Below are positions 1-64,000 of a DNA stretch of 64,000 nt, piece after piece. A program made the position numbers and the translations under genes. Each line of letters opens with the position of its first letter. Positions within the stretch are counted from its first letter, which is position 1. This DNA is from Trichuris trichiura. Its lineage: Eukaryota; Nematoda; Enoplea; Trichinellida; Trichuridae. The notes below the pieces were generated by a model, which was given only the letters and a program-made list of their open reading frames with translations, did not search any database and was not told the DNA's origin. Location: contig JBAJFE010000062.1 of assembly GCA_037903355.1 (NCBI GenBank), forward strand, positions 992,001 to 1,056,000. Reading direction: 5' to 3'.

Positions 1-812
1 CTGTTCTATAACTGTTGCGGGCTGTTGGTTTCATTTGTAGATTATTGTTGTACTGAAGCTTTTTCGTATGTTCAGGTTTACGTGGAGCATGTTAATTCCA
101 TTCAGAAGGATCGTCAAAGAAAGTTGTTCTTCACTGCGAAAGGAAAGGAAGCCCAGCGTTTTAGAAAATGTTTTCATGCATGGGGAAAACACAAGGTGCC
201 TCCTGGTGAAGGATAATGAGCAGATGAGAAATATTCTGCTTTACCGAAGACGCAATCAGAATGGTGCTGCAATTTTGCCTACGTCGTTTGAACTTCTCTT
301 CGGCTGAGGATTGATTCTCAGCGCGCCTTGAAGATACCCAAGAACAAATTGTTCGCGCTGTTGTTAGCCGTTTGATTTCATCCGCTTTGACATATTTCTC
401 CTGCGGTAGTACTGCAATAATTTACGATCTGTTTCTTAACGCCTTCGAAAGTGTTTCAACAACGATGCTGCATATTAATGCTTTGAGCGCAGATTAATTT
501 TCTGAACCTTGACGCACTTCTCATTCGTTTTGATGCAAGTCGCATTAAGTAGATGGGAGCGCGACCGCTTTGAATAAAGTGTAATTTTGGCATTTTACTT
601 TTATTCTTCCTGTAGAGGGCGTGCTTAAACAGTGATACTTTTCTCTACTTTCTGTTTGTTGAAGGCAACTGAAAGAACTGCATAACATTTTGAATCAGAA
701 CCCTTTACCGAATAAGTTCAGAGAATAAAGCGTTATGGGTTTAGTGGTTTGCGGTTTCACCGTTTGGCAAAATATATGGAAATTCACGTTCAGCAACAAT
801 TTAAGTTGTCCT
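1..812. other. Left-edge sequence, no gene recognised
   Basis: Only short open frames (up to about 79 codons) occur here and none resembles a known family or has convincing splice signals at its ends. A terminal exon of a gene lying outside the window cannot be excluded. I see no RNA gene or repeat. Confidence 0.4.
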
Positions 813-2026
813 TAAAGCAGTGTTTCTCAAGCGAAAGGCCGCTTGGGCCCTCCTGAGAACGTTCCCGAGCGTCCGGACCCCGCTTTTCTGATTGGCCAAC
901 CTCGAGCGCTCTGATTAGCCAATTTCAACGCACTGATTGGCTGAAGTGGTTGCATCGCTAGAAGGTCAACTACAGCTGTACAGATTTATTTCTGCAAACT
1001 GTTTTTCGAGAAGTCAACGAGAGCTGCTTGGCTCGTCCAGATGCGATCGAACTAGCCTGTTGATGTTGGGCTCGATCGAGGTAACTCGCAGACGCAGATC
1101 ACCGTGTCTATTTGCAGCTGACTGCGTTTCTTTGTCACTGGGTCCGTAACGATACTAAATGCGCGCTCCACTAGACTCGATGAGGGAAGAAAAATCAGTA
1201 ACTTTTCTACCACATCCCATACGCCAGGGTGTAACTCTGGGACTTCTTTCTGCAGCCAGAACTGCTGATAACCCTGTGACAACCTGCTCTTCAAATCCAC
1301 GTTCGACTGCAACTCCAGCAGCTCTTCTTGCAGTGACATCTTGCAAAACTGGAACGAGCGTAGGAGAAAAGCAACCGTACAGAGAAAGTGTTTCCAGGAA
1401 ATGTGTGAACAGGACTCGCAATTCCCTGTCGCTAACGCGTATGCTTGCATTGTAGCTGCGTGGACAACAGACGCGAAAAAAGAAAGGGAAGAAAAAGGGA
1501 GTCGATTTTTTACAGCGCTAGAGCAAGAGATGGTAATCGTTGACAAAATGGTAAAGCAGAGTCATTGCTACGCCAACACGCGCTAATTGCTAGTTGAATC
1601 GTAAAGCAGGTGCAAACATCGCGAAAACTATGGCGGATTCTGATAACGCGGGCAGCTATTCTCTGATGCGAATTATGTGTTCTGCGCTCAATCCTTCTCA
1701 ATAGAAAGCTTCGTTTACTAAACCCTACGCCCAGAAGGTTACGGCGTCAAACGTGCAATCCCTTCTGCCCCGTGTTCTGAATGTTCATTTTCACGAGCAG
1801 TGATTGGTTTGTGTAATGGAGTGGGGGGTAGTCGGCATCACGTGTAGCATACAATGTTATCTTAAACAGTAAGCACAATACCTGACCGTCGGACCTCACC
1901 TTCCGATGCACCTCCACACGGGAGCCCGGGTGGGGCATGTGCCCCACACAGCTCAAATGGGCCCCCTGGATTTCAAAAGGGCTCCCCTGGTGGGGTGCCC
2001 GCCCCACCGTGAGAAACACTGCTTTA
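813..2026 (-). mobile_element. hAT-family DNA transposon, internally deleted
   Basis: Both ends carry the same 17-bp inverted repeat (813-829 and 2010-2026), whose core CAGTGTTTCTCA is typical of hAT termini. The left subterminal region (about 889-945) holds three diverged copies of a CTGATTGGCCAA-like motif. The right subterminal region (about 1930-2010) holds short GC-rich palindromes built from GTGGGG/CCCCAC, also common in hAT ends. Between them lies the C-terminal part of a hAT transposase on the minus strand. At 1.2 kb it is far shorter than an autonomous hAT, so most of the transposase has been lost. A clean 8-bp target duplication is not visible, so the exact ends may be off by a few bases or the duplication has decayed. 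Confidence 0.8.
1052..1546 (-). pseudogene. hAT transposase C-terminal fragment (hATC dimerisation domain)
   Basis: This 164-codon open frame contains the hAT C-terminal dimerisation signature: a segment LIFLPSSSLVERAFSIV followed by TKKRSQL. It corresponds to the conserved hydrophobic/ERxFS/K-x-R-x-L block that ends ZBED- and SCAND3-like transposases. The catalytic DDE region and the BED zinc finger are absent, and nothing upstream restores them. It sits inside 17-bp terminal inverted repeats. I read it as the remnant of an internally deleted element. Domestication is possible in principle, but the lack of splice structure and start context argues against a functioning gene. Confidence 0.75.
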
Positions 2027-3340
2027 GCATATCAACGAACTGATGAGATGCTACTGAAACAGTTATAAAATGAATTGGCAAGTATTGGTTACGGGAGCTG
2101 TCAATCTAATAGCCGATTGCATGCCTTGTCTGGCAGTTTTTCTCCTTTTGTTGGTTAATCATGTCTCAGTAAAAGGCAACCATTGCCCGTTTGTATTAGT
2201 GGATGATGCATGTTCCTACAACTGCACTTAGTATATTAGGTCATAATAATGGAAGTACAGAAACTTCCATGAAATAAAGCCACTTTCACGAAAAGGCATT
2301 TAGGCAGCGATACTGCAGTGTGACGCTGAGGTAGCGCGCTGGGCCCACAATCCAGAAGTCCTTGGACGCAAACTACGCTCTGTTATTATTACATCTCGAT
2401 AATGCCTTGAGCTAAAAGTGTCCATCAGAGTTAACTCTTGTTTGTTGACCACAGTTTTTGATGCTGAAGCAGTCACCTCAAATTTAAAAATTACCTACCA
2501 GTTGAGGAATCGCTACGAAATAGAAAGAACGAAATAATCTTTGTTTTTTGCAGCAGCTTACTTTCGTGTTATAGCTTCTTCTGATAGCAAACATGTATTC
2601 ATTTTGCCTTTAATACACTGACGTGGCCGTATAACAAATCGGTTGTCATCCAGTGTGCTTTCTCGTCATTTAGCGTTCATCTTTGCTGCCATCAAGATTT
2701 CTAGGAAGAAACAAAATGAAAGGAAACTCTTTGCTACGGACTAAATGCCCATATTTAGGCACAAGGAAATCTGGCCTGTTCAGCATGTTTATCAAGTTTA
2801 CTGACATTGTTCAACTTGTTTGCTACAGAGTTAAAAATAATGGACAATAAATTGCATGCAAATCGATGTCAAGTTGGATATTAAAGTTTGGCAATGATAT
2901 TAACAATCAAGACCGTAAGCCCTAAGTATTATGATGTTAACTGTCGTTGCTTGGATCATCTCAGTTCTTTGGTTCTTCGCATGAGCATAGTAACAGCATT
3001 GACCTTTTGGCATCTACCAGTTCGCATGCTTGTATTTCTGGAAGTTCCTGCAAAATATAAGTACAAGCAAACTGGTATAAAATAGTGCGTTTGAAATACA
3101 TTGGATGCGCAAGATCTAATTTTTTATAAGCTTGGCAAAGCTTCTTACAAGGCTGTACTTTTATTTCTCTCCTTCGTTTGCATCGTATCAGCTATTCACA
3201 GTTAGCGTAAGTTTGTTGCTTTGCCCAGTGACTCAAAGCAAGTTCATATGCTCACCACTATTACATCATGGAGTTTTCGTCCAGCTGCTATCTCCAGTTG
3301 AAAGAGGAATCAGTTTTGAATTAAGCCAGCAGATTCTGGG

Positions 3341-3388
3341 GGGCGAACCGGCTCTCAAGCGCTTTCGCGCTTGAGAGCTGGTTCGCCC
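3341..3388. repeat. 22-bp near-perfect inverted repeat (hairpin)
   Basis: Left arm 3341-3362 and right arm 3367-3388 are reverse complements with one mismatch, separated by a 4-base TTTC loop. The arms are GC-rich in AT-rich surroundings. Pairing continues weakly outward by a few bases. A loop this small is unlike a typical nematode pre-miRNA, so it may instead be a palindromic scar or the end of a mobile element. Confidence 0.8.
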
Positions 3389-6300
3389 ACAGAGTCAGCC
3401 GTGAACTTTAATGTCTAACGTTCAAGAATTTTAAACAAGTGCCTTCAATTTTGTTAATTTAAACTTCCAGTTACGGGCAGGTTAGAAAGAAATGTTCATG
3501 GAATTTTCTCTGCCTACTGCCAACTCGCCAAACTGCAAAAGCATAAAATTAAAAGCTGTATTTTAAGCAGCGGCTTTAACCTTTCGAGAATTCTCTTACG
3601 AGATTACGCAGCGGGTTTGGCAATCCGTTTAATTTCATTGCCAATTCTCGCTGCTGACGCAAGTCAGCCAAATATGCATACAAACTGGAAGACCAATAGG
3701 TGAACAGCAATAAGTCAACTAGAGTGTACGCTAACACAAAACAGGAAGCAGGCCAGCACACGATGTATCATTTCACTTTTTCAAATTAAGTACTTTTACT
3801 TTATTGAAATCTCTGACGCGTTTGCAGCGAACAGGCTTACAAATGTTTAGCTGAAAACGACGCTATTTATATTTTTGCCAAAGTTGAACAAGCTAATTTT
3901 TCATTGCGTGACGTGGGAAGTTTTAATTAGCTTCATCGACTCAGTAAGGGAATAGGTGAGATCAATATATGTATAAAAAGGTGTATATTCCATCGGTTAT
4001 ATCCTTTGTGAACTATGACAGCTTAAATTACAAACAGTGCATGTTGTCTAGCATGCCATTGACTAGAAACTAGGTTTCCTCCATATCATTAAGGCTGACA
4101 ATGCAACCCTTTCAGCGTTAAAAGTAACCATTCGCTTGCTGAACTTCAGTAAGTGAAACTTCACTGTGAACGCGCTCGCTGGCAAGGCGCTTAAAAGTAA
4201 GTTACTTTTCAGTGGGCGCAACATTCATAGAAGGTAAAGAGTTTATGACTTCGGGACACTTCGCTCCAAGCTGCAGCTTGCAGTTTCTACATGGGCGGCT
4301 TTGCTGACTCATTAATGAATTCCACGTTGAAACCAAACTTGTCGTCATATTTTGGAACGAAAACAACTACATTTTCAATGCACATGTTTACAGAACGTTC
4401 TGACGTGTTCGGATTATTTTATTGTATCTCCACGCCTCTATATACATTAGCTTCATTGGAAGTGGGGTTTCATGCTAGTTTTCGAGCTAGACTCAGTTTC
4501 AACACTGCAGCATGAAAGTGCATTAAGGCCGTAAACCAAGCAGCCGATTTTCAGGATAGAAAATAGCCGTTTTATTGTTAGCCTGCAAAGAAGCCAATGC
4601 TTTTGCAGCACACACGCAAAAAAGTAGAAGGTATTTTAGTGTCTCTAGGAAAAAGTGGAATTTTCTACACGCATTTGAAGGAAAATGCACGCGAACATCG
4701 CATGACTTCGCTTTAGAAAGTTGGAGTTTCTCCAAACTAATTTACTGAGAAGTATTCACAAGAGTAAGCTATAAATGTTAACCTCAGACTCACGGTCTGC
4801 CTAAAGTCTTAACATTTCCCTATTTACTGTTTTATTACAGTAAGACTAAATGCATAGGTATTCTATGTTACATTAGTAACAAGGACATTAGATTGCTTGA
4901 TGCAGAAATGTATTATTAGTATGCTATTTCTCACAATAAGTCATGAGCACAGAAGCTCCATGTTTTTTAGCAAAGCGTCGGCTGCCTTTTTGAGCTTTCT
5001 GATGGAGAAAAATAATGAAAGGTAATGAAGGCTTACGCGCCATACTTCTAGGTGTGAAGAACAGGAACAGGGCTTATCTACAGCTTAAACATAAAAGGTT
5101 AAATTCGACCGTCTTCGCTCAAACCTCATACATAAAACATTTGTTTTTTTGTAGCCACCTTGGTTTAAGGCTGCTTTTCAAATAAGATCGCAAGGCTTCC
5201 TGCAAAGAATTCGAATAGGCGTTTTCTATGAACCACAGAAATTTCTTTACGCAAATATGAACTCAGATAAAACGTGGACATCCATTCCATACAAGTCGCC
5301 TAATTTTGAAGTTTCGGTGCGCTTTAGAGCAACAGCGACTTATCCATTTCTAATCTTTCGACTTTCTGCAGCGCACGAAAAGTTACGACAATAATCACTT
5401 TGTGCAGCTTTCAGAATTTTTTTGATTCGAACATAGACGAATTTTGAACTGCAAGCGAAAGAGAGTTTGGATAGATATTTAGGCTGGATAAGCACTCAGA
5501 ATAAATACTGTCGAAAGTCCAGCAACGTGTTTGTATTGTATTGACTCATTTTATCGAATGCATCGCAAAATGCCGCTGCGATCAGCTTTTCACGTATCTA
5601 GCTGAACTTCCAATGTTTAAGCTTTCCTGCAAACGTATTGTTGAACCATGTAGCCATTGTTTCACTGGCAACAAGTCCTTCTAAACAGAGTAGCCTCCTA
5701 TTTGCTCATTCATTGCATTATCCTTGTTTGGAAAAGTATTATAGTGGTTTAAATGGTGAATTTGCAGTTGACACGCTCTTTCAATAGCTTTTATTCAATA
5801 ACAGATTACGAAAACGCTATCCTGCATTAAATCAACGTTACGTCTTGAGGACGAAAATTGTATCTCATTTGGCACTTCAGCTCGATGCAGCATTGAAGTT
5901 ATTTGCATAGCCCATCCGTCGCAGGAAGAAATTCCTTCGAGCACGACCGTGGAATGTCCAATCCTGTGTGCTTCTGTTTCTTCTTCCACGAAGCTTTCAA
6001 ATGGTAAGAAGTCACAGTATTTTCCGAGTACTTACCCATTATTTAAGCTTTACATTTCGTTGTTTTAGAGGAGTATCTGAGTGCTTTCATTTCTTGGTAG
6101 CGAAATGTAATGCATACAATGATGAACAATATGAATGTAACATTCACATTACAAGTATACATAGCGCAGGAGCCGGACTTTAAGATGTTGAGGCTTTACC
6201 ACTAAAAGATTTACATCGAAGATCGTTGAATTGGCAACAGGTCAATGCATTTTCATTTTTCCTGTAAAAATTCTCCGTGTTGTAACATATAACGTGCAAT

Positions 6301-9300
6301 ATATATGGTAACAATAGTAACTTCGAAAAGTGTGTTCGTTGTTTTCATTGATCAGTGTGCATTTTCTAAAACGAATCCTGCTTTGCGGGTTTTCGAAACG
6401 TAACTGATAATGAGGTAAGTAGTACAGTGTCCTGCTGAAAGACACTTACAGCTGTCGGTATCTTCAGAAAGGAAATGCTGATTTTTTTAGACGTCTACTC
6501 ATAATTTAATTAAAGTACGGATGTTTAGAAAATCATCCACCACCTTCTTATTAACACATGCCTGCCTGAGTATTTTGCAAAGCAGTCACTGATATCGGTG
6601 TTCTAAAGTTTTTTCTTGCTTCATAACGGTCTACGTAAATTTTTTTCAAAATGTGTATAGATTTCAACCGTTTCGGTTAGCATTTATTAATAGAGCTACT
6701 AATGCTACCCTGCCATCGCCATCTGCACCACCAATGCTACATGTAACGCTCGTAAGGCGGGCCGAGACTTTTACGTTGAAAAGTTTTCTAAAACTGGTTG
6801 ATTAAAAGGTACAAGTGTGGCATAATAACAAGTGAAAGTAAAAGGGGAACTAAAATTGTAGAACCTAAGGAATCCGGGGAAAAAAGAAGGCAATTTAGGT
6901 AGATAGGAGAAGAGCAGAATCACACAGTGACCCCGGAAAGTTTCATTGCGTCCGTCAAAACTACTGCCTATGACGGCTGTGATCTGCCTTAAATAAGTGC
7001 ACATGCACAGTTAGGAAGCAAGAAGAAACTTCAAAACTCATACAGTGTTTACAGAGCAAGCGCTATATCCGACAGACAAAACTCTTTAAGATTACGCGTT
7101 CTTAGATTTTCTTTACTCTTTTTTCTGCTTATCTTCATGTTTTTCGTTGCCTTAATGATGTTTTCCTATTTTCACTTATTCCATTTCATCTCTCATAGTT
7201 TCTTTTCCTTTTTTCACTAATTTAACTGTTCAGCTATTTGTTTATTGCTTTTCCATTTGTTTCTATCACATTTTCTTCTATCTTTCCTCCTATAGCGCAC
7301 CTGCTGTACTGTAGGAACGCAGGTTGGAACTGGCAAGGGAAAATTTCGCCTTGCGATTGCCAGTCTCGGTTAGCCGAGTCCATAATTATTGCTACCTTGT
7401 TCACCATTGTCTTAATAAGGTTTCATTTATCTGGTTGTGATTAATGAAGACCGTAGTGTCATTCAGGGCGTCAGGGGCAAAGCAAAAGCGCCACCTCCAT
7501 GTGGTCATAATGATGGCCAATTCTCCGTGTATGAAACCCATTATGAATATCCAACAGTATAAGCCATTCGTGAAATCTGATAGACGTGAACCTGTACTTG
7601 TCCTTACGTAGCAAAGATGTTAAGTTAGGTGAACTTTTGGGAAACTCAGAATTCCAATGTTTTGCCCAAACGTTGGAACTGTTTTTCTAAGCCAGCGTAG
7701 ACTTCTGCACTGAAAAAATTCATGTATTATTTCAAGCAAAAAAATTTTTAGGTCTCACTTGGTACATCATCAACTTAGACTAATAAGACCAATTTTAATT
7801 TGCCGGATGAAATGGTGTATTAAACTGACAATAACAAGGCGATTTTTCTTAGAAAAAACGCTCAGTTTCCCAGTTTCGCTTTCAATTCGCAGTCCTTCCG
7901 AAAAAAAGCAAAGCTCAAAAACTTTGCAAGAGATTTCCCTTGCTTAATACAGAGATCCTCAGTGAATACGTGTTACCATTTTGCACAATTTATTCTAAGT
8001 AATTTACAATGAGGTTGCGAGATTTCATTCGTCAAATGACATCATTGATTGACATGTTGGCTGTAGATATGCTACATTAGCTATAGGCACAAAACCTCGT
8101 GCATTCGCTCCAACCTTAACACTACGCAAGGTGCATGTTGTAGCGAAGCCAGTAGTCTGATGAGCTGTACCACTGTATTTGTAAGTACATGTACGCTTCT
8201 GAAAGCCGTGACGTAATTAAGGTGGACAATAACATAGCTTTCCTTTTGCGATTTTCGCAATGAAATTTTGTAGCAACTAGTGAGGATTTCATAACTGACC
8301 TAGGCGGGTACTGCAAAATGCTATTCATATTACTTATTAACTTCGTGAGAAAATCAATAAGTCGAAAGCAAGATGAAAGTTTAGCCAGTGCTGTTCAAAG
8401 ATGGTCATTTTCATAACTAGGGCGCACCAGCGGTGTAAATAATTTATTAACTAATATCTTACGCGTTCTGACAAGCGCCTTGATCAAGCAGTTTTGTTGG
8501 TTTTAATCAGGCGTGCAATCTTGAAACGTACCTCAAATTAAAGCTTTCGCTCATTCACACGGCAATGCAGGTGAATGCAAAGCGTTGATTTTCTGTGATT
8601 CACTGAGGCTAGACCACATTCATGTGAATGTTGCTTGAAAGAGAGGAATCTTCGGCATGTCCGGTCTTCCGTGGGGCAACGTAGCTGTGATACTGGCGAG
8701 GAACAATGAACTAAAGATCGACGTTGATGAATGAACGAGAAAGACTTCCAGTTTTCGAAACAGTAAAACGAGTAATTTGGAGCTAAGGATGAATAGGAAT
8801 GTTCAGCTTCTTTCAGCTGAGACGGTTTTGCTCTTCGACAAAAGAGCACCAAGTATTATTTATGAAATATAGCTATTAAGGTAATAAACCCGTCAAGCAG
8901 AAAGGCATGGAATTGCTGTTGCAAAATAGGACAGCGAATAGCATAAAAAGTTATTTCTTCTTAAAGATGAAAGGACGATCAGGTTGAAGATGGCTTTTAC
9001 TTATTTTTTCACATTGAAGGGTGATATTGCTTTTGATTTAAAATAACAGAAGCGTCACCTACAAATGTAAAATTTGAAAAAGTTCTGAAAATCGTATTTT
9101 ATCAATGCTTTTATGGTAAGTATAGAAGTATGCTCCATAACTTTGCATTATTTGTTGCATCAGACGAATTTATGATATTGGGTAAATCCTTTTGGCCACA
9201 TTTTGGCAAGAATACAAGACGCATCCATTACAAGATGGTCAACAAAAAGTGCTTAGCCTTCCAAGTGAACTCCTCGCTTTTGACAGTTTTCCCACTTTAA

Positions 9301-10179
9301 GTTTTTCAAATGGCGGCCCTGGGCACGCCATCGCGTGATGAACCTCTGCATTGATGGGCGCTCAAAGTTTAAATTATGAATCACTTAATAAGCCCTTTGT
9401 AACTGTGTTGTTTGTTAATGCCTAATTTCACACCGAGCTCTTCGTTCAATTGTCATAAAAATTCTTTTATTTGTGGAGCATTCGAAGGTTTCTGCTCCCC
9501 CATAAGCACAAGCCACGTATATGCAAAGTTCAGGGTGCTCCACTTAAAAACTTAGGTGGCGCGAGTTTGAGCCAAATTGTCGTTTGGGAGCAGCTGCCAT
9601 ATCATGTATACGAAGATAAAGATTAAAAGGTACAGCGGAACAAGACAAACTTGTAATACTAGGATAAAACAGACTAAATCCAGTTAGTTGTCCAGTATCC
9701 AGACCTATCAGAGCCAGAGGTATTCTGATTTTGGAATACACGGTTTCTTCCGCCTCAAAACATGCTTATTAGAACAAAGTTACTGCGTTTTGACATATTT
9801 GCCATTACGCTCATATGTACACATACACAGAAATAGAGACAAATATGTTGGATCCAAGCTTAATCATAAGATTCACTTTCTGACTCAGATACAGTCTGCG
9901 CACAGTAACAAGACAATGAATGCTGTTAAGAACTTAAAAGACCCTGCTAGTTATTAAGCAGCTCCTCTGTAGATGTGAATGCACTCGGCATAAAGCTTCT
10001 TTAAATGCTTATTTTAAAGTCATTTACCTTACTAACGAAGGTCTCTGCCGTAGAGCTGTTCTTTGATTTTATAAACGGACAAAATGTTATTTTCTGTAAC
10101 GGATTCACGCTGATACAGTGTTTCGATAAGTTTGACAAACGTTTTCATCATATTCACTGTCGAAACGTTTTATTCGTTG

Positions 10180-10430
10180 TTAAAATAAACCATCTTCTTC
10201 ATTACTGTGACTGTTGTCGCCTTTACTGAGTACTATTTCGGTTATTTCACCATCAGTCAAAAAATGTGCAATTCGAGCCTCATTATCAACGTTAAAAACT
10301 TCTTCAGAGTTTGGGTCATCCAGTTTACTAACAGTCTCTGAAGCTGGCCTTCTTGGTCGTACGGGGTCAAGTATCACTTTCTTCTCAGTTGAAATACGAC
10401 ATCCTTTCAGCCAGACCGATACCTAGACTG
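10180..10430 (-). mobile_element. Possible pogo/Tigger-like transposase C-terminal remnant
   Basis: A minus-strand frame contains an acidic stretch and the segment HFLTDGEITEIVL. This resembles the acidic 'LTDEEI' tail that follows the DDE domain in CENP-B/Tigger/jerky-type transposases. No DDE domain or terminal repeats were found next to it, and flanking frames are broken. The match is short and from memory, so this is a weak call; an unrelated acidic exon is the main alternative. Confidence 0.3.
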
Positions 10431-12308
10431 CCGATGACGGGTTTAGAATGGATCCGAATGCTCTTAAATAAGCATTGTTAGAAACTGGCCAGAAATTAGT
10501 TAAAATTGGGTTGCTACCGTAAGCATAAGATCTACCATGAATCTGTGGATACAGCATTTCGGCAGACATGTTATGCCCCATCCATTGTTCCTTTTGTCAC
10601 TAGCGAAAATCAAAAAGAACTTCTTTGAATGAAGCAGATAAAGGAATGCTTTTCCAATATGCGCTTTAGAGAACTTGATAAGTTCAGCTAACGCTATACG
10701 TGAGTTAATCACAATGGATATTTTTCCGGAAGTCCTTGGTTATCCGCAGCTGCAAGATAGGCCTATTGATTCGTCAAATTTCTTGAATCAAATATTTTAC
10801 CAATAAGTAAATGTACGCATACGCAAATGTTAAGTTTACCTCACATACAAAAATATCAAACAGTGATGTGGTATCTGCAACCTGCTCAGACGAGAAACTC
10901 ATGTTTAAATTCCGTAATCTCATAATGGGCCAACAACATAGCTTACATTCTCATTAGCTCAGCTGTGGCAAAACTGATACCAGATTGCCAAAATGGGAAA
11001 TGGCAGCCGTTCTACTTTTCAGTCTGATTTTCATGTGATTGAAACTTCGTGGTGGTTAGGTACTTCAAGAGTTTTGACTTACTGGTTTAACTCTACGTAG
11101 TTTGCTTGCCAAAGTTTAAGTATACACCCTGAATTTAAGCTGTGAACAACTTTGTGTCATGTGACATATATGTTAACGTATAACAGAGACTGAAATGGCC
11201 ATCTAGCTCTCTTGCCATTGCTTGTAATAACATCGGCCAAGCAAAAAGAACCGCAGCAAAAGTTGGTATGCTATCTTTCGCGGCATAAGGCTAACAGTCA
11301 GTCTACTGATTTGTACGCCGACTGTGGTTATGCTGTAAATTGTCCGAAAGAGAAACGTATGCATTTCGGTCCACAAAGACAAAATTTTTGTTGCATTTCT
11401 ATTGATAAAATTGTTGCTATAGCTTTTTCCGATTCACGACATCTCACTACTGAATAATGCATCAGAGGAAAGAGAATGTTCCAAAGAGGATACCATAAAT
11501 AATCGTGGATCCGCAGAGTAGCGTAACAAAGATTGATTTACTTCAGTATTGATCTTTCATTTGATGCACAGTTCTCTTGTACTATTTCGACTTCGTCTAG
11601 TAAATATGCCTTCTTGCGACAGCCCACCTTGTAGCACTGAGCAGTTACTGGAGTAAAATTCTTCTTATAATCTATTGTTACCTTTTCTCAAGTCGGTGCT
11701 CTTGTTCAATGACTTCAGCAGGTACCGCAGATTTACTTAACAAAACCTGCCATTGTATCACCGCATTTCTGCATAATTGATTTTTCGTAGAACAGTATGC
11801 AGCTGTCACACTCAAAATGAATGGCTTAATTACCAGTATTAATTAGAATGAACGCTGCGCTGAAACTTGCGGAATGTCTGGTAGCTATAATCCATCCAAG
11901 TTTGATTAGATTAGCTACATGAGAACATCGTAAGTGCTTTCACGTACTAGTGGTCATGCCTTCGAATACATAGGCTACTAAGGTGTTTGTAAACTACGAC
12001 CTATTTTTACTTCAATGGAAATAATCGGTTTGACAGATGGCACTGTCAGTCACACATGACGTAATCAGTGGCCAGGAGGATGTCATTTGCGGTAGAAGAC
12101 GAAAAATAAAATTCACTTAATAAACTCTTTCCGTAAGACGTGCACACAGGTTCCATACTAAAATCTATTTATTGCAGGCGATTCTAGCTAAGTACACTTT
12201 ATCATAACCAGGCAGGCAGCGTTCAACGGGACTGACGATATGGTTTTCAGGTAGCATGATTTTTGGGAAGTTGTATTCACAGGTCCCCATAAGCGATGAG
12301 ACCTTGTG

Positions 12309-14451
12309 ATGCCTACTTTGGAGGATATTCGGTGCAGACAGGGACCACAGGCCATTTGGTACGTCAATGTCGCTTTTGGAGTGATCGCCTTTCTTTCGAA
12401 TATATGCTTCTTGGCTGTGATGCTCAGGGAAAAACCTATGAAACGTACGCAGAAGCTCGTAGCAGGTAAGTGACTTTCTGCCACGAGTTTGTCTAATAAG
12501 ACACTCTCGTTCTCTTTAAATAAAAGTTTCGCCATTCTAATCATTTTGAAAATGCAATACAGAGAAAGCCGTTTCTTGAAGTCAAAAATATAGGAAGCTT
12601 TCGGGACAAGAAAACGCGTCATCTTCAGCGTGGTTCATGATGATGTCATCATGAAATCTGCTTCCTAAACTCCGTGTATTCTGGCCTTAAAAAACGTTTA
12701 TCTGTGTATAAATAGCAGTTAAGTCCTCATCATACTGTTAATCACAAAGATATTTTCCCTATATCTTTCCTGGTGCGACGTTTACATTCCCTTTGCCTGT
12801 TGCGATCGCCTGAAATCAAAATGAAATCTTTTAAATGATCTGTTAATAGTACTTTTATATCATATAATCATTCCGCATTCCGTAAATCGCAAAATGTGTC
12901 CTGTAGCAAAACCAGCTCATGGAGGAATCAAAAAATAATAATGTATCACGTGCCTGTTTTAAACTCCGGGAACGGCTAGAAGCACGCAGTGCAGGTTGCG
13001 GTATGCTAATTTCATTCTGATTTCAGAATGTCCAGTGAACAAGTAGTGTCCTTTGGGCGCTTGCAGTATTAAGACGTCAAATTAGTTTCATCTTGTAACA
13101 CGTCTCATTAAAAATATTTTACATTTTGAAATCACAGAGCCCACACATTTTAAATGAAGCATCAGTATCACTTAATGGACGCATCTAAGCACTTCACGAT
13201 TTTAAAAATGGAAAACATTCCTATTCGGTTGCTTCTTTTTGTACGGATTTTTATGTCCCGTTTTTTCAACGGGACAAAAATCCGTACAAAAAGAAGCAAC
13301 CAAATGAAATTATACGGTCCCGTACGAAGACACTATATCTTCAAAACATTCCTATTCATGCAAAATAAAGTGCTAAAAGGTGAAACATAGCGTCTTCTCG
13401 TTCCTAGAAATTCCATTCTAAAAAAGTTCCGTTAGTAGTGATATTATCGATTCCTTTTAATATGAAATTTTGCTACAACTTAAATGGATTGAATAAGCTA
13501 TGATAATCACGACAAATGAATTGCTTCTTCTCCTCAACGCATAGCACACCAACGCAACTGCTCATTCGTTTTAACTATTGTAATTTACGAATGTTTGTCG
13601 TTCATATTCTATTTCCCTTTTCAGCGTACGCAGTTGCCTGCGCAACATCCGGAGCTGGTTTTGCTGCTGCCTTTACTAGGCGAATTTTGTTACACTGCAA
13701 AGATATGGAGTACACTCCAATAGAATGCATGTACAGGACACCTCATCTGACTCTTTACGCGGTTGGAGAAGCGTTCACTACTTTTTGCGTGTTTTTCATG
13801 TCCGTAGATCGATTAGTAGCCATAATATATTCCAGCAGAATGCACCAATGGAAAAAATATCTCACCAATCGACTATTATTCATTGCCATAGCGTTAACGG
13901 TTGCAGACGTACTATGGGCATGGATAAGCGCGTGGAATAAAGGCAAAGAGCTGATACCGGCATACTGCTACAGGGTTAAAGTAGTTTCGAATGCGTATTA
14001 TCTTACCCACTTCGTCTGCTGTGGAGTCTTTGGTTACATTACCTTAATAACCTACTGCATCGCTTTGGCAATGCTGAAAAAAATGCGTTCCACTAGCCGT
14101 GGAATAAGAAGTATTCAACTTAAGCGAGAAGCAAGCATATCAAAGAGAATTATGATTATTGTGTTCTTTACATTTTTGTTACAAAGTGTTCCAACGACTC
14201 TTCGTCTCTACGCCCTGTTTACCTGGCATCTTTTCTTTGTTCCCGACCACTTGTGGTCCGTCCATTGTGTCAACTTGTCCATATACGCTGTATATTCAAT
14301 TGTGACAAACCTGCAAATATGGCATTGCATTTCGAAGGTGAAAATTTTTTCCAAACTTCCCAAGCCAAAGTTACTTTCACATGTTTCATTTCCCATGAGG
14401 ATGCTAACGAACAAAAAGGGCACTCAAATTACGAGTAGAGGGAACTTTTGA
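12309..14451 (+). CDS. Serpentine GPCR, nematode Srsx-like, two exons
   Basis: Exons 12309-12465 and 13625-14451, joined in phase 1, encode 327 residues. Exon 1 begins at the first ATG after an in-frame stop and carries TM1 (AFGVIAFLSNICFLAVML), with the conserved Asn. Exon 2 starts after a strong acceptor (CCCTTTTCAG) and supplies TM2-TM7. A conserved Cys precedes TM3, TM3 ends in VDRLVAI (DRY-like), a basic KREASISKR loop precedes TM6, and the final helix has SIVTN in place of NPxxY. Length and motif layout fit the Srsx class of nematode chemoreceptor-like GPCRs, presumed plasma-membrane receptors; the ligand is unknown. The 1.16-kb intron holds a long palindrome. An AATAAA lies at 14657-14662. 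The family assignment is by motif only. Confidence 0.8.
13227..13301. repeat. Long palindrome inside the GPCR intron
   Basis: Arms 13227-13262 and 13268-13301 are reverse complements across 34 positions, interrupted only by two extra bases in the left arm, with a loop of about 5 bases. It would fold into a nearly perfect hairpin in RNA from either strand. The very small loop and high identity suggest a recent fold-back event or a short mobile element rather than a standard pre-miRNA. Confidence 0.85.
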
Positions 14452-15572
14452 GACGAACTGCGCTCACTGCCTATGTGTCAGATCGACGCTTCCGACCGTT
14501 TAAACAAGTGACTATGATTCTCGTTTAGCAATGTTCTCGTCCGTTTTTCAAAAGAATTCATGCAATTCAAAAATTGGTTAATCTCGTTGGTCATATTTGA
14601 TTACTCGCTAATTCCCGCGGATACTTTGCCTTTAGTTGTTAAAAAATTGAGCTTAAAATAAAAGATGCTTTTTGTAGTACGACGAAACAGCAATCAATAT
14701 GCAAAAACCTTGTTTGTCGACAATTGCCAATTAAAGCTTTAAGAAGCATCCATCGAAGGAAAGCTAACGTCTACCCTTGCACGTTAAAAATTGACAATGA
14801 ATCAAGTTGCCGCAAGTCGATATTTTTTGGACTTGTGTTTTTATTCGCTTCATGGTCGTACAAAGGCTACTCAACCCTATGACGGATACACGGTCATCTG
14901 CAAACAAAGGCACCACTAATTCTGCCTTGTCATACGCTTGTAAAAGAAAATACTGACAAAATTAATCCCATCATAAGTTGTGATTAAAACTTAAGGTTGC
15001 ACCTTTCTATCTGTAAGCGGTTTACAAGCTACACAGATTCAAGTATATTTGTTAGCGAACTTGCACAAAAGAATAAAATCCTGTTCCAACGCGTTGGTAG
15101 TTTCGCTACTTTTTAAAATAGCCTGAATACCCTCTTATATTGCTGAGTGGGTTTGCAGACCCGAAAATAAAAGCACTAAGCATGGCGCGATTGGATAATT
15201 AGTTAAGTGAGGATCGAAGTTGATTTAACAGGATCATATATTTCACACTTTCGTTGACGATCAACAATATTTTAAAATTATAAGAGATGCCAAAAATACA
15301 ACAGTTGAAGCTGTGCAATCGGAAAGGAAGAACCTCATCTTTCCTCCTCCTCTTACGCTAACGGTGACGCTGGAAAAGGAGTCAGGTTACACTAGAAGTA
15401 ACAGAAAGTAGCCACATACTCGAAACAGTTTGCTGACTTCCCGTTTCTCGCCATGTACAGAAAAGAAAAGCACCATTCTGCACTTCAGTTGACGATGAAG
15501 CGAACTGAATGAATGCCACTCTCGTTTCTCGCAATTAAATAAGCGAGCTCCGACAATTCACAAAAGTTACTA
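14452..15572. other. Intergenic region between convergent GPCR and UTP4
   Basis: The two genes converge here. It contains the AATAAA at 14657-14662 (+), about 200 nt after the GPCR stop. I see no further gene, RNA or repeat. Confidence 0.5.
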
Positions 15573-18500
15573 TCACTTTTTTCCGTATTTCGGAAACTTC
15601 GGCCGTTTCGGTAGAGCCTCTTCATAATTACTGACTTCTACGCGGCACAGGAATAAGTCACCATTGCTCAAAAAATGAGCACCGAACAAACGATCCCATT
15701 GATTGATTTTCTTCACTTTTTTCTGCGGCGTTGCCTTAAAAAATGTTTTCAAAAAAGTTTCCAAATTTGTAAACCAGTGATTTGTAAGTAACTGGCAGAA
15801 AAAAGAGCTATACACAGGTCCACGCTAGAATGTGCGACAAACGTTAAATACCTGCGTCTTGTCAATGGAAAGCAGCTGCCCGCCACCATAAGCAATTCCA
15901 AATCCGACATCCGATCTTGACATAGCCAGTCCGAGAGGTTGAGAGCGCCAAAGCATCCTAAATTTTTCTCCCAACCAATGATCTGAGAAGTCGGTGAAAT
16001 TGGCGCTTTTTGCATTAAATTCTAACATGAAACCGGTGTCGTACAGTATCATTAAATCGCCTTTAACTGAGCTGAAGGCTATATCTACCGGATACTGACC
16101 GACTTTCGGTGTCAAAGTGAACTGGAAATCATTATACATCAAGAATCAATCAGGCTGTAGAAAAAAAGATAGGCTAACCGTCGATGAGTCAATGTCAAAA
16201 ATGGCAATTTCAAAACTTGATGTTATCATAGCTAGCATGCTGCCACACCAGGATGCAACTAATTTTTGAATACACCCGAGGTTACCTAAAATAACGCTAA
16301 TATTAATAACAAAACAATTGACATGTTACAAACATTTAATTACCGGGAAGTTTCGCTTGACCAATACATGAGCACACATCATTAGAGGCTATACGGTAAA
16401 GTGCAAGCGATTGGCCATCAGCTAGAGCAAACGTAGGAATCTCTTTCATTTGAAAGAAGCAAAGCGGACAACATGAGGGGAGTTTAGAAGGGAAGTTTAG
16501 TTCTGAGTAGCTGAACATTCCTCCTGACTCATGATCTTTTTCCAGCTGTAATACCTGCACGCTAACAATAGGTAAGGTTTATCTCCCCAACCAATGCCCA
16601 CCTGCAGTCGAAACAGGCTCGTTTTCCTGACGGTTGAGCAAGCAAAATAGTTACCATCAGGGCTTATGGCACTGAACAATATGGGATCTGTACCCGTTTT
16701 GAAACACATAATTTCCTGAGGATGCTGACTCAACGAAAGCACTTCGAAAGGAGCACCTGTTGAAATAAGGGAAACAGCTAAAAAGTGCAACTAACTGTCT
16801 AACCTGAAGCTGACACAGCAGGTTCTCCTAGCTTCCAAAGGGTTAAAGAATACTTGTGCTGGAACATTACTAAGCCACGATCATAGGCACACTTAATCTT
16901 CTCCTAAAATAACAAAATGATAACTTACAAAGCACAACAATGCGAATATTACATTAAGCTGCATTAAACCAGATAAACCGCGGAGGTATACTACTATAGT
17001 TATCTGTCATACGAGCGGAAATTGGGTTTACCATAACAAAGCAGAATACTAACGGGAGAAGCGCGTAAGCTTCTTCCGGAAGTTCTACCGAACTGCTCAG
17101 GATGTCGACAAATATTTTGTCTTACATTCACAAAAAATAACAAACTCTTTTCAAAGAAAGTTTCAACTATACCGAGCAAATAACTTGCTGTATGAACAGC
17201 CAAACCAAAACATACGGCCATGCGAAGTATGTTCCCGCGCCAGCTAAGAAAGCAAAGCGGTTTGCATTTTAGAACGCTTAACGTTAGATAAGAACACTGA
17301 CCTTACAGCAACAGTTTTAATGTGATGTTCTGCACATCTTGACGACTGCTAACAGTTTTAAAAAAATAGAACATTTCCTTCCAGCAGCTCTCAAGTCTTC
17401 TCATTTCTGATCCTCAGTGGACAACTTCAAATTCTACAGTTAAGTTACAAGTCATCTCCACCTCTAAGGAATAATGGTGATGCGACCATCAGTTGTAATA
17501 AACCTAGAAGCTTCACGAATTATAATTAACCTAGAACAAAGGCAGGAGTTGTCGAACTCTGAAAATGCTCAACCGTTTGGGACGTTCTTCTTTGCCACGC
17601 GTAGAACAGAAGCAATGAGATGAAGCTGAACTCACACTAAAAGACGAAAGTTTAGCTTAAAATCTATGTACAACTTTAAATAACAAAATATTCGCTTGCT
17701 GCTTGCACCATTTCCATTACCCCATTACACAATCCGGTCTTTCCGCTAAAGACGGGATCCGAGAAGTTCCAAAGCCACGAGAATGTGTTTTGCTTTACCG
17801 ACAGCTAATAGTCGTTAAGAAAGTGTACAGGCTTCGTACGTAAAGCATAAGTACTTATTAGCTTGCCAGTTTGAAAGACGTAATTGAATACGATAATTTT
17901 CTCAATGCCAAGCGTCTATATATCAGTTGAATATTACATATTAACTGAGTTTTCTTTAAAAGCATATGACGATAATCAGAAGTCTACGCAGCTTACGCAA
18001 AAAAGATTGCGATTCAAATATCTAATGGAAAAAACTCCCACTGCTTCTTAAAAACGTTTAACTACAGTAATAAGCGGTTGGTGGAGACTGGTTAAACGAT
18101 GGAGTAACAATGTCGCTACGCCTAAGCAGACGATCTTGAGCTTACCGGACTGAACGAGTAAAACCGGCGTATGTCAGTGCGTCCGGATACTTTTGTGAAA
18201 CATAAACAACCATCCTGCCCTCCAGAAACTAGCCAATCGCATGCTGTGGCTAACTGTTCTACGGTACGCAGGTTCACGAAGAGTCTTCCGTCTCGGGCAA
18301 AGGTACCATCTTCAGCAAGGGTGAAACGGAAAATAGTCGGATCTTTCCCGGAAGAGTAAGCATATTCGCCGTTCTAAGATGGAAAAGTGCAACAGGCAAA
18401 CATTCCATTAAATTTGCAAAAAGTCATCACTTTATCCACGCAAACGGTAAGGACTTCGGCCCTATGGCATTTGTGAGACTAAAACGGGGAGAAAATCACT

Positions 18501-19819
18501 GTCAAAAAGAGTAAGTGCATACCTGCAGCAAAACCCCGACACTGGTATCCCAAAAGGATGTGCAACCGGAGCTATCGCCGCTGACTAACACTTCCTGCCT
18601 GCAAATTTGGGAAACGAAAATAAAACGGGCTGAGAGTGAATTGTACTACGGTATCCCAGCTTACGACATGAAACATAACGAGTAAACTACTGGTCCCACT
18701 TCAGTATCTCTGCCGCCTAACCGAAATGAGTACAGGCACGTGCGATCTGATAAGCGCCATATGGAAATGCAGTTGATTGAGCCACTGGCCAAAAGTTCGT
18801 CACTTCGATTCCAGGCTAGCGAAACAACTGAATCTGTGAAAAGAAGCTCAGAAATTCATACAATAAAAAGGATAAAATTAAAATTTACCTGCAACGTGCA
18901 AGTTCATGCCTGCCACGAACTGACCTGTCGCTTCGTCAAGAAAGACAAAGTTTATAGTTCCATCTCTGCTACCGAACTAAAAGAAGTGCTCAGTCATTAT
19001 TTATAGCTTCTTTATGCCATGCGAGTACTGTTATTTCGTTGTCATTAGCTAAATAACTATACGAACAGTTCTACATTTTTGAAAAGTGGTAAATAAGATC
19101 AGTAGAATTTGCTTCCGGTTAAAGAGCATGTGGGGCCGTTGAAATTCTTATTAACATACTAACACCATTAAAAAGAATTGAAGCAAGTGTCATAGCACGA
19201 AGGGCCTTTGCCAAAGGTTACCTTCATTGTAACACTTCGCTCAGGAAAAGAAAGGGAAGCCAAAGGTTGGCAAGGTAACAAAAAGCATTATAGACAAATG
19301 ACTTTTGCAGACTTACTGCTAAGACGGTGCCATTTGTACTCTTAGCAACACAAAGCACATCCCGAGAGGGTAAAGTCATGGCAACCTAAGAAGAAATACT
19401 TCAAGAATAGAAAAATGGCGTTTCAAAAACAACGCTGGGTCGATGCGAATGCGGACTAAGTTCGAGCAAACTTCCTTCAGCACCAAAACAGAACAGCCGA
19501 TCCAAATACCAGAATGTCACAAGAGCCTGATCAGGCTTTCGTGTGTAGTAAGTCTACGAAAAAGCAAAATCTAAATGGCGGGAACTGCACGCAAGGTGCG
19601 CAATACTTTCCATAGCTGGCATCCAATTTTTTTGTACCAAACTTCAACTTTATCACCACCTCTGAAAGCGACAGAGCGTACGTTACATTTCACCATTAAA
19701 GGGTAAAACACAAACCGTGCTACGGCAATTAGAGACAACCGCGGGTGACATTCAAAACTCGTTATCAACTCTGGTTCTGGTGCGTAACTTGAGAAGACGT
19801 GAACATTGAACGATGCCAT
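15573..19819 (-). CDS. UTP4: UTP4/cirhin, small-subunit processome WD40 protein
   Basis: Fifteen exons rebuilt in frame give 683 residues, against 686 in human UTP4. Exons in transcript order: 19716-19819, 19607-19661, 19434-19553, 19317-19385, 18889-18976, 18665-18833, 18523-18598, 18431-18478, 18146-18373, 16804-16903, 16602-16756, 16344-16554, 16179-16285, 15852-16121, 15573-15824. Recognisable blocks are the start FNVHVFSSYAPEP, LVSGDSSGCTSFWDT, LVSGGQDGCLCF, YSLTLWKLG, SPDGNYFACST and the basic end PKFPKYGKK, all collinear with the family. UTP4 forms tandem beta-propellers in the t-UTP/UtpA complex, which acts on the 5' ETS of pre-rRNA in the nucleolus. Most introns are near 50 nt; intron 9 is about 1.2 kb. 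Intron 1 (54 nt) is a multiple of three with no stop. The donor of exon 3 is the least certain. Confidence 0.95.
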
Positions 19820-20068
19820 AAGCTGAGGAGGTCTGAGAACAAATTGTTGAGCGCTGCAATAAATGCAACGAGTAAAACTTTTCCAATCACAATAAACATA
19901 TTATTAAACGTTTCCTTGGTTGCAGCAAAGGGACAAATATAAAAGACGTCTCAAATTATCAAAAGTTCGTAAGAAAATTAAAACTATTTGCTTGGCTAGA
20001 AAGCAAAAGACCGGGTTGGAGTACAAATTTTGAGTGAATTTTGCTAAGCGAATGTGAAATATGACGGC

Positions 20069-20328
20069 AAAACATAACGTGGTTGTAAGGTCTTCTACGG
20101 CTTTTCCCGTTTATTTTGCCTGTGCTGGTATCTGTAATTGAACGAAACAACTGCTCTACAACGGATGGACGAGCCTTTATTAAGAAAAATTAACGTTAAT
20201 TTTTAATAATACAGAAAAATTAACGTTAATACCAGCACAGGCAAAATAAACGGGAAAAGCCGTAGAAGACTTTACAACCATGAAACAACAGCCCGTTACG
20301 AAGCATCCTGTTTTCAAAAACATAACGT
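20069..20328 (+). mobile_element. Fold-back element A, Penelope-related, with 12-bp TSD
   Basis: The insert 20081-20316 is flanked by the direct repeat AAAACATAACGT (20069-20080 and 20317-20328). Its arms, 20081-20131 and 20229-20279, are inverted copies with one mismatch in 51 bp and contain CTTTTCCCGTTTATTTTGC. The right arm is followed by a tail of about 37 bp starting ATGAAACAAC and ending just before the target repeat. The arms and tail recur in elements B and D, and the layout (inverted arms, one-sided tail, TSD) is the same as in the full Penelope-like element at 55.4-57.7 kb. The interior here is shortened to about 97 bp and has lost the stem-loop core seen in B, D and the long element. 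Confidence 0.85.
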
Positions 20329-20656
20329 CTGATTATATAAAATTACGAGGAAACTATTGTACAAAAACTGTCAAAATCAGCGTAAAATTATTGGCACTAA
20401 TTCCACGAAGCTTTATTTCAAATTTCCATACCAAGGATCGAAAAAACTTACAGTTACGATGTGCAGTTTTCGACAAACGGTATGCAGGTAAGACAGTACA
20501 ACATTACGACACCTGTTACGCATAATGCATTTTTCTATTTGAATTTCTCCCTGAAAATTCACCCGCAGGCTGTACATTCACAGTTTAAGAGTAGTTAGTT
20601 CTCAATAAAATTTTGAAAACTAGTCCTAACGCACTTTAAGAAGCCATTAAAATACC

Positions 20657-20723
20657 CGCTGTGGTCAGGTGGCTAAGATATGTTCATCTCAGTTGCATAG
20701 CGCGGGTTCGATTCCCGACGCAG
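20657..20723 (+). tRNA. tRNA-like sequence, probable pseudogene or SINE head
   Basis: The segment has an intact B-box/T-arm (GGTTCGATTCC, 20705-20715) closed by CGGG/CCCG, an A-box-like stretch (GGTGGCTAAGAT) and a weak 6-bp acceptor helix with one mismatch. The middle does not form a standard 7-base anticodon loop, so no anticodon can be assigned. I read it as a decayed tRNA or the head of a tRNA-derived SINE. It lies between two fold-back elements. Confidence 0.4.
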
Positions 20724-21096
20724 AAAACGCTTTCAGTGAGCACGTAAAGCGTACATCAAAAAGATTGCATTGCACGGGACTTGTATTCCGTAAAAAAAGC
20801 AGATGAAAATCAAAAAAATCTGGAAATCATAAAGATAATCTGTACGATATAATAGCGAAGGAGCGTTCTGCTCTCATGCGGCTGTGGAATGTGTAGTGAT
20901 CATGGTGCCACTATATGACCATGCGAACAGCGGAATTTATTTATTGCCGCTATAGTGGAAGCGCTTATACTGAACTTGCATTTGATTTTCTGCTAAAGTA
21001 GACGAAGTGTTCTTGCGCAAACAGGGGGAATAGTCATGCTCTGATAAATGTACAGCGTAAGCACTACAAAGCGGAAGTTCGGGAAAATGTTTTAAG

Positions 21097-21400
21097 TAGC
21101 TGCTGAACACTGGGTGCTTCGTAACGGGTTGGAGTTTCATAGTGTTTGATCTTCTACGGCTTTTCCCGTTTATTTGTTGTACTGGTATCTGTAAATAATC
21201 CACCACCTCACCGACGACGGAACTAGAGCGTTCCGAAAGCTCTGAAATTAAAAGTTGAGTGCATTGATATCTGTATAATTCTTCTTAATAACCGCTCATC
21301 CATCCGTTGGTAGAGCAGCTGTTTCGTTCAATTTACAGATACCAGTACAACAAATAAACAGAAAAAGCCGTAGAAGATCAAACACTATTACTTAGCTGCT
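21097..21400 (-). mobile_element. Fold-back element B, Penelope-related, with 8-bp TSD
   Basis: The insert 21105-21392 is bounded by TAGCTGCT (21097-21104 and 21393-21400). The inverted arms lie near 21138-21197 and 21331-21390 and are almost identical. The one-sided tail is at the left, so this copy is inverted relative to element A; read on the minus strand it gives a short peptide-like stretch ending VTKHPVF. The interior contains the stem-loop core at 21211-21243, here with CCGACGA in place of CTGACGA. Confidence 0.8.
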
Positions 21401-21965
21401 AATGTAATAATCATTGGGATTGCAACGCATGGAACAGCTCAAGGCTAGCAAGTGAATATCACAAAGCCTCTTCATTCTGGCTCTCATTGACCGTATGCAA
21501 AAATTGTATTCATGCAATTAATGAATCCACATAAAGGTCGTTCTTATGTTCTCTACCAATACTTTCATTTATTTTTGACACAGTCTAGACATGTCGTGCC
21601 ATTTTCCGTTTCTGTCTTGGCAAATGGGCTGACTGCATGTCGCCTTATCTTCGCGTAAATAATACGGGAGTCATGTTCAACAGCGATGCATAGTTTCGCG
21701 CAAAAGTGGCGTCTTTTTTCCCGTAAAACGAAATGAAATAAGTCAGACCCGCGGACATAAAACGAAGGACACGGGGCCCACTCTATATCTCTTGCTTGAT
21801 AAAAGCTCGGTGAACTTTTGTGTCAAAACAGCTTGCTGTCGCTCTGTTGGAAAACAGCCATTCAATCGTATGAACTTCAGCTGTCGTCAATGCTCTTTAC
21901 ATGATAATAGTATTTTTATAAGATCAAAGTTACTAAAGGATGATGTGTAAATGACGAAAACTACC

Positions 21966-22037
21966 TTCCCGTGCCGGGAATCGAACCCGGGCCGTGTGGG
22001 TGAAAGCCACAAATCCTAGCCACTAGACCACACGGGA
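21966..22037 (-). tRNA. tRNA-Glu (anticodon UUC)
   Basis: The minus strand begins TCCCGTGTGGTCTAGTGGCT and ends with the pairing acceptor strand CACGGGA. The D-arm (GGTCTAGTGGCTAGGA), the anticodon stem TGTGG/CCACA around the loop CTTTCAC, and the T-arm CCGGGTTCGATTCCCGG all fold normally. The loop gives anticodon TTC, which reads GAA/GAG glutamate codons. The gene is 72 nt with its discriminator base and has no intron. CCA is not encoded, as expected for a eukaryote. Confidence 0.97.
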
Positions 22038-22321
22038 CACGTCAAGTGATGTCTAACCTTTAACAGGTGGCGGCCCAGGCTGGTCTAATAATTTCCTTTT
22101 TACTTGATCTACTGGAGAAGATATAGTCTGAAATTTACGATTTACACTTTTGTTTAAACGTTCCAGGTCGACAGGCCGTTTTAACGATTCGAAAGAACGA
22201 ATATGATGCACTCTCACTGATAGTTTTCGTTGATGCTGACTCCATATGCGCAACTTTCAGAACAATACCTACTCGTCATCAGCATAGAGTGCACCTATTG
22301 GGCGGTAGTCACTTTTAACAA

Positions 22322-22597
22322 TGAAACTATTACATAGTTGTTCCTCTGGTTCACGGGTTTGGCCTGTTGGATGTATCTGTAAGTAAACTTCAAAGTGCCC
22401 TACCAACGAATGGATGAGCAAATTGTAAGAGAAGGTAACTCGTCATACTGATAATTTAGGCTTTCATACGTTGAGCGATAATGAAACAATAATGAAACTC
22501 GTCATACTGATAATTTGGCCAAACCCGTGAACCAGAGGAACAACTATGAAACAACCAAAGCCTGTTAAAAGACACCCAGTCTTTTGAAACTATTACA
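22322..22597 (+). mobile_element. Fold-back element C, diverged relative, with 13-bp TSD
   Basis: The insert 22335-22584 is flanked by the 13-bp direct repeat TGAAACTATTACA (22322-22334 and 22585-22597). Arms 22335-22364 and 22517-22546 are perfect inverted copies but differ in sequence from those of A, B and D. The tail after the right arm (ATGAAACAACCAAAG..., ending CACCCAGTCTTT) is clearly related to theirs. Part of the interior, 22434-22487, is an inverted copy of host sequence about 0.9 kb downstream. Confidence 0.8.
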
Positions 22598-23434
22598 CTC
22601 CTTTTCTACCTACCCTCTTTCCATTGAAACGTTAATAATGCCATGAACATCAACAGTAAATAATGATGGAGCAACCATTGCGATTTCCCGTACTGTTTCT
22701 TCAATTCTTTCAATGCATATGAAAAGGTGTAACACTTTTGAAATCTATTTTTCATAAATTCGTCTTAGATATCTGGTCGAACGAAATTCGCGAGGTACAC
22801 AAAAGACTGACTGCAGCCGAGCCGACGGTGAAGACTATTCGTCAGCCCAAATAGAGAAGAAAATTGGACCTATAATTCTCTTGCTTGCATTCTACCTTTT
22901 GTACTTGAATGCAATCGGACCTGTTTCATATTTGCAACTGCCATCAATCCCGTCGCTGAAAAAATTTTTAATAAATCTTGAAATTTTAATTATGGCAGAA
23001 ACTGGATTAACTTCATTGGACTGGAAAGTAGATAATTTGAATAGTTGAAAAGCGGATAACTGGAGTAAAACACTTTTTGTTTTGATTACTTATTCGATTC
23101 TACTTCAATTATTACTACCAATAAAGGTATTCGCCAAGCACAGCGTCAAGTTCACAGCAACTTAATGTTGGCTAAACATGAAGATAACGTCTGCAAATAA
23201 AACATATTTTAAGGTCCTCTATATGCGTACCCTTTAACAACGTTTTTCGTCCTATTAAGTTACAATAGGTTTTCAAGCAAAAGAGCAGCTAAAAAAGCTA
23301 TTGTAGGGCAATCAGAAATTGAAAAACTTCAAACCTGAAATCTCTTCATTTCAATTTTGTCTTTGAAGGAACACTAAAGAGTTTCATTATCGCTCAGCGT
23401 ATGAAAGCCTAAATTATCAGTACGACGAGTTACC
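22434..23434. repeat. 54-bp inverted duplication about 0.9 kb apart
   Basis: 22434-22487 and 23381-23434 are reverse complements with two mismatches. The left copy lies inside fold-back element C. In addition, a 21-bp direct repeat (AACTCGTCATACTGATAATTT) occurs at 22437-22457 and 22496-22516. Either the two 54-mers are ends of a 1.0-kb element, or the left copy was captured into element C by template switching. Confidence 0.75.
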
Positions 23435-25548
23435 AAATGACGCTAGAGCAGTATATTCATTTGATAGCAACATACCATAACATCAGTCATGAAGACGTTC
23501 AAGATGTTCGTTTGCTATTGAAAGAATTTGTAATCCTTTCTGTATTTCCACAAATTCTTTAACTACATTAGCAATGCTGGAATTTTTATGAAATCCTCTT
23601 CGAACAGAAATATTATTACATGCATTTCTTTTAAGGTTACTGTCGTATAGGTTTCAGCTCTACTAAGTTTCATAATCTTTATTCGGGTCCAAGTAGTTTA
23701 TTGAAATTTTTCAAAAGTCTCCAACAAACGGTCATTGTAATAAACAGGTGGGTGGTCATATGTCCACGGGGGTCGCGAGGCAGGTCACCGGTTGGCCGTG
23801 AATCTGTCATTCTTCTACTGAGAAAGAACTGACAAGCGCAGCGTGGGGGAGCGCTTCCGCTTGGGGTGACAGGAAGGTGTGCCGAGAGCGTGGGCTGCTG
23901 CAACGACATGAATCGCGAGGGCGTGACGAGCAGTTGGCTAGAGCGTTTGGGGCGTGCGGCGGCGTTTGTTCTCTTTCTCTGTCGTTGGCGGTGTTCGTAT
24001 TGTTGTGTACAGTAGAAAGAGATTCGTGTTGTGTCGGTACAATAAAGTGTTTGACAACCCCTTTCTGCGTGCGTTTGTCAACTGCGTTTACTACAGTCAC
24101 GATCCGCAAGAAATGCAAATTATTGAATTATCTGCGAAGAAACATTTAAGAAGAGCTATATATTCGAAATTCCCTTTAGCCGTACGGCGGCAGTTTTTCA
24201 AATTCATTTTCTCGCAATTATTTCATAGATCATTAGATCCTTTTGACGAAAAAAACTAACAGAGAAATTTTCAGTAGGGATTCTTAAAATTTCATCAAAA
24301 CTGCACCATTCCGTTCGAAAGGACGTCATCTTCAATATTCTTTTGCAAATGCAGTGGATAGCCAAATGAAGCTGCTAATAGGGATTAGATCACTGCATGA
24401 ACAATGCATCAGATTCTCTGCAAACAAGCGTTTTCATGCAAGGCGGTTTCTGTGCTGAAATTTCTAACGAACAAGACTCCAACGTTCCTCTGTTGTTATC
24501 TTACTTTTACCAAATATTTATTCAGCGATTGCGTTTGCAGTATGATTTTTAACTAAGTGTGTATTACACTGGCGAGAGAATATGCTCGTTCTGAAAGTCA
24601 GTAAACTGCGTCACCACAACAGGAACACGATAATTCAAAGGATAAAAGGAATTACTTTTCAAATAAAATGAACGCGTTATCATTGACTAAAACAAAACTT
24701 AAAACATGTTTGATTCTTTGTTATGAACGTGATAAAGCCTTTTTCCAACGCAATCGAATGATTCGAGTGGAAGGCAGAAATTGCTATCGTGAAAATTAAA
24801 GCACTAAACATAGAGTTCATTCAACCGCCGAACGCATACTATCTCTGCGCGTAATATCACTCATATTGCCAATTTGATCACTTAGACTTCGCAACGGAAT
24901 AATAGTGCTTCATAATATAACCATAATTCACTGTAGTGCCTGTCTAGAAAAGAAAGTTTCAAGCCTATAGCTTTCAGGCCTCAACTATAGTATCGACCCG
25001 TATTACGTGGCCACAGGATGAGGGAATGACGAGGATTCTTTGCAACGCAAATAAAAGGGTTACTGCGAGCACTACGAAGAAGACGAACTCACCTACTCAA
25101 AATGAAATCAAACTTAGTTTTCTTAACTACGGGAATATATTTTGGAAAGAATATGAATATTGATTTATAACTAAAAGGCAATTTTCTGAGTTTGCAAGAC
25201 AACATCTATCTCGTCACCGATGCGAAGTGCAGCAGTTTTCATCGTCGAAACCACAGCGTCCCATTTTAAGTTCTGATGTTTTCATCAAAATGTAAAGAAC
25301 CTTATCGGCATCGATGGTAAACAAAGGAGCTGCAATTACTGCAACCCTTTCCTCTACATTTACCCATTTCCTCAATTAAATGTCAGCATGACGTGAAAAG
25401 CTCAAGATCCCTTTTTAATGTGCTAATTACAAGGATGAACAATAAACACTGCTCTGTGCGCGGCGAGTTGTATAGCTTCAGTCAAAAGAGAAAAGGATTT
25501 GTTATTGAAGCAGCTGACACACGTAATCGTGCAGTAGATGAAAAAGCT
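22598..25548. other. Intergenic region, no gene recognised
   Basis: Apart from the right copy of the 54-bp inverted duplication (23381-23434) and a GC-rich LTR-like block near 23.75-24.1 kb, I see no gene or RNA here. Confidence 0.4.
23740..24120 (+). mobile_element. Possible solo LTR-like block
   Basis: A GC-rich island of about 350 bp sits in AT-rich surroundings. It contains a pyrimidine-rich stretch and a polyadenylation signal AATAAA at 24041-24046, a layout resembling U3-R-U5 of a long terminal repeat. A four-base GTCA occurs just outside both approximate ends, which is weak support for a target duplication. No second LTR, primer-binding site or pol sequence is nearby. A CpG-rich promoter or an unrecognised exon is an alternative. 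Confidence 0.25.
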
Positions 25549-25557
25549 TATATAAAG
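25549..25557 (+). promoter_or_regulatory. TATA box of the 17-exon secreted-protein gene
   Basis: TATATAAAG ends 27 bp upstream of the ATG at 25585, implying a very short 5' leader. This is inferred from sequence only. Confidence 0.6.
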
Positions 25558-25584
25558 CCGCAGTAACAGCTTACTTCATCGACA

Positions 25585-28500
25585 ATGAACGCGGTAATCG
25601 TCTTACCGCTTGCCTGTTTGGCAAGCATTGTTGCTGCACAATCGGTAATGAATTTTATTCTCATAAAACATTAATCCTTTATAGACATAGGGTTTCTGCA
25701 TAAAAGTTTTTTTCTTGTTATCAGAAGTTTAAAACATAGATTGCATCACATTCAAAGAATATCCGTGAATAAGGATATACTTTTACTTTTTCGTTCAAAA
25801 ATACCGTATACTTAAAAAGCATGACTATTTTTACCAATATGGCAACAAAGACCATTTTGTTTCATCCATTATTGGTAATTATTATGGGCAAAACCTATCG
25901 TGATAGCTTGAAAGCATAATAAATTTAAAAAATTTTGTATGAATATAAAACTACAGCAGTTTTTCTTCCAACGTTATAGCACCGCGAGTATAATAAATGC
26001 GTGCACAGCTATTCCATTATCAGGACTAACGCAAAGCATAAGATCTGAAAATGATAAGTTATGACTTAAACCCATCTCTTCTTCAGAAGCGCAATTATTT
26101 TATTGACACCTGAATCAACGAAAGCATGAAATGATCTGCTTATGTTACAGTAGCCTGTTCAAGAAAGTAACTTACGGTAGCCTGAAAAAGCGTTTAAAAC
26201 AAATAAATATAGCTTGAGAAAGATGAATTTTGAAAAAATTTGTTAAAGCACATAAGTTGATCATTGATGTATCGAAGAAAGGTATTTTGCATTGATAAGC
26301 CTCAGAAATAAAATAGTTTGCGAAAGGAATAAAAACTAGTCAAATTTTTGGAGATCCGAACAAGCGAAACAAATTACTAACACCTTCGCACAAAAGTAAG
26401 TGAAAGAAAAATTGACAAGAAAAAAATGAAAGTCTGCCTCTGCTAATCTAGTTGCACATGCTCATGATATATGTTCAGTTTGTAATCATGTTCTTTTTTA
26501 GGAACAACAGCTACTGCTAAGGATAGAGGTAAGAATCGTTTAACCGAACAGCAATCCGTGGCATAAGGCCAAGTTTGATTACTGAGCAACAAAGATACCA
26601 AAGTAGTATTTATATGTATATTCTAATTAAATGAAGAGTAATGAACATTGAAGAGTTCGTAGGATAATCGGTTACAATATTAAATGAAGAGTAATGAACA
26701 TTGAAGAGTTCGTAGGATAGTCGGTTATTATTATAGATTCAGCTGAAACAAATTTTTTACAAAGGCAACCAAGAATTAATCAAGTTAATTAAAAGCCTTA
26801 AAGATGAGGAACTATGCTACGCAGCCAAAAAAGGTCTTGTGCTCATCTCGTGAGTGACATTTATTCACACGTCTTCCCTAGTTTGCTAAAAGCTGAAAAG
26901 CTGAACATATGCAATCAGAACTGCTTAGCGCGTGAAGATAAGCATATTACGCCCGTTTGCTTATAGGCAATCTTGCAACCAACTAATGCTGACGTTCAGA
27001 CCAAAAATGCGCTGTTTGAACGGATTAATAAGGCAGAGAAAGTGTGCAAGGAAAACAAGTGCAAACAATTACGAGAGCAATTGAAAAAAGATAATCCGAT
27101 CGAAAAGTTCAGTAAATTAATGAAGGAATATGATGAATGCATGGACGAATGCAGAGTGGTAAGGCGAATAAATTATTATGCTCTTCACGTATCCTAATAC
27201 TGGAAAAAGTTGGTACTGTATAAAACTATAGTCTTCAATGTTCCTTGGAGGACAAGAAAGATCCCAAGCGCCTTCAGGTGGTCAAACATCGTTTTAACCT
27301 AATGAAAAACAATGCAATTTCACATTTCATTTCAAGGGGTGAGAACAGAACCAAGAAATCCCTCTTTCTTAATATTTCCGTTGGGAATAAATGGTCATCT
27401 AAAGAAGAATCCCAAGAATTCAGGAGCATTTTAAGCAGTTTCGCCATGAAAGACGACGCCTAACATTAAGCCTGGAAGCAGAGTAATTTATGCACAGTTA
27501 AGCTCATCTATGACAAGAGCATTAACAGCAAAGCTCAGTATAAGGCAAATAACTAAAGGCAATGCAAAATGACAATTTCACAAACCCCTTAACGCACAAA
27601 TGTTTAGCAAAAATGCACCTAAAGCAAGTACAAATATTCTGATTTGCAGAAAGAGCAACGTTCATTCGACATGCTCAAAGAAATCGAAAAGAAAAGTGAT
27701 TATTGGAAGAATTTCAACGAAGTGAAAAAAGGAATGACAGTCAAGGATGCTCTAATCTACTGGAAAGAAATTCGAGGCGAATTTAAACTGCTTGAAGAGG
27801 CAAGTATTTCAGACATGAGATCTGCTAATAAGTTGGAAAAGCAAAATTTACATTTCAAAATATTACTCTCCTGAAAATACTTTAATTCAATCAACCGAAC
27901 GTACGTAAGGCTGCCACACTAAAGGCATTAGACAAAGGGTTAGCTTCAGGAAGTTTTCAGCTTGTGAATTTTAATTTCTCACCCTTTTCAACGCGCAGTG
28001 ATTCTCATTTTTTTAGGATCAGCTGCAATTGGAAAAAATCCAGGTAACCCAGATTTACTTGAATTTCTGTCAACAGTCTGCAGAACGAAACTAACATCCA
28101 GACAGTTAGTAACAGAGAATTGAATGTATTTGTATATTTACCGTATCGAAAAGCAAAGCTCTTTTACGCTCAGAAGTTCAAAGACGCTGGATGACCTACC
28201 TCAGTTCTTTTTACGCAGCAAGATGAACCAGTTCGCTTAATCATGTTTTGATAATAAGGCACTTTACTCACGGACTAATATAAATTATACCATTAATTTT
28301 TCACATAACTCTTATTCACTTTTCTTACTTGCTTTATGGAACCATGAAAAGCTGGGCTAGGTTAGCAATCACTAAATGACGAGGTAGACATGCATAAGAC
28401 GCTTATCTGCTTACAGCGCATCTTGAAACCCACTGACGCAGACCACAATATGCGAGATGAGCTCCGCAAACGCATTCATAAAGCAGAAAGAGTCTGCAAA

Positions 28501-31500
28501 GAAGGTAAATGCAAGGAACTACAAAAAAAACTGGTGGCAGGAACTAACCCCGACGCGTTTATTGACTTGATGAAAGAGCACGATAAATGCATGGAAGAAT
28601 GCAGAGCAGTAAGTCCAATTTTTTGACAAGCCGCTTATTTTCGGGCGTAATCTTGCGTTGAGAAAAATTCATAGAAAACTTAAGCTTAAGAAGTAGAGGA
28701 GGTAAACTTATCAGGGATTATCACACCACAAGAGCCCTAGAAAATGAAATTGTATTAATACGCACGGAGACCCAAGAAGAACGCAGGTCATGTAAGCATA
28801 AAAGCTTTGATTTTCAGACAGAGAAACGATCGTTCAGTCTGCTCAGCGAGATTGACAAGAAAGCAGATTACTGGAAGAACTTCAATGAGGTGAAAAGTGA
28901 AATGTCACTCGAGGATGCTCTAGTGTATTGGACAGAAATTCAAGACGAATTTAAACTGCTGCAAGAGGTAAGCATGATTTATAAGGAATCAAAGTTCAAA
29001 CAGCTAAAATTACATTTTGAAAAGAGCTACCGCACGGGAAAGTATAGTAAAAAGATAAACAGAAATTCATTGACGGCCGTCCTTTTAAAGCATAACTTAC
29101 AGCCGTCTTTAAAACATCTTGAACAGACGTGCTACCCGTGCCCAATGATTAAATTATAACATACATGAATGTTCTTGAATAATTGATTCACATTGAATTT
29201 TTTTAGAATGAACAGGAGTTTGAAAGGATTGAGGTAAGACTCATGTACGCGATTATCTGCCGCTTAACTTACTTCGCTGACAATTGATTCTTACATGTTC
29301 GGTAGCCACAACCAGAACACTCTTTTTTAGTCATATATTTACTGATTAGGAGAAATGTTAGTAAATTAGTAATTGCTAGCTAATCTAGAGATCTTCGATA
29401 GGTGAGCTTCTTCAAGCAAAGTAGATTAATGAAACCAGGCGGAAACTTCATGAGAGAGAGCAAAACAATCTGATATTTTTGTTAAGAGCAGCAATAGTTG
29501 CATAACCATTGTTCTTGTGACCTTCTTATTATTACTTAATGGAACCACAGAATTCTAAAAGCATGCCATTAATGCATGCATTAAGCAGTAAGATGCCTAT
29601 AGAGTGGTCGTTTGTTTAAAGCGTATTCTGAAACCAAGCGAAGCGGATAAGAACATGCGTACCGAACTGGAAGATCAGATTAACAAGGGGAAGAAAAAGT
29701 GCAGCGAAGGACTATGCCCAGAGGATGTAATAAAAAAGGTAAGTCGGTATCTCAACAAAGAATTTACCATTTCGCCTAACAAGGGGTGCAGAAAATGCTG
29801 GACGCAAAATACAGCTGTAGTCTTTTAGAAAGCACGGTTTTCGTAATGCCATACTATTGTATGTTTTCATAACTATGATATTTAAAGAATTCTCCATTGT
29901 AGAATAATAGCTTATTAAAAAAATAAACCATAATCTTGCGGGACTCAAGCGATCCTATGATTAGCAGAATCAAATTAAATTTGAGATAATACTTATCATC
30001 GTTTCTGCAGGTATTATTATGTTTTAAGCAAGAAGCAGGGTGCATACTAAGACGAAGGTCGGTTAGTTTAGCTATTGGGAATAGTTAAAAAGAGGTTATA
30101 CAACTTATCGAAGGGGTAGTCGTTCTTAATCTATTCATCGTTCAGCATTGAGGCCGTTTCAGACCAGTCGTCATTTCCCTCCTTGTAATTAAAAAGAAAA
30201 ACCGGCAAAGTTTTGAACATCTTTTCAAATTAATAGACATTTTACAGAGACACCGCTTCGGCTTGCACACCCAGCTACAGTATATATAAACACAGCTGGA
30301 GGAAAGTTCATGCTCAGTTGGAATGCAGCGGGAAGTAAAATAAGAAATTAAGTCATGCAACAACGAATGTACCAGCATGAGTTTGTAAAGGACAAAATAC
30401 TCTTTCAATCTCATATCACCGTCAGCTGCGAATCTATTATACTAGTGGGAACACTGCGACGTTAGCAGAGCTATGCTATTATGTTAATCCTGCAGCAGTT
30501 GAGCTGCGAGCAAAGCATGTATAAAGCTTTCAACTTCAGGAGAAATGGGCACAAGCTGTTCTAGCGGAAATTGAAAAGAAAAGTGACTTCTGGCAAAACA
30601 TGAAGGAAGTGAGAGAGTTAATGTCAACTCTGGATGCCCTAGTGTATTGGACGGAAATTAGAGACGAATTTATAGAGCTGGAAAAAGTAAGCAGGCTTTA
30701 TAAAACATCGATATTGAAGCCATTTACGTATTTGCAATTTAAAAACAAATTAATTTGCTTAAGAGTGTTTTATTCGTCATCAGAATATGTAAAGCCTTTT
30801 TTACGAAAAGCAACTGCCGGTGTTTAGCATTACAGTATTTAATTTTTCATAATTCGAACGTAAGGGTAACTCACTTTCTAACACCCTCGCTTTTTCACAT
30901 TACTCACTTTTTACTAGTGAATCATTAGCATAAGCTCACTAGGAATTAAGGCATCCTTAAAAGGCGGAGGCTACCTGCTGAACTGAATTGTTTTAGCAAG
31001 AAAAGAAATACGAAGATGCCATGGTAAGTCGACTTGAAGCGATCGTTAACCGATATGCTAGAAGCGAATCGGTCTCCACCTGTGATAGTTTTCAACGCAA
31101 CGTTTAAGGCGAGATTGAGACTGACAAAAGAAGAAATTGAGCAAAAAGAAGAGCTGGACGCTAAAATCCGAGAACAAGACAGAATTTGCAAAACTGGTGA
31201 ATGCGCTGCTTTTCGAAAAGCAATACTTGGAGCACAAAAAGCGCAAGATCAAGTTTCTGCAGCTGATAGCTTCTTCAAATGTATGAAAGAGTGCAAATCG
31301 GTGAGGAAGCTACACCTACTATATCTGTGACTTTTCATTTCATGGCTGGTCAGCTCATTGAGAAATTGTAAATGGGCCCGCCAAAGAAAAGTTGGGGTAA
31401 AAATGTTATAATGTAATGGTTCAACATACTTAACAATATAAGCGTTCATAACAATAATTTTTAATTTGAGGCCACTGGAGCACTCTCACTCATTTAGGTA

Positions 31501-34099
31501 GTTGACCAAGATGCCGAGAAATTGGAGAAACTGCGCGAGAGAGAAGATTATTACAAAAACATGGAAGAAGTCAAAGAACAAGTGTCCGTCATTGCTGCAG
31601 TCCAGTACTATGACGAGATTAAGTTAGACATCGAGGCTGCAAAGGTAACGGAATAATGGCTGTTCTGTCTCACTCATGCCTTCTGCATGACCTGCCTATG
31701 CTTAAAACGATTTCAATTTGCACTTCTCATCGTATTTCGCACTGCATGGCTTGACCACTGGTCAAGGATATTTGCAAATTGACAAAACATTTCACAAACT
31801 AGCGGATAGGCTTCTTTTCATAAAAGAATAGAACACAACGTACGCTGATAAATCGTAACGGTAAAAAACCATCTCGTTATCTTGTCAGCGATGGCAGATT
31901 ATGACTTATAAAACGGTCAGGGATTATGAAGTTTCGCAGATGGTTAATAATAAGTTAACCAGTTAATCATAATAACTTCTTAGCAGCAAAAATTAGCATG
32001 TCAGAAATATTCAGGAATACCATCCACAGCATATATTTAAAAAACGTAAAATTGAAGTCTTAACCGTTTTGCGCCCTACCGTTTGAGGAATGCAGGTTCT
32101 TTTCCGGCACTCATGCGGCCATTCTGTTCAACCCTCACTGGAGAGCTTGCCGGTCATCCTGTTTAGTTCTAAACTAAACTTAAACAAAAATATTTGGTCT
32201 ATTTTTAGCGGTAGGCTTGGAGAAGGTTGGCCGGCAAAGTTACAGTATGACGGCGGCGGAAAGTATAACTGAGAGCTGAACTGAACAGCTCATTTACTCT
32301 ATCATTCAGAAAGCAAAAAAACATTGCAAATCCCTTGATGTCGTCTAAAGAATGAAACCTAACGGAAATATTTAGTCCAAATGATCCTAAAAAAACAGTA
32401 ACAAAGAAAGTTATGCCGGACATTTAACATCTGGTCAAGAACTTTTCGCAGAAATCATGTTCTGTCAAGGATGAGAGATGAGAAGCGAAGAAGTTCAGTA
32501 AAATCACCAAATGATGGCACCAACTAAATTTTAAAAAATTGCAGAATAACTAACATACGTACGCCATGAATGGTTAAAAAAAGTCATTCATTCGACTGCT
32601 GCCATTTGTCATTTCTAGGCTTTGCTGGATGATCAACAAGAATTAGCTTTAAGGCAAGAACTGGATGCGGTCGATAGAGATGCGTCCACGCATTGCTTGC
32701 TAAAAGAATGCGCGTCAACTCAACCAACTAGAAATTCCTCAACGTCAAAGCCTGAAACTCGTACGGAATTCAAAGCATGCGTGCACCAGTGTAAGAAGGT
32801 AGGACAGCTAAGCTAATAATATCAAGTTTGTATATACCACTACTAGTACGTACTCTCTGCTAGTTTCACATCATTAGAAAAACTGTCTTTATCTAAGCAG
32901 CTAAATGTTGGGCAATGCTTTCTCATGCTCAAAGCTGTAAGATACGAATACTATTCATTTCTTTGAGGGTCAATTAAACTTCGCAGCAAAGCCGCAATTT
33001 TATCAGCGCTAACTCTAAAGGAAAGGTATTGGATACAGCTCAGTCTGACTGGCGCCTTTGTCTTTTGAAGAAAAAAAATGAATTCATGGCTGCCTAAACA
33101 TTTCCACATCAAAATATTAATAATCACAAGCATTACCCGCAAATTTGTATTAACACATTACACCTAGTTTTGCTAATACAACATCAATAGTTGTTTTCGC
33201 TGCTTCACGACAATGGTTTGTTTTTAAGGATGAAAAGGAATTTGAAAGAATCGAGGTAAGTTGCAATTTTTCTCTCTTAATACTTGGCAAAGCAAAGCTG
33301 TCGCTGGATATGACTGAGCGTAATAATCCAACAGTTCGCTTTTCAAGAAAGCATTGACGCTCACGAAAGAAGAATTGGAGTTGAAAAAGAGATTGGAGAA
33401 CAAAGTCGCAGAAGCGTCCATAAAGTGCCAGAAAACAAAATGCGCCGACCAGAAAAAGCAAATAAAAGATTTAGGATTTAAACAACTTGATTTTAAAAAA
33501 ACTGATGCCTACTTCAAATGTTTGGACATCTGCAAGGAGGTAAGATATTTTGTTGCTTAAGACAAAACTAGTTTATGGAAACGTCTAACGTTTTCCATCC
33601 GCTCAAGTTGCCAAGCTATCGGCATTGTTTACTGGCTGCAACGCATGTTACGACATTAGCGTTGTTTACGTGGAAGCAGTAATTCGACACTTCAAAATTC
33701 GTTTCATAAAACCTAGGGCTAATATTATCAATATAAAATTGCCCAAAAATGTAAAAAGGCTGTGAACCTTGTGTTACATAAAAACTTTAACAATTCATCA
33801 CTTTAGTTCCCCACATAATTCACTCTAGTCAGGAGAACAGTACATGAAAGTCGCTTTACCACTCTTTTGCATAAAAAAATTAGAATTTAAATAGGTTCAT
33901 CGCATGATTCCGCGAAGGTTTCAGAGTTGAAAGAACAAACGCAGTACCATTTTAGAGTGTAAAAGAACTACAAGACAAGATTGACCAACTGCATAGCAGA
34001 CAGCAATACTGGATTAATTTGCATTCGATCAAAGACGAGATGTCGCTGCAGCACGCACTGATCTATTGGGTGGAAATTAAAAACGACGTCGTTCTTTGA
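25585..34099 (+). CDS. Modular secreted protein, 17 exons, unrecognised family
   Basis: I do not recognise the family. Exons: 25585-25644, 26502-26528, 26967-27158, 27650-27799, 28017-28043, 28417-28608, 28818-28967, 29207-29233, 29622-29738, 30540-30686, 30997-31023, 31109-31300, 31498-31644, 32619-32798, 33229-33255, 33348-33539, 33956-34099; 665 residues, every intron in phase 0. Exon 1 is a 20-residue signal peptide (MNAVIVLPLACLASIVAAQS). Then come repeats of three exon types. Micro-exons of 27 nt have a pattern like DEKEFERIE. Module A (usually 64 codons) has Cys-x4-Cys and, about 25 residues later, Cys-x3-Cys in charged, helix-prone sequence (for example YDECMDEC). Module B (about 50 codons) has a DYWKN...DAL.YW.EI pattern. 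The order is micro-A-B, four full units, then A alone, then micro-A-B. The third A (29622-29738) lacks its second Cys pair. The intron after the first B has a GC donor. A shorter paralogue lies at 57949-61939. Likely exported; function unknown. Confidence 0.85.
26627..26730. repeat. Two-copy tandem duplication, 53-bp period
   Basis: The segment from 26627 is repeated starting at 26680 with only a few differences. It lies in the intron between the first micro-exon and the first A module of the secreted-protein gene. Confidence 0.85.
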
Positions 34100-34147
34100 A
34101 ATAACCAAGAAGTTGGTGAAAGTTGCCTTATGTTCATTTGACGGAAT

Positions 34148-34153
34148 AATAAA
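34148..34153 (+). terminator. Polyadenylation signal of the 17-exon secreted-protein gene
   Basis: AATAAA lies 48 nt after the TGA at 34097-34099, which supports that stop as the true gene end. Confidence 0.65.
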
Positions 34154-35809
34154 CTTTAACAATAGTCAGAGTTTTATGTACAGAGCATCTTATGCTGCCT
34201 ACCAGATATCCCGGTCAAAATAAGCTATACCGAAACCATCACCGTGCACTACGCTTGCATACTGTTAGTGTAGTGGCGCCCCTTGTTTTCATGCTTTTTG
34301 TTTCGCTTTGGGTTCAAACGACTTTCAGCGTATGCTTATAGATGATCTTATTTGCGTGAATAAATTGCAGTGTTTTTCAATCTTCTTCCCCCATGGATAG
34401 GCGCAGAGACACTGTTGACAAATTTCTGAAATAGTGCTCTCTTAATCGGCAACAAATTTGTGCTTCCAGCTGAGCGGTAATCGACGGCTTGAATCTATCA
34501 CTCAACACATATCGTATGACTGCCAGCGCCCATATCAGTGTTTTTCACGCTAAGTGTGGCTGCTACTAGGCTGCCATCGCTACTCTAATCCGATTAGCCA
34601 GTATCCCACCAGGTGATTGGTTGATACTTTCCCTGACCACAGGAAAAACTGGCGGGAAAAGGTGATCCGGGAGGAGGTCCACAACTATTTCTGGGAGTGC
34701 CGCGGAAGCTTCCTGACTAGGTGGCATGCATTTAAGTGCTTTCCAGTCTGACAAGCACCGGCTGCAACGGCTACTCACTTGAAATTTCGTAACACATTAC
34801 AAGCCGAAATCAGTTATTGAAATTTAAAGGAAACACATCTTTCAGGGAAGGTCTTCCTGTCGCTTGTACTAATACTTCGTCATTGTATTAGTACTGATGA
34901 TAGGGGAGGTCCTCGCTAAAGGTTCTCTTTCCTTTCCCATACATTCAATAAATATTTTATCTTGTATTAGCATTCAGAAAAACGAAAAATTGGAAATAGT
35001 TCATGAGGCTACTTACGCAAACTCAGTTTCTTCATTCCCTCTTTCATTAACCCACAGTGTACGACTTATTAAAGTACGTACAGGATAAGCAACTATATGA
35101 AATGAACAGTATATATTAATAGTTTAATCTTCCAGAAAATCAACCTTCGTATAACAAATGTATATGTCCTCTGCGCAGAAACTAAAACACAATTGTTGTT
35201 TTGTTGGACTAATGATTTGCAGACACATTAACACAAGGCATGTCGATTGAGCATTACCTTTTGTCGGAATTTCACCCTTTTGTCATTGTTTTATCATATT
35301 CAACTCAAGAAATAGAAATAGTCTATTCATTGTACTACGCGGGCGGAGCTGGACTAATACTATCTGGCGACATTTTAATTGGCTATCCCGAACGATTACA
35401 CGTTTTTTTCTTAGGTTCCCTCCATACAAGTCCACATAAAGAAAGAGAAAATGCGGCGTACCTCTCCAAACACCCGCTAAATGAAACAATGGGAAAATTT
35501 GACGTTGAGTATTAAGAGGAATTTTAGGCCGCAAAGCATAATGTACAACTCTAATCTATGGCTAAATCTTAGAAGACTGAAACGCTTGATATCAAGGGCA
35601 TTACGGCAAGTTCGCAACGCGCTATAAACTAGCTTTAAAAATACAAACAGTATTTATGAACTTCGCTAGAGCGTGCGTTTGCCAAACGAGACAACAGAAG
35701 ACGAGGTGAAAAGCAGTTGAACGAAGCGCACTTGAACTTACTGTATTCTGGAACCGTAGTGACACCCGCAATGGATGGGACTCAACCAAGTTGGGAGAAC
35801 GTTCAAAAG
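34154..35809. other. Intergenic region between convergent genes
   Basis: The 17-exon gene and ALKBH8 converge here. A more GC-rich patch near 34536-34780 begins CAGTGTT and includes GATTAGCCAG and GTGATTGGTTG, similar to the left end of the hAT element at 813, so it may be a truncated hAT end. A 91-codon open frame at 35240-35515 (+) is hydrophobic but unlike anything I know; I do not call it a gene. Confidence 0.35.
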
Positions 35810-38800
35810 TCAACATTTCTCAAGTATTGCACACCAATTCCCCTGTTCGTAATAGCTTTTAAGCAGCCTACAGGATGTCAAACTTCTACACAACGTTTCC
35901 AGTTCCCCATCCGCAAAGACGTGATAATAACGAAGGACGGGTTTTTCGCTTTCGTCGCAATGTGCCTTGCCACTCTTTTTGGCCGACTTCCAAGGAACCA
36001 ACAAGTCTGCAGCTTCAAAGGGACGCCGATTTTTATGCACAATAAATGGAAGTTCCTCGTCAGCCGAACTTTCTTCTGGTAGTTGTTCAAAGCGTTTGGA
36101 TTTTAAGTATTTCGAGTCCTCGTTGTTTCGAGTTTGCTCCGCCGCCCAAACGTATACGAGAGCTTGCCCACCAGGACGGAGCACGCGTATCAATTCGTTT
36201 AAAGCTTGGATTCGACGCTCCTGAAAAAGGACTACCGTAACGGATAAAATTGTCTCGTCAGAAACTAACTGTTGCGGACAAATGATGAATGACTGCAATG
36301 GATAAAACGGCGTCGAATGTCTCGTCTCGAAATGGAGTACTGCAGCAGTCCACTTGAAGAACCTGGTAGCCTTTACGACGACATATTTTGCATAGCGCCA
36401 AGGAACGATCGCAACCAATTTTGATCGTGTTGGCTCGGTTGGACAAATACTTCCCGTTGCCACAACCAACGTCCAGTAATAAGCAGTTTTCCTTCAGACC
36501 GTTTAAGAATTGCAAAACTCCAGGCCACAAGGAATAACGGGTTCGGTCAAACGAATCAGCGATTTGGTCGTAAACCTGCAAAGCATTTGGACTCTTAAGC
36601 CTGGCGTATCAAAGTGGGATTCTTAGGTTCACACCCCGAGGCACTAAAAGTGGCAAAAGTTACGCATACCTGGTACACGTACTTTTGCTCTACACTGCTA
36701 GTAGTTGAAGTAGACGTGGAGACTTGGCAACCTTTAACCGGGTATGCTGCTTTTTCTTGAGTGTCTGAAAAGATTTCGACTGCTGCGCCGCTAGGAGATG
36801 GGTTTAAAATGAAAATGTTCTAAAGCAATAACTAGAATAAGCTACAACTAAATCAATCGCTTTTTCATGGACATACAAATTATTCTAACCGATATTTTTA
36901 GGGTTACATTTTGACAGCTCAAAAAATTAGCAGATGTTTTGAATTTTTAAAAATTTCAAGGACAATGAAAGCTTAACAACCTGAAACATAGCGAAACGTG
37001 AAAGAAAGCCGCGGAGATCTTCTCAGAAGCAGCCCGTTTGGTAGGGCGTCGAATTTTCTGGGCGCTATTCTGCCAACGAAAAAAGAAACGCGAATAGCGA
37101 AACGTTACAATAAAACAACAGCAAACCCATGCTTCCATTCGTAACGCGCCTGTCCAGTCATAATGAGCAAACTTCGCCTTGGAAGCAGCAGCGAATGGTG
37201 GCAGTTGGTCAATGGTTTCACAAAGTCCATCACAATCTTAAATTTTAAAAAATTAATCAAACTAGGGGGGAGGAAAGAAACTCTTAAGGTATTCTTCATA
37301 AAAGTGACATCTAGCCGATTCAGTAAGTTTAGGGATGATCCAAAGGGAATAACATAGGAAAGTTGCTATCACGCGTAGTTGATCGAAATAGTATACTCGC
37401 TTTGATTTTTGCGAATCGCCGCTTATACAGATTGGCTAAGCAGTGACCCACGATTGGTGAATATGCTAAAAGAGTTGAACAGAACAAAGGGAACGCTACT
37501 GCGAACGCTAGCAACACTGTAATGTCAAAATATGGGTTTTGCTCAAGAACCGCTTTAGCATATTAAACTTGGAAGCTAGAAGCAAAGAAACAATACATAT
37601 GCCCATTAATGGCACTGTTCCGCACCCACTTAAATATTTGGCTCGTCAGTTTCACATTCCTCAGCAGGGTATGCTTCTTACAGGTATGCTGCACCAATGG
37701 GCAACGCAATAGAATGTACACTTACGTCGCCGTTAAGACTCAGCGAAACAATCTCTTTTCCGATCAAAGGAGAACTGTCGAAGTGCAGTGGTATGCCTTC
37801 AAAGGATCGAAAATTAAAGAAAGAAAGAGTAGTTCGAAATTTTGCCGCTTACCTTGGCCAGGTTCATAAAAGTTTACAGTTAACTGATTAGGTAGCTGCT
37901 CGATCAGGTGAAGTGACCGCATTCGTTTCGTTAGTTCAAGACACAGCGGAGGGATAGGCTGCTCTGCAGGCTTACTGATGTCAGGCTCATTCGTAGAGTA
38001 CAAGAAATTGTAGCCAAAGTGAAGAACACTACGTTTTCCAAGGCAGCAGTAGTCTGTAACGTCACTATCACTTAGTCTTCAAAAAGGATCATGCGTTTCT
38101 ACTTGCTGAATAGGATTCAACCAGCTTAGACAAATCTCGCTCCTGCGAATCAGTGATAAAGTCACTTAGCAGAAACAGACCTTCTGGACAAGAAACTTCC
38201 GCCGAATGGATTCGTTGCTCAGGAACTGAAAAGGCGAATTCTCTTTGGGGATAACACCACTATAAAATTTAGATAAAGAAAAGCGACATGCTAAATTTTC
38301 CATAGGCAGCATGCAACATGCCTTCGCTTAAACTAGAGGGAAGACAAAGCGCGACTGCAAAAGGCGCCATCGACAAGGGGAAGAAATACTAACCTTTGAG
38401 AATGCAACCTATTAATATAACTGTGAAACAGAACCAGACCATTACAAATAAGGGGCGACCCGAAATTTATTTGACATTATCAAATATTTTTTGAATTTGA
38501 AAAATGCAAATTATTTAAATTCAAATCGCGTTCTACACTATGCTATACTCAAGTTGTCAAAGAAAAAGTGTAATTTGTAAAGCCTTCACCAAAGCCGGAG
38601 ATAAGAAAAGAATAATCAAGAATTGGAAATGCACCATTTTCTACGAAGGCGAAGTAAAGAGGAACATTCTGCCCTTGCCAAGTAGGCTTCCGACCGTGCC
38701 ACGCAGACTTGAGCTTCTGGGCATCTTCGATCCGATCAAAGGAAATAAAAGAGTACGGCTTGTTGAAGTACATGCTCACAATGAACGAGGCGGGATGGGC

Positions 38801-39016
38801 AAAGCCGCTGCAAAGCATTTCAAGCTTTTCATAGTCCGCACCGCAGACAATGCCACCATTAGCTACGTATAAAATCTAAAATGGAACTTGTACGCGCTCG
38901 CTGCATTAGGAAGTCGAATTCACATTCGTCGGCTTTTCGGAAATGGTCACCTCCGGCGCGTGCTGTTCCAACAGGGCAACTGCTCTGCGTAGCCTTTTCT
39001 CTGCCTTTTTCGACAT
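35810..39016 (-). CDS. ALKBH8: ALKBH8, tRNA wobble-uridine methyltransferase/hydroxylase
   Basis: Ten exons in frame give 594 residues: 38924-39016, 38590-38875, 38103-38225, 37853-38053, 37726-37796, 37127-37236, 36981-37069, 36670-36764, 36270-36575, 35810-36220. Domain order matches the family. An RRM (VANGG, NKPYSFISF) comes first. The AlkB dioxygenase follows, with NFYEPGQG, the Fe(II) pair HFD, LPRRSLLIMTGQARYEWKHG with the distal His, and the 2-oxoglutarate arginines in RLSFTFR. The SAM methyltransferase has LLDVGCGNGKYL, SIAVIHH and LRPGGQALVYVW, ending YYEQGNWCAILEKC. The known role is to methylate carboxymethyluridine at the wobble position of tRNAs and hydroxylate the product. Human ALKBH8 has 664 residues. 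The ATG lies 186 bp after the TAF1 stop on the same strand and 4 nt after an acceptor-like TTTTCGCAG, hinting at trans-splicing. Confidence 0.95.
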
Positions 39017-39152
39017 AAACCTGCGAAAACGCGGTTAGAAGAAAATGCAAATTATTTTTAAAACCGAGGGATGGGCCGTTACATTTTAAACGGTCAGCTG
39101 CAAAGGAAAGGCAATAAATTATTTAATGCCATTACGCTAAGAATTTACGAAA

Positions 39153-39158
39153 TTTATT
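39153..39158 (-). terminator. Polyadenylation signal of TAF1
   Basis: AATAAA on the minus strand is 44 nt past the TAF1 stop. The ALKBH8 start codon follows only 137 nt further on. Confidence 0.6.
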
Positions 39159-39202
39159 CAGATATTCAAACTGTACAGAAATAGACGCGCATCACGGATA
39201 GG

Positions 39203-42200
39203 CTATTCGCCTTCTCTGGAGCGCTTGACCGAGGGCTCATCGTCCGAATCTGACAAAGCCAAGTCTATGTGCAACGGATCCATTTCCAACGGTTCCTCAC
39301 GCGACGTAGAAGGTAGCTGATCGTCTAAAGATGAGATTATGCCGCCTGGATTGAAAAAGCATAAACCAAAGAGCCTACCGCCTATAGGGCTCCTGTTTCC
39401 GTTCGTTTCGCCTTCGCTGTCGCTTAGCAATAAGTCAAGCTGCAATTTGGCATCCTCCTTTACTGGCTGAACTTGACTGACCGAACGGCTGTCTGCAGCT
39501 TCGCCTGTTCTTTCCGCCGCTTCATCACGAACTAAGGAGCCTAAGTTAGGTATAAATGCAACGACATTTTTCAGTTTATATTGGTCACCTCATTACACTA
39601 ACGTAATATTCAAAAATTACTTTCGCCAATGGTAAAGCAGTAAAGAAGGGTAACAGAAGATGGAACGAAGCTACACTTCATTATTGTTGTTGCTTTTAAG
39701 GCAACCAAAACTTCGGGTAAATACTTTCTTGAAATACTTCAGCAAAGATTTTAAAAATTATCAATGGCTTCACTTATTGGCGCAATGTAGGTCATGTATA
39801 ACAGACATTGGAAACTACAACTAATACGCCCTGGATACGCACCGTAGGAGCTGCTGACACCGGTTGCCAACGACTCGCTTTCAGCCGCATCGAGAACTTT
39901 TTGCCTGGATAAGTTTAGCGCGTTTTCTAGTTCGACCAATTGGTCCTTGTTCTGAAAAGAAAAACATTCAAGCACAGCTACCATTTAAGGCACCTCCATC
40001 AAACTGTGCTACCAGTATCTTATGATAAAAAAACCAACGCATGCAAACTCACCTCTTCTATTAATCTACAGGCACAATCGAAGATTTCCTTCGCCTTCGT
40101 GGTGAACATGGAAGCTGGTCCATTGAAGAGCTCGCTATTTTTGTATATTTGCTCAACATCTCTTAGGAAGTCAGCAAGAAAATGGTACTGATGACGTTGA
40201 GCTTTCTGCTCCATCGTTCCGAGATCCATGGGGAATTTGACCTTCTCATAATAAGACTTTACTTTTCTTCCGTCCACCGGCTGATAAAAGGGAAAAGTTT
40301 TTGGCAAGCATTTGCACTGCTGAATTATGTTAGACAGCAAGTAGCTGAACGCTACTTGGTCGTTGTCATCAAGCAGCGGATTTATTGCTTTTTCAAGCTT
40401 CATAAGGCGGCGCTCCTTCTCCGCCACCTTTCTGCTAGCGCATAGGAAAACCTGACGAGCAGCTTGCGTAATTTCGCTTTGGTCGCCATTGTACAAACGG
40501 CTGTTGTCCAAAATTTGGCGTATATCTCTTAGGAACTCTTCGCGAGTAACATACTGATTTTGGGAGACGTTCATACGGACCTTCTGCAGATCTATCGGTC
40601 GGTTGATCACCTTGTAATAATCGGGAACAAGCTTTTTGCTCACTGGCTGCAAAAAGAGGCCAGCTTCAGGCAAGGCGCGAACTTCATTCAAAACGCCTTC
40701 CAAAATGGCGGACATTGAAATTTTAGGATCGGTCCGTCTTCTGTGTACACCCTGCTTGGGAACGCCGTCAAAATAATCCATATAAGAGCCAACATCTCTT
40801 TGCCTCGAGTTCGAATCGCTTAAGGTCGCTTCGTCCAACTCCTCCTCTTCCTCCGAGTCGTCAAAGGAGTACACACTGCCTTTACTGTTGCCTTTTGGAG
40901 TCCACTCGTCTTCAAGTCGAGCGTCGCCGGATTGCCGACGTATGATGATTTTGTTGGCAAAGCCTTTCGCTTTTGATCGCATTGCTTTTCTCAACTTTTC
41001 GGCATGCTCCACAACCAGCTTGCTCAACTTGACCTTTGTTCCTTCTACCGAAACTAAGTTTTTCTCTGTCTTTGGCATCTTTAGTTCTTCGTCCATTTCG
41101 ACGTCATCCGGTACGGCTAGCGACTGCGCGTAGTATTTCACCTTACCGTAGAGGGGACAATTCTTGTTCGTCTTCATGTGACCTTTGGCGCCGCAAGCGC
41201 TGCACCGCATTTTCAGCAGCGAAGGTTTGGGGGGCGGAGGAGGCTTACTGGACTTTGTCGGTTTCGCCTTTGAACCCAATGGTATACCCAACTTCGCTTT
41301 CATCTCGTTGCGTCTTATGCGCCTCAACTGATCTTGCAAGCGCCGCTTTTCGCGACGACGCTCTTCGCGATACTGCTCGTCCATATGAGCAAAATGTTTG
41401 ATGAACGTTTCGTCTTTGGTCGTTCGAATTTTTACGTACGCCTCAATCAGCTGCGGCTTCGTTACGTACTCGACAGTAATGTGTTCCCGGCCGTCGGAAC
41501 TACGGTAGCTTCGAGTTATTTTCAACTTACGCCCTTCTAAGGAAGTTGTCGAATCTCGAGCGGCAATTTGCGATGATGAATCAGACGTTTTCTTCAGCTC
41601 GCCAGGCAGCATAAAACTTTCGCCTCTGAGCAGCTTTTGCAATTCCTCGCGTTCCTTCTCCTCATTTGAATAGCTCTGAAATTAATAAGGACAATTTTAG
41701 CAAAAATAGCAACGCACGTAAGCATACAGAACATTTGATTAACTTGCAAACTAAATGCTAATGTAACAACAGAAAGGTTTACGCTGTTAACTGTTACGCG
41801 TTTACATGAACAGTACATCAAGTTTTTTGGAATAAACAATGTTTGACGAATCAGTGGAATGGATGATTCTTTACCGTAGCTGTTCAGGTAAAAGAATCAT
41901 TCTGAAACCAAGTTTAGGTATCACCACTATTGCTTCACCTTTTTTACTGCTCATAAATTACTAGTATGCGTTGTGTAAGATATTTTGAGTGTATCACTAA
42001 AGCTGGATAGTTGCACACAGCTTAGATTATTACTTGATTACACTCTTACTGACTGAAAGCAGAGGATATGTACATGTTAAAAATTCTTATACTGAAATAT
42101 TGTTGTCGATAGAATTCTAGCATTCAAAAAATGTTCTCTTCTATTAACAGACATTTTAAGAAATGAAATATGAGTACCGTTAGGCAGCACATGCAAAATT

Positions 42201-45200
42201 ACCCATTTCACCAAACCTCTAAAGGAATCTATATCAAAACAACTGGAAGCCTCACTCGACTTGGCTATTAAGTACAAGAGAGTTTCAGCTTCAATGAAAG
42301 AACGAAAAATTAACTTAGGACAAAATATGCGTGTTAGATGAACTTATTAGCGTCACGGAGAAAGAATAAACAAAAGAAAAAATAATTACGATTGGCTAAA
42401 TACATATGCAAAAAGTAGGCTACCGATTTCTTCATTGTTAACATGCTTTCAATGTTTTTGCCGATTTCCTCAATGTCTGAGTCGTCCGCTTCGCTTTCTT
42501 CATTGTCTGTGCTTAGAACTTCCGTGCTGCTTAGCACTCTGAAAAAACTGACGCTGTACAACAAGGTGAGCGTTTTAAACTTTAGAAAACGAAGATATGG
42601 TGACTAAATAATCTTTACGCTTCCTGTTGGCAACAGAGTCATCACGATGCAATACTTAACCTGTTAATTTCATACAAACTAAACGAATTGGCTCAGGTGA
42701 TTGTCTTCATTTTTATTGACATAGATTCATCATAATTGGAAGGAGTCTAAGTTACTTACTATTCATTTTATTTGAAAGAAAATTTACGATTATTTTGTTC
42801 TATTTTGTGACATCTAACCTACTTTGATAAGCAATGAGACTATATCAACATGGTAGTTGCTTAGCTCATAGTCTTTTCTATGAAAACACACTAACTTGCC
42901 ATTGGTTAGCTGTCGTTTACGCAGTGAAATTATTCAAAGGACTGGCTGGAATGAAGAAGATAAACATAAGCCTATGTAAGCATCTTTTCGTGATTTATCT
43001 CCCGTAAGGAATTTAAAGAAAACATATTATACAAAAAAAGGTAAAGTAATGCGCGAAATGCTAAAAAAAAGGCGTACGAATTTTGAAGTTCGAAGATTCG
43101 TTGACAATCCTGTTTATAACGCTCTTGGACTTCAGTAACGCTGAACCGCATGCTGCCCCTGGCAAACTTGGTAATGCCTAAAGGGAAAACTTAAAATCGA
43201 AATGCTGGAATCAGCTGAAGGCCAACCTGTGCCGCCAGCTCTCGCTTGCTGCGTTGAAAGCGTCCTAATGACGTCAATGATTTCCCATCTAGTTAGAGAT
43301 TTTATCTTAACGTGGGGAACAGTAGTGTACTAGCATTTATGTAAGCAGAGAAAAAATACCTCTTCGTCCTTAACGCCGAAATCTCGTAAAAGTTGCTTTG
43401 CATCCTTTAAAGACAGCTTGCGCAGATCCGCGTCCGTTCCGGTAACTGTCTTCTTCACGGGTGGCGGTAAGTCTTCCTGTTAATGGACAAACAAGCATTA
43501 ATGAACAATGAAGCTTCAAATATGACTTCAATACTTTTGGCGGCTTTGAGGAAAGTCGAACAAACGAGTAGCCTTCGCCGCATCCTGTTGGGTCAGCCAC
43601 GCCTGTGACATCAAGGAGGCATTTACCCTTTGTGGCTGCAATGTACGCTCTTGTAGTATTCCAAGGAGCACATTTTATCTATAAAGCTCGTTCCTTGAAG
43701 ATATAGCTTGATAATCGCAATATATACTTCGTCGGCCATTTTCGCTTGACCATCGTCTTCTTCGTCGTCTTCAGGAGTGAAAAAGTACTTTTCACCATAA
43801 CCGGCATCTTTAAGACGCTGCTCTGCTGCTAGCATGCTATAATAAGAGCAGCAGAGTTCGGGACTTATTAATAAGCGCAGTTCTTCCAAGTTGGGCAATC
43901 GAAAGTCATCCCTGAGTACCCAAAAGTTGGCATCCGGACCTATACATAAAAACTTAGCAATCTTCGCAAGTTAGGCTAACAAAAAATTTCTCACCCTGCC
44001 CAAGACGTTTGAAATCAGAGCATATCTTCAACCTTTTCCGTATACTGCTTTCAGCGTAGTGAGGGAAGGCGCGACGGACGTCCTCCATGCGAATTCGACG
44101 CGGCTCCGTCGTGCTCTCCCAGAAAAGTCGATATATGAAAACCTGCAGGAGGAAATTACGCATGAGAAAATTTTGCCTCTCATCTTCGTACCAGCAAAAA
44201 GTCTCTGACAAAGTTGCTAGCCCGTTTGGAATTCGGCGAGGGTACTTCGAACAACGGCAGCTCTTGCCCCACGCAAAAGATCGTCTGTACTTTCCGGATG
44301 GAATATCTAAAATATTCCAAACATATTCCACGGACGTCAACAAAAGAGGAACCGCTAAAATCGTACGTACCCATTCCGCGTTCGTATCACGAGGAAGTCG
44401 GTATCAGGCACGACATGTTGGTATATAGGAGCACGAAATAAATTGTTCTCCAGAGCTTGAAGGGATTGGCCCGGCAATAATGATCCGAGAAAAGGCGACG
44501 TGTGCGTGTAGGCTGTCTCGCCGTATTCAAAATGCGGCTCGACCGTTTCTTTTCCAGGACGCTGAAAAGTATACAACTAAGTAGTCGGCACGTTTGGAAA
44601 ATAAAGAAAATATAAATCAAAAAAATAAAGCCTAAGGAAAGTAAGCAACCGAAATCTTGGCTTACTCGCTTGTTGTAGATTTTTATTTTCGAAGCCATGC
44701 CTGGCTGACATAGTAATGGAGGATGCTCTTCGGAAAATTCAACAAAAATTAAATCGCCATCTTTGCCGCTTAGGTCGTCGGGTTCTCGCATGTAGAACAT
44801 GTCACCGCCTCCGGATGCAATTCGCTCTTGTTCCCTTTGCTTAAAAAATGAGCATATAATTTCGTAATGAAGGCGGAACGCGTTGGCAACCTGCTTCTTT
44901 TCCGAAATGTGAGCTTCAAGCGAATACACCACGTGGAAACCGCATCTGGATAGTGTTCCCCTGCCATAGCGACGCAGCGGCATACGATGGAAATGACGCA
45001 GTTTGAACAAGTTGAAAAAGGTCGGAAAAAAGGGCCGCATCAAGTTTTGCGCGGGAATTGAGTGCTACAAAAATATTTTGCTACCGAAACGAGCTGACAA
45101 CCGTTTTCTTGCCTGTATGTTGCTGCAGCCAAAGGTGCTGACCGACGAGGTGCCTTTTGGTAGGTAGTATTCATCGTTGGACAAATTGAACGGATCCTTC

Positions 45201-48200
45201 TCCCGCATCTGGGTTGCAATTACTTCCTCGTCTTCCTCTCGCTTACGCTGCACCACACGACCGAGAATCATTTGCGACTTCCGAGTGAACTGGTGCTCCT
45301 GAATAAGAATAAGGGGGCCCATTGGGTTTTGAAATACTCTTGTACAGCGCACTTTTCTTTCATTCCCTTTTGCTTCTTGTCCAGTTTCATTTGCAACAGA
45401 CACTGCCGATCCCGCCTCCTCCTTTGCCTCATCCTCTGGTAAACCAAACAAGTCCGGTACGTCAGTTTGATCCAATTCAACAACGCTCGGTTCAGGAATT
45501 CGATCCATATTGTCGGGATCAATAATGACATTGTCTTCCCAACGGTCATCTATCAGACGGCAGTTCTCCGGTGGAAACACCGAGTAGGTCTGCGAGTACG
45601 AAGTTTCCGTGAGGATCTTCTCAGTCATCGTTACGGCTGCATTCCACTTTGGCGTAAACAAATTGATGAAACCGTTGCTACGAACTAAAAGATTGAACCT
45701 TCATCAGCTTGCTAGATAATTAACCTGATGCTTCCCAGCATACAGAGTTTAATAACTACGATCTAGGGTGCAAAAACGTAAACAATAGTAGAGATAAAGA
45801 ATCACAGCTTCAACTTTGGCAGCTGCTGAGATAAACCCCAAAACTTTTGTCGAGTATAAAAAGTTCATCCCGCCACTACGACAGTAAGATATTAAAACAT
45901 AGCAAGAAATAACTACAACCATAGAAATATGAAAGATTGGCTCGCTTTAACATTAATTTCTCTTTGCATTCAGAAAGAGAGTCTTTCTCGCCCTTATAAC
46001 TTACGCATGGTCATAAAGGTGTCCATATCACGGGTCTGTGGAGTCGGAATCCAACCGCATGATGGCTGTTGTCCGCTGGTTAACATTTTCTTTACTTCGT
46101 CTTCGAGACCCTCCTGGTCGATGATGATTTCATCTTCCCAACGGTTGATGTTAACAGGCAGAAGTTCTGGACGCAAGGCGCCTACATTTTGAGCAGTAGA
46201 ACGCTCGATCTCCTTTCCAGGCTTACATTAGAAAATAAGCAATCAGCAGAAGATATTGTAACGCTAATACACGGTTACCTTCAGTTTCATATTGTAGTTG
46301 AAACCTTCCCCGGTAGGAGGAACGTTCATCTTATTATACCAATAAGCCGCTGGCCCATAGCGCCACGGCGGAATGTTGGACTCTTCCTCCGTTTCTTGAG
46401 CTTTAACATTCGCGTCTTTTTCGGGAGGATTCAAAAGAGTTATCTAGAATTCAAATTTTCCAATCCTCCCCACATAGTCCAATTCGTACTTCGTCATAGT
46501 TGGCACATTCTTCTAAAGGCGGGGGAGGTGCGTAGTCGAGGTGCATTCCGCCCAGTGATGGAGTAGCTGGCTCATCCTCTGTGGATTTGGTCTCCTGTTC
46601 GTCAAGTCGCTGCTCCAACTTTGCTTTTGCGTCTCCCTTTCGCTTTGACTTGACACTGCGCCATATTAATGGTTGGCTGGTCGGTTTTCCAGGACCAAAG
46701 AGTCGAGAAAATCGTAATATCTTGTTCTTCTTGAATTCGGGAAACAGTTTGCATACGTCGAAGTCGCGATACTCCTCTGGCAACATGTTAGCCAAAGGAG
46801 CTTCCTCGGAGTCGCTTTCTTCCCCGGAATCGGACAACGCGCGCGGATGGAAGTCATCCTGTATTAGTTCACATTATAAAGAACTTCACGAGATGGACAC
46901 GGACAAACTAACCTGCCAACTAACTTGTTCTGAATCAACTTCATCTTCGGTTCCCGTTTTCAAGAAAGAAGAATATTTATTGATGCCTAAGCACAAAAAA
47001 TCGAGCGTTACTACTAGCCACTAAACGTATACAGGTCGCTTACTATAATCTTCGGCAAATTCCGCAATGTCGTAGTAGTCAACAGCATCTTCCCGCTTTA
47101 CGACAACAGACGAACCAGGGTCAACTCGGCGATCGTCTTTTTCAATTATGTCACTTTCACATAGCACAGAAGCAAAATTGCTCAGCTGGTTTAGCGTTGC
47201 CTTAATTGATGATATGCATTTTTAAAGGCAACAAGGGTTCTGTCTAATTCTGTAAATGAAAAAGAGAACGGGTCTTGGCCGTTATGTACCAATTTTTCAT
47301 GCAGACCACCTTGTTTTGATTTAAACTAAGACTAACCTAAAACACATGGCTTATATTTACGTTCAGATTAAGGGAAGAACTTGACAGGATAGGCGTCATG
47401 CTAGTCACAAAGGACTAGTGAGCAGACATCACAAAGATCTTTTTACTCTTTCGATTGGTTTATGGCAAAAACATAAAGGAAAGAGTGCTCAAAGCAATTC
47501 AAGCTTCCAGCTGACCAGTAAGCTTTCAAAACTGTCCATAACGTTGTGAGTCAAACAAACATTCAAGGAAATTAAGGCCAAACATTTTTTTTCCCTGTCA
47601 GTGATAGTACGACTGCTTTTAGGATAATGACAAAATTCCGACGTTATGCAATTAATCGAATTAACTGGATCGGAAAGCTGCATTTTTTAATTTGGCTTAG
47701 AATAAACGGGCTACCGTGAAGAATGATGAGAAAAATTAAAGCTGAAAGATAAACAAGCGCCTAGCGTCAATGCCAAAACTAAAGAGACATTAATAACTGA
47801 ACAATGGAGTTTGAAAATTTTTTGGAATTATAAAAGACCATTTTGTTTCAGTTCAACCACATAACATCTCAGAGAAAAACTAAGAATAATTCTTAAAAAC
47901 AATCTGGCTTAGTATGACCATTTGGCAGATAGAAACTTGGCAACTTGAGAAGGGATTAGTTGAAAAATATTGTGGTAGACTGTAATACCGTAACGACCCA
48001 GCACAGTTTCGATTATAGCTTTTATTGTTCCAAAACCAGAGCAAACTAAATCGATACGATGCACACTTTACTAGATTTGATCTTCAGCTATCTTTCCAAA
48101 TGATCTCTCTCCCTCTCACCCTTCTACCTGCATTCCGTAGAACCTGCACATCTTTTACCATTACAATGTAACTGAACGCCTAAACGGCAACCAGGCATGT

Positions 48201-48538
48201 AAGCCAAAACTAGGAACTGACCCTTAGCAAAAATTTAAAGCAAATAAAAAATTATTAAAATGAAGAAATGTACTTGCTTTCCCGTCCGTAATGATGTAGG
48301 ATAACTGCAACTAGCTGCTACACTTTCAACAAAAGACGTTTTATTTACACATAACGGAAAGCGTTGCAAAGAGGAACGAAAAATGAAATAAGAATTGGCA
48401 GAAGCTTAAAAAAGGCACATAGGAGAGCGTCTTAAGGAACATGCCTACCTCATCGAAAACATTTCCAACTTCCTGGCCAATGTTTCCGAAAAGTACAGAC
48501 GTAAGAATAAAACTTCCGTCACTGTCCTCGTCATCCAT
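39203..48538 (-). CDS. TAF1: TAF1, largest TFIID subunit
   Basis: Twenty exons in frame give about 1777 residues (human about 1890). Exons: 48449-48538, 47044-47200, 46913-46986, 46490-46858, 46279-46443, 46005-46221, 45113-45684, 44666-45064, 44371-44561, 44192-44306, 43995-44142, 43728-43939, 43535-43678, 43360-43476, 43227-43305, 43078-43177, 42424-42538, 40053-41675, 39843-39951, 39203-39540. The N-terminus carries the acidic TBP-binding-like region ([12 protein letters not shown]). The central DUF3591 core has [42 protein letters not shown]-like and [14 protein letters not shown] blocks. Then come a zinc knuckle ([10 protein letters not shown]) and two bromodomains with acetyl-lysine Asn in NSRLYNG and NSELFNG. 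The tail is acidic. TAF1 scaffolds TFIID at core promoters in the nucleus. The intron after 45113 has a GC donor (AG|GCAAG). Intron 1 is about 1.25 kb. Confidence 0.96.
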
Positions 48539-49884
48539 AACAAGGCGGTTTCGACAGGATTAGAAACAGCTGCCTGAATGAAAAAATCTTTCATCATCAC
48601 AATAGTGACAAAATAAAGGTACAACAGTTTCTATTAGCAAAGCGTACAATAAGGCCACCGTGGTGGTTCGTGACAATTTATCAGAGCATTTATATTAGTT
48701 TTCAAAGCAGAAAAAGCAAGCATTGCAGCATGAAGAGAAGTCCGACGGCAAAGGGGCAACCTTCGCAAAACTTTACGTATTCCTTGCACTAAATAATTAA
48801 AGCAAACCGAGAATGTTCTGTTCTGGGAAAGTAGTAAGGTTTGTGAAACGGAAAAAATCAACTAACAAAACAAAATAAAACAGAAATGAAAAGGACAGAC
48901 CATTGACATAGAATTTGGTAATAAAGACATGAAAACGTCAAACGGCATAAATACATTCAGTTAAAACGTTGAAATTTCAGTCTGTTTACATAATCAAACG
49001 GCTCACATTTACATTTTGATTAACAATTCCGCATTCGCTTCCGGTTCTTCGGACCACAATTTTTCAACAACGACATGGATCTTCATTATAATGAATGATC
49101 ACCAGGCAAAGCTGTGGTTCAGACATATGATATTTTTCGTCCCACCAAACTCACATGAGAATTTTACAAAGCCTACACTATTGATTTATGCACAAAGTAG
49201 AATGCAACTTGCTTCCTTGCATCCTAACCCCATTAACGCTAGAATTTGACACGCAGTCAGATTATCTGAAGAACGTATAACTGAGTATTTCTTCAGAACC
49301 TTACAGATTTTTGCTTGTTTGTAATCAGTAACCCTAATTAATGTGCATATATGATATTAATGACTCAATCTTTGAAAGACTACATGAAAAGTCCTTACGA
49401 CCAGTTCGTCACGCGCGGTATGATTAGTAATTGTTATATAAAGCTATCTGCTGAAATTTTCTATGCCTGGTGAATAATGACAGCTGCTAAAGCCTTCACT
49501 GGAATGGAAAGTGAATACATAATCTACGAAAAAGTCATTAAAGGAAAACAAATACTTGACAGCGTATTCATGATCGCAGCGTGAGGATAGAAAGTTGAAA
49601 GATGCAGTTTTTCACTTGCTCACGATACGCCAATGCAAGGATAACCCGACAATACGCGTTTTTCCTGTTTTTCTTACACTCGTCCATACTTTCACTTTCG
49701 AGTATTTTAATGCATCCTGCGCATATTTTTTTAGATGTTTTTGACACCCAAAAGCCGCAGAACAATTGATAACTGTAAACTAAAGCTGTTTGAGTGCCCA
49801 TTTTTTATGGGGAATAATAAGATACTACAGTTGATCAGGTGAAGCAAAGTACTGGAATAGTTGTACGTGTTTATTTTCTAAAGT
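48539..49884. other. TAF1 upstream region
   Basis: This lies between the TAF1 start and the NOP2 stop, both on the minus strand, and presumably includes the TAF1 promoter. A 77-codon minus-strand frame (49568-49801) starts with ATG and has six cysteines, but it has no known relatives that I recognise and no supporting splice signals, so I leave it uncalled. Confidence 0.4.
49870..49875 (-). terminator. Polyadenylation signal of NOP2
   Basis: AATAAA on the minus strand is only 9 nt past the NOP2 stop codon, giving a very short 3' UTR if used. Confidence 0.5.
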
Positions 49885-52119
49885 TCAGTTCGCCAATACA
49901 ATGCGTTTTGCCAACGCACTTTCTACTTGTTGCCCTTTTGTTTCCTCTTCTTGTTTGTTGGCGGGATTATCGAGGTAGGCGCTTTTCGCTTGCGCGAACT
50001 TGCAGCGCTTCCAACAGACTGACTTTGGATAGCTTCTAAAAATTTCTACTAAATTTTGCCGGCCCAAATTAGATATACTTGAATTCGCTTCTTCAGATAA
50101 AATGCTTTGCTTTTTGCGCAGATTAGAAATTGGTCGCTTTTTTTTCTTAGCAACGGCAGCTTTGCTGGATTCAGATTCAGGCTGGTCGACTGAAAAGCTC
50201 CAAATGTCATTGCGAATAGACCGACGAAACTTTACCTGAATTGGTCGCCGGTTTCGGATTGGACAGCTTTTTCAATTTTGCAACAAAAAAACCCGCCATA
50301 TTGTGCTTGTGCGGGTAGAAACGTCGACACTCTTTCAAACTTGGATGGAAACGGCCGCTTCGAAAACTAAAGCGGGCAAAAGAACACTGAGAGAAAGTTG
50401 GCGAAAAAACAATACTTACCGCGTGAAACCTGGTAGACCAAAAGTCAAACCGGTGGGTACTACCTTAACTGGACGTCTTTGCAAAGCGTAGTCTATCACT
50501 GCCTCGTTCTCTTCAACAAAGACTGAACAGGTCGAATAGACCAAATAACCGCCAGTCTTTGAATTCGCGTTAACTTGGTCAATTGCATTTAAGAGCAACT
50601 GCTTTTGCAGAAGGGAGCATCTGCGAATGTCACTTTCTGTCTATTTGAACGAAAAAAAGCAGGTAGGTAAGCGGTACAGTACACCACCATACCTTGGAAA
50701 TCTTTACAGTAGGATCTCTTGAAATCACTCCAGACCCGCTGCAAGGTGCATCCAGCAAAACTCGGTCAAACTTTATCTAGAAGACGATTATATTATTCTC
50801 ATAAGTAGGGCACAAAGAGAAAATGTCAAAGTTACTTTATTGAACTTCCTGCCGTCGATACTAGTAACTATTGCATTCTTCACGTTAAGACGGTGTATGT
50901 TGGCCGCTATTGACTTACATCTGGCTTGGTTGATATCGTTAGCCACCAGGAAGCCGGAATTTTTCATTAAAGCAGCAATGTAACTTGCTTTTCCGCCAGG
51001 GGCAGCGCACATGTCTAGGATTTTTTCCTCTTCCTTGGGATCCAACGCGAGAACAGGTAAGAAACTGCTAGCTTCTTGGATCATGTAATGGCCAGCCAAG
51101 TATTCGTTGGTGGCGCCTAAAGTTCCATCGCACTCACAACATATATAAAAATAAGTCTTAACAGCTAAAACTTTAAGTAGTGCAAACTTAATAAGTTGAA
51201 TTGTTAGCAAAGAAGTTCTAAAAAGGGATGCGCACGTATTAATCTATATAACGGTAGCGAAAGCCAACTAATATACCAATTGGGACAGGCGATCCGTAAA
51301 CTACAAGACCAACCTTTGACCAGTTGCCAACTGGACGCAAGTTGACGCCCCGATTAATCAAAGCCTTGAAAATTGATTTCTGTTAAATGCATTTAGAAGA
51401 AAACTGTGCAAGTCAACTTTTGCCAGATCTGTCCGCCTTGTCTTCAAGGTATTGCAACGAATAACGACAGGACGTTCAACCTCATTGGCTTGCAAAAATT
51501 CCAGCAACTATAATGATCAAGCCTTAGATATTATGAAGAATGAACTCAAGACTATTTCGGCAAACGGATGCGTGTAGTACATGTTGCTTACCTCTTCAAT
51601 GGAGAATAAATTGATGAATCGCTCCATGATAAAGTCGTTATAGCCATAATAAAGGCACAAGTCTTTCCGTAATTCTTCGAGATACTCTTTACGGCTTTTT
51701 CTGCAGAAAAGATGTCCAATAAAGTATTCGGGCTGCAGGAAACTATACCTTTTCGGTGTTTGGCTGGACAATGACTTCAACGATCCAACAGTCGCTTTGA
51801 TCCTCTCGTAAACGTCGTCAATGTTGAGCGCATTGCCTTCCTTCCCGGATCCATCAGCAGTTTCAGACTCGTTCATGTTTAGATTAATTTCACCTTCGCC
51901 ATCATCAGTGCCGTCAGAAAATGTTTCCTCATTAAAATCTTCGTCTTCCGAACCAAAATCATCCACTTCGTCGTCGTCGTCAACAGGTACGGCTGCCGCG
52001 AGCTCAACCTTTCCATTGACGCTTTTAGCCGCTTTAAACGCCTCCTCAGACTTTTTCCCGCCAAATACTTCGACGACATTGCTAAAATGAACTCTTGCTT
52101 TTTGCTTCGACTTATCCAT
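49885..52119 (-). CDS. NOP2: NOP2/NSUN1, 28S-type rRNA cytosine-5 methyltransferase
   Basis: Nine exons in frame give 564 residues: 51749-52119, 51592-51700, 51418-51507, 51277-51379, 50836-51116, 50693-50776, 50420-50640, 50236-50366, 49885-50189. The N-terminus is acidic ([17 protein letters not shown]). Then come the PUA-adjacent block ([19 protein letters not shown]), the SAM site ([14 protein letters not shown]), the general Cys motif [11 protein letters not shown], the catalytic [12 protein letters not shown] and [16 protein letters not shown]. This order is diagnostic of NOP2. The enzyme methylates a conserved cytosine of large-subunit rRNA in the nucleolus. The start ATG is chosen because the frame closes with no earlier ATG. 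Intron 1 (48 nt) is a multiple of three and open, so it could be misread as coding. The C-terminal tail is lysine-rich and not conserved. Confidence 0.95.
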
Positions 52120-52417
52120 TTGGAATAAACCCAATTTTAGCTATCTTTATTAAACACTAAGCAAGAAAAGATTTTCAAGTTCTAATTTACAGTAGTGTGA
52201 ATGTATGGTTCTGTTTTGTCCTGCTTGGCGGTATCCTTTTTGTTTCAGCTAAAACGTTATCTTTGTTATGCATTTTTTTGTAGTTTAATTAATTACATGT
52301 AAAAGTTGCTACTGGAGCTTTTATTAGTATAGAAATTAGAGCCACGGGTACGTTGCGCAAGGAAATGCGTTTCTAGCTTTTCAGGTTCGCTGGATATTGC
52401 TTGCTCTGCTTGGATAC
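52120..52417. promoter_or_regulatory. Bidirectional promoter region, NOP2/TMEM186
   Basis: The start codons of NOP2 (-) and TMEM186 (+) are 298 bp apart and point away from each other. No TATA box is obvious. An acceptor-like CTAGCTTTTCAG ends at 52384, 33 bp before the TMEM186 ATG, and could mark a 5' UTR intron or a trans-splice site. Confidence 0.6.
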
Positions 52418-53008
52418 ATGCTGTCACGCTATCTAAGGCTACTTGGTCGATGCACTTGTATTCCCTTTGGCCAGTATTTGTCAATTAGCAAACTCTCTGC
52501 CGCACGCGTTGGATCGCATGCCGCCTCTAATGGGCATACATGGCACCCAATTTATCGTTTCAAGTGGATCTTTGTTGCGACCGCCATTGGCAAACTAAAA
52601 CTGGTGCAGTCAGTCATTACCGTACTTCTTGTTCCTGTTGCTGCTGTAGCTTTCCGTAATGACAAAATTTCCCGCTTTGACTTGTCATCCATCGTTTTCG
52701 TCGCCGTGTTCGCTTTAGTCATGCTGTACGTAATGTCTTACGGGCTTCGTCGTATTATAGGAGTTATTAGCGTAGATCAGAAAGCTTCCGTTATTCGTAT
52801 TGGATATTTAAATTTTTGGGGCAGACGACGGAACGCAATTGTTCCCATTGCTGACGTTATTCCGCTCAGCGACGCGAACATTGCACCAGCAGACTTTTGG
52901 GCCCCTGTCCAACGTTTTTCGGATAAAAACTTTTTGCTCTATCTGCCGCTGAAGAAAATAGAAATTGTCGATGAGAAGATATTCTATTCCATCTTTGGTC
53001 AGTTCTAA
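52418..53008 (+). CDS. TMEM186: TMEM186-like mitochondrial inner-membrane protein
   Basis: A single exon of 196 residues (human 213). The first 40 residues are basic and hydroxylated without acids, like a mitochondrial presequence. Two membrane segments follow (roughly residues 65-83 and 92-115). Family blocks are YRFKWIF, LKLVQS, LYVMSYGLRRIIG, RIGYLNFWG and ADVIPLSDA, all in the order found in human TMEM186. The human protein takes part in complex I assembly as part of the MCIA complex. An in-frame extension upstream lacks an ATG, so the start at 52418 is used. The stop codon TAA at 53006-53008 overlaps an AATAAA (53007-53012). Confidence 0.9.
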   Translation: MLSRYLRLLGRCTCIPFGQYLSISKLSAARVGSHAASNGHTWHPIYRFKWIFVATAIGKLKLVQSVITVLLVPVAAVAFRNDKISRFDLSSIVFVAVFALVMLYVMSYGLRRIIGVISVDQKASVIRIGYLNFWGRRRNAIVPIADVIPLSDANIAPADFWAPVQRFSDKNFLLYLPLKKIEIVDEKIFYSIFGQF

Positions 53009-53315
53009 TAAACTTCTGAAAAAGTGTTCTGGAAATAATGCCGTTCAAATTCAAAATCCGACCGGCTTGCATAACTCTAATGTAGTAACCCAGCTCTAAC
53101 TTGTACCTAAGAATCGTTCTGCATATACGGTTAGCGTTCCTTCCAAATCAGCCAATTCGAGTAAGTTGTTTGCTTAATGTCATTCTAGCTTGTATATGCT
53201 TTTCTGAAAAATATTTAAAGAGGAAACAAAGAAACAGGGAGTAATTTATTTTATAGTCAAATTTTGGACGCTTCCATTTCTGTCGTGTGAATGGTTTAGC
53301 TTGTATCTTTCAATG
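53009..53315. other. Short convergent intergenic region
   Basis: TMEM186 (+) and the CTDNEP1-like gene (-) end here. It contains AATAAA at 53007-53012 for the plus-strand gene and AATAAA on the minus strand at 53245-53250, about 65 nt past the phosphatase stop. Nothing else is seen. Confidence 0.6.
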
Positions 53316-54122
53316 TCAGCTATGTTTAGTGCTTTCCCGCAATACTACGGTTGTCCTTTTCAGTTTTTCGATTGGTACTATTGACCTCCGGTCCGAGCCA
53401 CGTTGAAGGATGCTGCGCACATCGGAACAGAAACGGAGGCAGTCAAGAAATGGAAGCAAATCTAGCAGAGCCGTATCGCTTCTATTGCCGGTCCATTCTT
53501 TGATGGGGACAGCATTTTGTGGATAACACAGATAGGCGGTAGGCGAATTGTCAATTATGCATATCCTGCGAAGGTCATCGCAGATAATTCTTAAATCCTT
53601 CGTCAAGGATACGTTTAGAGGCAGGCAGTGCTTTCTGTACAGTCGTATGTTCAAAATTCCGCGACTTCCGTCCAGCATATTGATAATTGGATCTGCGTAC
53701 TCCTCCATGGCCGCAGTATAAATCACTAAAAGGTACCATTTGCTAACCATATCTAAGAAAGCGTCAACGTATGGTCTTTTGTAAACCTCCGTTTTAACTT
53801 TTCGATTCTTTGCACATATGTGAAAGACCAGGTCTGCTTCGTAACCTTTTAATTGCGATTCTTCTGGTAAAATATCGTAGCATGAATGAACAAGTGTTTC
53901 GTCCAGGTCCAACACTAGAATCTTTGTTTGTACATGCTGCAGTTGTGCAGATAGTCCTGTGCCGACGGGTATATCTTTGTAGGTGAACTGGTATCTTTTT
54001 TTCATTCGTTCAAAGAACGAATCGATTGTAGATACCAGCCATTCCTTCGTTCGTATGCTGTTCCTGCCCGGTACAGCGCGAAAATTGAATACATTTTCCG
54101 TACACCCATTTGTAGGTGTCAT
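53316..54122 (-). CDS. CTDNEP1/Dullard-like HAD phosphatase, intronless
   Basis: A single open frame of 268 residues (human CTDNEP1 244). The FCP1/SCP phosphatase core starts with LVLDLDETLVHS, where Asp72 and Asp74 are the nucleophile and acid. It continues with YTAAMEEYADPIINMLDGSRG, the IRLYRKHC block, ICIIDNSPTAY and SDTALLDLLPFLDCLRF, all in family order. The substrate in other animals is lipin at the nuclear envelope and ER. An in-frame stop lies just upstream, and the first ATG downstream is used. Two oddities stand out. The neighbouring conserved genes average an intron every 150-250 coding bases, while this has none. The N-terminal membrane helix of CTDNEP1 is not evident. A retroposed paralogue is plausible. 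Confidence 0.88.
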   Translation of the reverse strand: MTPTNGCTENVFNFRAVPGRNSIRTKEWLVSTIDSFFERMKKRYQFTYKDIPVGTGLSAQLQHVQTKILVLDLDETLVHSCYDILPEESQLKGYEADLVFHICAKNRKVKTEVYKRPYVDAFLDMVSKWYLLVIYTAAMEEYADPIINMLDGSRGILNIRLYRKHCLPLNVSLTKDLRIICDDLRRICIIDNSPTAYLCYPQNAVPIKEWTGNRSDTALLDLLPFLDCLRFCSDVRSILQRGSDRRSIVPIEKLKRTTVVLRESTKHS

Positions 54123-54708
54123 TGGTTGTGCATCCTTCAAATGCCATTATTTGTTGGCAACTGAACTTCTAGTCGAATATCTTTGCTTCTTTAGTTTAAA
54201 CCTTGCCTAAGAAAATGTGGTAGTTTAATGTCATTCCGTGGTGACCATACCCCGTTATGAGTTTCCGAACCGAATGTCCCTACTTTTTCTTCATTTTTTG
54301 ACTAGAGGGAGCAGAGCTTTATTTTTCTTGGAGAAGCCGTGCTTCCCGAAAAGACCTAAGCTTTACATAGTGATTTCGGCACTTTCCATACAATGTATTA
54401 TTGGAGAGCGTGCTTATTTACGCATCAATGTGTTCGAGTAGTAGAAGCATGAACTGAAGTCTTCGGGGTTTGTGTTAATCCACGTTCAGCTTACTTTTCT
54501 GCTGAGGGCAGATTGAAGAAAAGAATCGGAAGCTTTATGTGTGTACTTCCTAGACGGGTTAACGCGTACGGAAAATGTACTCATAATGCCATTACGAAAT
54601 GCTACACGTTTAAAACTCGCTTATGAGGTCGTATTACCGAAAGTGTAAGCATATCGAGGAACCTCTTCGGAAAATGTCCCCTTTTATCTTCTCTCAAACA
54701 TTATTCAA
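54123..54708. other. Upstream region of the CTDNEP1-like gene
   Basis: Presumed promoter of the minus-strand phosphatase. I see no other gene or repeat. Confidence 0.4.
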
Positions 54709-55131
54709 GAGCCGTTGACATAGTGTATGGTCTTCTACGGCTTTTCCCGTTTATCTGTTGTGCTTGTATCTGTAAATTAGACGAAACAGCTGCTCTACCA
54801 ACGGATGGATGAGCCGTTATTAAGAAAAATTGTACAGATGTCAATGCACTCAACTGTTTAATATCAGAGCTTTCGGAACGCTCTAGTTCCGTCGTCAGTG
54901 AGGTGGTGGAGCTACGGAACTAGAGCGTTCCGAAAGCTTTGAACATTAAACAGTTGAGTGCATTGACATCTGTACAATTTTTCTTAATAACGGCTCATCC
55001 ATCCGTTGATAGAGCAGCTGTTTCGTTTAATTTACAGATACCAGCACAACAGATAAACGGGAAAAGCCATAGAAGACCATCCACTATGAAATCCCATCCC
55101 GTTACGAAGCACCCAGTGTTCGAGCCGTTAA
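54709..55131 (+). mobile_element. Fold-back element D, Penelope-related, with 8-bp TSD
   Basis: The insert 54717-55123 is bounded by GAGCCGTT (54709-54716 and 55124-55131). It is a nearly complete palindrome: the left half (54719-54905) and right half (54912-55088) are inverted copies. After the right arm comes the tail starting ATGAAATCCC and ending CACCCAGTGTTC. The left half carries the stem-loop core with CTGACGA on the minus strand (54867-54898); the right half has lost that heptamer. It is the longest of the four short elements and lies 220 bp from the full Penelope-like element. Confidence 0.85.
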
Positions 55132-55494
55132 CTAAACATATGATTACTTAAAGTGAAAGTTTGCTGCGTTATCCTAAGTAGAAACTTTGCTAAGTATTGT
55201 TGGTAGCTTATTCAGTGACGTTCTTTGAAATAACGAAATGTTGAGAAGTTCGCATATCAGGTTAAGTTGTCTTGCGCGTTGGTTTCGTTGTCGGCCTCCT
55301 TATCTAACAATTACAGTCTTTTGTGGACTTGTTTGGCATAGTGAGATAAAGCTATTATATTACCTTCACTACTTTATACGGTATGTTCTCTTGCCCGTTG
55401 ATGGGTTCTGAAATTAAACCGAAGCAAATGCCCTACCAACGGATGGATGAGCAATTATTAAGGAAAAATACAGAACAAGTACTTAAACAGTTCG

Positions 55495-55527
55495 GAGCTT
55501 TCGGGACTAACTTTGTCCCGTCGTCAG
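55495..55527 (-). other. Conserved stem-loop core with hammerhead-like motifs
   Basis: On the minus strand: CTGACGA (55527-55521), a stem CGGGAC/GTCCCG (55520-55515 with 55507-55502), then AAAGCTC. The same arrangement occurs in element D (54898-54867) with stem CGGAAC/GTTCCG, so one base pair differs by a compensatory change. In element B (21211-21243) it appears with CCGACGA. CUGANGA and GAAA flanking a helix are the core of hammerhead ribozymes, which are known from Penelope-like element terminal repeats. The junction here has one base more than the canonical core and I could not place the cleavage site, so ribozyme activity is only a hypothesis. Confidence 0.4.
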
Positions 55528-55547
55528 CGATGGTGGTAATGGTGCTT

Positions 55548-56355
55548 TTACTCCGATGTTAGGGTATTTATAGGCAGGGAGAGGGCGCCAGTCGGTATGG
55601 AACAACAACCCGTTTTACTGATAACAGATGTCCATATCGAGCTGATCTCCACCCGTTTGTCACGGTTAGTGGGGGCGTTGCTACCTATGCACAGGGACTC
55701 CTTTATTTTGCCTAAGGCGAAAATGGCTCTCGCGGCAAATGATCGACGGGTGCAGGTCACGTGAGCATTGAGAGGAATGCACAGCAACCGCGGAGGTGTT
55801 CTTCGCTTTTTCCATGGCTTGTAGAGGCGGAATTGTTCTAGGACGTCCCCGACGTGTTCTGTATATTCCGTTCAGTTCATCTTCAGCGGTCCGGTAACTG
55901 TTGAGCGCATGCATGCGTTCTTTAAATCTGTCAAATAGGGTATTGCCCGTTTCTCCTATGTAGGAGGCGTTGCAATCACAATTAATCACATAAACGACGC
56001 CAGGTCTCTGTTCGAATGGGACCTTGATCTTATCGTTCCGCACTAAGGAACGAAGGTTGGGGGAAGACTTGAAGAAAATGCGGAAGCTGTACTGGCGACC
56101 CAGACGTTGCAAGTGTTCCCCCAGGCCGACGTAGTAAGAAATGGTGAGAACTGGACGAGGATCCCTCTCATTATTTGAGGTGGTGTCGGTAGGGTTTAAC
56201 CTTCGCGCTATGGTGGAGGAGACGAAGGTTTTGGGGTAGCCATTTTTCTCCATCGTCGTCGCAATGTGGTGTAATTCAGAATTCAGGAATTCTGAATCAC
56301 AGATTGCGATGGCGCGGTCCACCATCCCTGTCACTATGCCCCTCTTTACTGACAT
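55548..56355 (-). pseudogene. Penelope-like GIY-YIG endonuclease domain, frameshifted
   Basis: The frame 56355-55681 contains VVYVINCDCNASYIGETGN and DRFKERM, the GIY-YIG signature with its conserved Arg. This is the C-terminal endonuclease of Penelope-like elements. The last part of the protein continues in another frame (55787-55548), with APTNRDKRVE matching the usual C-terminal tail of this family. The break near 55.78 kb is therefore a frameshift rather than a natural end. Confidence 0.9.
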
Positions 56356-57666
56356 GGGGTGGTGAGAGCAGAAATGCAGGTGTCTGTCCAGAAATGCAGG
56401 TGTTCCTATATAATGTTGTTTTTAAAGACGTGGCATTTCGGTGAACCAACACATCTAGGAAGGGAAGTTTCCTGCCTATTTCCCTTTCAATTGTAAAGGA
56501 AATTTTTCCCGGGAAGATCGAGTTCAGGTATTTCAAGAGAGCTTTCTCCTGTCCTTTTTTAGCAATAGCAAAAATGTCATCCACGTAGCGCTTGACCAGA
56601 CGGGGAGTGCAATGGTTGTCCGAACTTTCGAAGGCAATTTCCTCTAGATGCTCCATGAGCAACTCTGCGAGGACCGGAGAAAGTGGACTGCCCATTGGTG
56701 CTCCCTCGTTCTGTCGGTAGAAGCTTTTTTGAAACCTGAAGTAGTTCCCTTCACACGTACAAAACGAGACTAACTTTACTATTTGACAAGGAAACAGCTT
56801 AGTTCTCTCACTTAAGCTGTTGTCATTGTTCAATAGGGTTTGTAGTCTGTTGAGGGTGTGTGAAATGGGAATGCTGGTGAAGAGATCCTTCACATCGTAA
56901 CTTACCAGAAAGTCTGATTTTGAAACGTGGTACGAGCATAGGGAAGCGCAGAAGTCCTTGCGGTTGGTTACGTGAGAGTCCCTTCCTCCGGTCGACGGCT
57001 GGAAGATACCTTTGAGGTAAACACAAAGTTGCGATGTGACGCTGTTTACACAGCACACAACTGGTCTCAAAGGCACCCCAAGTTTGTGGACCTTTGGAAG
57101 GCCGTAGAGCTGAGGGCACACGGTGTTACTCTTGAAGTACAACCTTTTTCGGATGGAGGTGATGGTATTCTCCTTGGATAGCTCTGCGACGGACTGTAGG
57201 ATGTTCCTCAGCTCTAGCCTAGCCTGTGGAGTTGGATCTGACTGAATGGGCGTGTAAGTGGTGCTGTTTAATAACGACAACATTTTGTCAACATAATTCG
57301 TCTTGTCCAGAAGCACCACTACATTGTCTTTATCAGCCTTGGTGGCAATTAGATCGTTTCTCCTTTTTAGTTTATTAACTACGTCCTTCTCTACGCGGTT
57401 GAGATTACGCTTTTCAAATCTGTTCATTTGCCACGATGAACCCGAAATGACGCCTTTAATCTCATCGCTTTACTCGGTTCCGTCCTAGTTAGGCTCATTT
57501 CTGTTGAAGCTATGACGTCAGGGAAAGGCACCGTCTTAGGGGTAGGAACGAAGTTGAGACCTTTGGAGAGGACGTTACTTTCAGAACCCATCAACGGGCA
57601 AGAAAACGTACCGCATAAAGTAGTGATGAAAATCCATTGCCCCGTTAAGAAGCACCCCGTCTTCAA
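56297..57666 (-). pseudogene. Penelope-like reverse transcriptase, frameshifted
   Basis: The main frame (57427-56297) carries LYGLPKVHK, the finger motif SYDVKDLFTSIP with the first catalytic Asp, GAPMGSPLSPVLAEL, the catalytic RYVDDIFA and KLPFLDVLVHR. The family N-terminus (SNVLSKGLNFVPTPKTVPF) lies in a different frame at 57666-57424, and the downstream junction to the endonuclease near 56.37 kb is also shifted, next to a short repeated CACCTGCATTTCT. The encoded enzyme would prime reverse transcription at an endonuclease-cut target, but this copy cannot make one continuous protein. Confidence 0.92.
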
Positions 57667-57948
57667 GATTATTATATTACCTGTTTTAATTGTGTCTTCA
57701 TTATCAGTCTGGTGAATGTGAGACCCGGAGCAAAGTTTATTTTAGCGAATTCAAATTCAACACTTCCAGGCAGTTAGAAAATAAAAACATTAGTTATAGG
57801 GTGTACCTTACTTGGCTATATTCCAAATTCGATTTTCTTACTTTTGATCACTCGTCTTTTGCGAAAATGCGTTGGCTACGCGCGAGAAATTGTCCAGTCG
57901 ACTTTTTATGCACTGTGGAAAGGTTCAGGCTATAGTTGCTTTAATAGG

Positions 57949-60900
57949 CTAATGAAAGAGTTCTAAATTGTTTCTGATTTCGTCGAAGTACATCAACGCA
58001 TCAAGAACGGATAATGCGGTTCTGATCTCTTCCATTTTTCTTAAATAAGCTTCCTGCCTTCTCAAGTTTTCCAACCTTCTTTCTTTATGCGCCACCGCCT
58101 AGACAATAGAAAGAATTAGTCGTATATTGCCTGTATGCCAGTAATCAACGCACGTATGCAAATGACGAATTCTTTTTGAAAATGGGAACAGATCTGCGCA
58201 TTGTTTTCTTATCAAAACTTCGTTAAATCAATACCTTCAAGGTTTGAGAAGTTGTTTTACCAAGTTCACGCGTGCGATGAGGCAGTTGAGAAAATGGGCA
58301 TCCAATTACTTTCTGCTAGCTTTAGTTGTATTATCATTGAGCTGCTTTCTATCTGTTAATACCAACTTAGATTAGAGAAGTTAGATGTCTCGTCACTGGT
58401 CAATAGAAGCCTATGCCTCTATTTTAGGTTTAAGGATGCTTGCTCAATTCTGAGATTACGTTTTACAGCGAAAAAGCATTCATTATCGTTGAGTACATAA
58501 GCTTCTTTAGGTACTTATGCTACGTCATTGAGCCAACGAGGCATATGCAATAATCGCTGGATATACAGTACCTTTAGATTAACAGGTATGTCTTTTTATT
58601 TAGTTTGCCTACGGGTGGTAATACTATTTTGAAAGTGTTTTTCTATCAGTTGAAGCTGCAGTTGCCGTGACTTAAGCTATGCAATCTTGGGTGTTCTTTA
58701 CGGAAAGCTTATCTCTGTAATGATTTCACTAATTGTCAGCTGTAAAACCTTCTTTTTCTTACCTTTTTGCATCCCTTCATGCACTCAGTCACTTTATCCG
58801 AGAGTCGAATATGACCTGCAGACTTTCCACCTTCCACGAGTAAAATGTTTATGGGAACACACTTGACAGTTCTGCAAGTTTCGTCATGATGTCTAATTTG
58901 GCGGTCCAGGTTTGCCATTTTCCTTCTGTCACCTTCAGTCAATTGCAACGCTGCCTTTAAAGATGAACTTTAGTCCTTCGTCTTGTTGCAAGTTGTTCTC
59001 AACAACTTTCGAGCGTGCTTAACGCAAGTCGTTTAAGCTAGACTTACCTTGATAAGCTCGTACTTTGCTTCTTCCTAAAAAAGGCAGTTCAAGCAAGACG
59101 GTCAATGTAATGGTAGCATTTTATTTCTGCGCAAACCTTGAGCTAAGCTATTGCTTACAGTGTTATAATAAAGGTTGTTACAGTTCGACCTTCCAGCGGT
59201 GTGAAGTGAACTTGGCATTAAGTGTAGGAAATTGATTTTTGTCCCTTAATTCTGTCACTGAACGATATTCTCCTTTTAAGAACGTTTGCAATGGTTTTGA
59301 AATGGATTGTTTATTTGATTGCATGTTACTGGTTAACTTTCCGCGCTCGAAGAAGCGTACAAAAATGTTAAAAAAGGAAATAACCTTTTAACGAAGTGGT
59401 AAAACTTCTTTGTAAAGAAATGACGATTAGACGCTTGTGAGATAGGAGTCTTTTGGTTTTTATATTATATCATCGTTATTTGAGAAAATTATAAAGCAGA
59501 TAAACAGGGGCTGACGCCTATTTAGTTACTTTCTCCGAAAATTATTAATAATAAGTGCAACACCACCGATGTTTCATTTACGCTCTATCCTATCTATTTC
59601 TGTCACGAGCTCTCAGATTATAAACTGCAAGCTTTCCATTGCTGAAGTTAATTGCCGAAATCAGGCATACCTCATCCAAATTTTTAAAGTAGATCCTGAT
59701 TTGTCCCCAGTATTCTGCCGCATCGTTCGGAGACATTTCATCCCGTATTTCAGCCATATTTTTCCAGTAATCTTCCTTCCTTTCCAGTTCTTCCACCAAA
59801 TCGTACTCTTTTCTGACTACCTGAAAATTGTTTTACTTGAAAAGTTTTCTTTGGTTTCATTGCATCTCAAATTTGTTTGAACTTACGCGCTTTACGCGTT
59901 CTTGCTTAGTCCGTTCTGTTTCCGCGCAGTTTTCAATTCTTTTGATGCAAGGAAAAGAAACATGAGATATTTTGGCAATTTTTTTTGCTCCTTGTAGCGA
60001 AATGCCATATATTCAGTGTGAGGTAAAACTGGTTGGTTAGATATTCAGTAATTCTGACTCTTTGATTCCTAACATGTAAGCGTACAGGCAAGCGCGAATG
60101 TGCCTCTGCTTTTGGGTTCAAAGTGAATTCCACAATTGCACTTAACCTCCTAGATGCGGAAATCTTGGAATTGAATAATTTGAATTTCAAATTGTTCTTA
60201 TAACCTCAGCATCCAGTACTATACGACAATACTGGAAAAATTAAACGCATTGCCCATGCCGCAAAGTAGCCTGGTACATTTCCTAACAGCAAGCCATTGA
60301 AGGACAACGTTTTACTTTATGTCTTCTTGCTTTCACGGGGCTACTGTCAATTATTATCGTATAGTCAAGTTCATTTCAAGCGAAGGACTTTTGCCTAAGT
60401 AATTGCGAGAATAAGCGGACTGGTTTTAATTCGTCACGTTTTTAGTGTTTTCTAGCGTTAGAACATTGGTCTATTCCTTTGCCAACGGCGCAACAACGTG
60501 TTCTCAGAACTCTCGATGTTTATAGCCGTATGCTTAACAGTAGCATGTCTTTCTTGTTGGCGAACATTTCGTCCATTAACAGTTCTCTTGAGCGGTCACA
60601 ATCTTACAGAATATTATGCATGGGGGTGTAATGGGCTCGTGAAACACGTTCCCATCTTGAAGAATTCTATCTTCAAAAACTTTTACGCGTCTAAATAATC
60701 ACATGACTATCTATTATGTGATTTCTAATAACACAGCTGAAATCGAGGTTTTCAATGTTTTAGCCAGTTAGAAGAGTTTATGGTTGAGCTATGTTATTGT
60801 GAACGAAATTCCCGCTTGAGGAAAAAATGTTTCTTTTTATAATGTTTTCCATTCAGTCAAAACTTTCGAAGCTTATTTTCCCTTAGCAATGTACGAAGCA

Positions 60901-61939
60901 ATCTTACCATTCTACAGTCGTCCATACAGTCGTCGTATTTCTTCATCATTTCCTTGAATTCTTTGAATCCTCTTCCCACAACTAGCGGGTCTCGCAGATG
61001 CCTGCAAGTTTCTATGTTGCACACTGTTTCCACTTTGCCAATTCGATCGTATAATTCGTCCAGCATGTGTTGGTCGGCCCTAGATGGCTTCAGGATGCGC
61101 TGCAAGTAAGTCAGTGCGTCTGCTTCAAAAAGTAATATAAGCGATTTTAGCATATTTTTCGTGTCTTCCATTGTTTGGTTACATGCGTTTAAAAAATTCC
61201 CTCCTCACTGTCTTTCATTGCCAAATTCATTGTACAACGTAGGTCTTTGCGTGAAATGTTTACTAGAAACTGATTTTTGAGGCATTTATTTTTACTTCTA
61301 TTGCGCTGTCCCCTTAAATGGTAAGGAGCAAGCTTACCTGAATCCTTTCCATCTCTTGTAGGTCCTGAAACAGCTTCTAGTGAGCTTGATCTGTTTTACC
61401 ATAAAGGCGGGAAAGTAGCATAGCTTATGAACTTTGATTTACATTGAATCCTTCAAGTTTGCAGGGTAATTAAATTTTTTTTGATTTCCTTTTCCCGTTT
61501 AATCAACTTGCCTCGCCAGCATGTTTTTTCTGCGTGCAGTTGATGTTTAAGCAATAAAGCAGTGTGCTTTCCTTTGATAATAAGTATTCTCAAGTATTAT
61601 CATTTGAAAGCTCATACTTACCGTAGCTTCATTTGTGAGTGGGAGTCGTTCTATTCTTAAATGAGTGCGTTTGTATTTCTGCCGTTACATGTCTTTCGCT
61701 TTCATTTAGCGCTAGCGGAAAATAGTATAGGCTTTAACATGTTTTAATTAATGTCCTATTAGAAAGCCAATTACGGCCTTATGAAATATACCAAAGGCGA
61801 GGAGCTCTACTAGGTTAGGAGAGCGTTGCTTCCTCTCTAGCATAATTGCAACTTGGGAGTTGCAATCGAAGTTGCTCACCGTTTCTCTTATGAAGGCGTT
61901 CGTCAAGCACGCAAACGACAAGACGAGGATAACTTTCAT
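57949..61939 (-). CDS. Modular secreted protein, 7-exon paralogue, unrecognised family
   Basis: Exons: 61880-61939, 61338-61364, 60908-61099, 59671-59820, 59048-59074, 58763-58954, 57949-58098; 265 residues, all introns phase 0. Exon 1 is exactly 20 codons and encodes a signal peptide (MKVILVLSFACLTNAF). Two units of 27-nt micro-exon (such as DLQEMERIQ), A module and B module follow. Both A exons are 192 nt, with Cys-x4-Cys then Cys-x3-Cys (CNIETC and CMDDC; CRTVKC and CMKGC). The B modules carry EDYWKNMAEIRDEMSPNDA and a diverged terminal form that ends in the stop. The exon plan and sizes match the gene at 25585-34099 on the other strand. An ATTAAA lies right after the stop. Presumed secreted; function unknown. 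Confidence 0.85.
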
Positions 61940-64000
61940 GACGATTGCAATATTTTAGTCCTCTTTCGAAATGCGCTTTAATAGTGACTGTATCTCGCTA
62001 GTGTCAATCCAGCGAGCTATTATGCCAACAAGAGGTTTCGCTTTTTGTTTGAACTGTAGTGAACTGAATAAGTTTCATCTCGTATTGTCACCTACGTTTT
62101 CTCTCTGCTTTCGTATTAGTAAAAACAATTAGGTAATGTAAAAGTCCTTTCGCGTGGCTTTTTTACTTTCTAACTGGTTACTTTTTATTCGAATGAGTTG
62201 GGACAATGTTTTCTCAGTTTGTTTAGCTGATGCACATTTCGATCGCGCTTTTTATGCTTCAGCATAGGACACACAAAAGGACGTGAAGGATGATGTTTAC
62301 TGAAAGATATGATTGCATCTGTTTTTTCACTTTCAGTATCTTATAGGCTATGCGTTTTTTGTTGTTGTGACGTCATTGTCAACATCATTCTACGAAATAG
62401 AACGTCGGCAATCATGATTACCTAAATTGTCTTGGTAAGCATGACTGATTTACGCCTGAGAAGTGTAAGAATAACAGCACGCAGTTCCTTGTTTCTGCGT
62501 TATATCCATTCCTCACATTTTAGTGACTTCTCTAAGGCACCCCTCCATTGTACTTATTCACTACAATGCACTGATGTAAATTCTTATCTCTTTATTCACG
62601 AAATGTGCAGCGTGACTGAGCTTGCTCAATTTAGTCAGATAATTTGCAAGCATTTTTATTTTGGAATTTCTTGTTGAATTTGTAAAACGATTTTCCATTT
62701 TTTTTCTGTTTGCTCTCTTCTCTTCAGCATTTCAACTTTGTGCGTTTGTTTCCGTATAAATGTTCTCGCCCAAGTAGTAATAATAAGCGGTTTACAACAT
62801 TTCGTTATTAGTAGAGGAAAAGCGAGTCTAACTATGAAGGCGAGGATGTTTTTGACGCTTTGTCGGCTGGGCTCATTTGAACGTAGCTCTCCAGGCGGCA
62901 CTCGTCAAAAGTGCACCGACAATTGCACTAGATAAATAAAGTTTCATTTTTTTGGTGTAGTTTTACTCGAAACGTGACGTTTCAGCCAAAGGTTGCTGAT
63001 AGATTATGCATGCCTACAGAATGAACAGTTGGATGGGAAGGGTTTCGAGGTCGCACGATTTGTCTCTTTAGGCGTTGAATTTGAAGGCCAATATGAAATT
63101 AATTTCATAGATTTATTTTGAATAACGAATGCTATTAAACATGCAGATAACATTTGACGTTAGTTTTCACTTCAACTTCAACTTGGAGTTAAGAATGAAT
63201 ATATAGAACGTGTATCTCAATGGGTGCCTTCCATATGGCACAGGATGACCATCACTACAAAACTAAGATGAATGATGCTTCTGAGTGCACTGATTTGTTT
63301 GTGATGGAAAGCTGAAGCTATAGGCCTTTTTCAAACGTCGCATTTATTTCTTAAATCCCCTGTTCACGTAAGTGGATCCAAGTCTTTGCATTTTGTGCAA
63401 CTTTCGACCTTAGTGTAGAAAATTGATTCAACTTCTGGTTTTGCTAACGGCAGTAGTACTAATACTAACATAACCGGATTGTCACTCCTTTGTAATTTGA
63501 AGGCTTAAAAATATTGGTCAATTCATAAACATAGTCGTTTTTCGTTTTTTTAAAAGTAGGGTGGCACTCTTGCAAAGAATATCGGGATTACGTGTTCCTA
63601 ATTCCGATGTTCTTTGTAAGCACCGTTTCAAGCAAGCATGTTCAACAAGGCTGTTTGTTCCATCCTTAGAATTGGGTTAGCAGCCTGTGGCTGTGTACTA
63701 TCAATGCTTGAACCCATCTGCTTATGACGTCATCAGCTTATCGAATTGCGCAAGTCAGTTATGTGTATGATGCATAACACTTCATTTTCATTAGATGAAC
63801 GTACCCAAGTTTCAGGCGGGATTTTAATTTTATTGATTCTATGTAACAATCTGAAGCTAGCAGCACTTGTGAGAATGGTTTTTATTCCTATAGTTTTTCG
63901 AACTCTTCGTCTTCATTCCTAAGCTAACATCGTGTAATAAGAGAGATGAAGTTTTGCTACTACTAGGCAACAGTTGTTAGTCTTAGTCACCTCTACTAGA
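61940..64000. other. Right-edge sequence
   Basis: Promoter region of the 7-exon gene followed by AT-rich sequence. Apart from a possible degenerate relative of the modular family near 62.7-62.9 kb, I see no gene, RNA gene or repeat. Confidence 0.4.
62656..62927 (-). pseudogene. Possible degenerate third copy of the modular family
   Basis: On the minus strand, an acceptor-like TTTATCTAG is followed (62927-62832) by a short frame with Cys-x4-Cys (CTFDEC) in charged sequence, recalling the first half of module A, and then a stop. About 75 bp further on, a frame containing MLKRREQTEKKW resembles the start of module B. The order A then B is as expected for a minus-strand gene, but both are truncated and no signal-peptide exon was found. 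This is a weak call; chance similarity is possible. Confidence 0.25.

Follow-up and report, generated by a model that had tools for sequence, protein, structure and literature searches.

Tandem micro-A-B units in a cluster of predicted secreted proteins of the whipworm Trichuris trichiura

Exon structure of gene 1 and of the surrounding cluster

The window, a stretch of 64,000 nucleotides of Trichuris trichiura DNA, contains at positions 25585-34099 of the forward strand a gene (gene 1) whose exon model, built from the genomic sequence, consists of 17 exons (one for the signal peptide, six A, five B, and five micro exons of 27 bp) and predicts a precursor of 665 aa (Table 1). The 20-residue signal peptide occupies an exon of its own ahead of a series of repeat units, each of which is an exon triplet: a micro exon (m; 27 bp), an A exon (~192 bp) with the signature Cys-x4-Cys...Cys-x3-Cys, and a B exon (~150 bp) rich in Trp and Tyr. 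Across the family, a micro-A-B unit is about 123 residues long. All acceptors are AG and all donors GT, except for one GC at 27800, and every join is in phase 0; for A6, the acceptor at 33348 was preferred to the one at 33351. The signal peptide, six A copies, five B copies, and 17 exons listed in the first-pass annotation of this DNA are all present, with splice sites and phase-0 joins. The A copies do not carry the uniform motif ascribed to them there: A3 is half-length with a single Cys pair, and A5 is diverged and has no B exon.

Table 1. Exons of gene 1 and of gene 2, its two-unit paralogue, in window coordinates
Feature	Position	Strand	Details
Gene 1 signal-peptide exon	25585..25644	+	60 bp, MNAVIVLPLACLASIVAAQS; exon model
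Gene 1 m1	26502..26528	+	EQQLLLRIE; exon model, micro-exon scan
Gene 1 A1 (type I)	26967..27158	+	CX4C...CX3C; profile match, E 1e-23
Gene 1 B1	27650..27799	+	GC donor (gcaagt); profile match, E 4.6e-23; 50/50 identical in P0001
Gene 1 m2	28017..28043	+	DQLQLEKIQ; exon model, micro-exon scan
Gene 1 A2 (type I)	28417..28608	+	Exon model, profile match
Gene 1 B2	28818..28967	+	Exon model, profile match
Gene 1 m3	29207..29233	+	NEQEFERIE; 9/9 in P0001 and P0005
Gene 1 A3	29622..29738	+	Half-length, first Cys pair only; 37/39 identical in P0001
Gene 1 B3	30540..30686	+	Exon model, profile match
Gene 1 m4	30997..31023	+	QEKKYEDAM; exon model, micro-exon scan
Gene 1 A4 (type II)	31109..31300	+	Exon model, profile match, tree
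Gene 1 B4 (type II)	31498..31644	+	Exon model, profile match
Gene 1 A5	32619..32798	+	Diverged orphan without its own B; 57/60 identical in P0001
Gene 1 m5	33229..33255	+	DEKEFERIE; exon model, micro-exon scan
Gene 1 A6 (type II, long branch)	33348..33539	+	Profile match, tree; 62/64 identical in P0001
Gene 1 B5 and stop codon	33956..34099	+	TGA at 34097-34099; exon model, profile match
Gene 2 signal-peptide exon	61880..61939	-	MKVILVLSFACLTNAFIRET; one of two candidates
Gene 2 m1	61338..61364	-	DLQEMERIQ; picked by likeness among four candidates
Gene 2 A1 (type I)	60908..61099	-	Profile match, splice model
Gene 2 B1	59671..59820	-	Profile match, splice model
Gene 2 m2	59048..59074	-	EEAKYELIK; micro-exon scan
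Gene 2 A2 (type II)	58763..58954	-	Profile match, splice model
Gene 2 B2	57952..58098	-	Stop codon next; profile match, splice model

Gene 1 belongs to a cluster of six genes that spans 128 kb, with 2 to 8 units per gene and a total of 110 modeled exons plus two more. The first exon of all six models is a 60-bp signal-peptide exon. Signal peptides were recognized by visual inspection and a hydrophobicity count alone; in genes 2 to 6, lengths of 36 to 102 bp were allowed and a 60-bp candidate was present every time (in gene 5, as in gene 2, a second candidate was dropped). The models of genes 2 to 6 were built with phase 0 imposed and with micro exons sought at 27 bp only, so these regularities are partly built in; likewise, their exons are without stop codons because the modeling itself requires it. 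For A8 of gene 4, the automatic splice choice was over-long and was kept unchanged.

The pattern of A and B exons is not a product of chance. In 178 kb, iterated exon profiles matched 33 times for A and 34 times for B (E<0.01), always within positions 26,967-152,096, while 6180 open reading frames of the reversed sequence gave none (best E values, 1.1 for A and 0.65 for B). The micro-exon scan, which was limited to 27-bp sites and used a matrix refined from the sites that it found, gave 37 sites scoring >6 in 122 kb versus 2 in 102 kb of control sequence; 34 of the 37 were accepted as exons and three were dropped. An initial DNA pattern for the B-like motif had no match, and one further contig (C19) showed a weak B profile match (E 0.316).

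A one-unit gene with the order SP-m-A-B-stop is found on a second contig (C27:278361-281316), and a probable one lies on a third (C49), with a micro exon of 48 bp and a B exon that was missed by the profile search and read by eye. The family in this genome comes to eight genes and 37 units, one of the genes being likely rather than sure, and one-, two-, four-, and eight-unit stages coexist. The three-exon unit, the cluster, and the single-unit relatives were all absent from the first-pass annotation.

Relatives in Trichuris species and evolution of the units

The prediction that relatives would be confined to close species was borne out by protein searches, which returned sequences from Trichuris only, with no Trichinella proteins among them; bacterial and archaeal genome contigs contained no relative, as expected. 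The relatives were P0001 of T. trichiura, P0002 to P0005 of T. suis, and P0006 to P0008 of T. muris; further, single-unit ones were P0011 of T. muris and P0010, P0012, and P0014 of T. suis. The orthologues and paralogues found in the genus (TTRE_0000134701, M513_13694, D918_02817, M514_06427, A0A5S6QH39, and A0A5S6PZS5) are filed as hypothetical or uncharacterized, and a literature search on the accessions and the family, whose scope excluded most subscription papers and supplements, found no description.

P0001 is 96% identical to gene 1 and contains 12 of its 17 exons (A1 is represented by its last 13 residues only); that model is without the signal peptide and four of the micro exons. In P0001, the counterpart of A3 runs directly into B3. 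The T. suis gene models, which were made by others, show exon series identical in order, including the signal peptide and micro exons. P0002 contains all 13 of the 13 gene 3 exons in the same order, and residues 361-1293 of P0004 contain, in order, 16 of the 16 A and B exons of gene 5 (B4 is partial); since a few of the micro exons of gene 5, each 9 residues long, aligned with a sister copy, the claim of order in P0004 is drawn from the A and B exons.

A tree of 32 units splits into type I (21 internal units) and type II (11 terminal or single units) with support of 99/98; it leaves out nine of the 35 cluster units (eight with short A exons and unit 5 of gene 6), the orphan A5, the C49 gene, and all T. 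suis units. Among genes 4 to 6, dN/dS values, calculated without B5 of gene 6, are 0.40, 0.54, and 0.45 and indicate coding constraint. For B4 and B7, each of the three comparisons gives a ratio near 1, which may reflect relaxation instead of host-driven change. The short A exons, the orphan A5, and two GC donors might suggest that the locus is a decaying or mis-assembled repeat region and not a working gene family, but the overall dN/dS below 1, the exon order shared with independently assembled T. suis models, and the close identity of P0001 make this very improbable.

Predicted structure and possible roles

The first-pass annotation could tie neither module to a known domain, and this remains so, with no significant match in Pfam, NCBIfam, PDB sequences, or Foldseek. 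No Pfam family reached its cut-off in 10 A and B exons of gene 1 (E≤1) or in nine full proteins (P0001 to P0004, P0006, P0007, and P0010 to P0012; E≤10), the nearest being PF07272 in P0002 (21.9 bits versus a cut-off of 25), and no spectrin family was among the Pfam matches of these exons and proteins. No NCBIfam match attained its cut-off in four proteins, no PDB sequence matched below E 0.04, and Foldseek gave nothing at E≤0.001. The A2 and A5 profiles run against all PDB chain sequences (E≤10) yielded three unrelated matches each.

AlphaFold2 models, obtained from shallow alignments (7 and 11 sequences), are confident and all-helical, with a mean pLDDT of 87.7 and a pTM of 0.72 for the two-unit protein of T. 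muris and of 85.2 and 0.63 for a single unit. In the single-unit model, one helix contains Cys56 and Cys61 and the next contains Cys91 and Cys95, in a register that suggests 56-95 and 61-91 pairing. The models therefore fit the earlier suggestion that the A module is a helical hairpin, with Cys pairs on successive helices. The CX4C...CX3C motif is present in 22 of the 28 full A exons; the other six, which are A2 and A7 of genes 4 to 6, are without one or two cysteines, and 8 of all 36 A exons are short. The clamp thus appears dispensable in places, and the joint loss of cysteines 2 and 4 from A7 of genes 4 to 6 does not fit the 1-4/2-3 pairing implied by the model register.

The alpha-hairpinins of plants are helical hairpins with a CX3C...CX3C motif, and the predicted hairpin of the A exons, with 19 to 27 residues between its Cys pairs, might similarly serve as a double-clamped protease inhibitor, many units meeting many targets. 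We consider this quite improbable: the CX4C...CX3C spacing differs, the units are far longer, 14 of 22 spacers have 25 residues, and no hairpin exists in the short A exons, two of which are nevertheless retained in T. suis P0004.

In the two-unit model, helix 124-155 continues across the B-m-A junction. The second helix of B would thus pass unbroken through the next micro exon and tie neighboring units at a fixed angle. The gene models contain six furin-like R-x-[KR]-R motifs (counted without B5 of gene 6), all in genes 3 to 6: five lie within exons and one spans the m6-A6 junction of gene 4. Genes 1 and 2 lack the motif, and no model has it at a B-m junction, so nothing points to cleavage of the string into units by a furin-type enzyme.

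These observations bear on nematode polyprotein antigens (NPA), which are made of tandem helical units of similar length with basic cleavage sites between them. The whipworm units could be NPA-like lipid carriers, made in tandem, cut apart, and used to transport fatty acids or retinol within the worm or outside it: the PF16469 (NPA) profile has 123 positions, about one unit, the arrays are tandem and predicted all-helical, and Trp is found in 31 of 34 B exons. In addition, PMC12238268 reports NPA and FAR proteins as missing from clade I worms, so that a stand-in for NPA is thinkable; that paper also assigns the lipid role to p43/dorylipophorin, which counts against such a stand-in. PF16469 had no match in the 10 gene 1 exons or the nine full proteins (a whole-genome search also gave zero matches, but its controls were equally silent), furin-like sites are absent from genes 1 and 2 and from all B-m junctions, and the B-m junction is predicted to be a single helix and not an exposed loop. 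Together, these points make NPA-like carriers rather unlikely.

A less remote alternative, which we still consider unlikely, is an internal structural or matrix role (in the cuticle, eggshell, pseudocoelom, or stichocyte granule core) for a protein that is secreted yet has no action on the host. A scaffold could well be built from charged helical rods with a constant pitch, and a signal peptide shows entry into the secretory path only. Against this stand the variation in unit number among the proteins found, with one- and two-unit proteins in T. muris (where longer arrays are possible) and an order of eight units in T. suis P0004, and the B exons with dN/dS near 1; both are weak evidence either way.

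Our preferred reading, to which we give about an even chance, is that the locus is a 17-exon gene for a secreted, 665-residue string of helical units of ~123 residues, likely a stiff rod with multiple sites, clamped by disulfides and released toward the host. Cysteines in most A modules would pair across the helical hairpin. The founder was probably a secreted protein of one or two units, and growth would have proceeded by duplication of the m-A-B triplet between phase-0 introns. Long arrays would offer many similar sites, whose faces could diverge freely, and might suit multivalent binding in the mucosal niche of the worm. A broader proposal, which we regard as possible although somewhat short of probable, is that of a new domain, perhaps a new helical fold, that was born in whipworms, with a ~14-kDa secreted founder in all three Trichuris species seen, and was triplet-duplicated into rods of at most 8 units to form an unnamed host-facing class.

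To our knowledge, most whipworm secreted proteins have no known role. The number of people infected with human whipworm is given as 289.6 million (PMC8308736). A family with orthologues in T. muris, the mouse laboratory model, provides testable candidate host-interface proteins and antigens, and it illustrates the growth of array proteins by duplication of a phase-0 three-exon unit.

Comparison with known systems

The Trichuris dorylipophorin p43/p47 (Tm-DLP-1) is described as secreted, limited to clade I, internally repeated, and disulfide-rich (PMC12238268). The p43 structure (6QIX) is mixed alpha/beta and has a His-rich tail, whereas the whipworm units are predicted to be all-helical; 6QIX was absent both from the PDB-sequence matches of the A2 and A5 profiles (E≤10) and from the Foldseek/VIA matches listed. 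Spectrin repeats are three-helix bundles in which neighbors share a continuous helix. A continuous junction helix is likewise predicted here, but in a family that is predicted to be secreted and whose ~123-aa unit is longer, has two Cys pairs, and contains more helices.

SML-2/MCD-1 of Trichinella is described as a secreted stichosome protein with tandem four-cysteine domains, tenuously cystatin-like and found as 11- to 14-kDa pieces in secretions (PMC2680962). By description, this protein from a relative of Trichuris resembles the whipworm family in its tandem four-Cys domains. Finally, the micro-exon genes of schistosomes encode secreted parasite proteins from tiny phase-0 exons and consist mostly of micro exons, whereas in gene 1 micro exons make up 5 of the 17 exons and every one of them belongs to a larger unit.

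Gene 1 and the six-gene cluster

The first-pass annotation had described a gene with a signal peptide, six A modules and five B modules, and reading the plus strand confirms its exons. Gene 1 consists of one signal-peptide exon, five 27-bp micro exons (m), six A exons (Cys-x4-Cys...Cys-x3-Cys) and five Trp/Tyr-rich B exons, with m, A and B forming a unit; the predicted spliced product has 665 residues. The module numbers were correct but not all modules are complete: A3 has only half the length of a full A, and the orphan A5 has diverged. Each of the 17 exons has a length divisible by three and every join is in phase 0, so that exons could be gained or lost with the frame kept. Splice sites are AG/GT, with a GC donor after B1 as the sole exception. 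GC donors (gcaagt) follow two B exons of different genes, at window position 27800 and after B5 of gene 6. The m1-A1 intron of gene 1 (window 26622-26730) contains a direct duplication of some 40 to 50 bp, as judged by eye.

Gene 1 is the leftmost of six family genes spanning 127.8 kb of contig C26, on which the window occupies positions 992001-1056000. Each gene is headed by a 60-bp signal-peptide candidate (second candidates in genes 2 and 5 were dropped). The modelled exons comprise 110 tabulated ones and two that were added, m1 of gene 2 and B5 of gene 6. Because phase 0 and stop-free reading were imposed on genes 2 to 6, where the micro-exon search was set to 27 bp, these regularities are not independent evidence, whereas the Trichuris suis models described below are. 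In the eight-unit genes, A exons of units 1 and 3 encode only 22 to 23 residues and have no Cys pairs.

Just downstream of gene 2, a reverse transcriptase ORF (PF00078) is followed by one without a Pfam match that looks, by eye, like a GIY-YIG endonuclease; the pair is perhaps a Penelope-like element.

Family genes and their neighbours (cluster coordinates equal window coordinates up to 64000)
Feature	Position	Strand	Remarks
Gene 1	25585-34099	+	five units and orphan A
Gene 1 signal-peptide exon		+	60 bp; encodes MNAVIVLPLACLASIVAAQS
Gene 1 stop codon	34097-34099	+	TGA
Gene 2	57.9-61.9 kb	-	two units; inside window
Gene 3	72.5-80.8 kb	-	four units
Gene 4	84.7-105.8 kb	-	eight units
Gene 5	109.7-128.1 kb	-	eight units
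Gene 6	132.3-153.4 kb	-	eight units
tRNA gene	21966-22037	-	Rfam RF00005
Housekeeping-type: RsmB/F-type rRNA methyltransferase, NIF-type phosphatase, methyltransferase domain	50791-51243, 53319-54146, 36261-36608	-	
ORF with two bromodomain stretches and CCHC zinc knuckle	40023-41681	-	presumably TAF1-like
ORF pair downstream of gene 2	55684-57469	-	
C27 one-unit gene	278361-281316		complete
C27 signal-peptide exon	278361-278420		
C27 micro exon	278585-278611		27 bp
C27 A exon	278860-279063		CX4C and CX3C
C27 B exon	281173-281313		then stop
C49 locus	123534-125746	-	
C19 weak B-exon match	1245709-1245804		E 0.316

Support for the exons and relatives in Trichuris

A and B profiles started from the gene 1 exons and were iterated on 178 kb, made up of the window and the next 114 kb. 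At E<0.01 the A profile matched 33 times and the B profile 34 times, always within 26,967-152,096; the best E values elsewhere in the 178 kb were 0.74 (A) and 0.7 (B), and the reversed sequence (6180 ORFs) yielded no match below 0.01. A scan for splice-bordered 27-bp sites, its matrix refined on its own hits, found 37 sites scoring >6 in 122 kb (34 accepted as exons) versus two in a 102-kb control.

All relatives retrieved in three protein searches came from Trichuris; these searches detect only proteins with common short exact words, and two of them scored only the best-sharing candidates, so that distant relatives, for example in Trichinella, could be missed. The first two retrieved P0001 of T. 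trichiura, with 96% identity to gene 1, P0002 to P0005 of T. suis and P0006 to P0008 of T. muris. The third gave six hits in all: four single-unit proteins, of which P0011 is from T. muris and P0010, P0012 and P0014 are from T. suis, plus P0009 and P0013, by eye fragments of array proteins. By these matches the genome belongs to a Trichuris near T. trichiura. The predicted P0002 contains all 13 gene 3 exons in order, including the signal peptide and four micro exons, with an additional stretch between m1 and A1. The A and B exons of gene 5, 16 in number, all recur in order in the predicted P0004 (searched over residues 361-1293), including both short A exons, with B4 matched over 21 residues only. 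The predicted P0001 covers 12 of the 17 gene 1 exons (A1 by its last 13 residues only), and the predicted P0006 and P0007 consist of a signal peptide and two units. As gene predictions, these models lend the gene structure independent support.

In whole-genome searches, single A exons matched only C26 (23 of 23), single B exons C26 (21 of 22) and, weakly, C19, and a two-unit T. muris protein C26 (48 of 50) and, weakly, C27 (two). C27 certainly carries a family gene, with signal peptide, micro exon, A, B and stop. Its orthologues are P0011 (58% identity over 99%; A at 3e-21, B at 3e-11) and P0012. The C49 locus, likely a more distant one-unit gene, has a signal peptide, a 48-bp rather than 27-bp exon, A with CX4C/CX3C (tblastn E 0.005; local profile E 5e-7), B and stop; a profile search of the locus gave no B match, and B was read by eye. 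The family comprises eight genes, counting the likely C49, and 37 units, 8 of them with a short A.

Unit types, evolution and possible function

A midpoint-rooted tree built on 32 units, of which 26 come from the cluster (35 units in total), four from T. muris and one each from C27 and P0011, separates type I (21 units) from type II (11 units) with support of 99/98. Type II comprises the last array units, units 4 and 5 of gene 1 (unit 5 on a long branch) and the single-unit proteins; P0006 and P0007 have the order I-II. The simplest history would start from a one-unit type II-like protein, followed by a two-unit I-II protein, and type I units and whole genes would then have multiplied before the T. 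suis/T. trichiura split. Overall dN/dS among genes 4 to 6 is 0.40, 0.54 and 0.45. For B4 and B7 it reaches 0.91 to 1.29 in all three comparisons, and for A7 it is near 1 in two of three; the genes are thus conserved as coding sequence, with some units drifting or diversifying. In A7 of genes 4 to 6, cysteines 2 and 4 are lost jointly and 1 and 3 kept, as they are, by eye, in unit 3 of P0002. Such joint loss would be easier to reconcile with 1-3/2-4 pairing than with the 1-4/2-3 register seen in the model.

The signal peptide would route the product into the secretory path, and the helical unit junction, as modelled, predicts a stiff string of units. We favor a rod acting multivalently at the host interface, giving this roughly an even chance; the product may instead be a matrix protein inside the worm. 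A rival reading, a lipid-carrier polyprotein in the manner of the nematode polyprotein antigens (NPA; PF16469), lacks a profile match and furin-like motifs at the B-m junctions, although it gains from the absence of NPA and FAR proteins from the whipworm clade, as stated in the 2025 paper on p43, the Trichuris dorylipophorin (PMC12238268).

No domain name applies to the modules of this family, and a literature search for the family and its accessions found no paper naming either. Secreted repeat proteins confined to one lineage are a familiar kind in parasites. What is unusual here, besides the lack of recognizable relatives outside Trichuris within the searches run, is the three-exon unit and the coexistence within one genome of genes with one, two, four and eight units.
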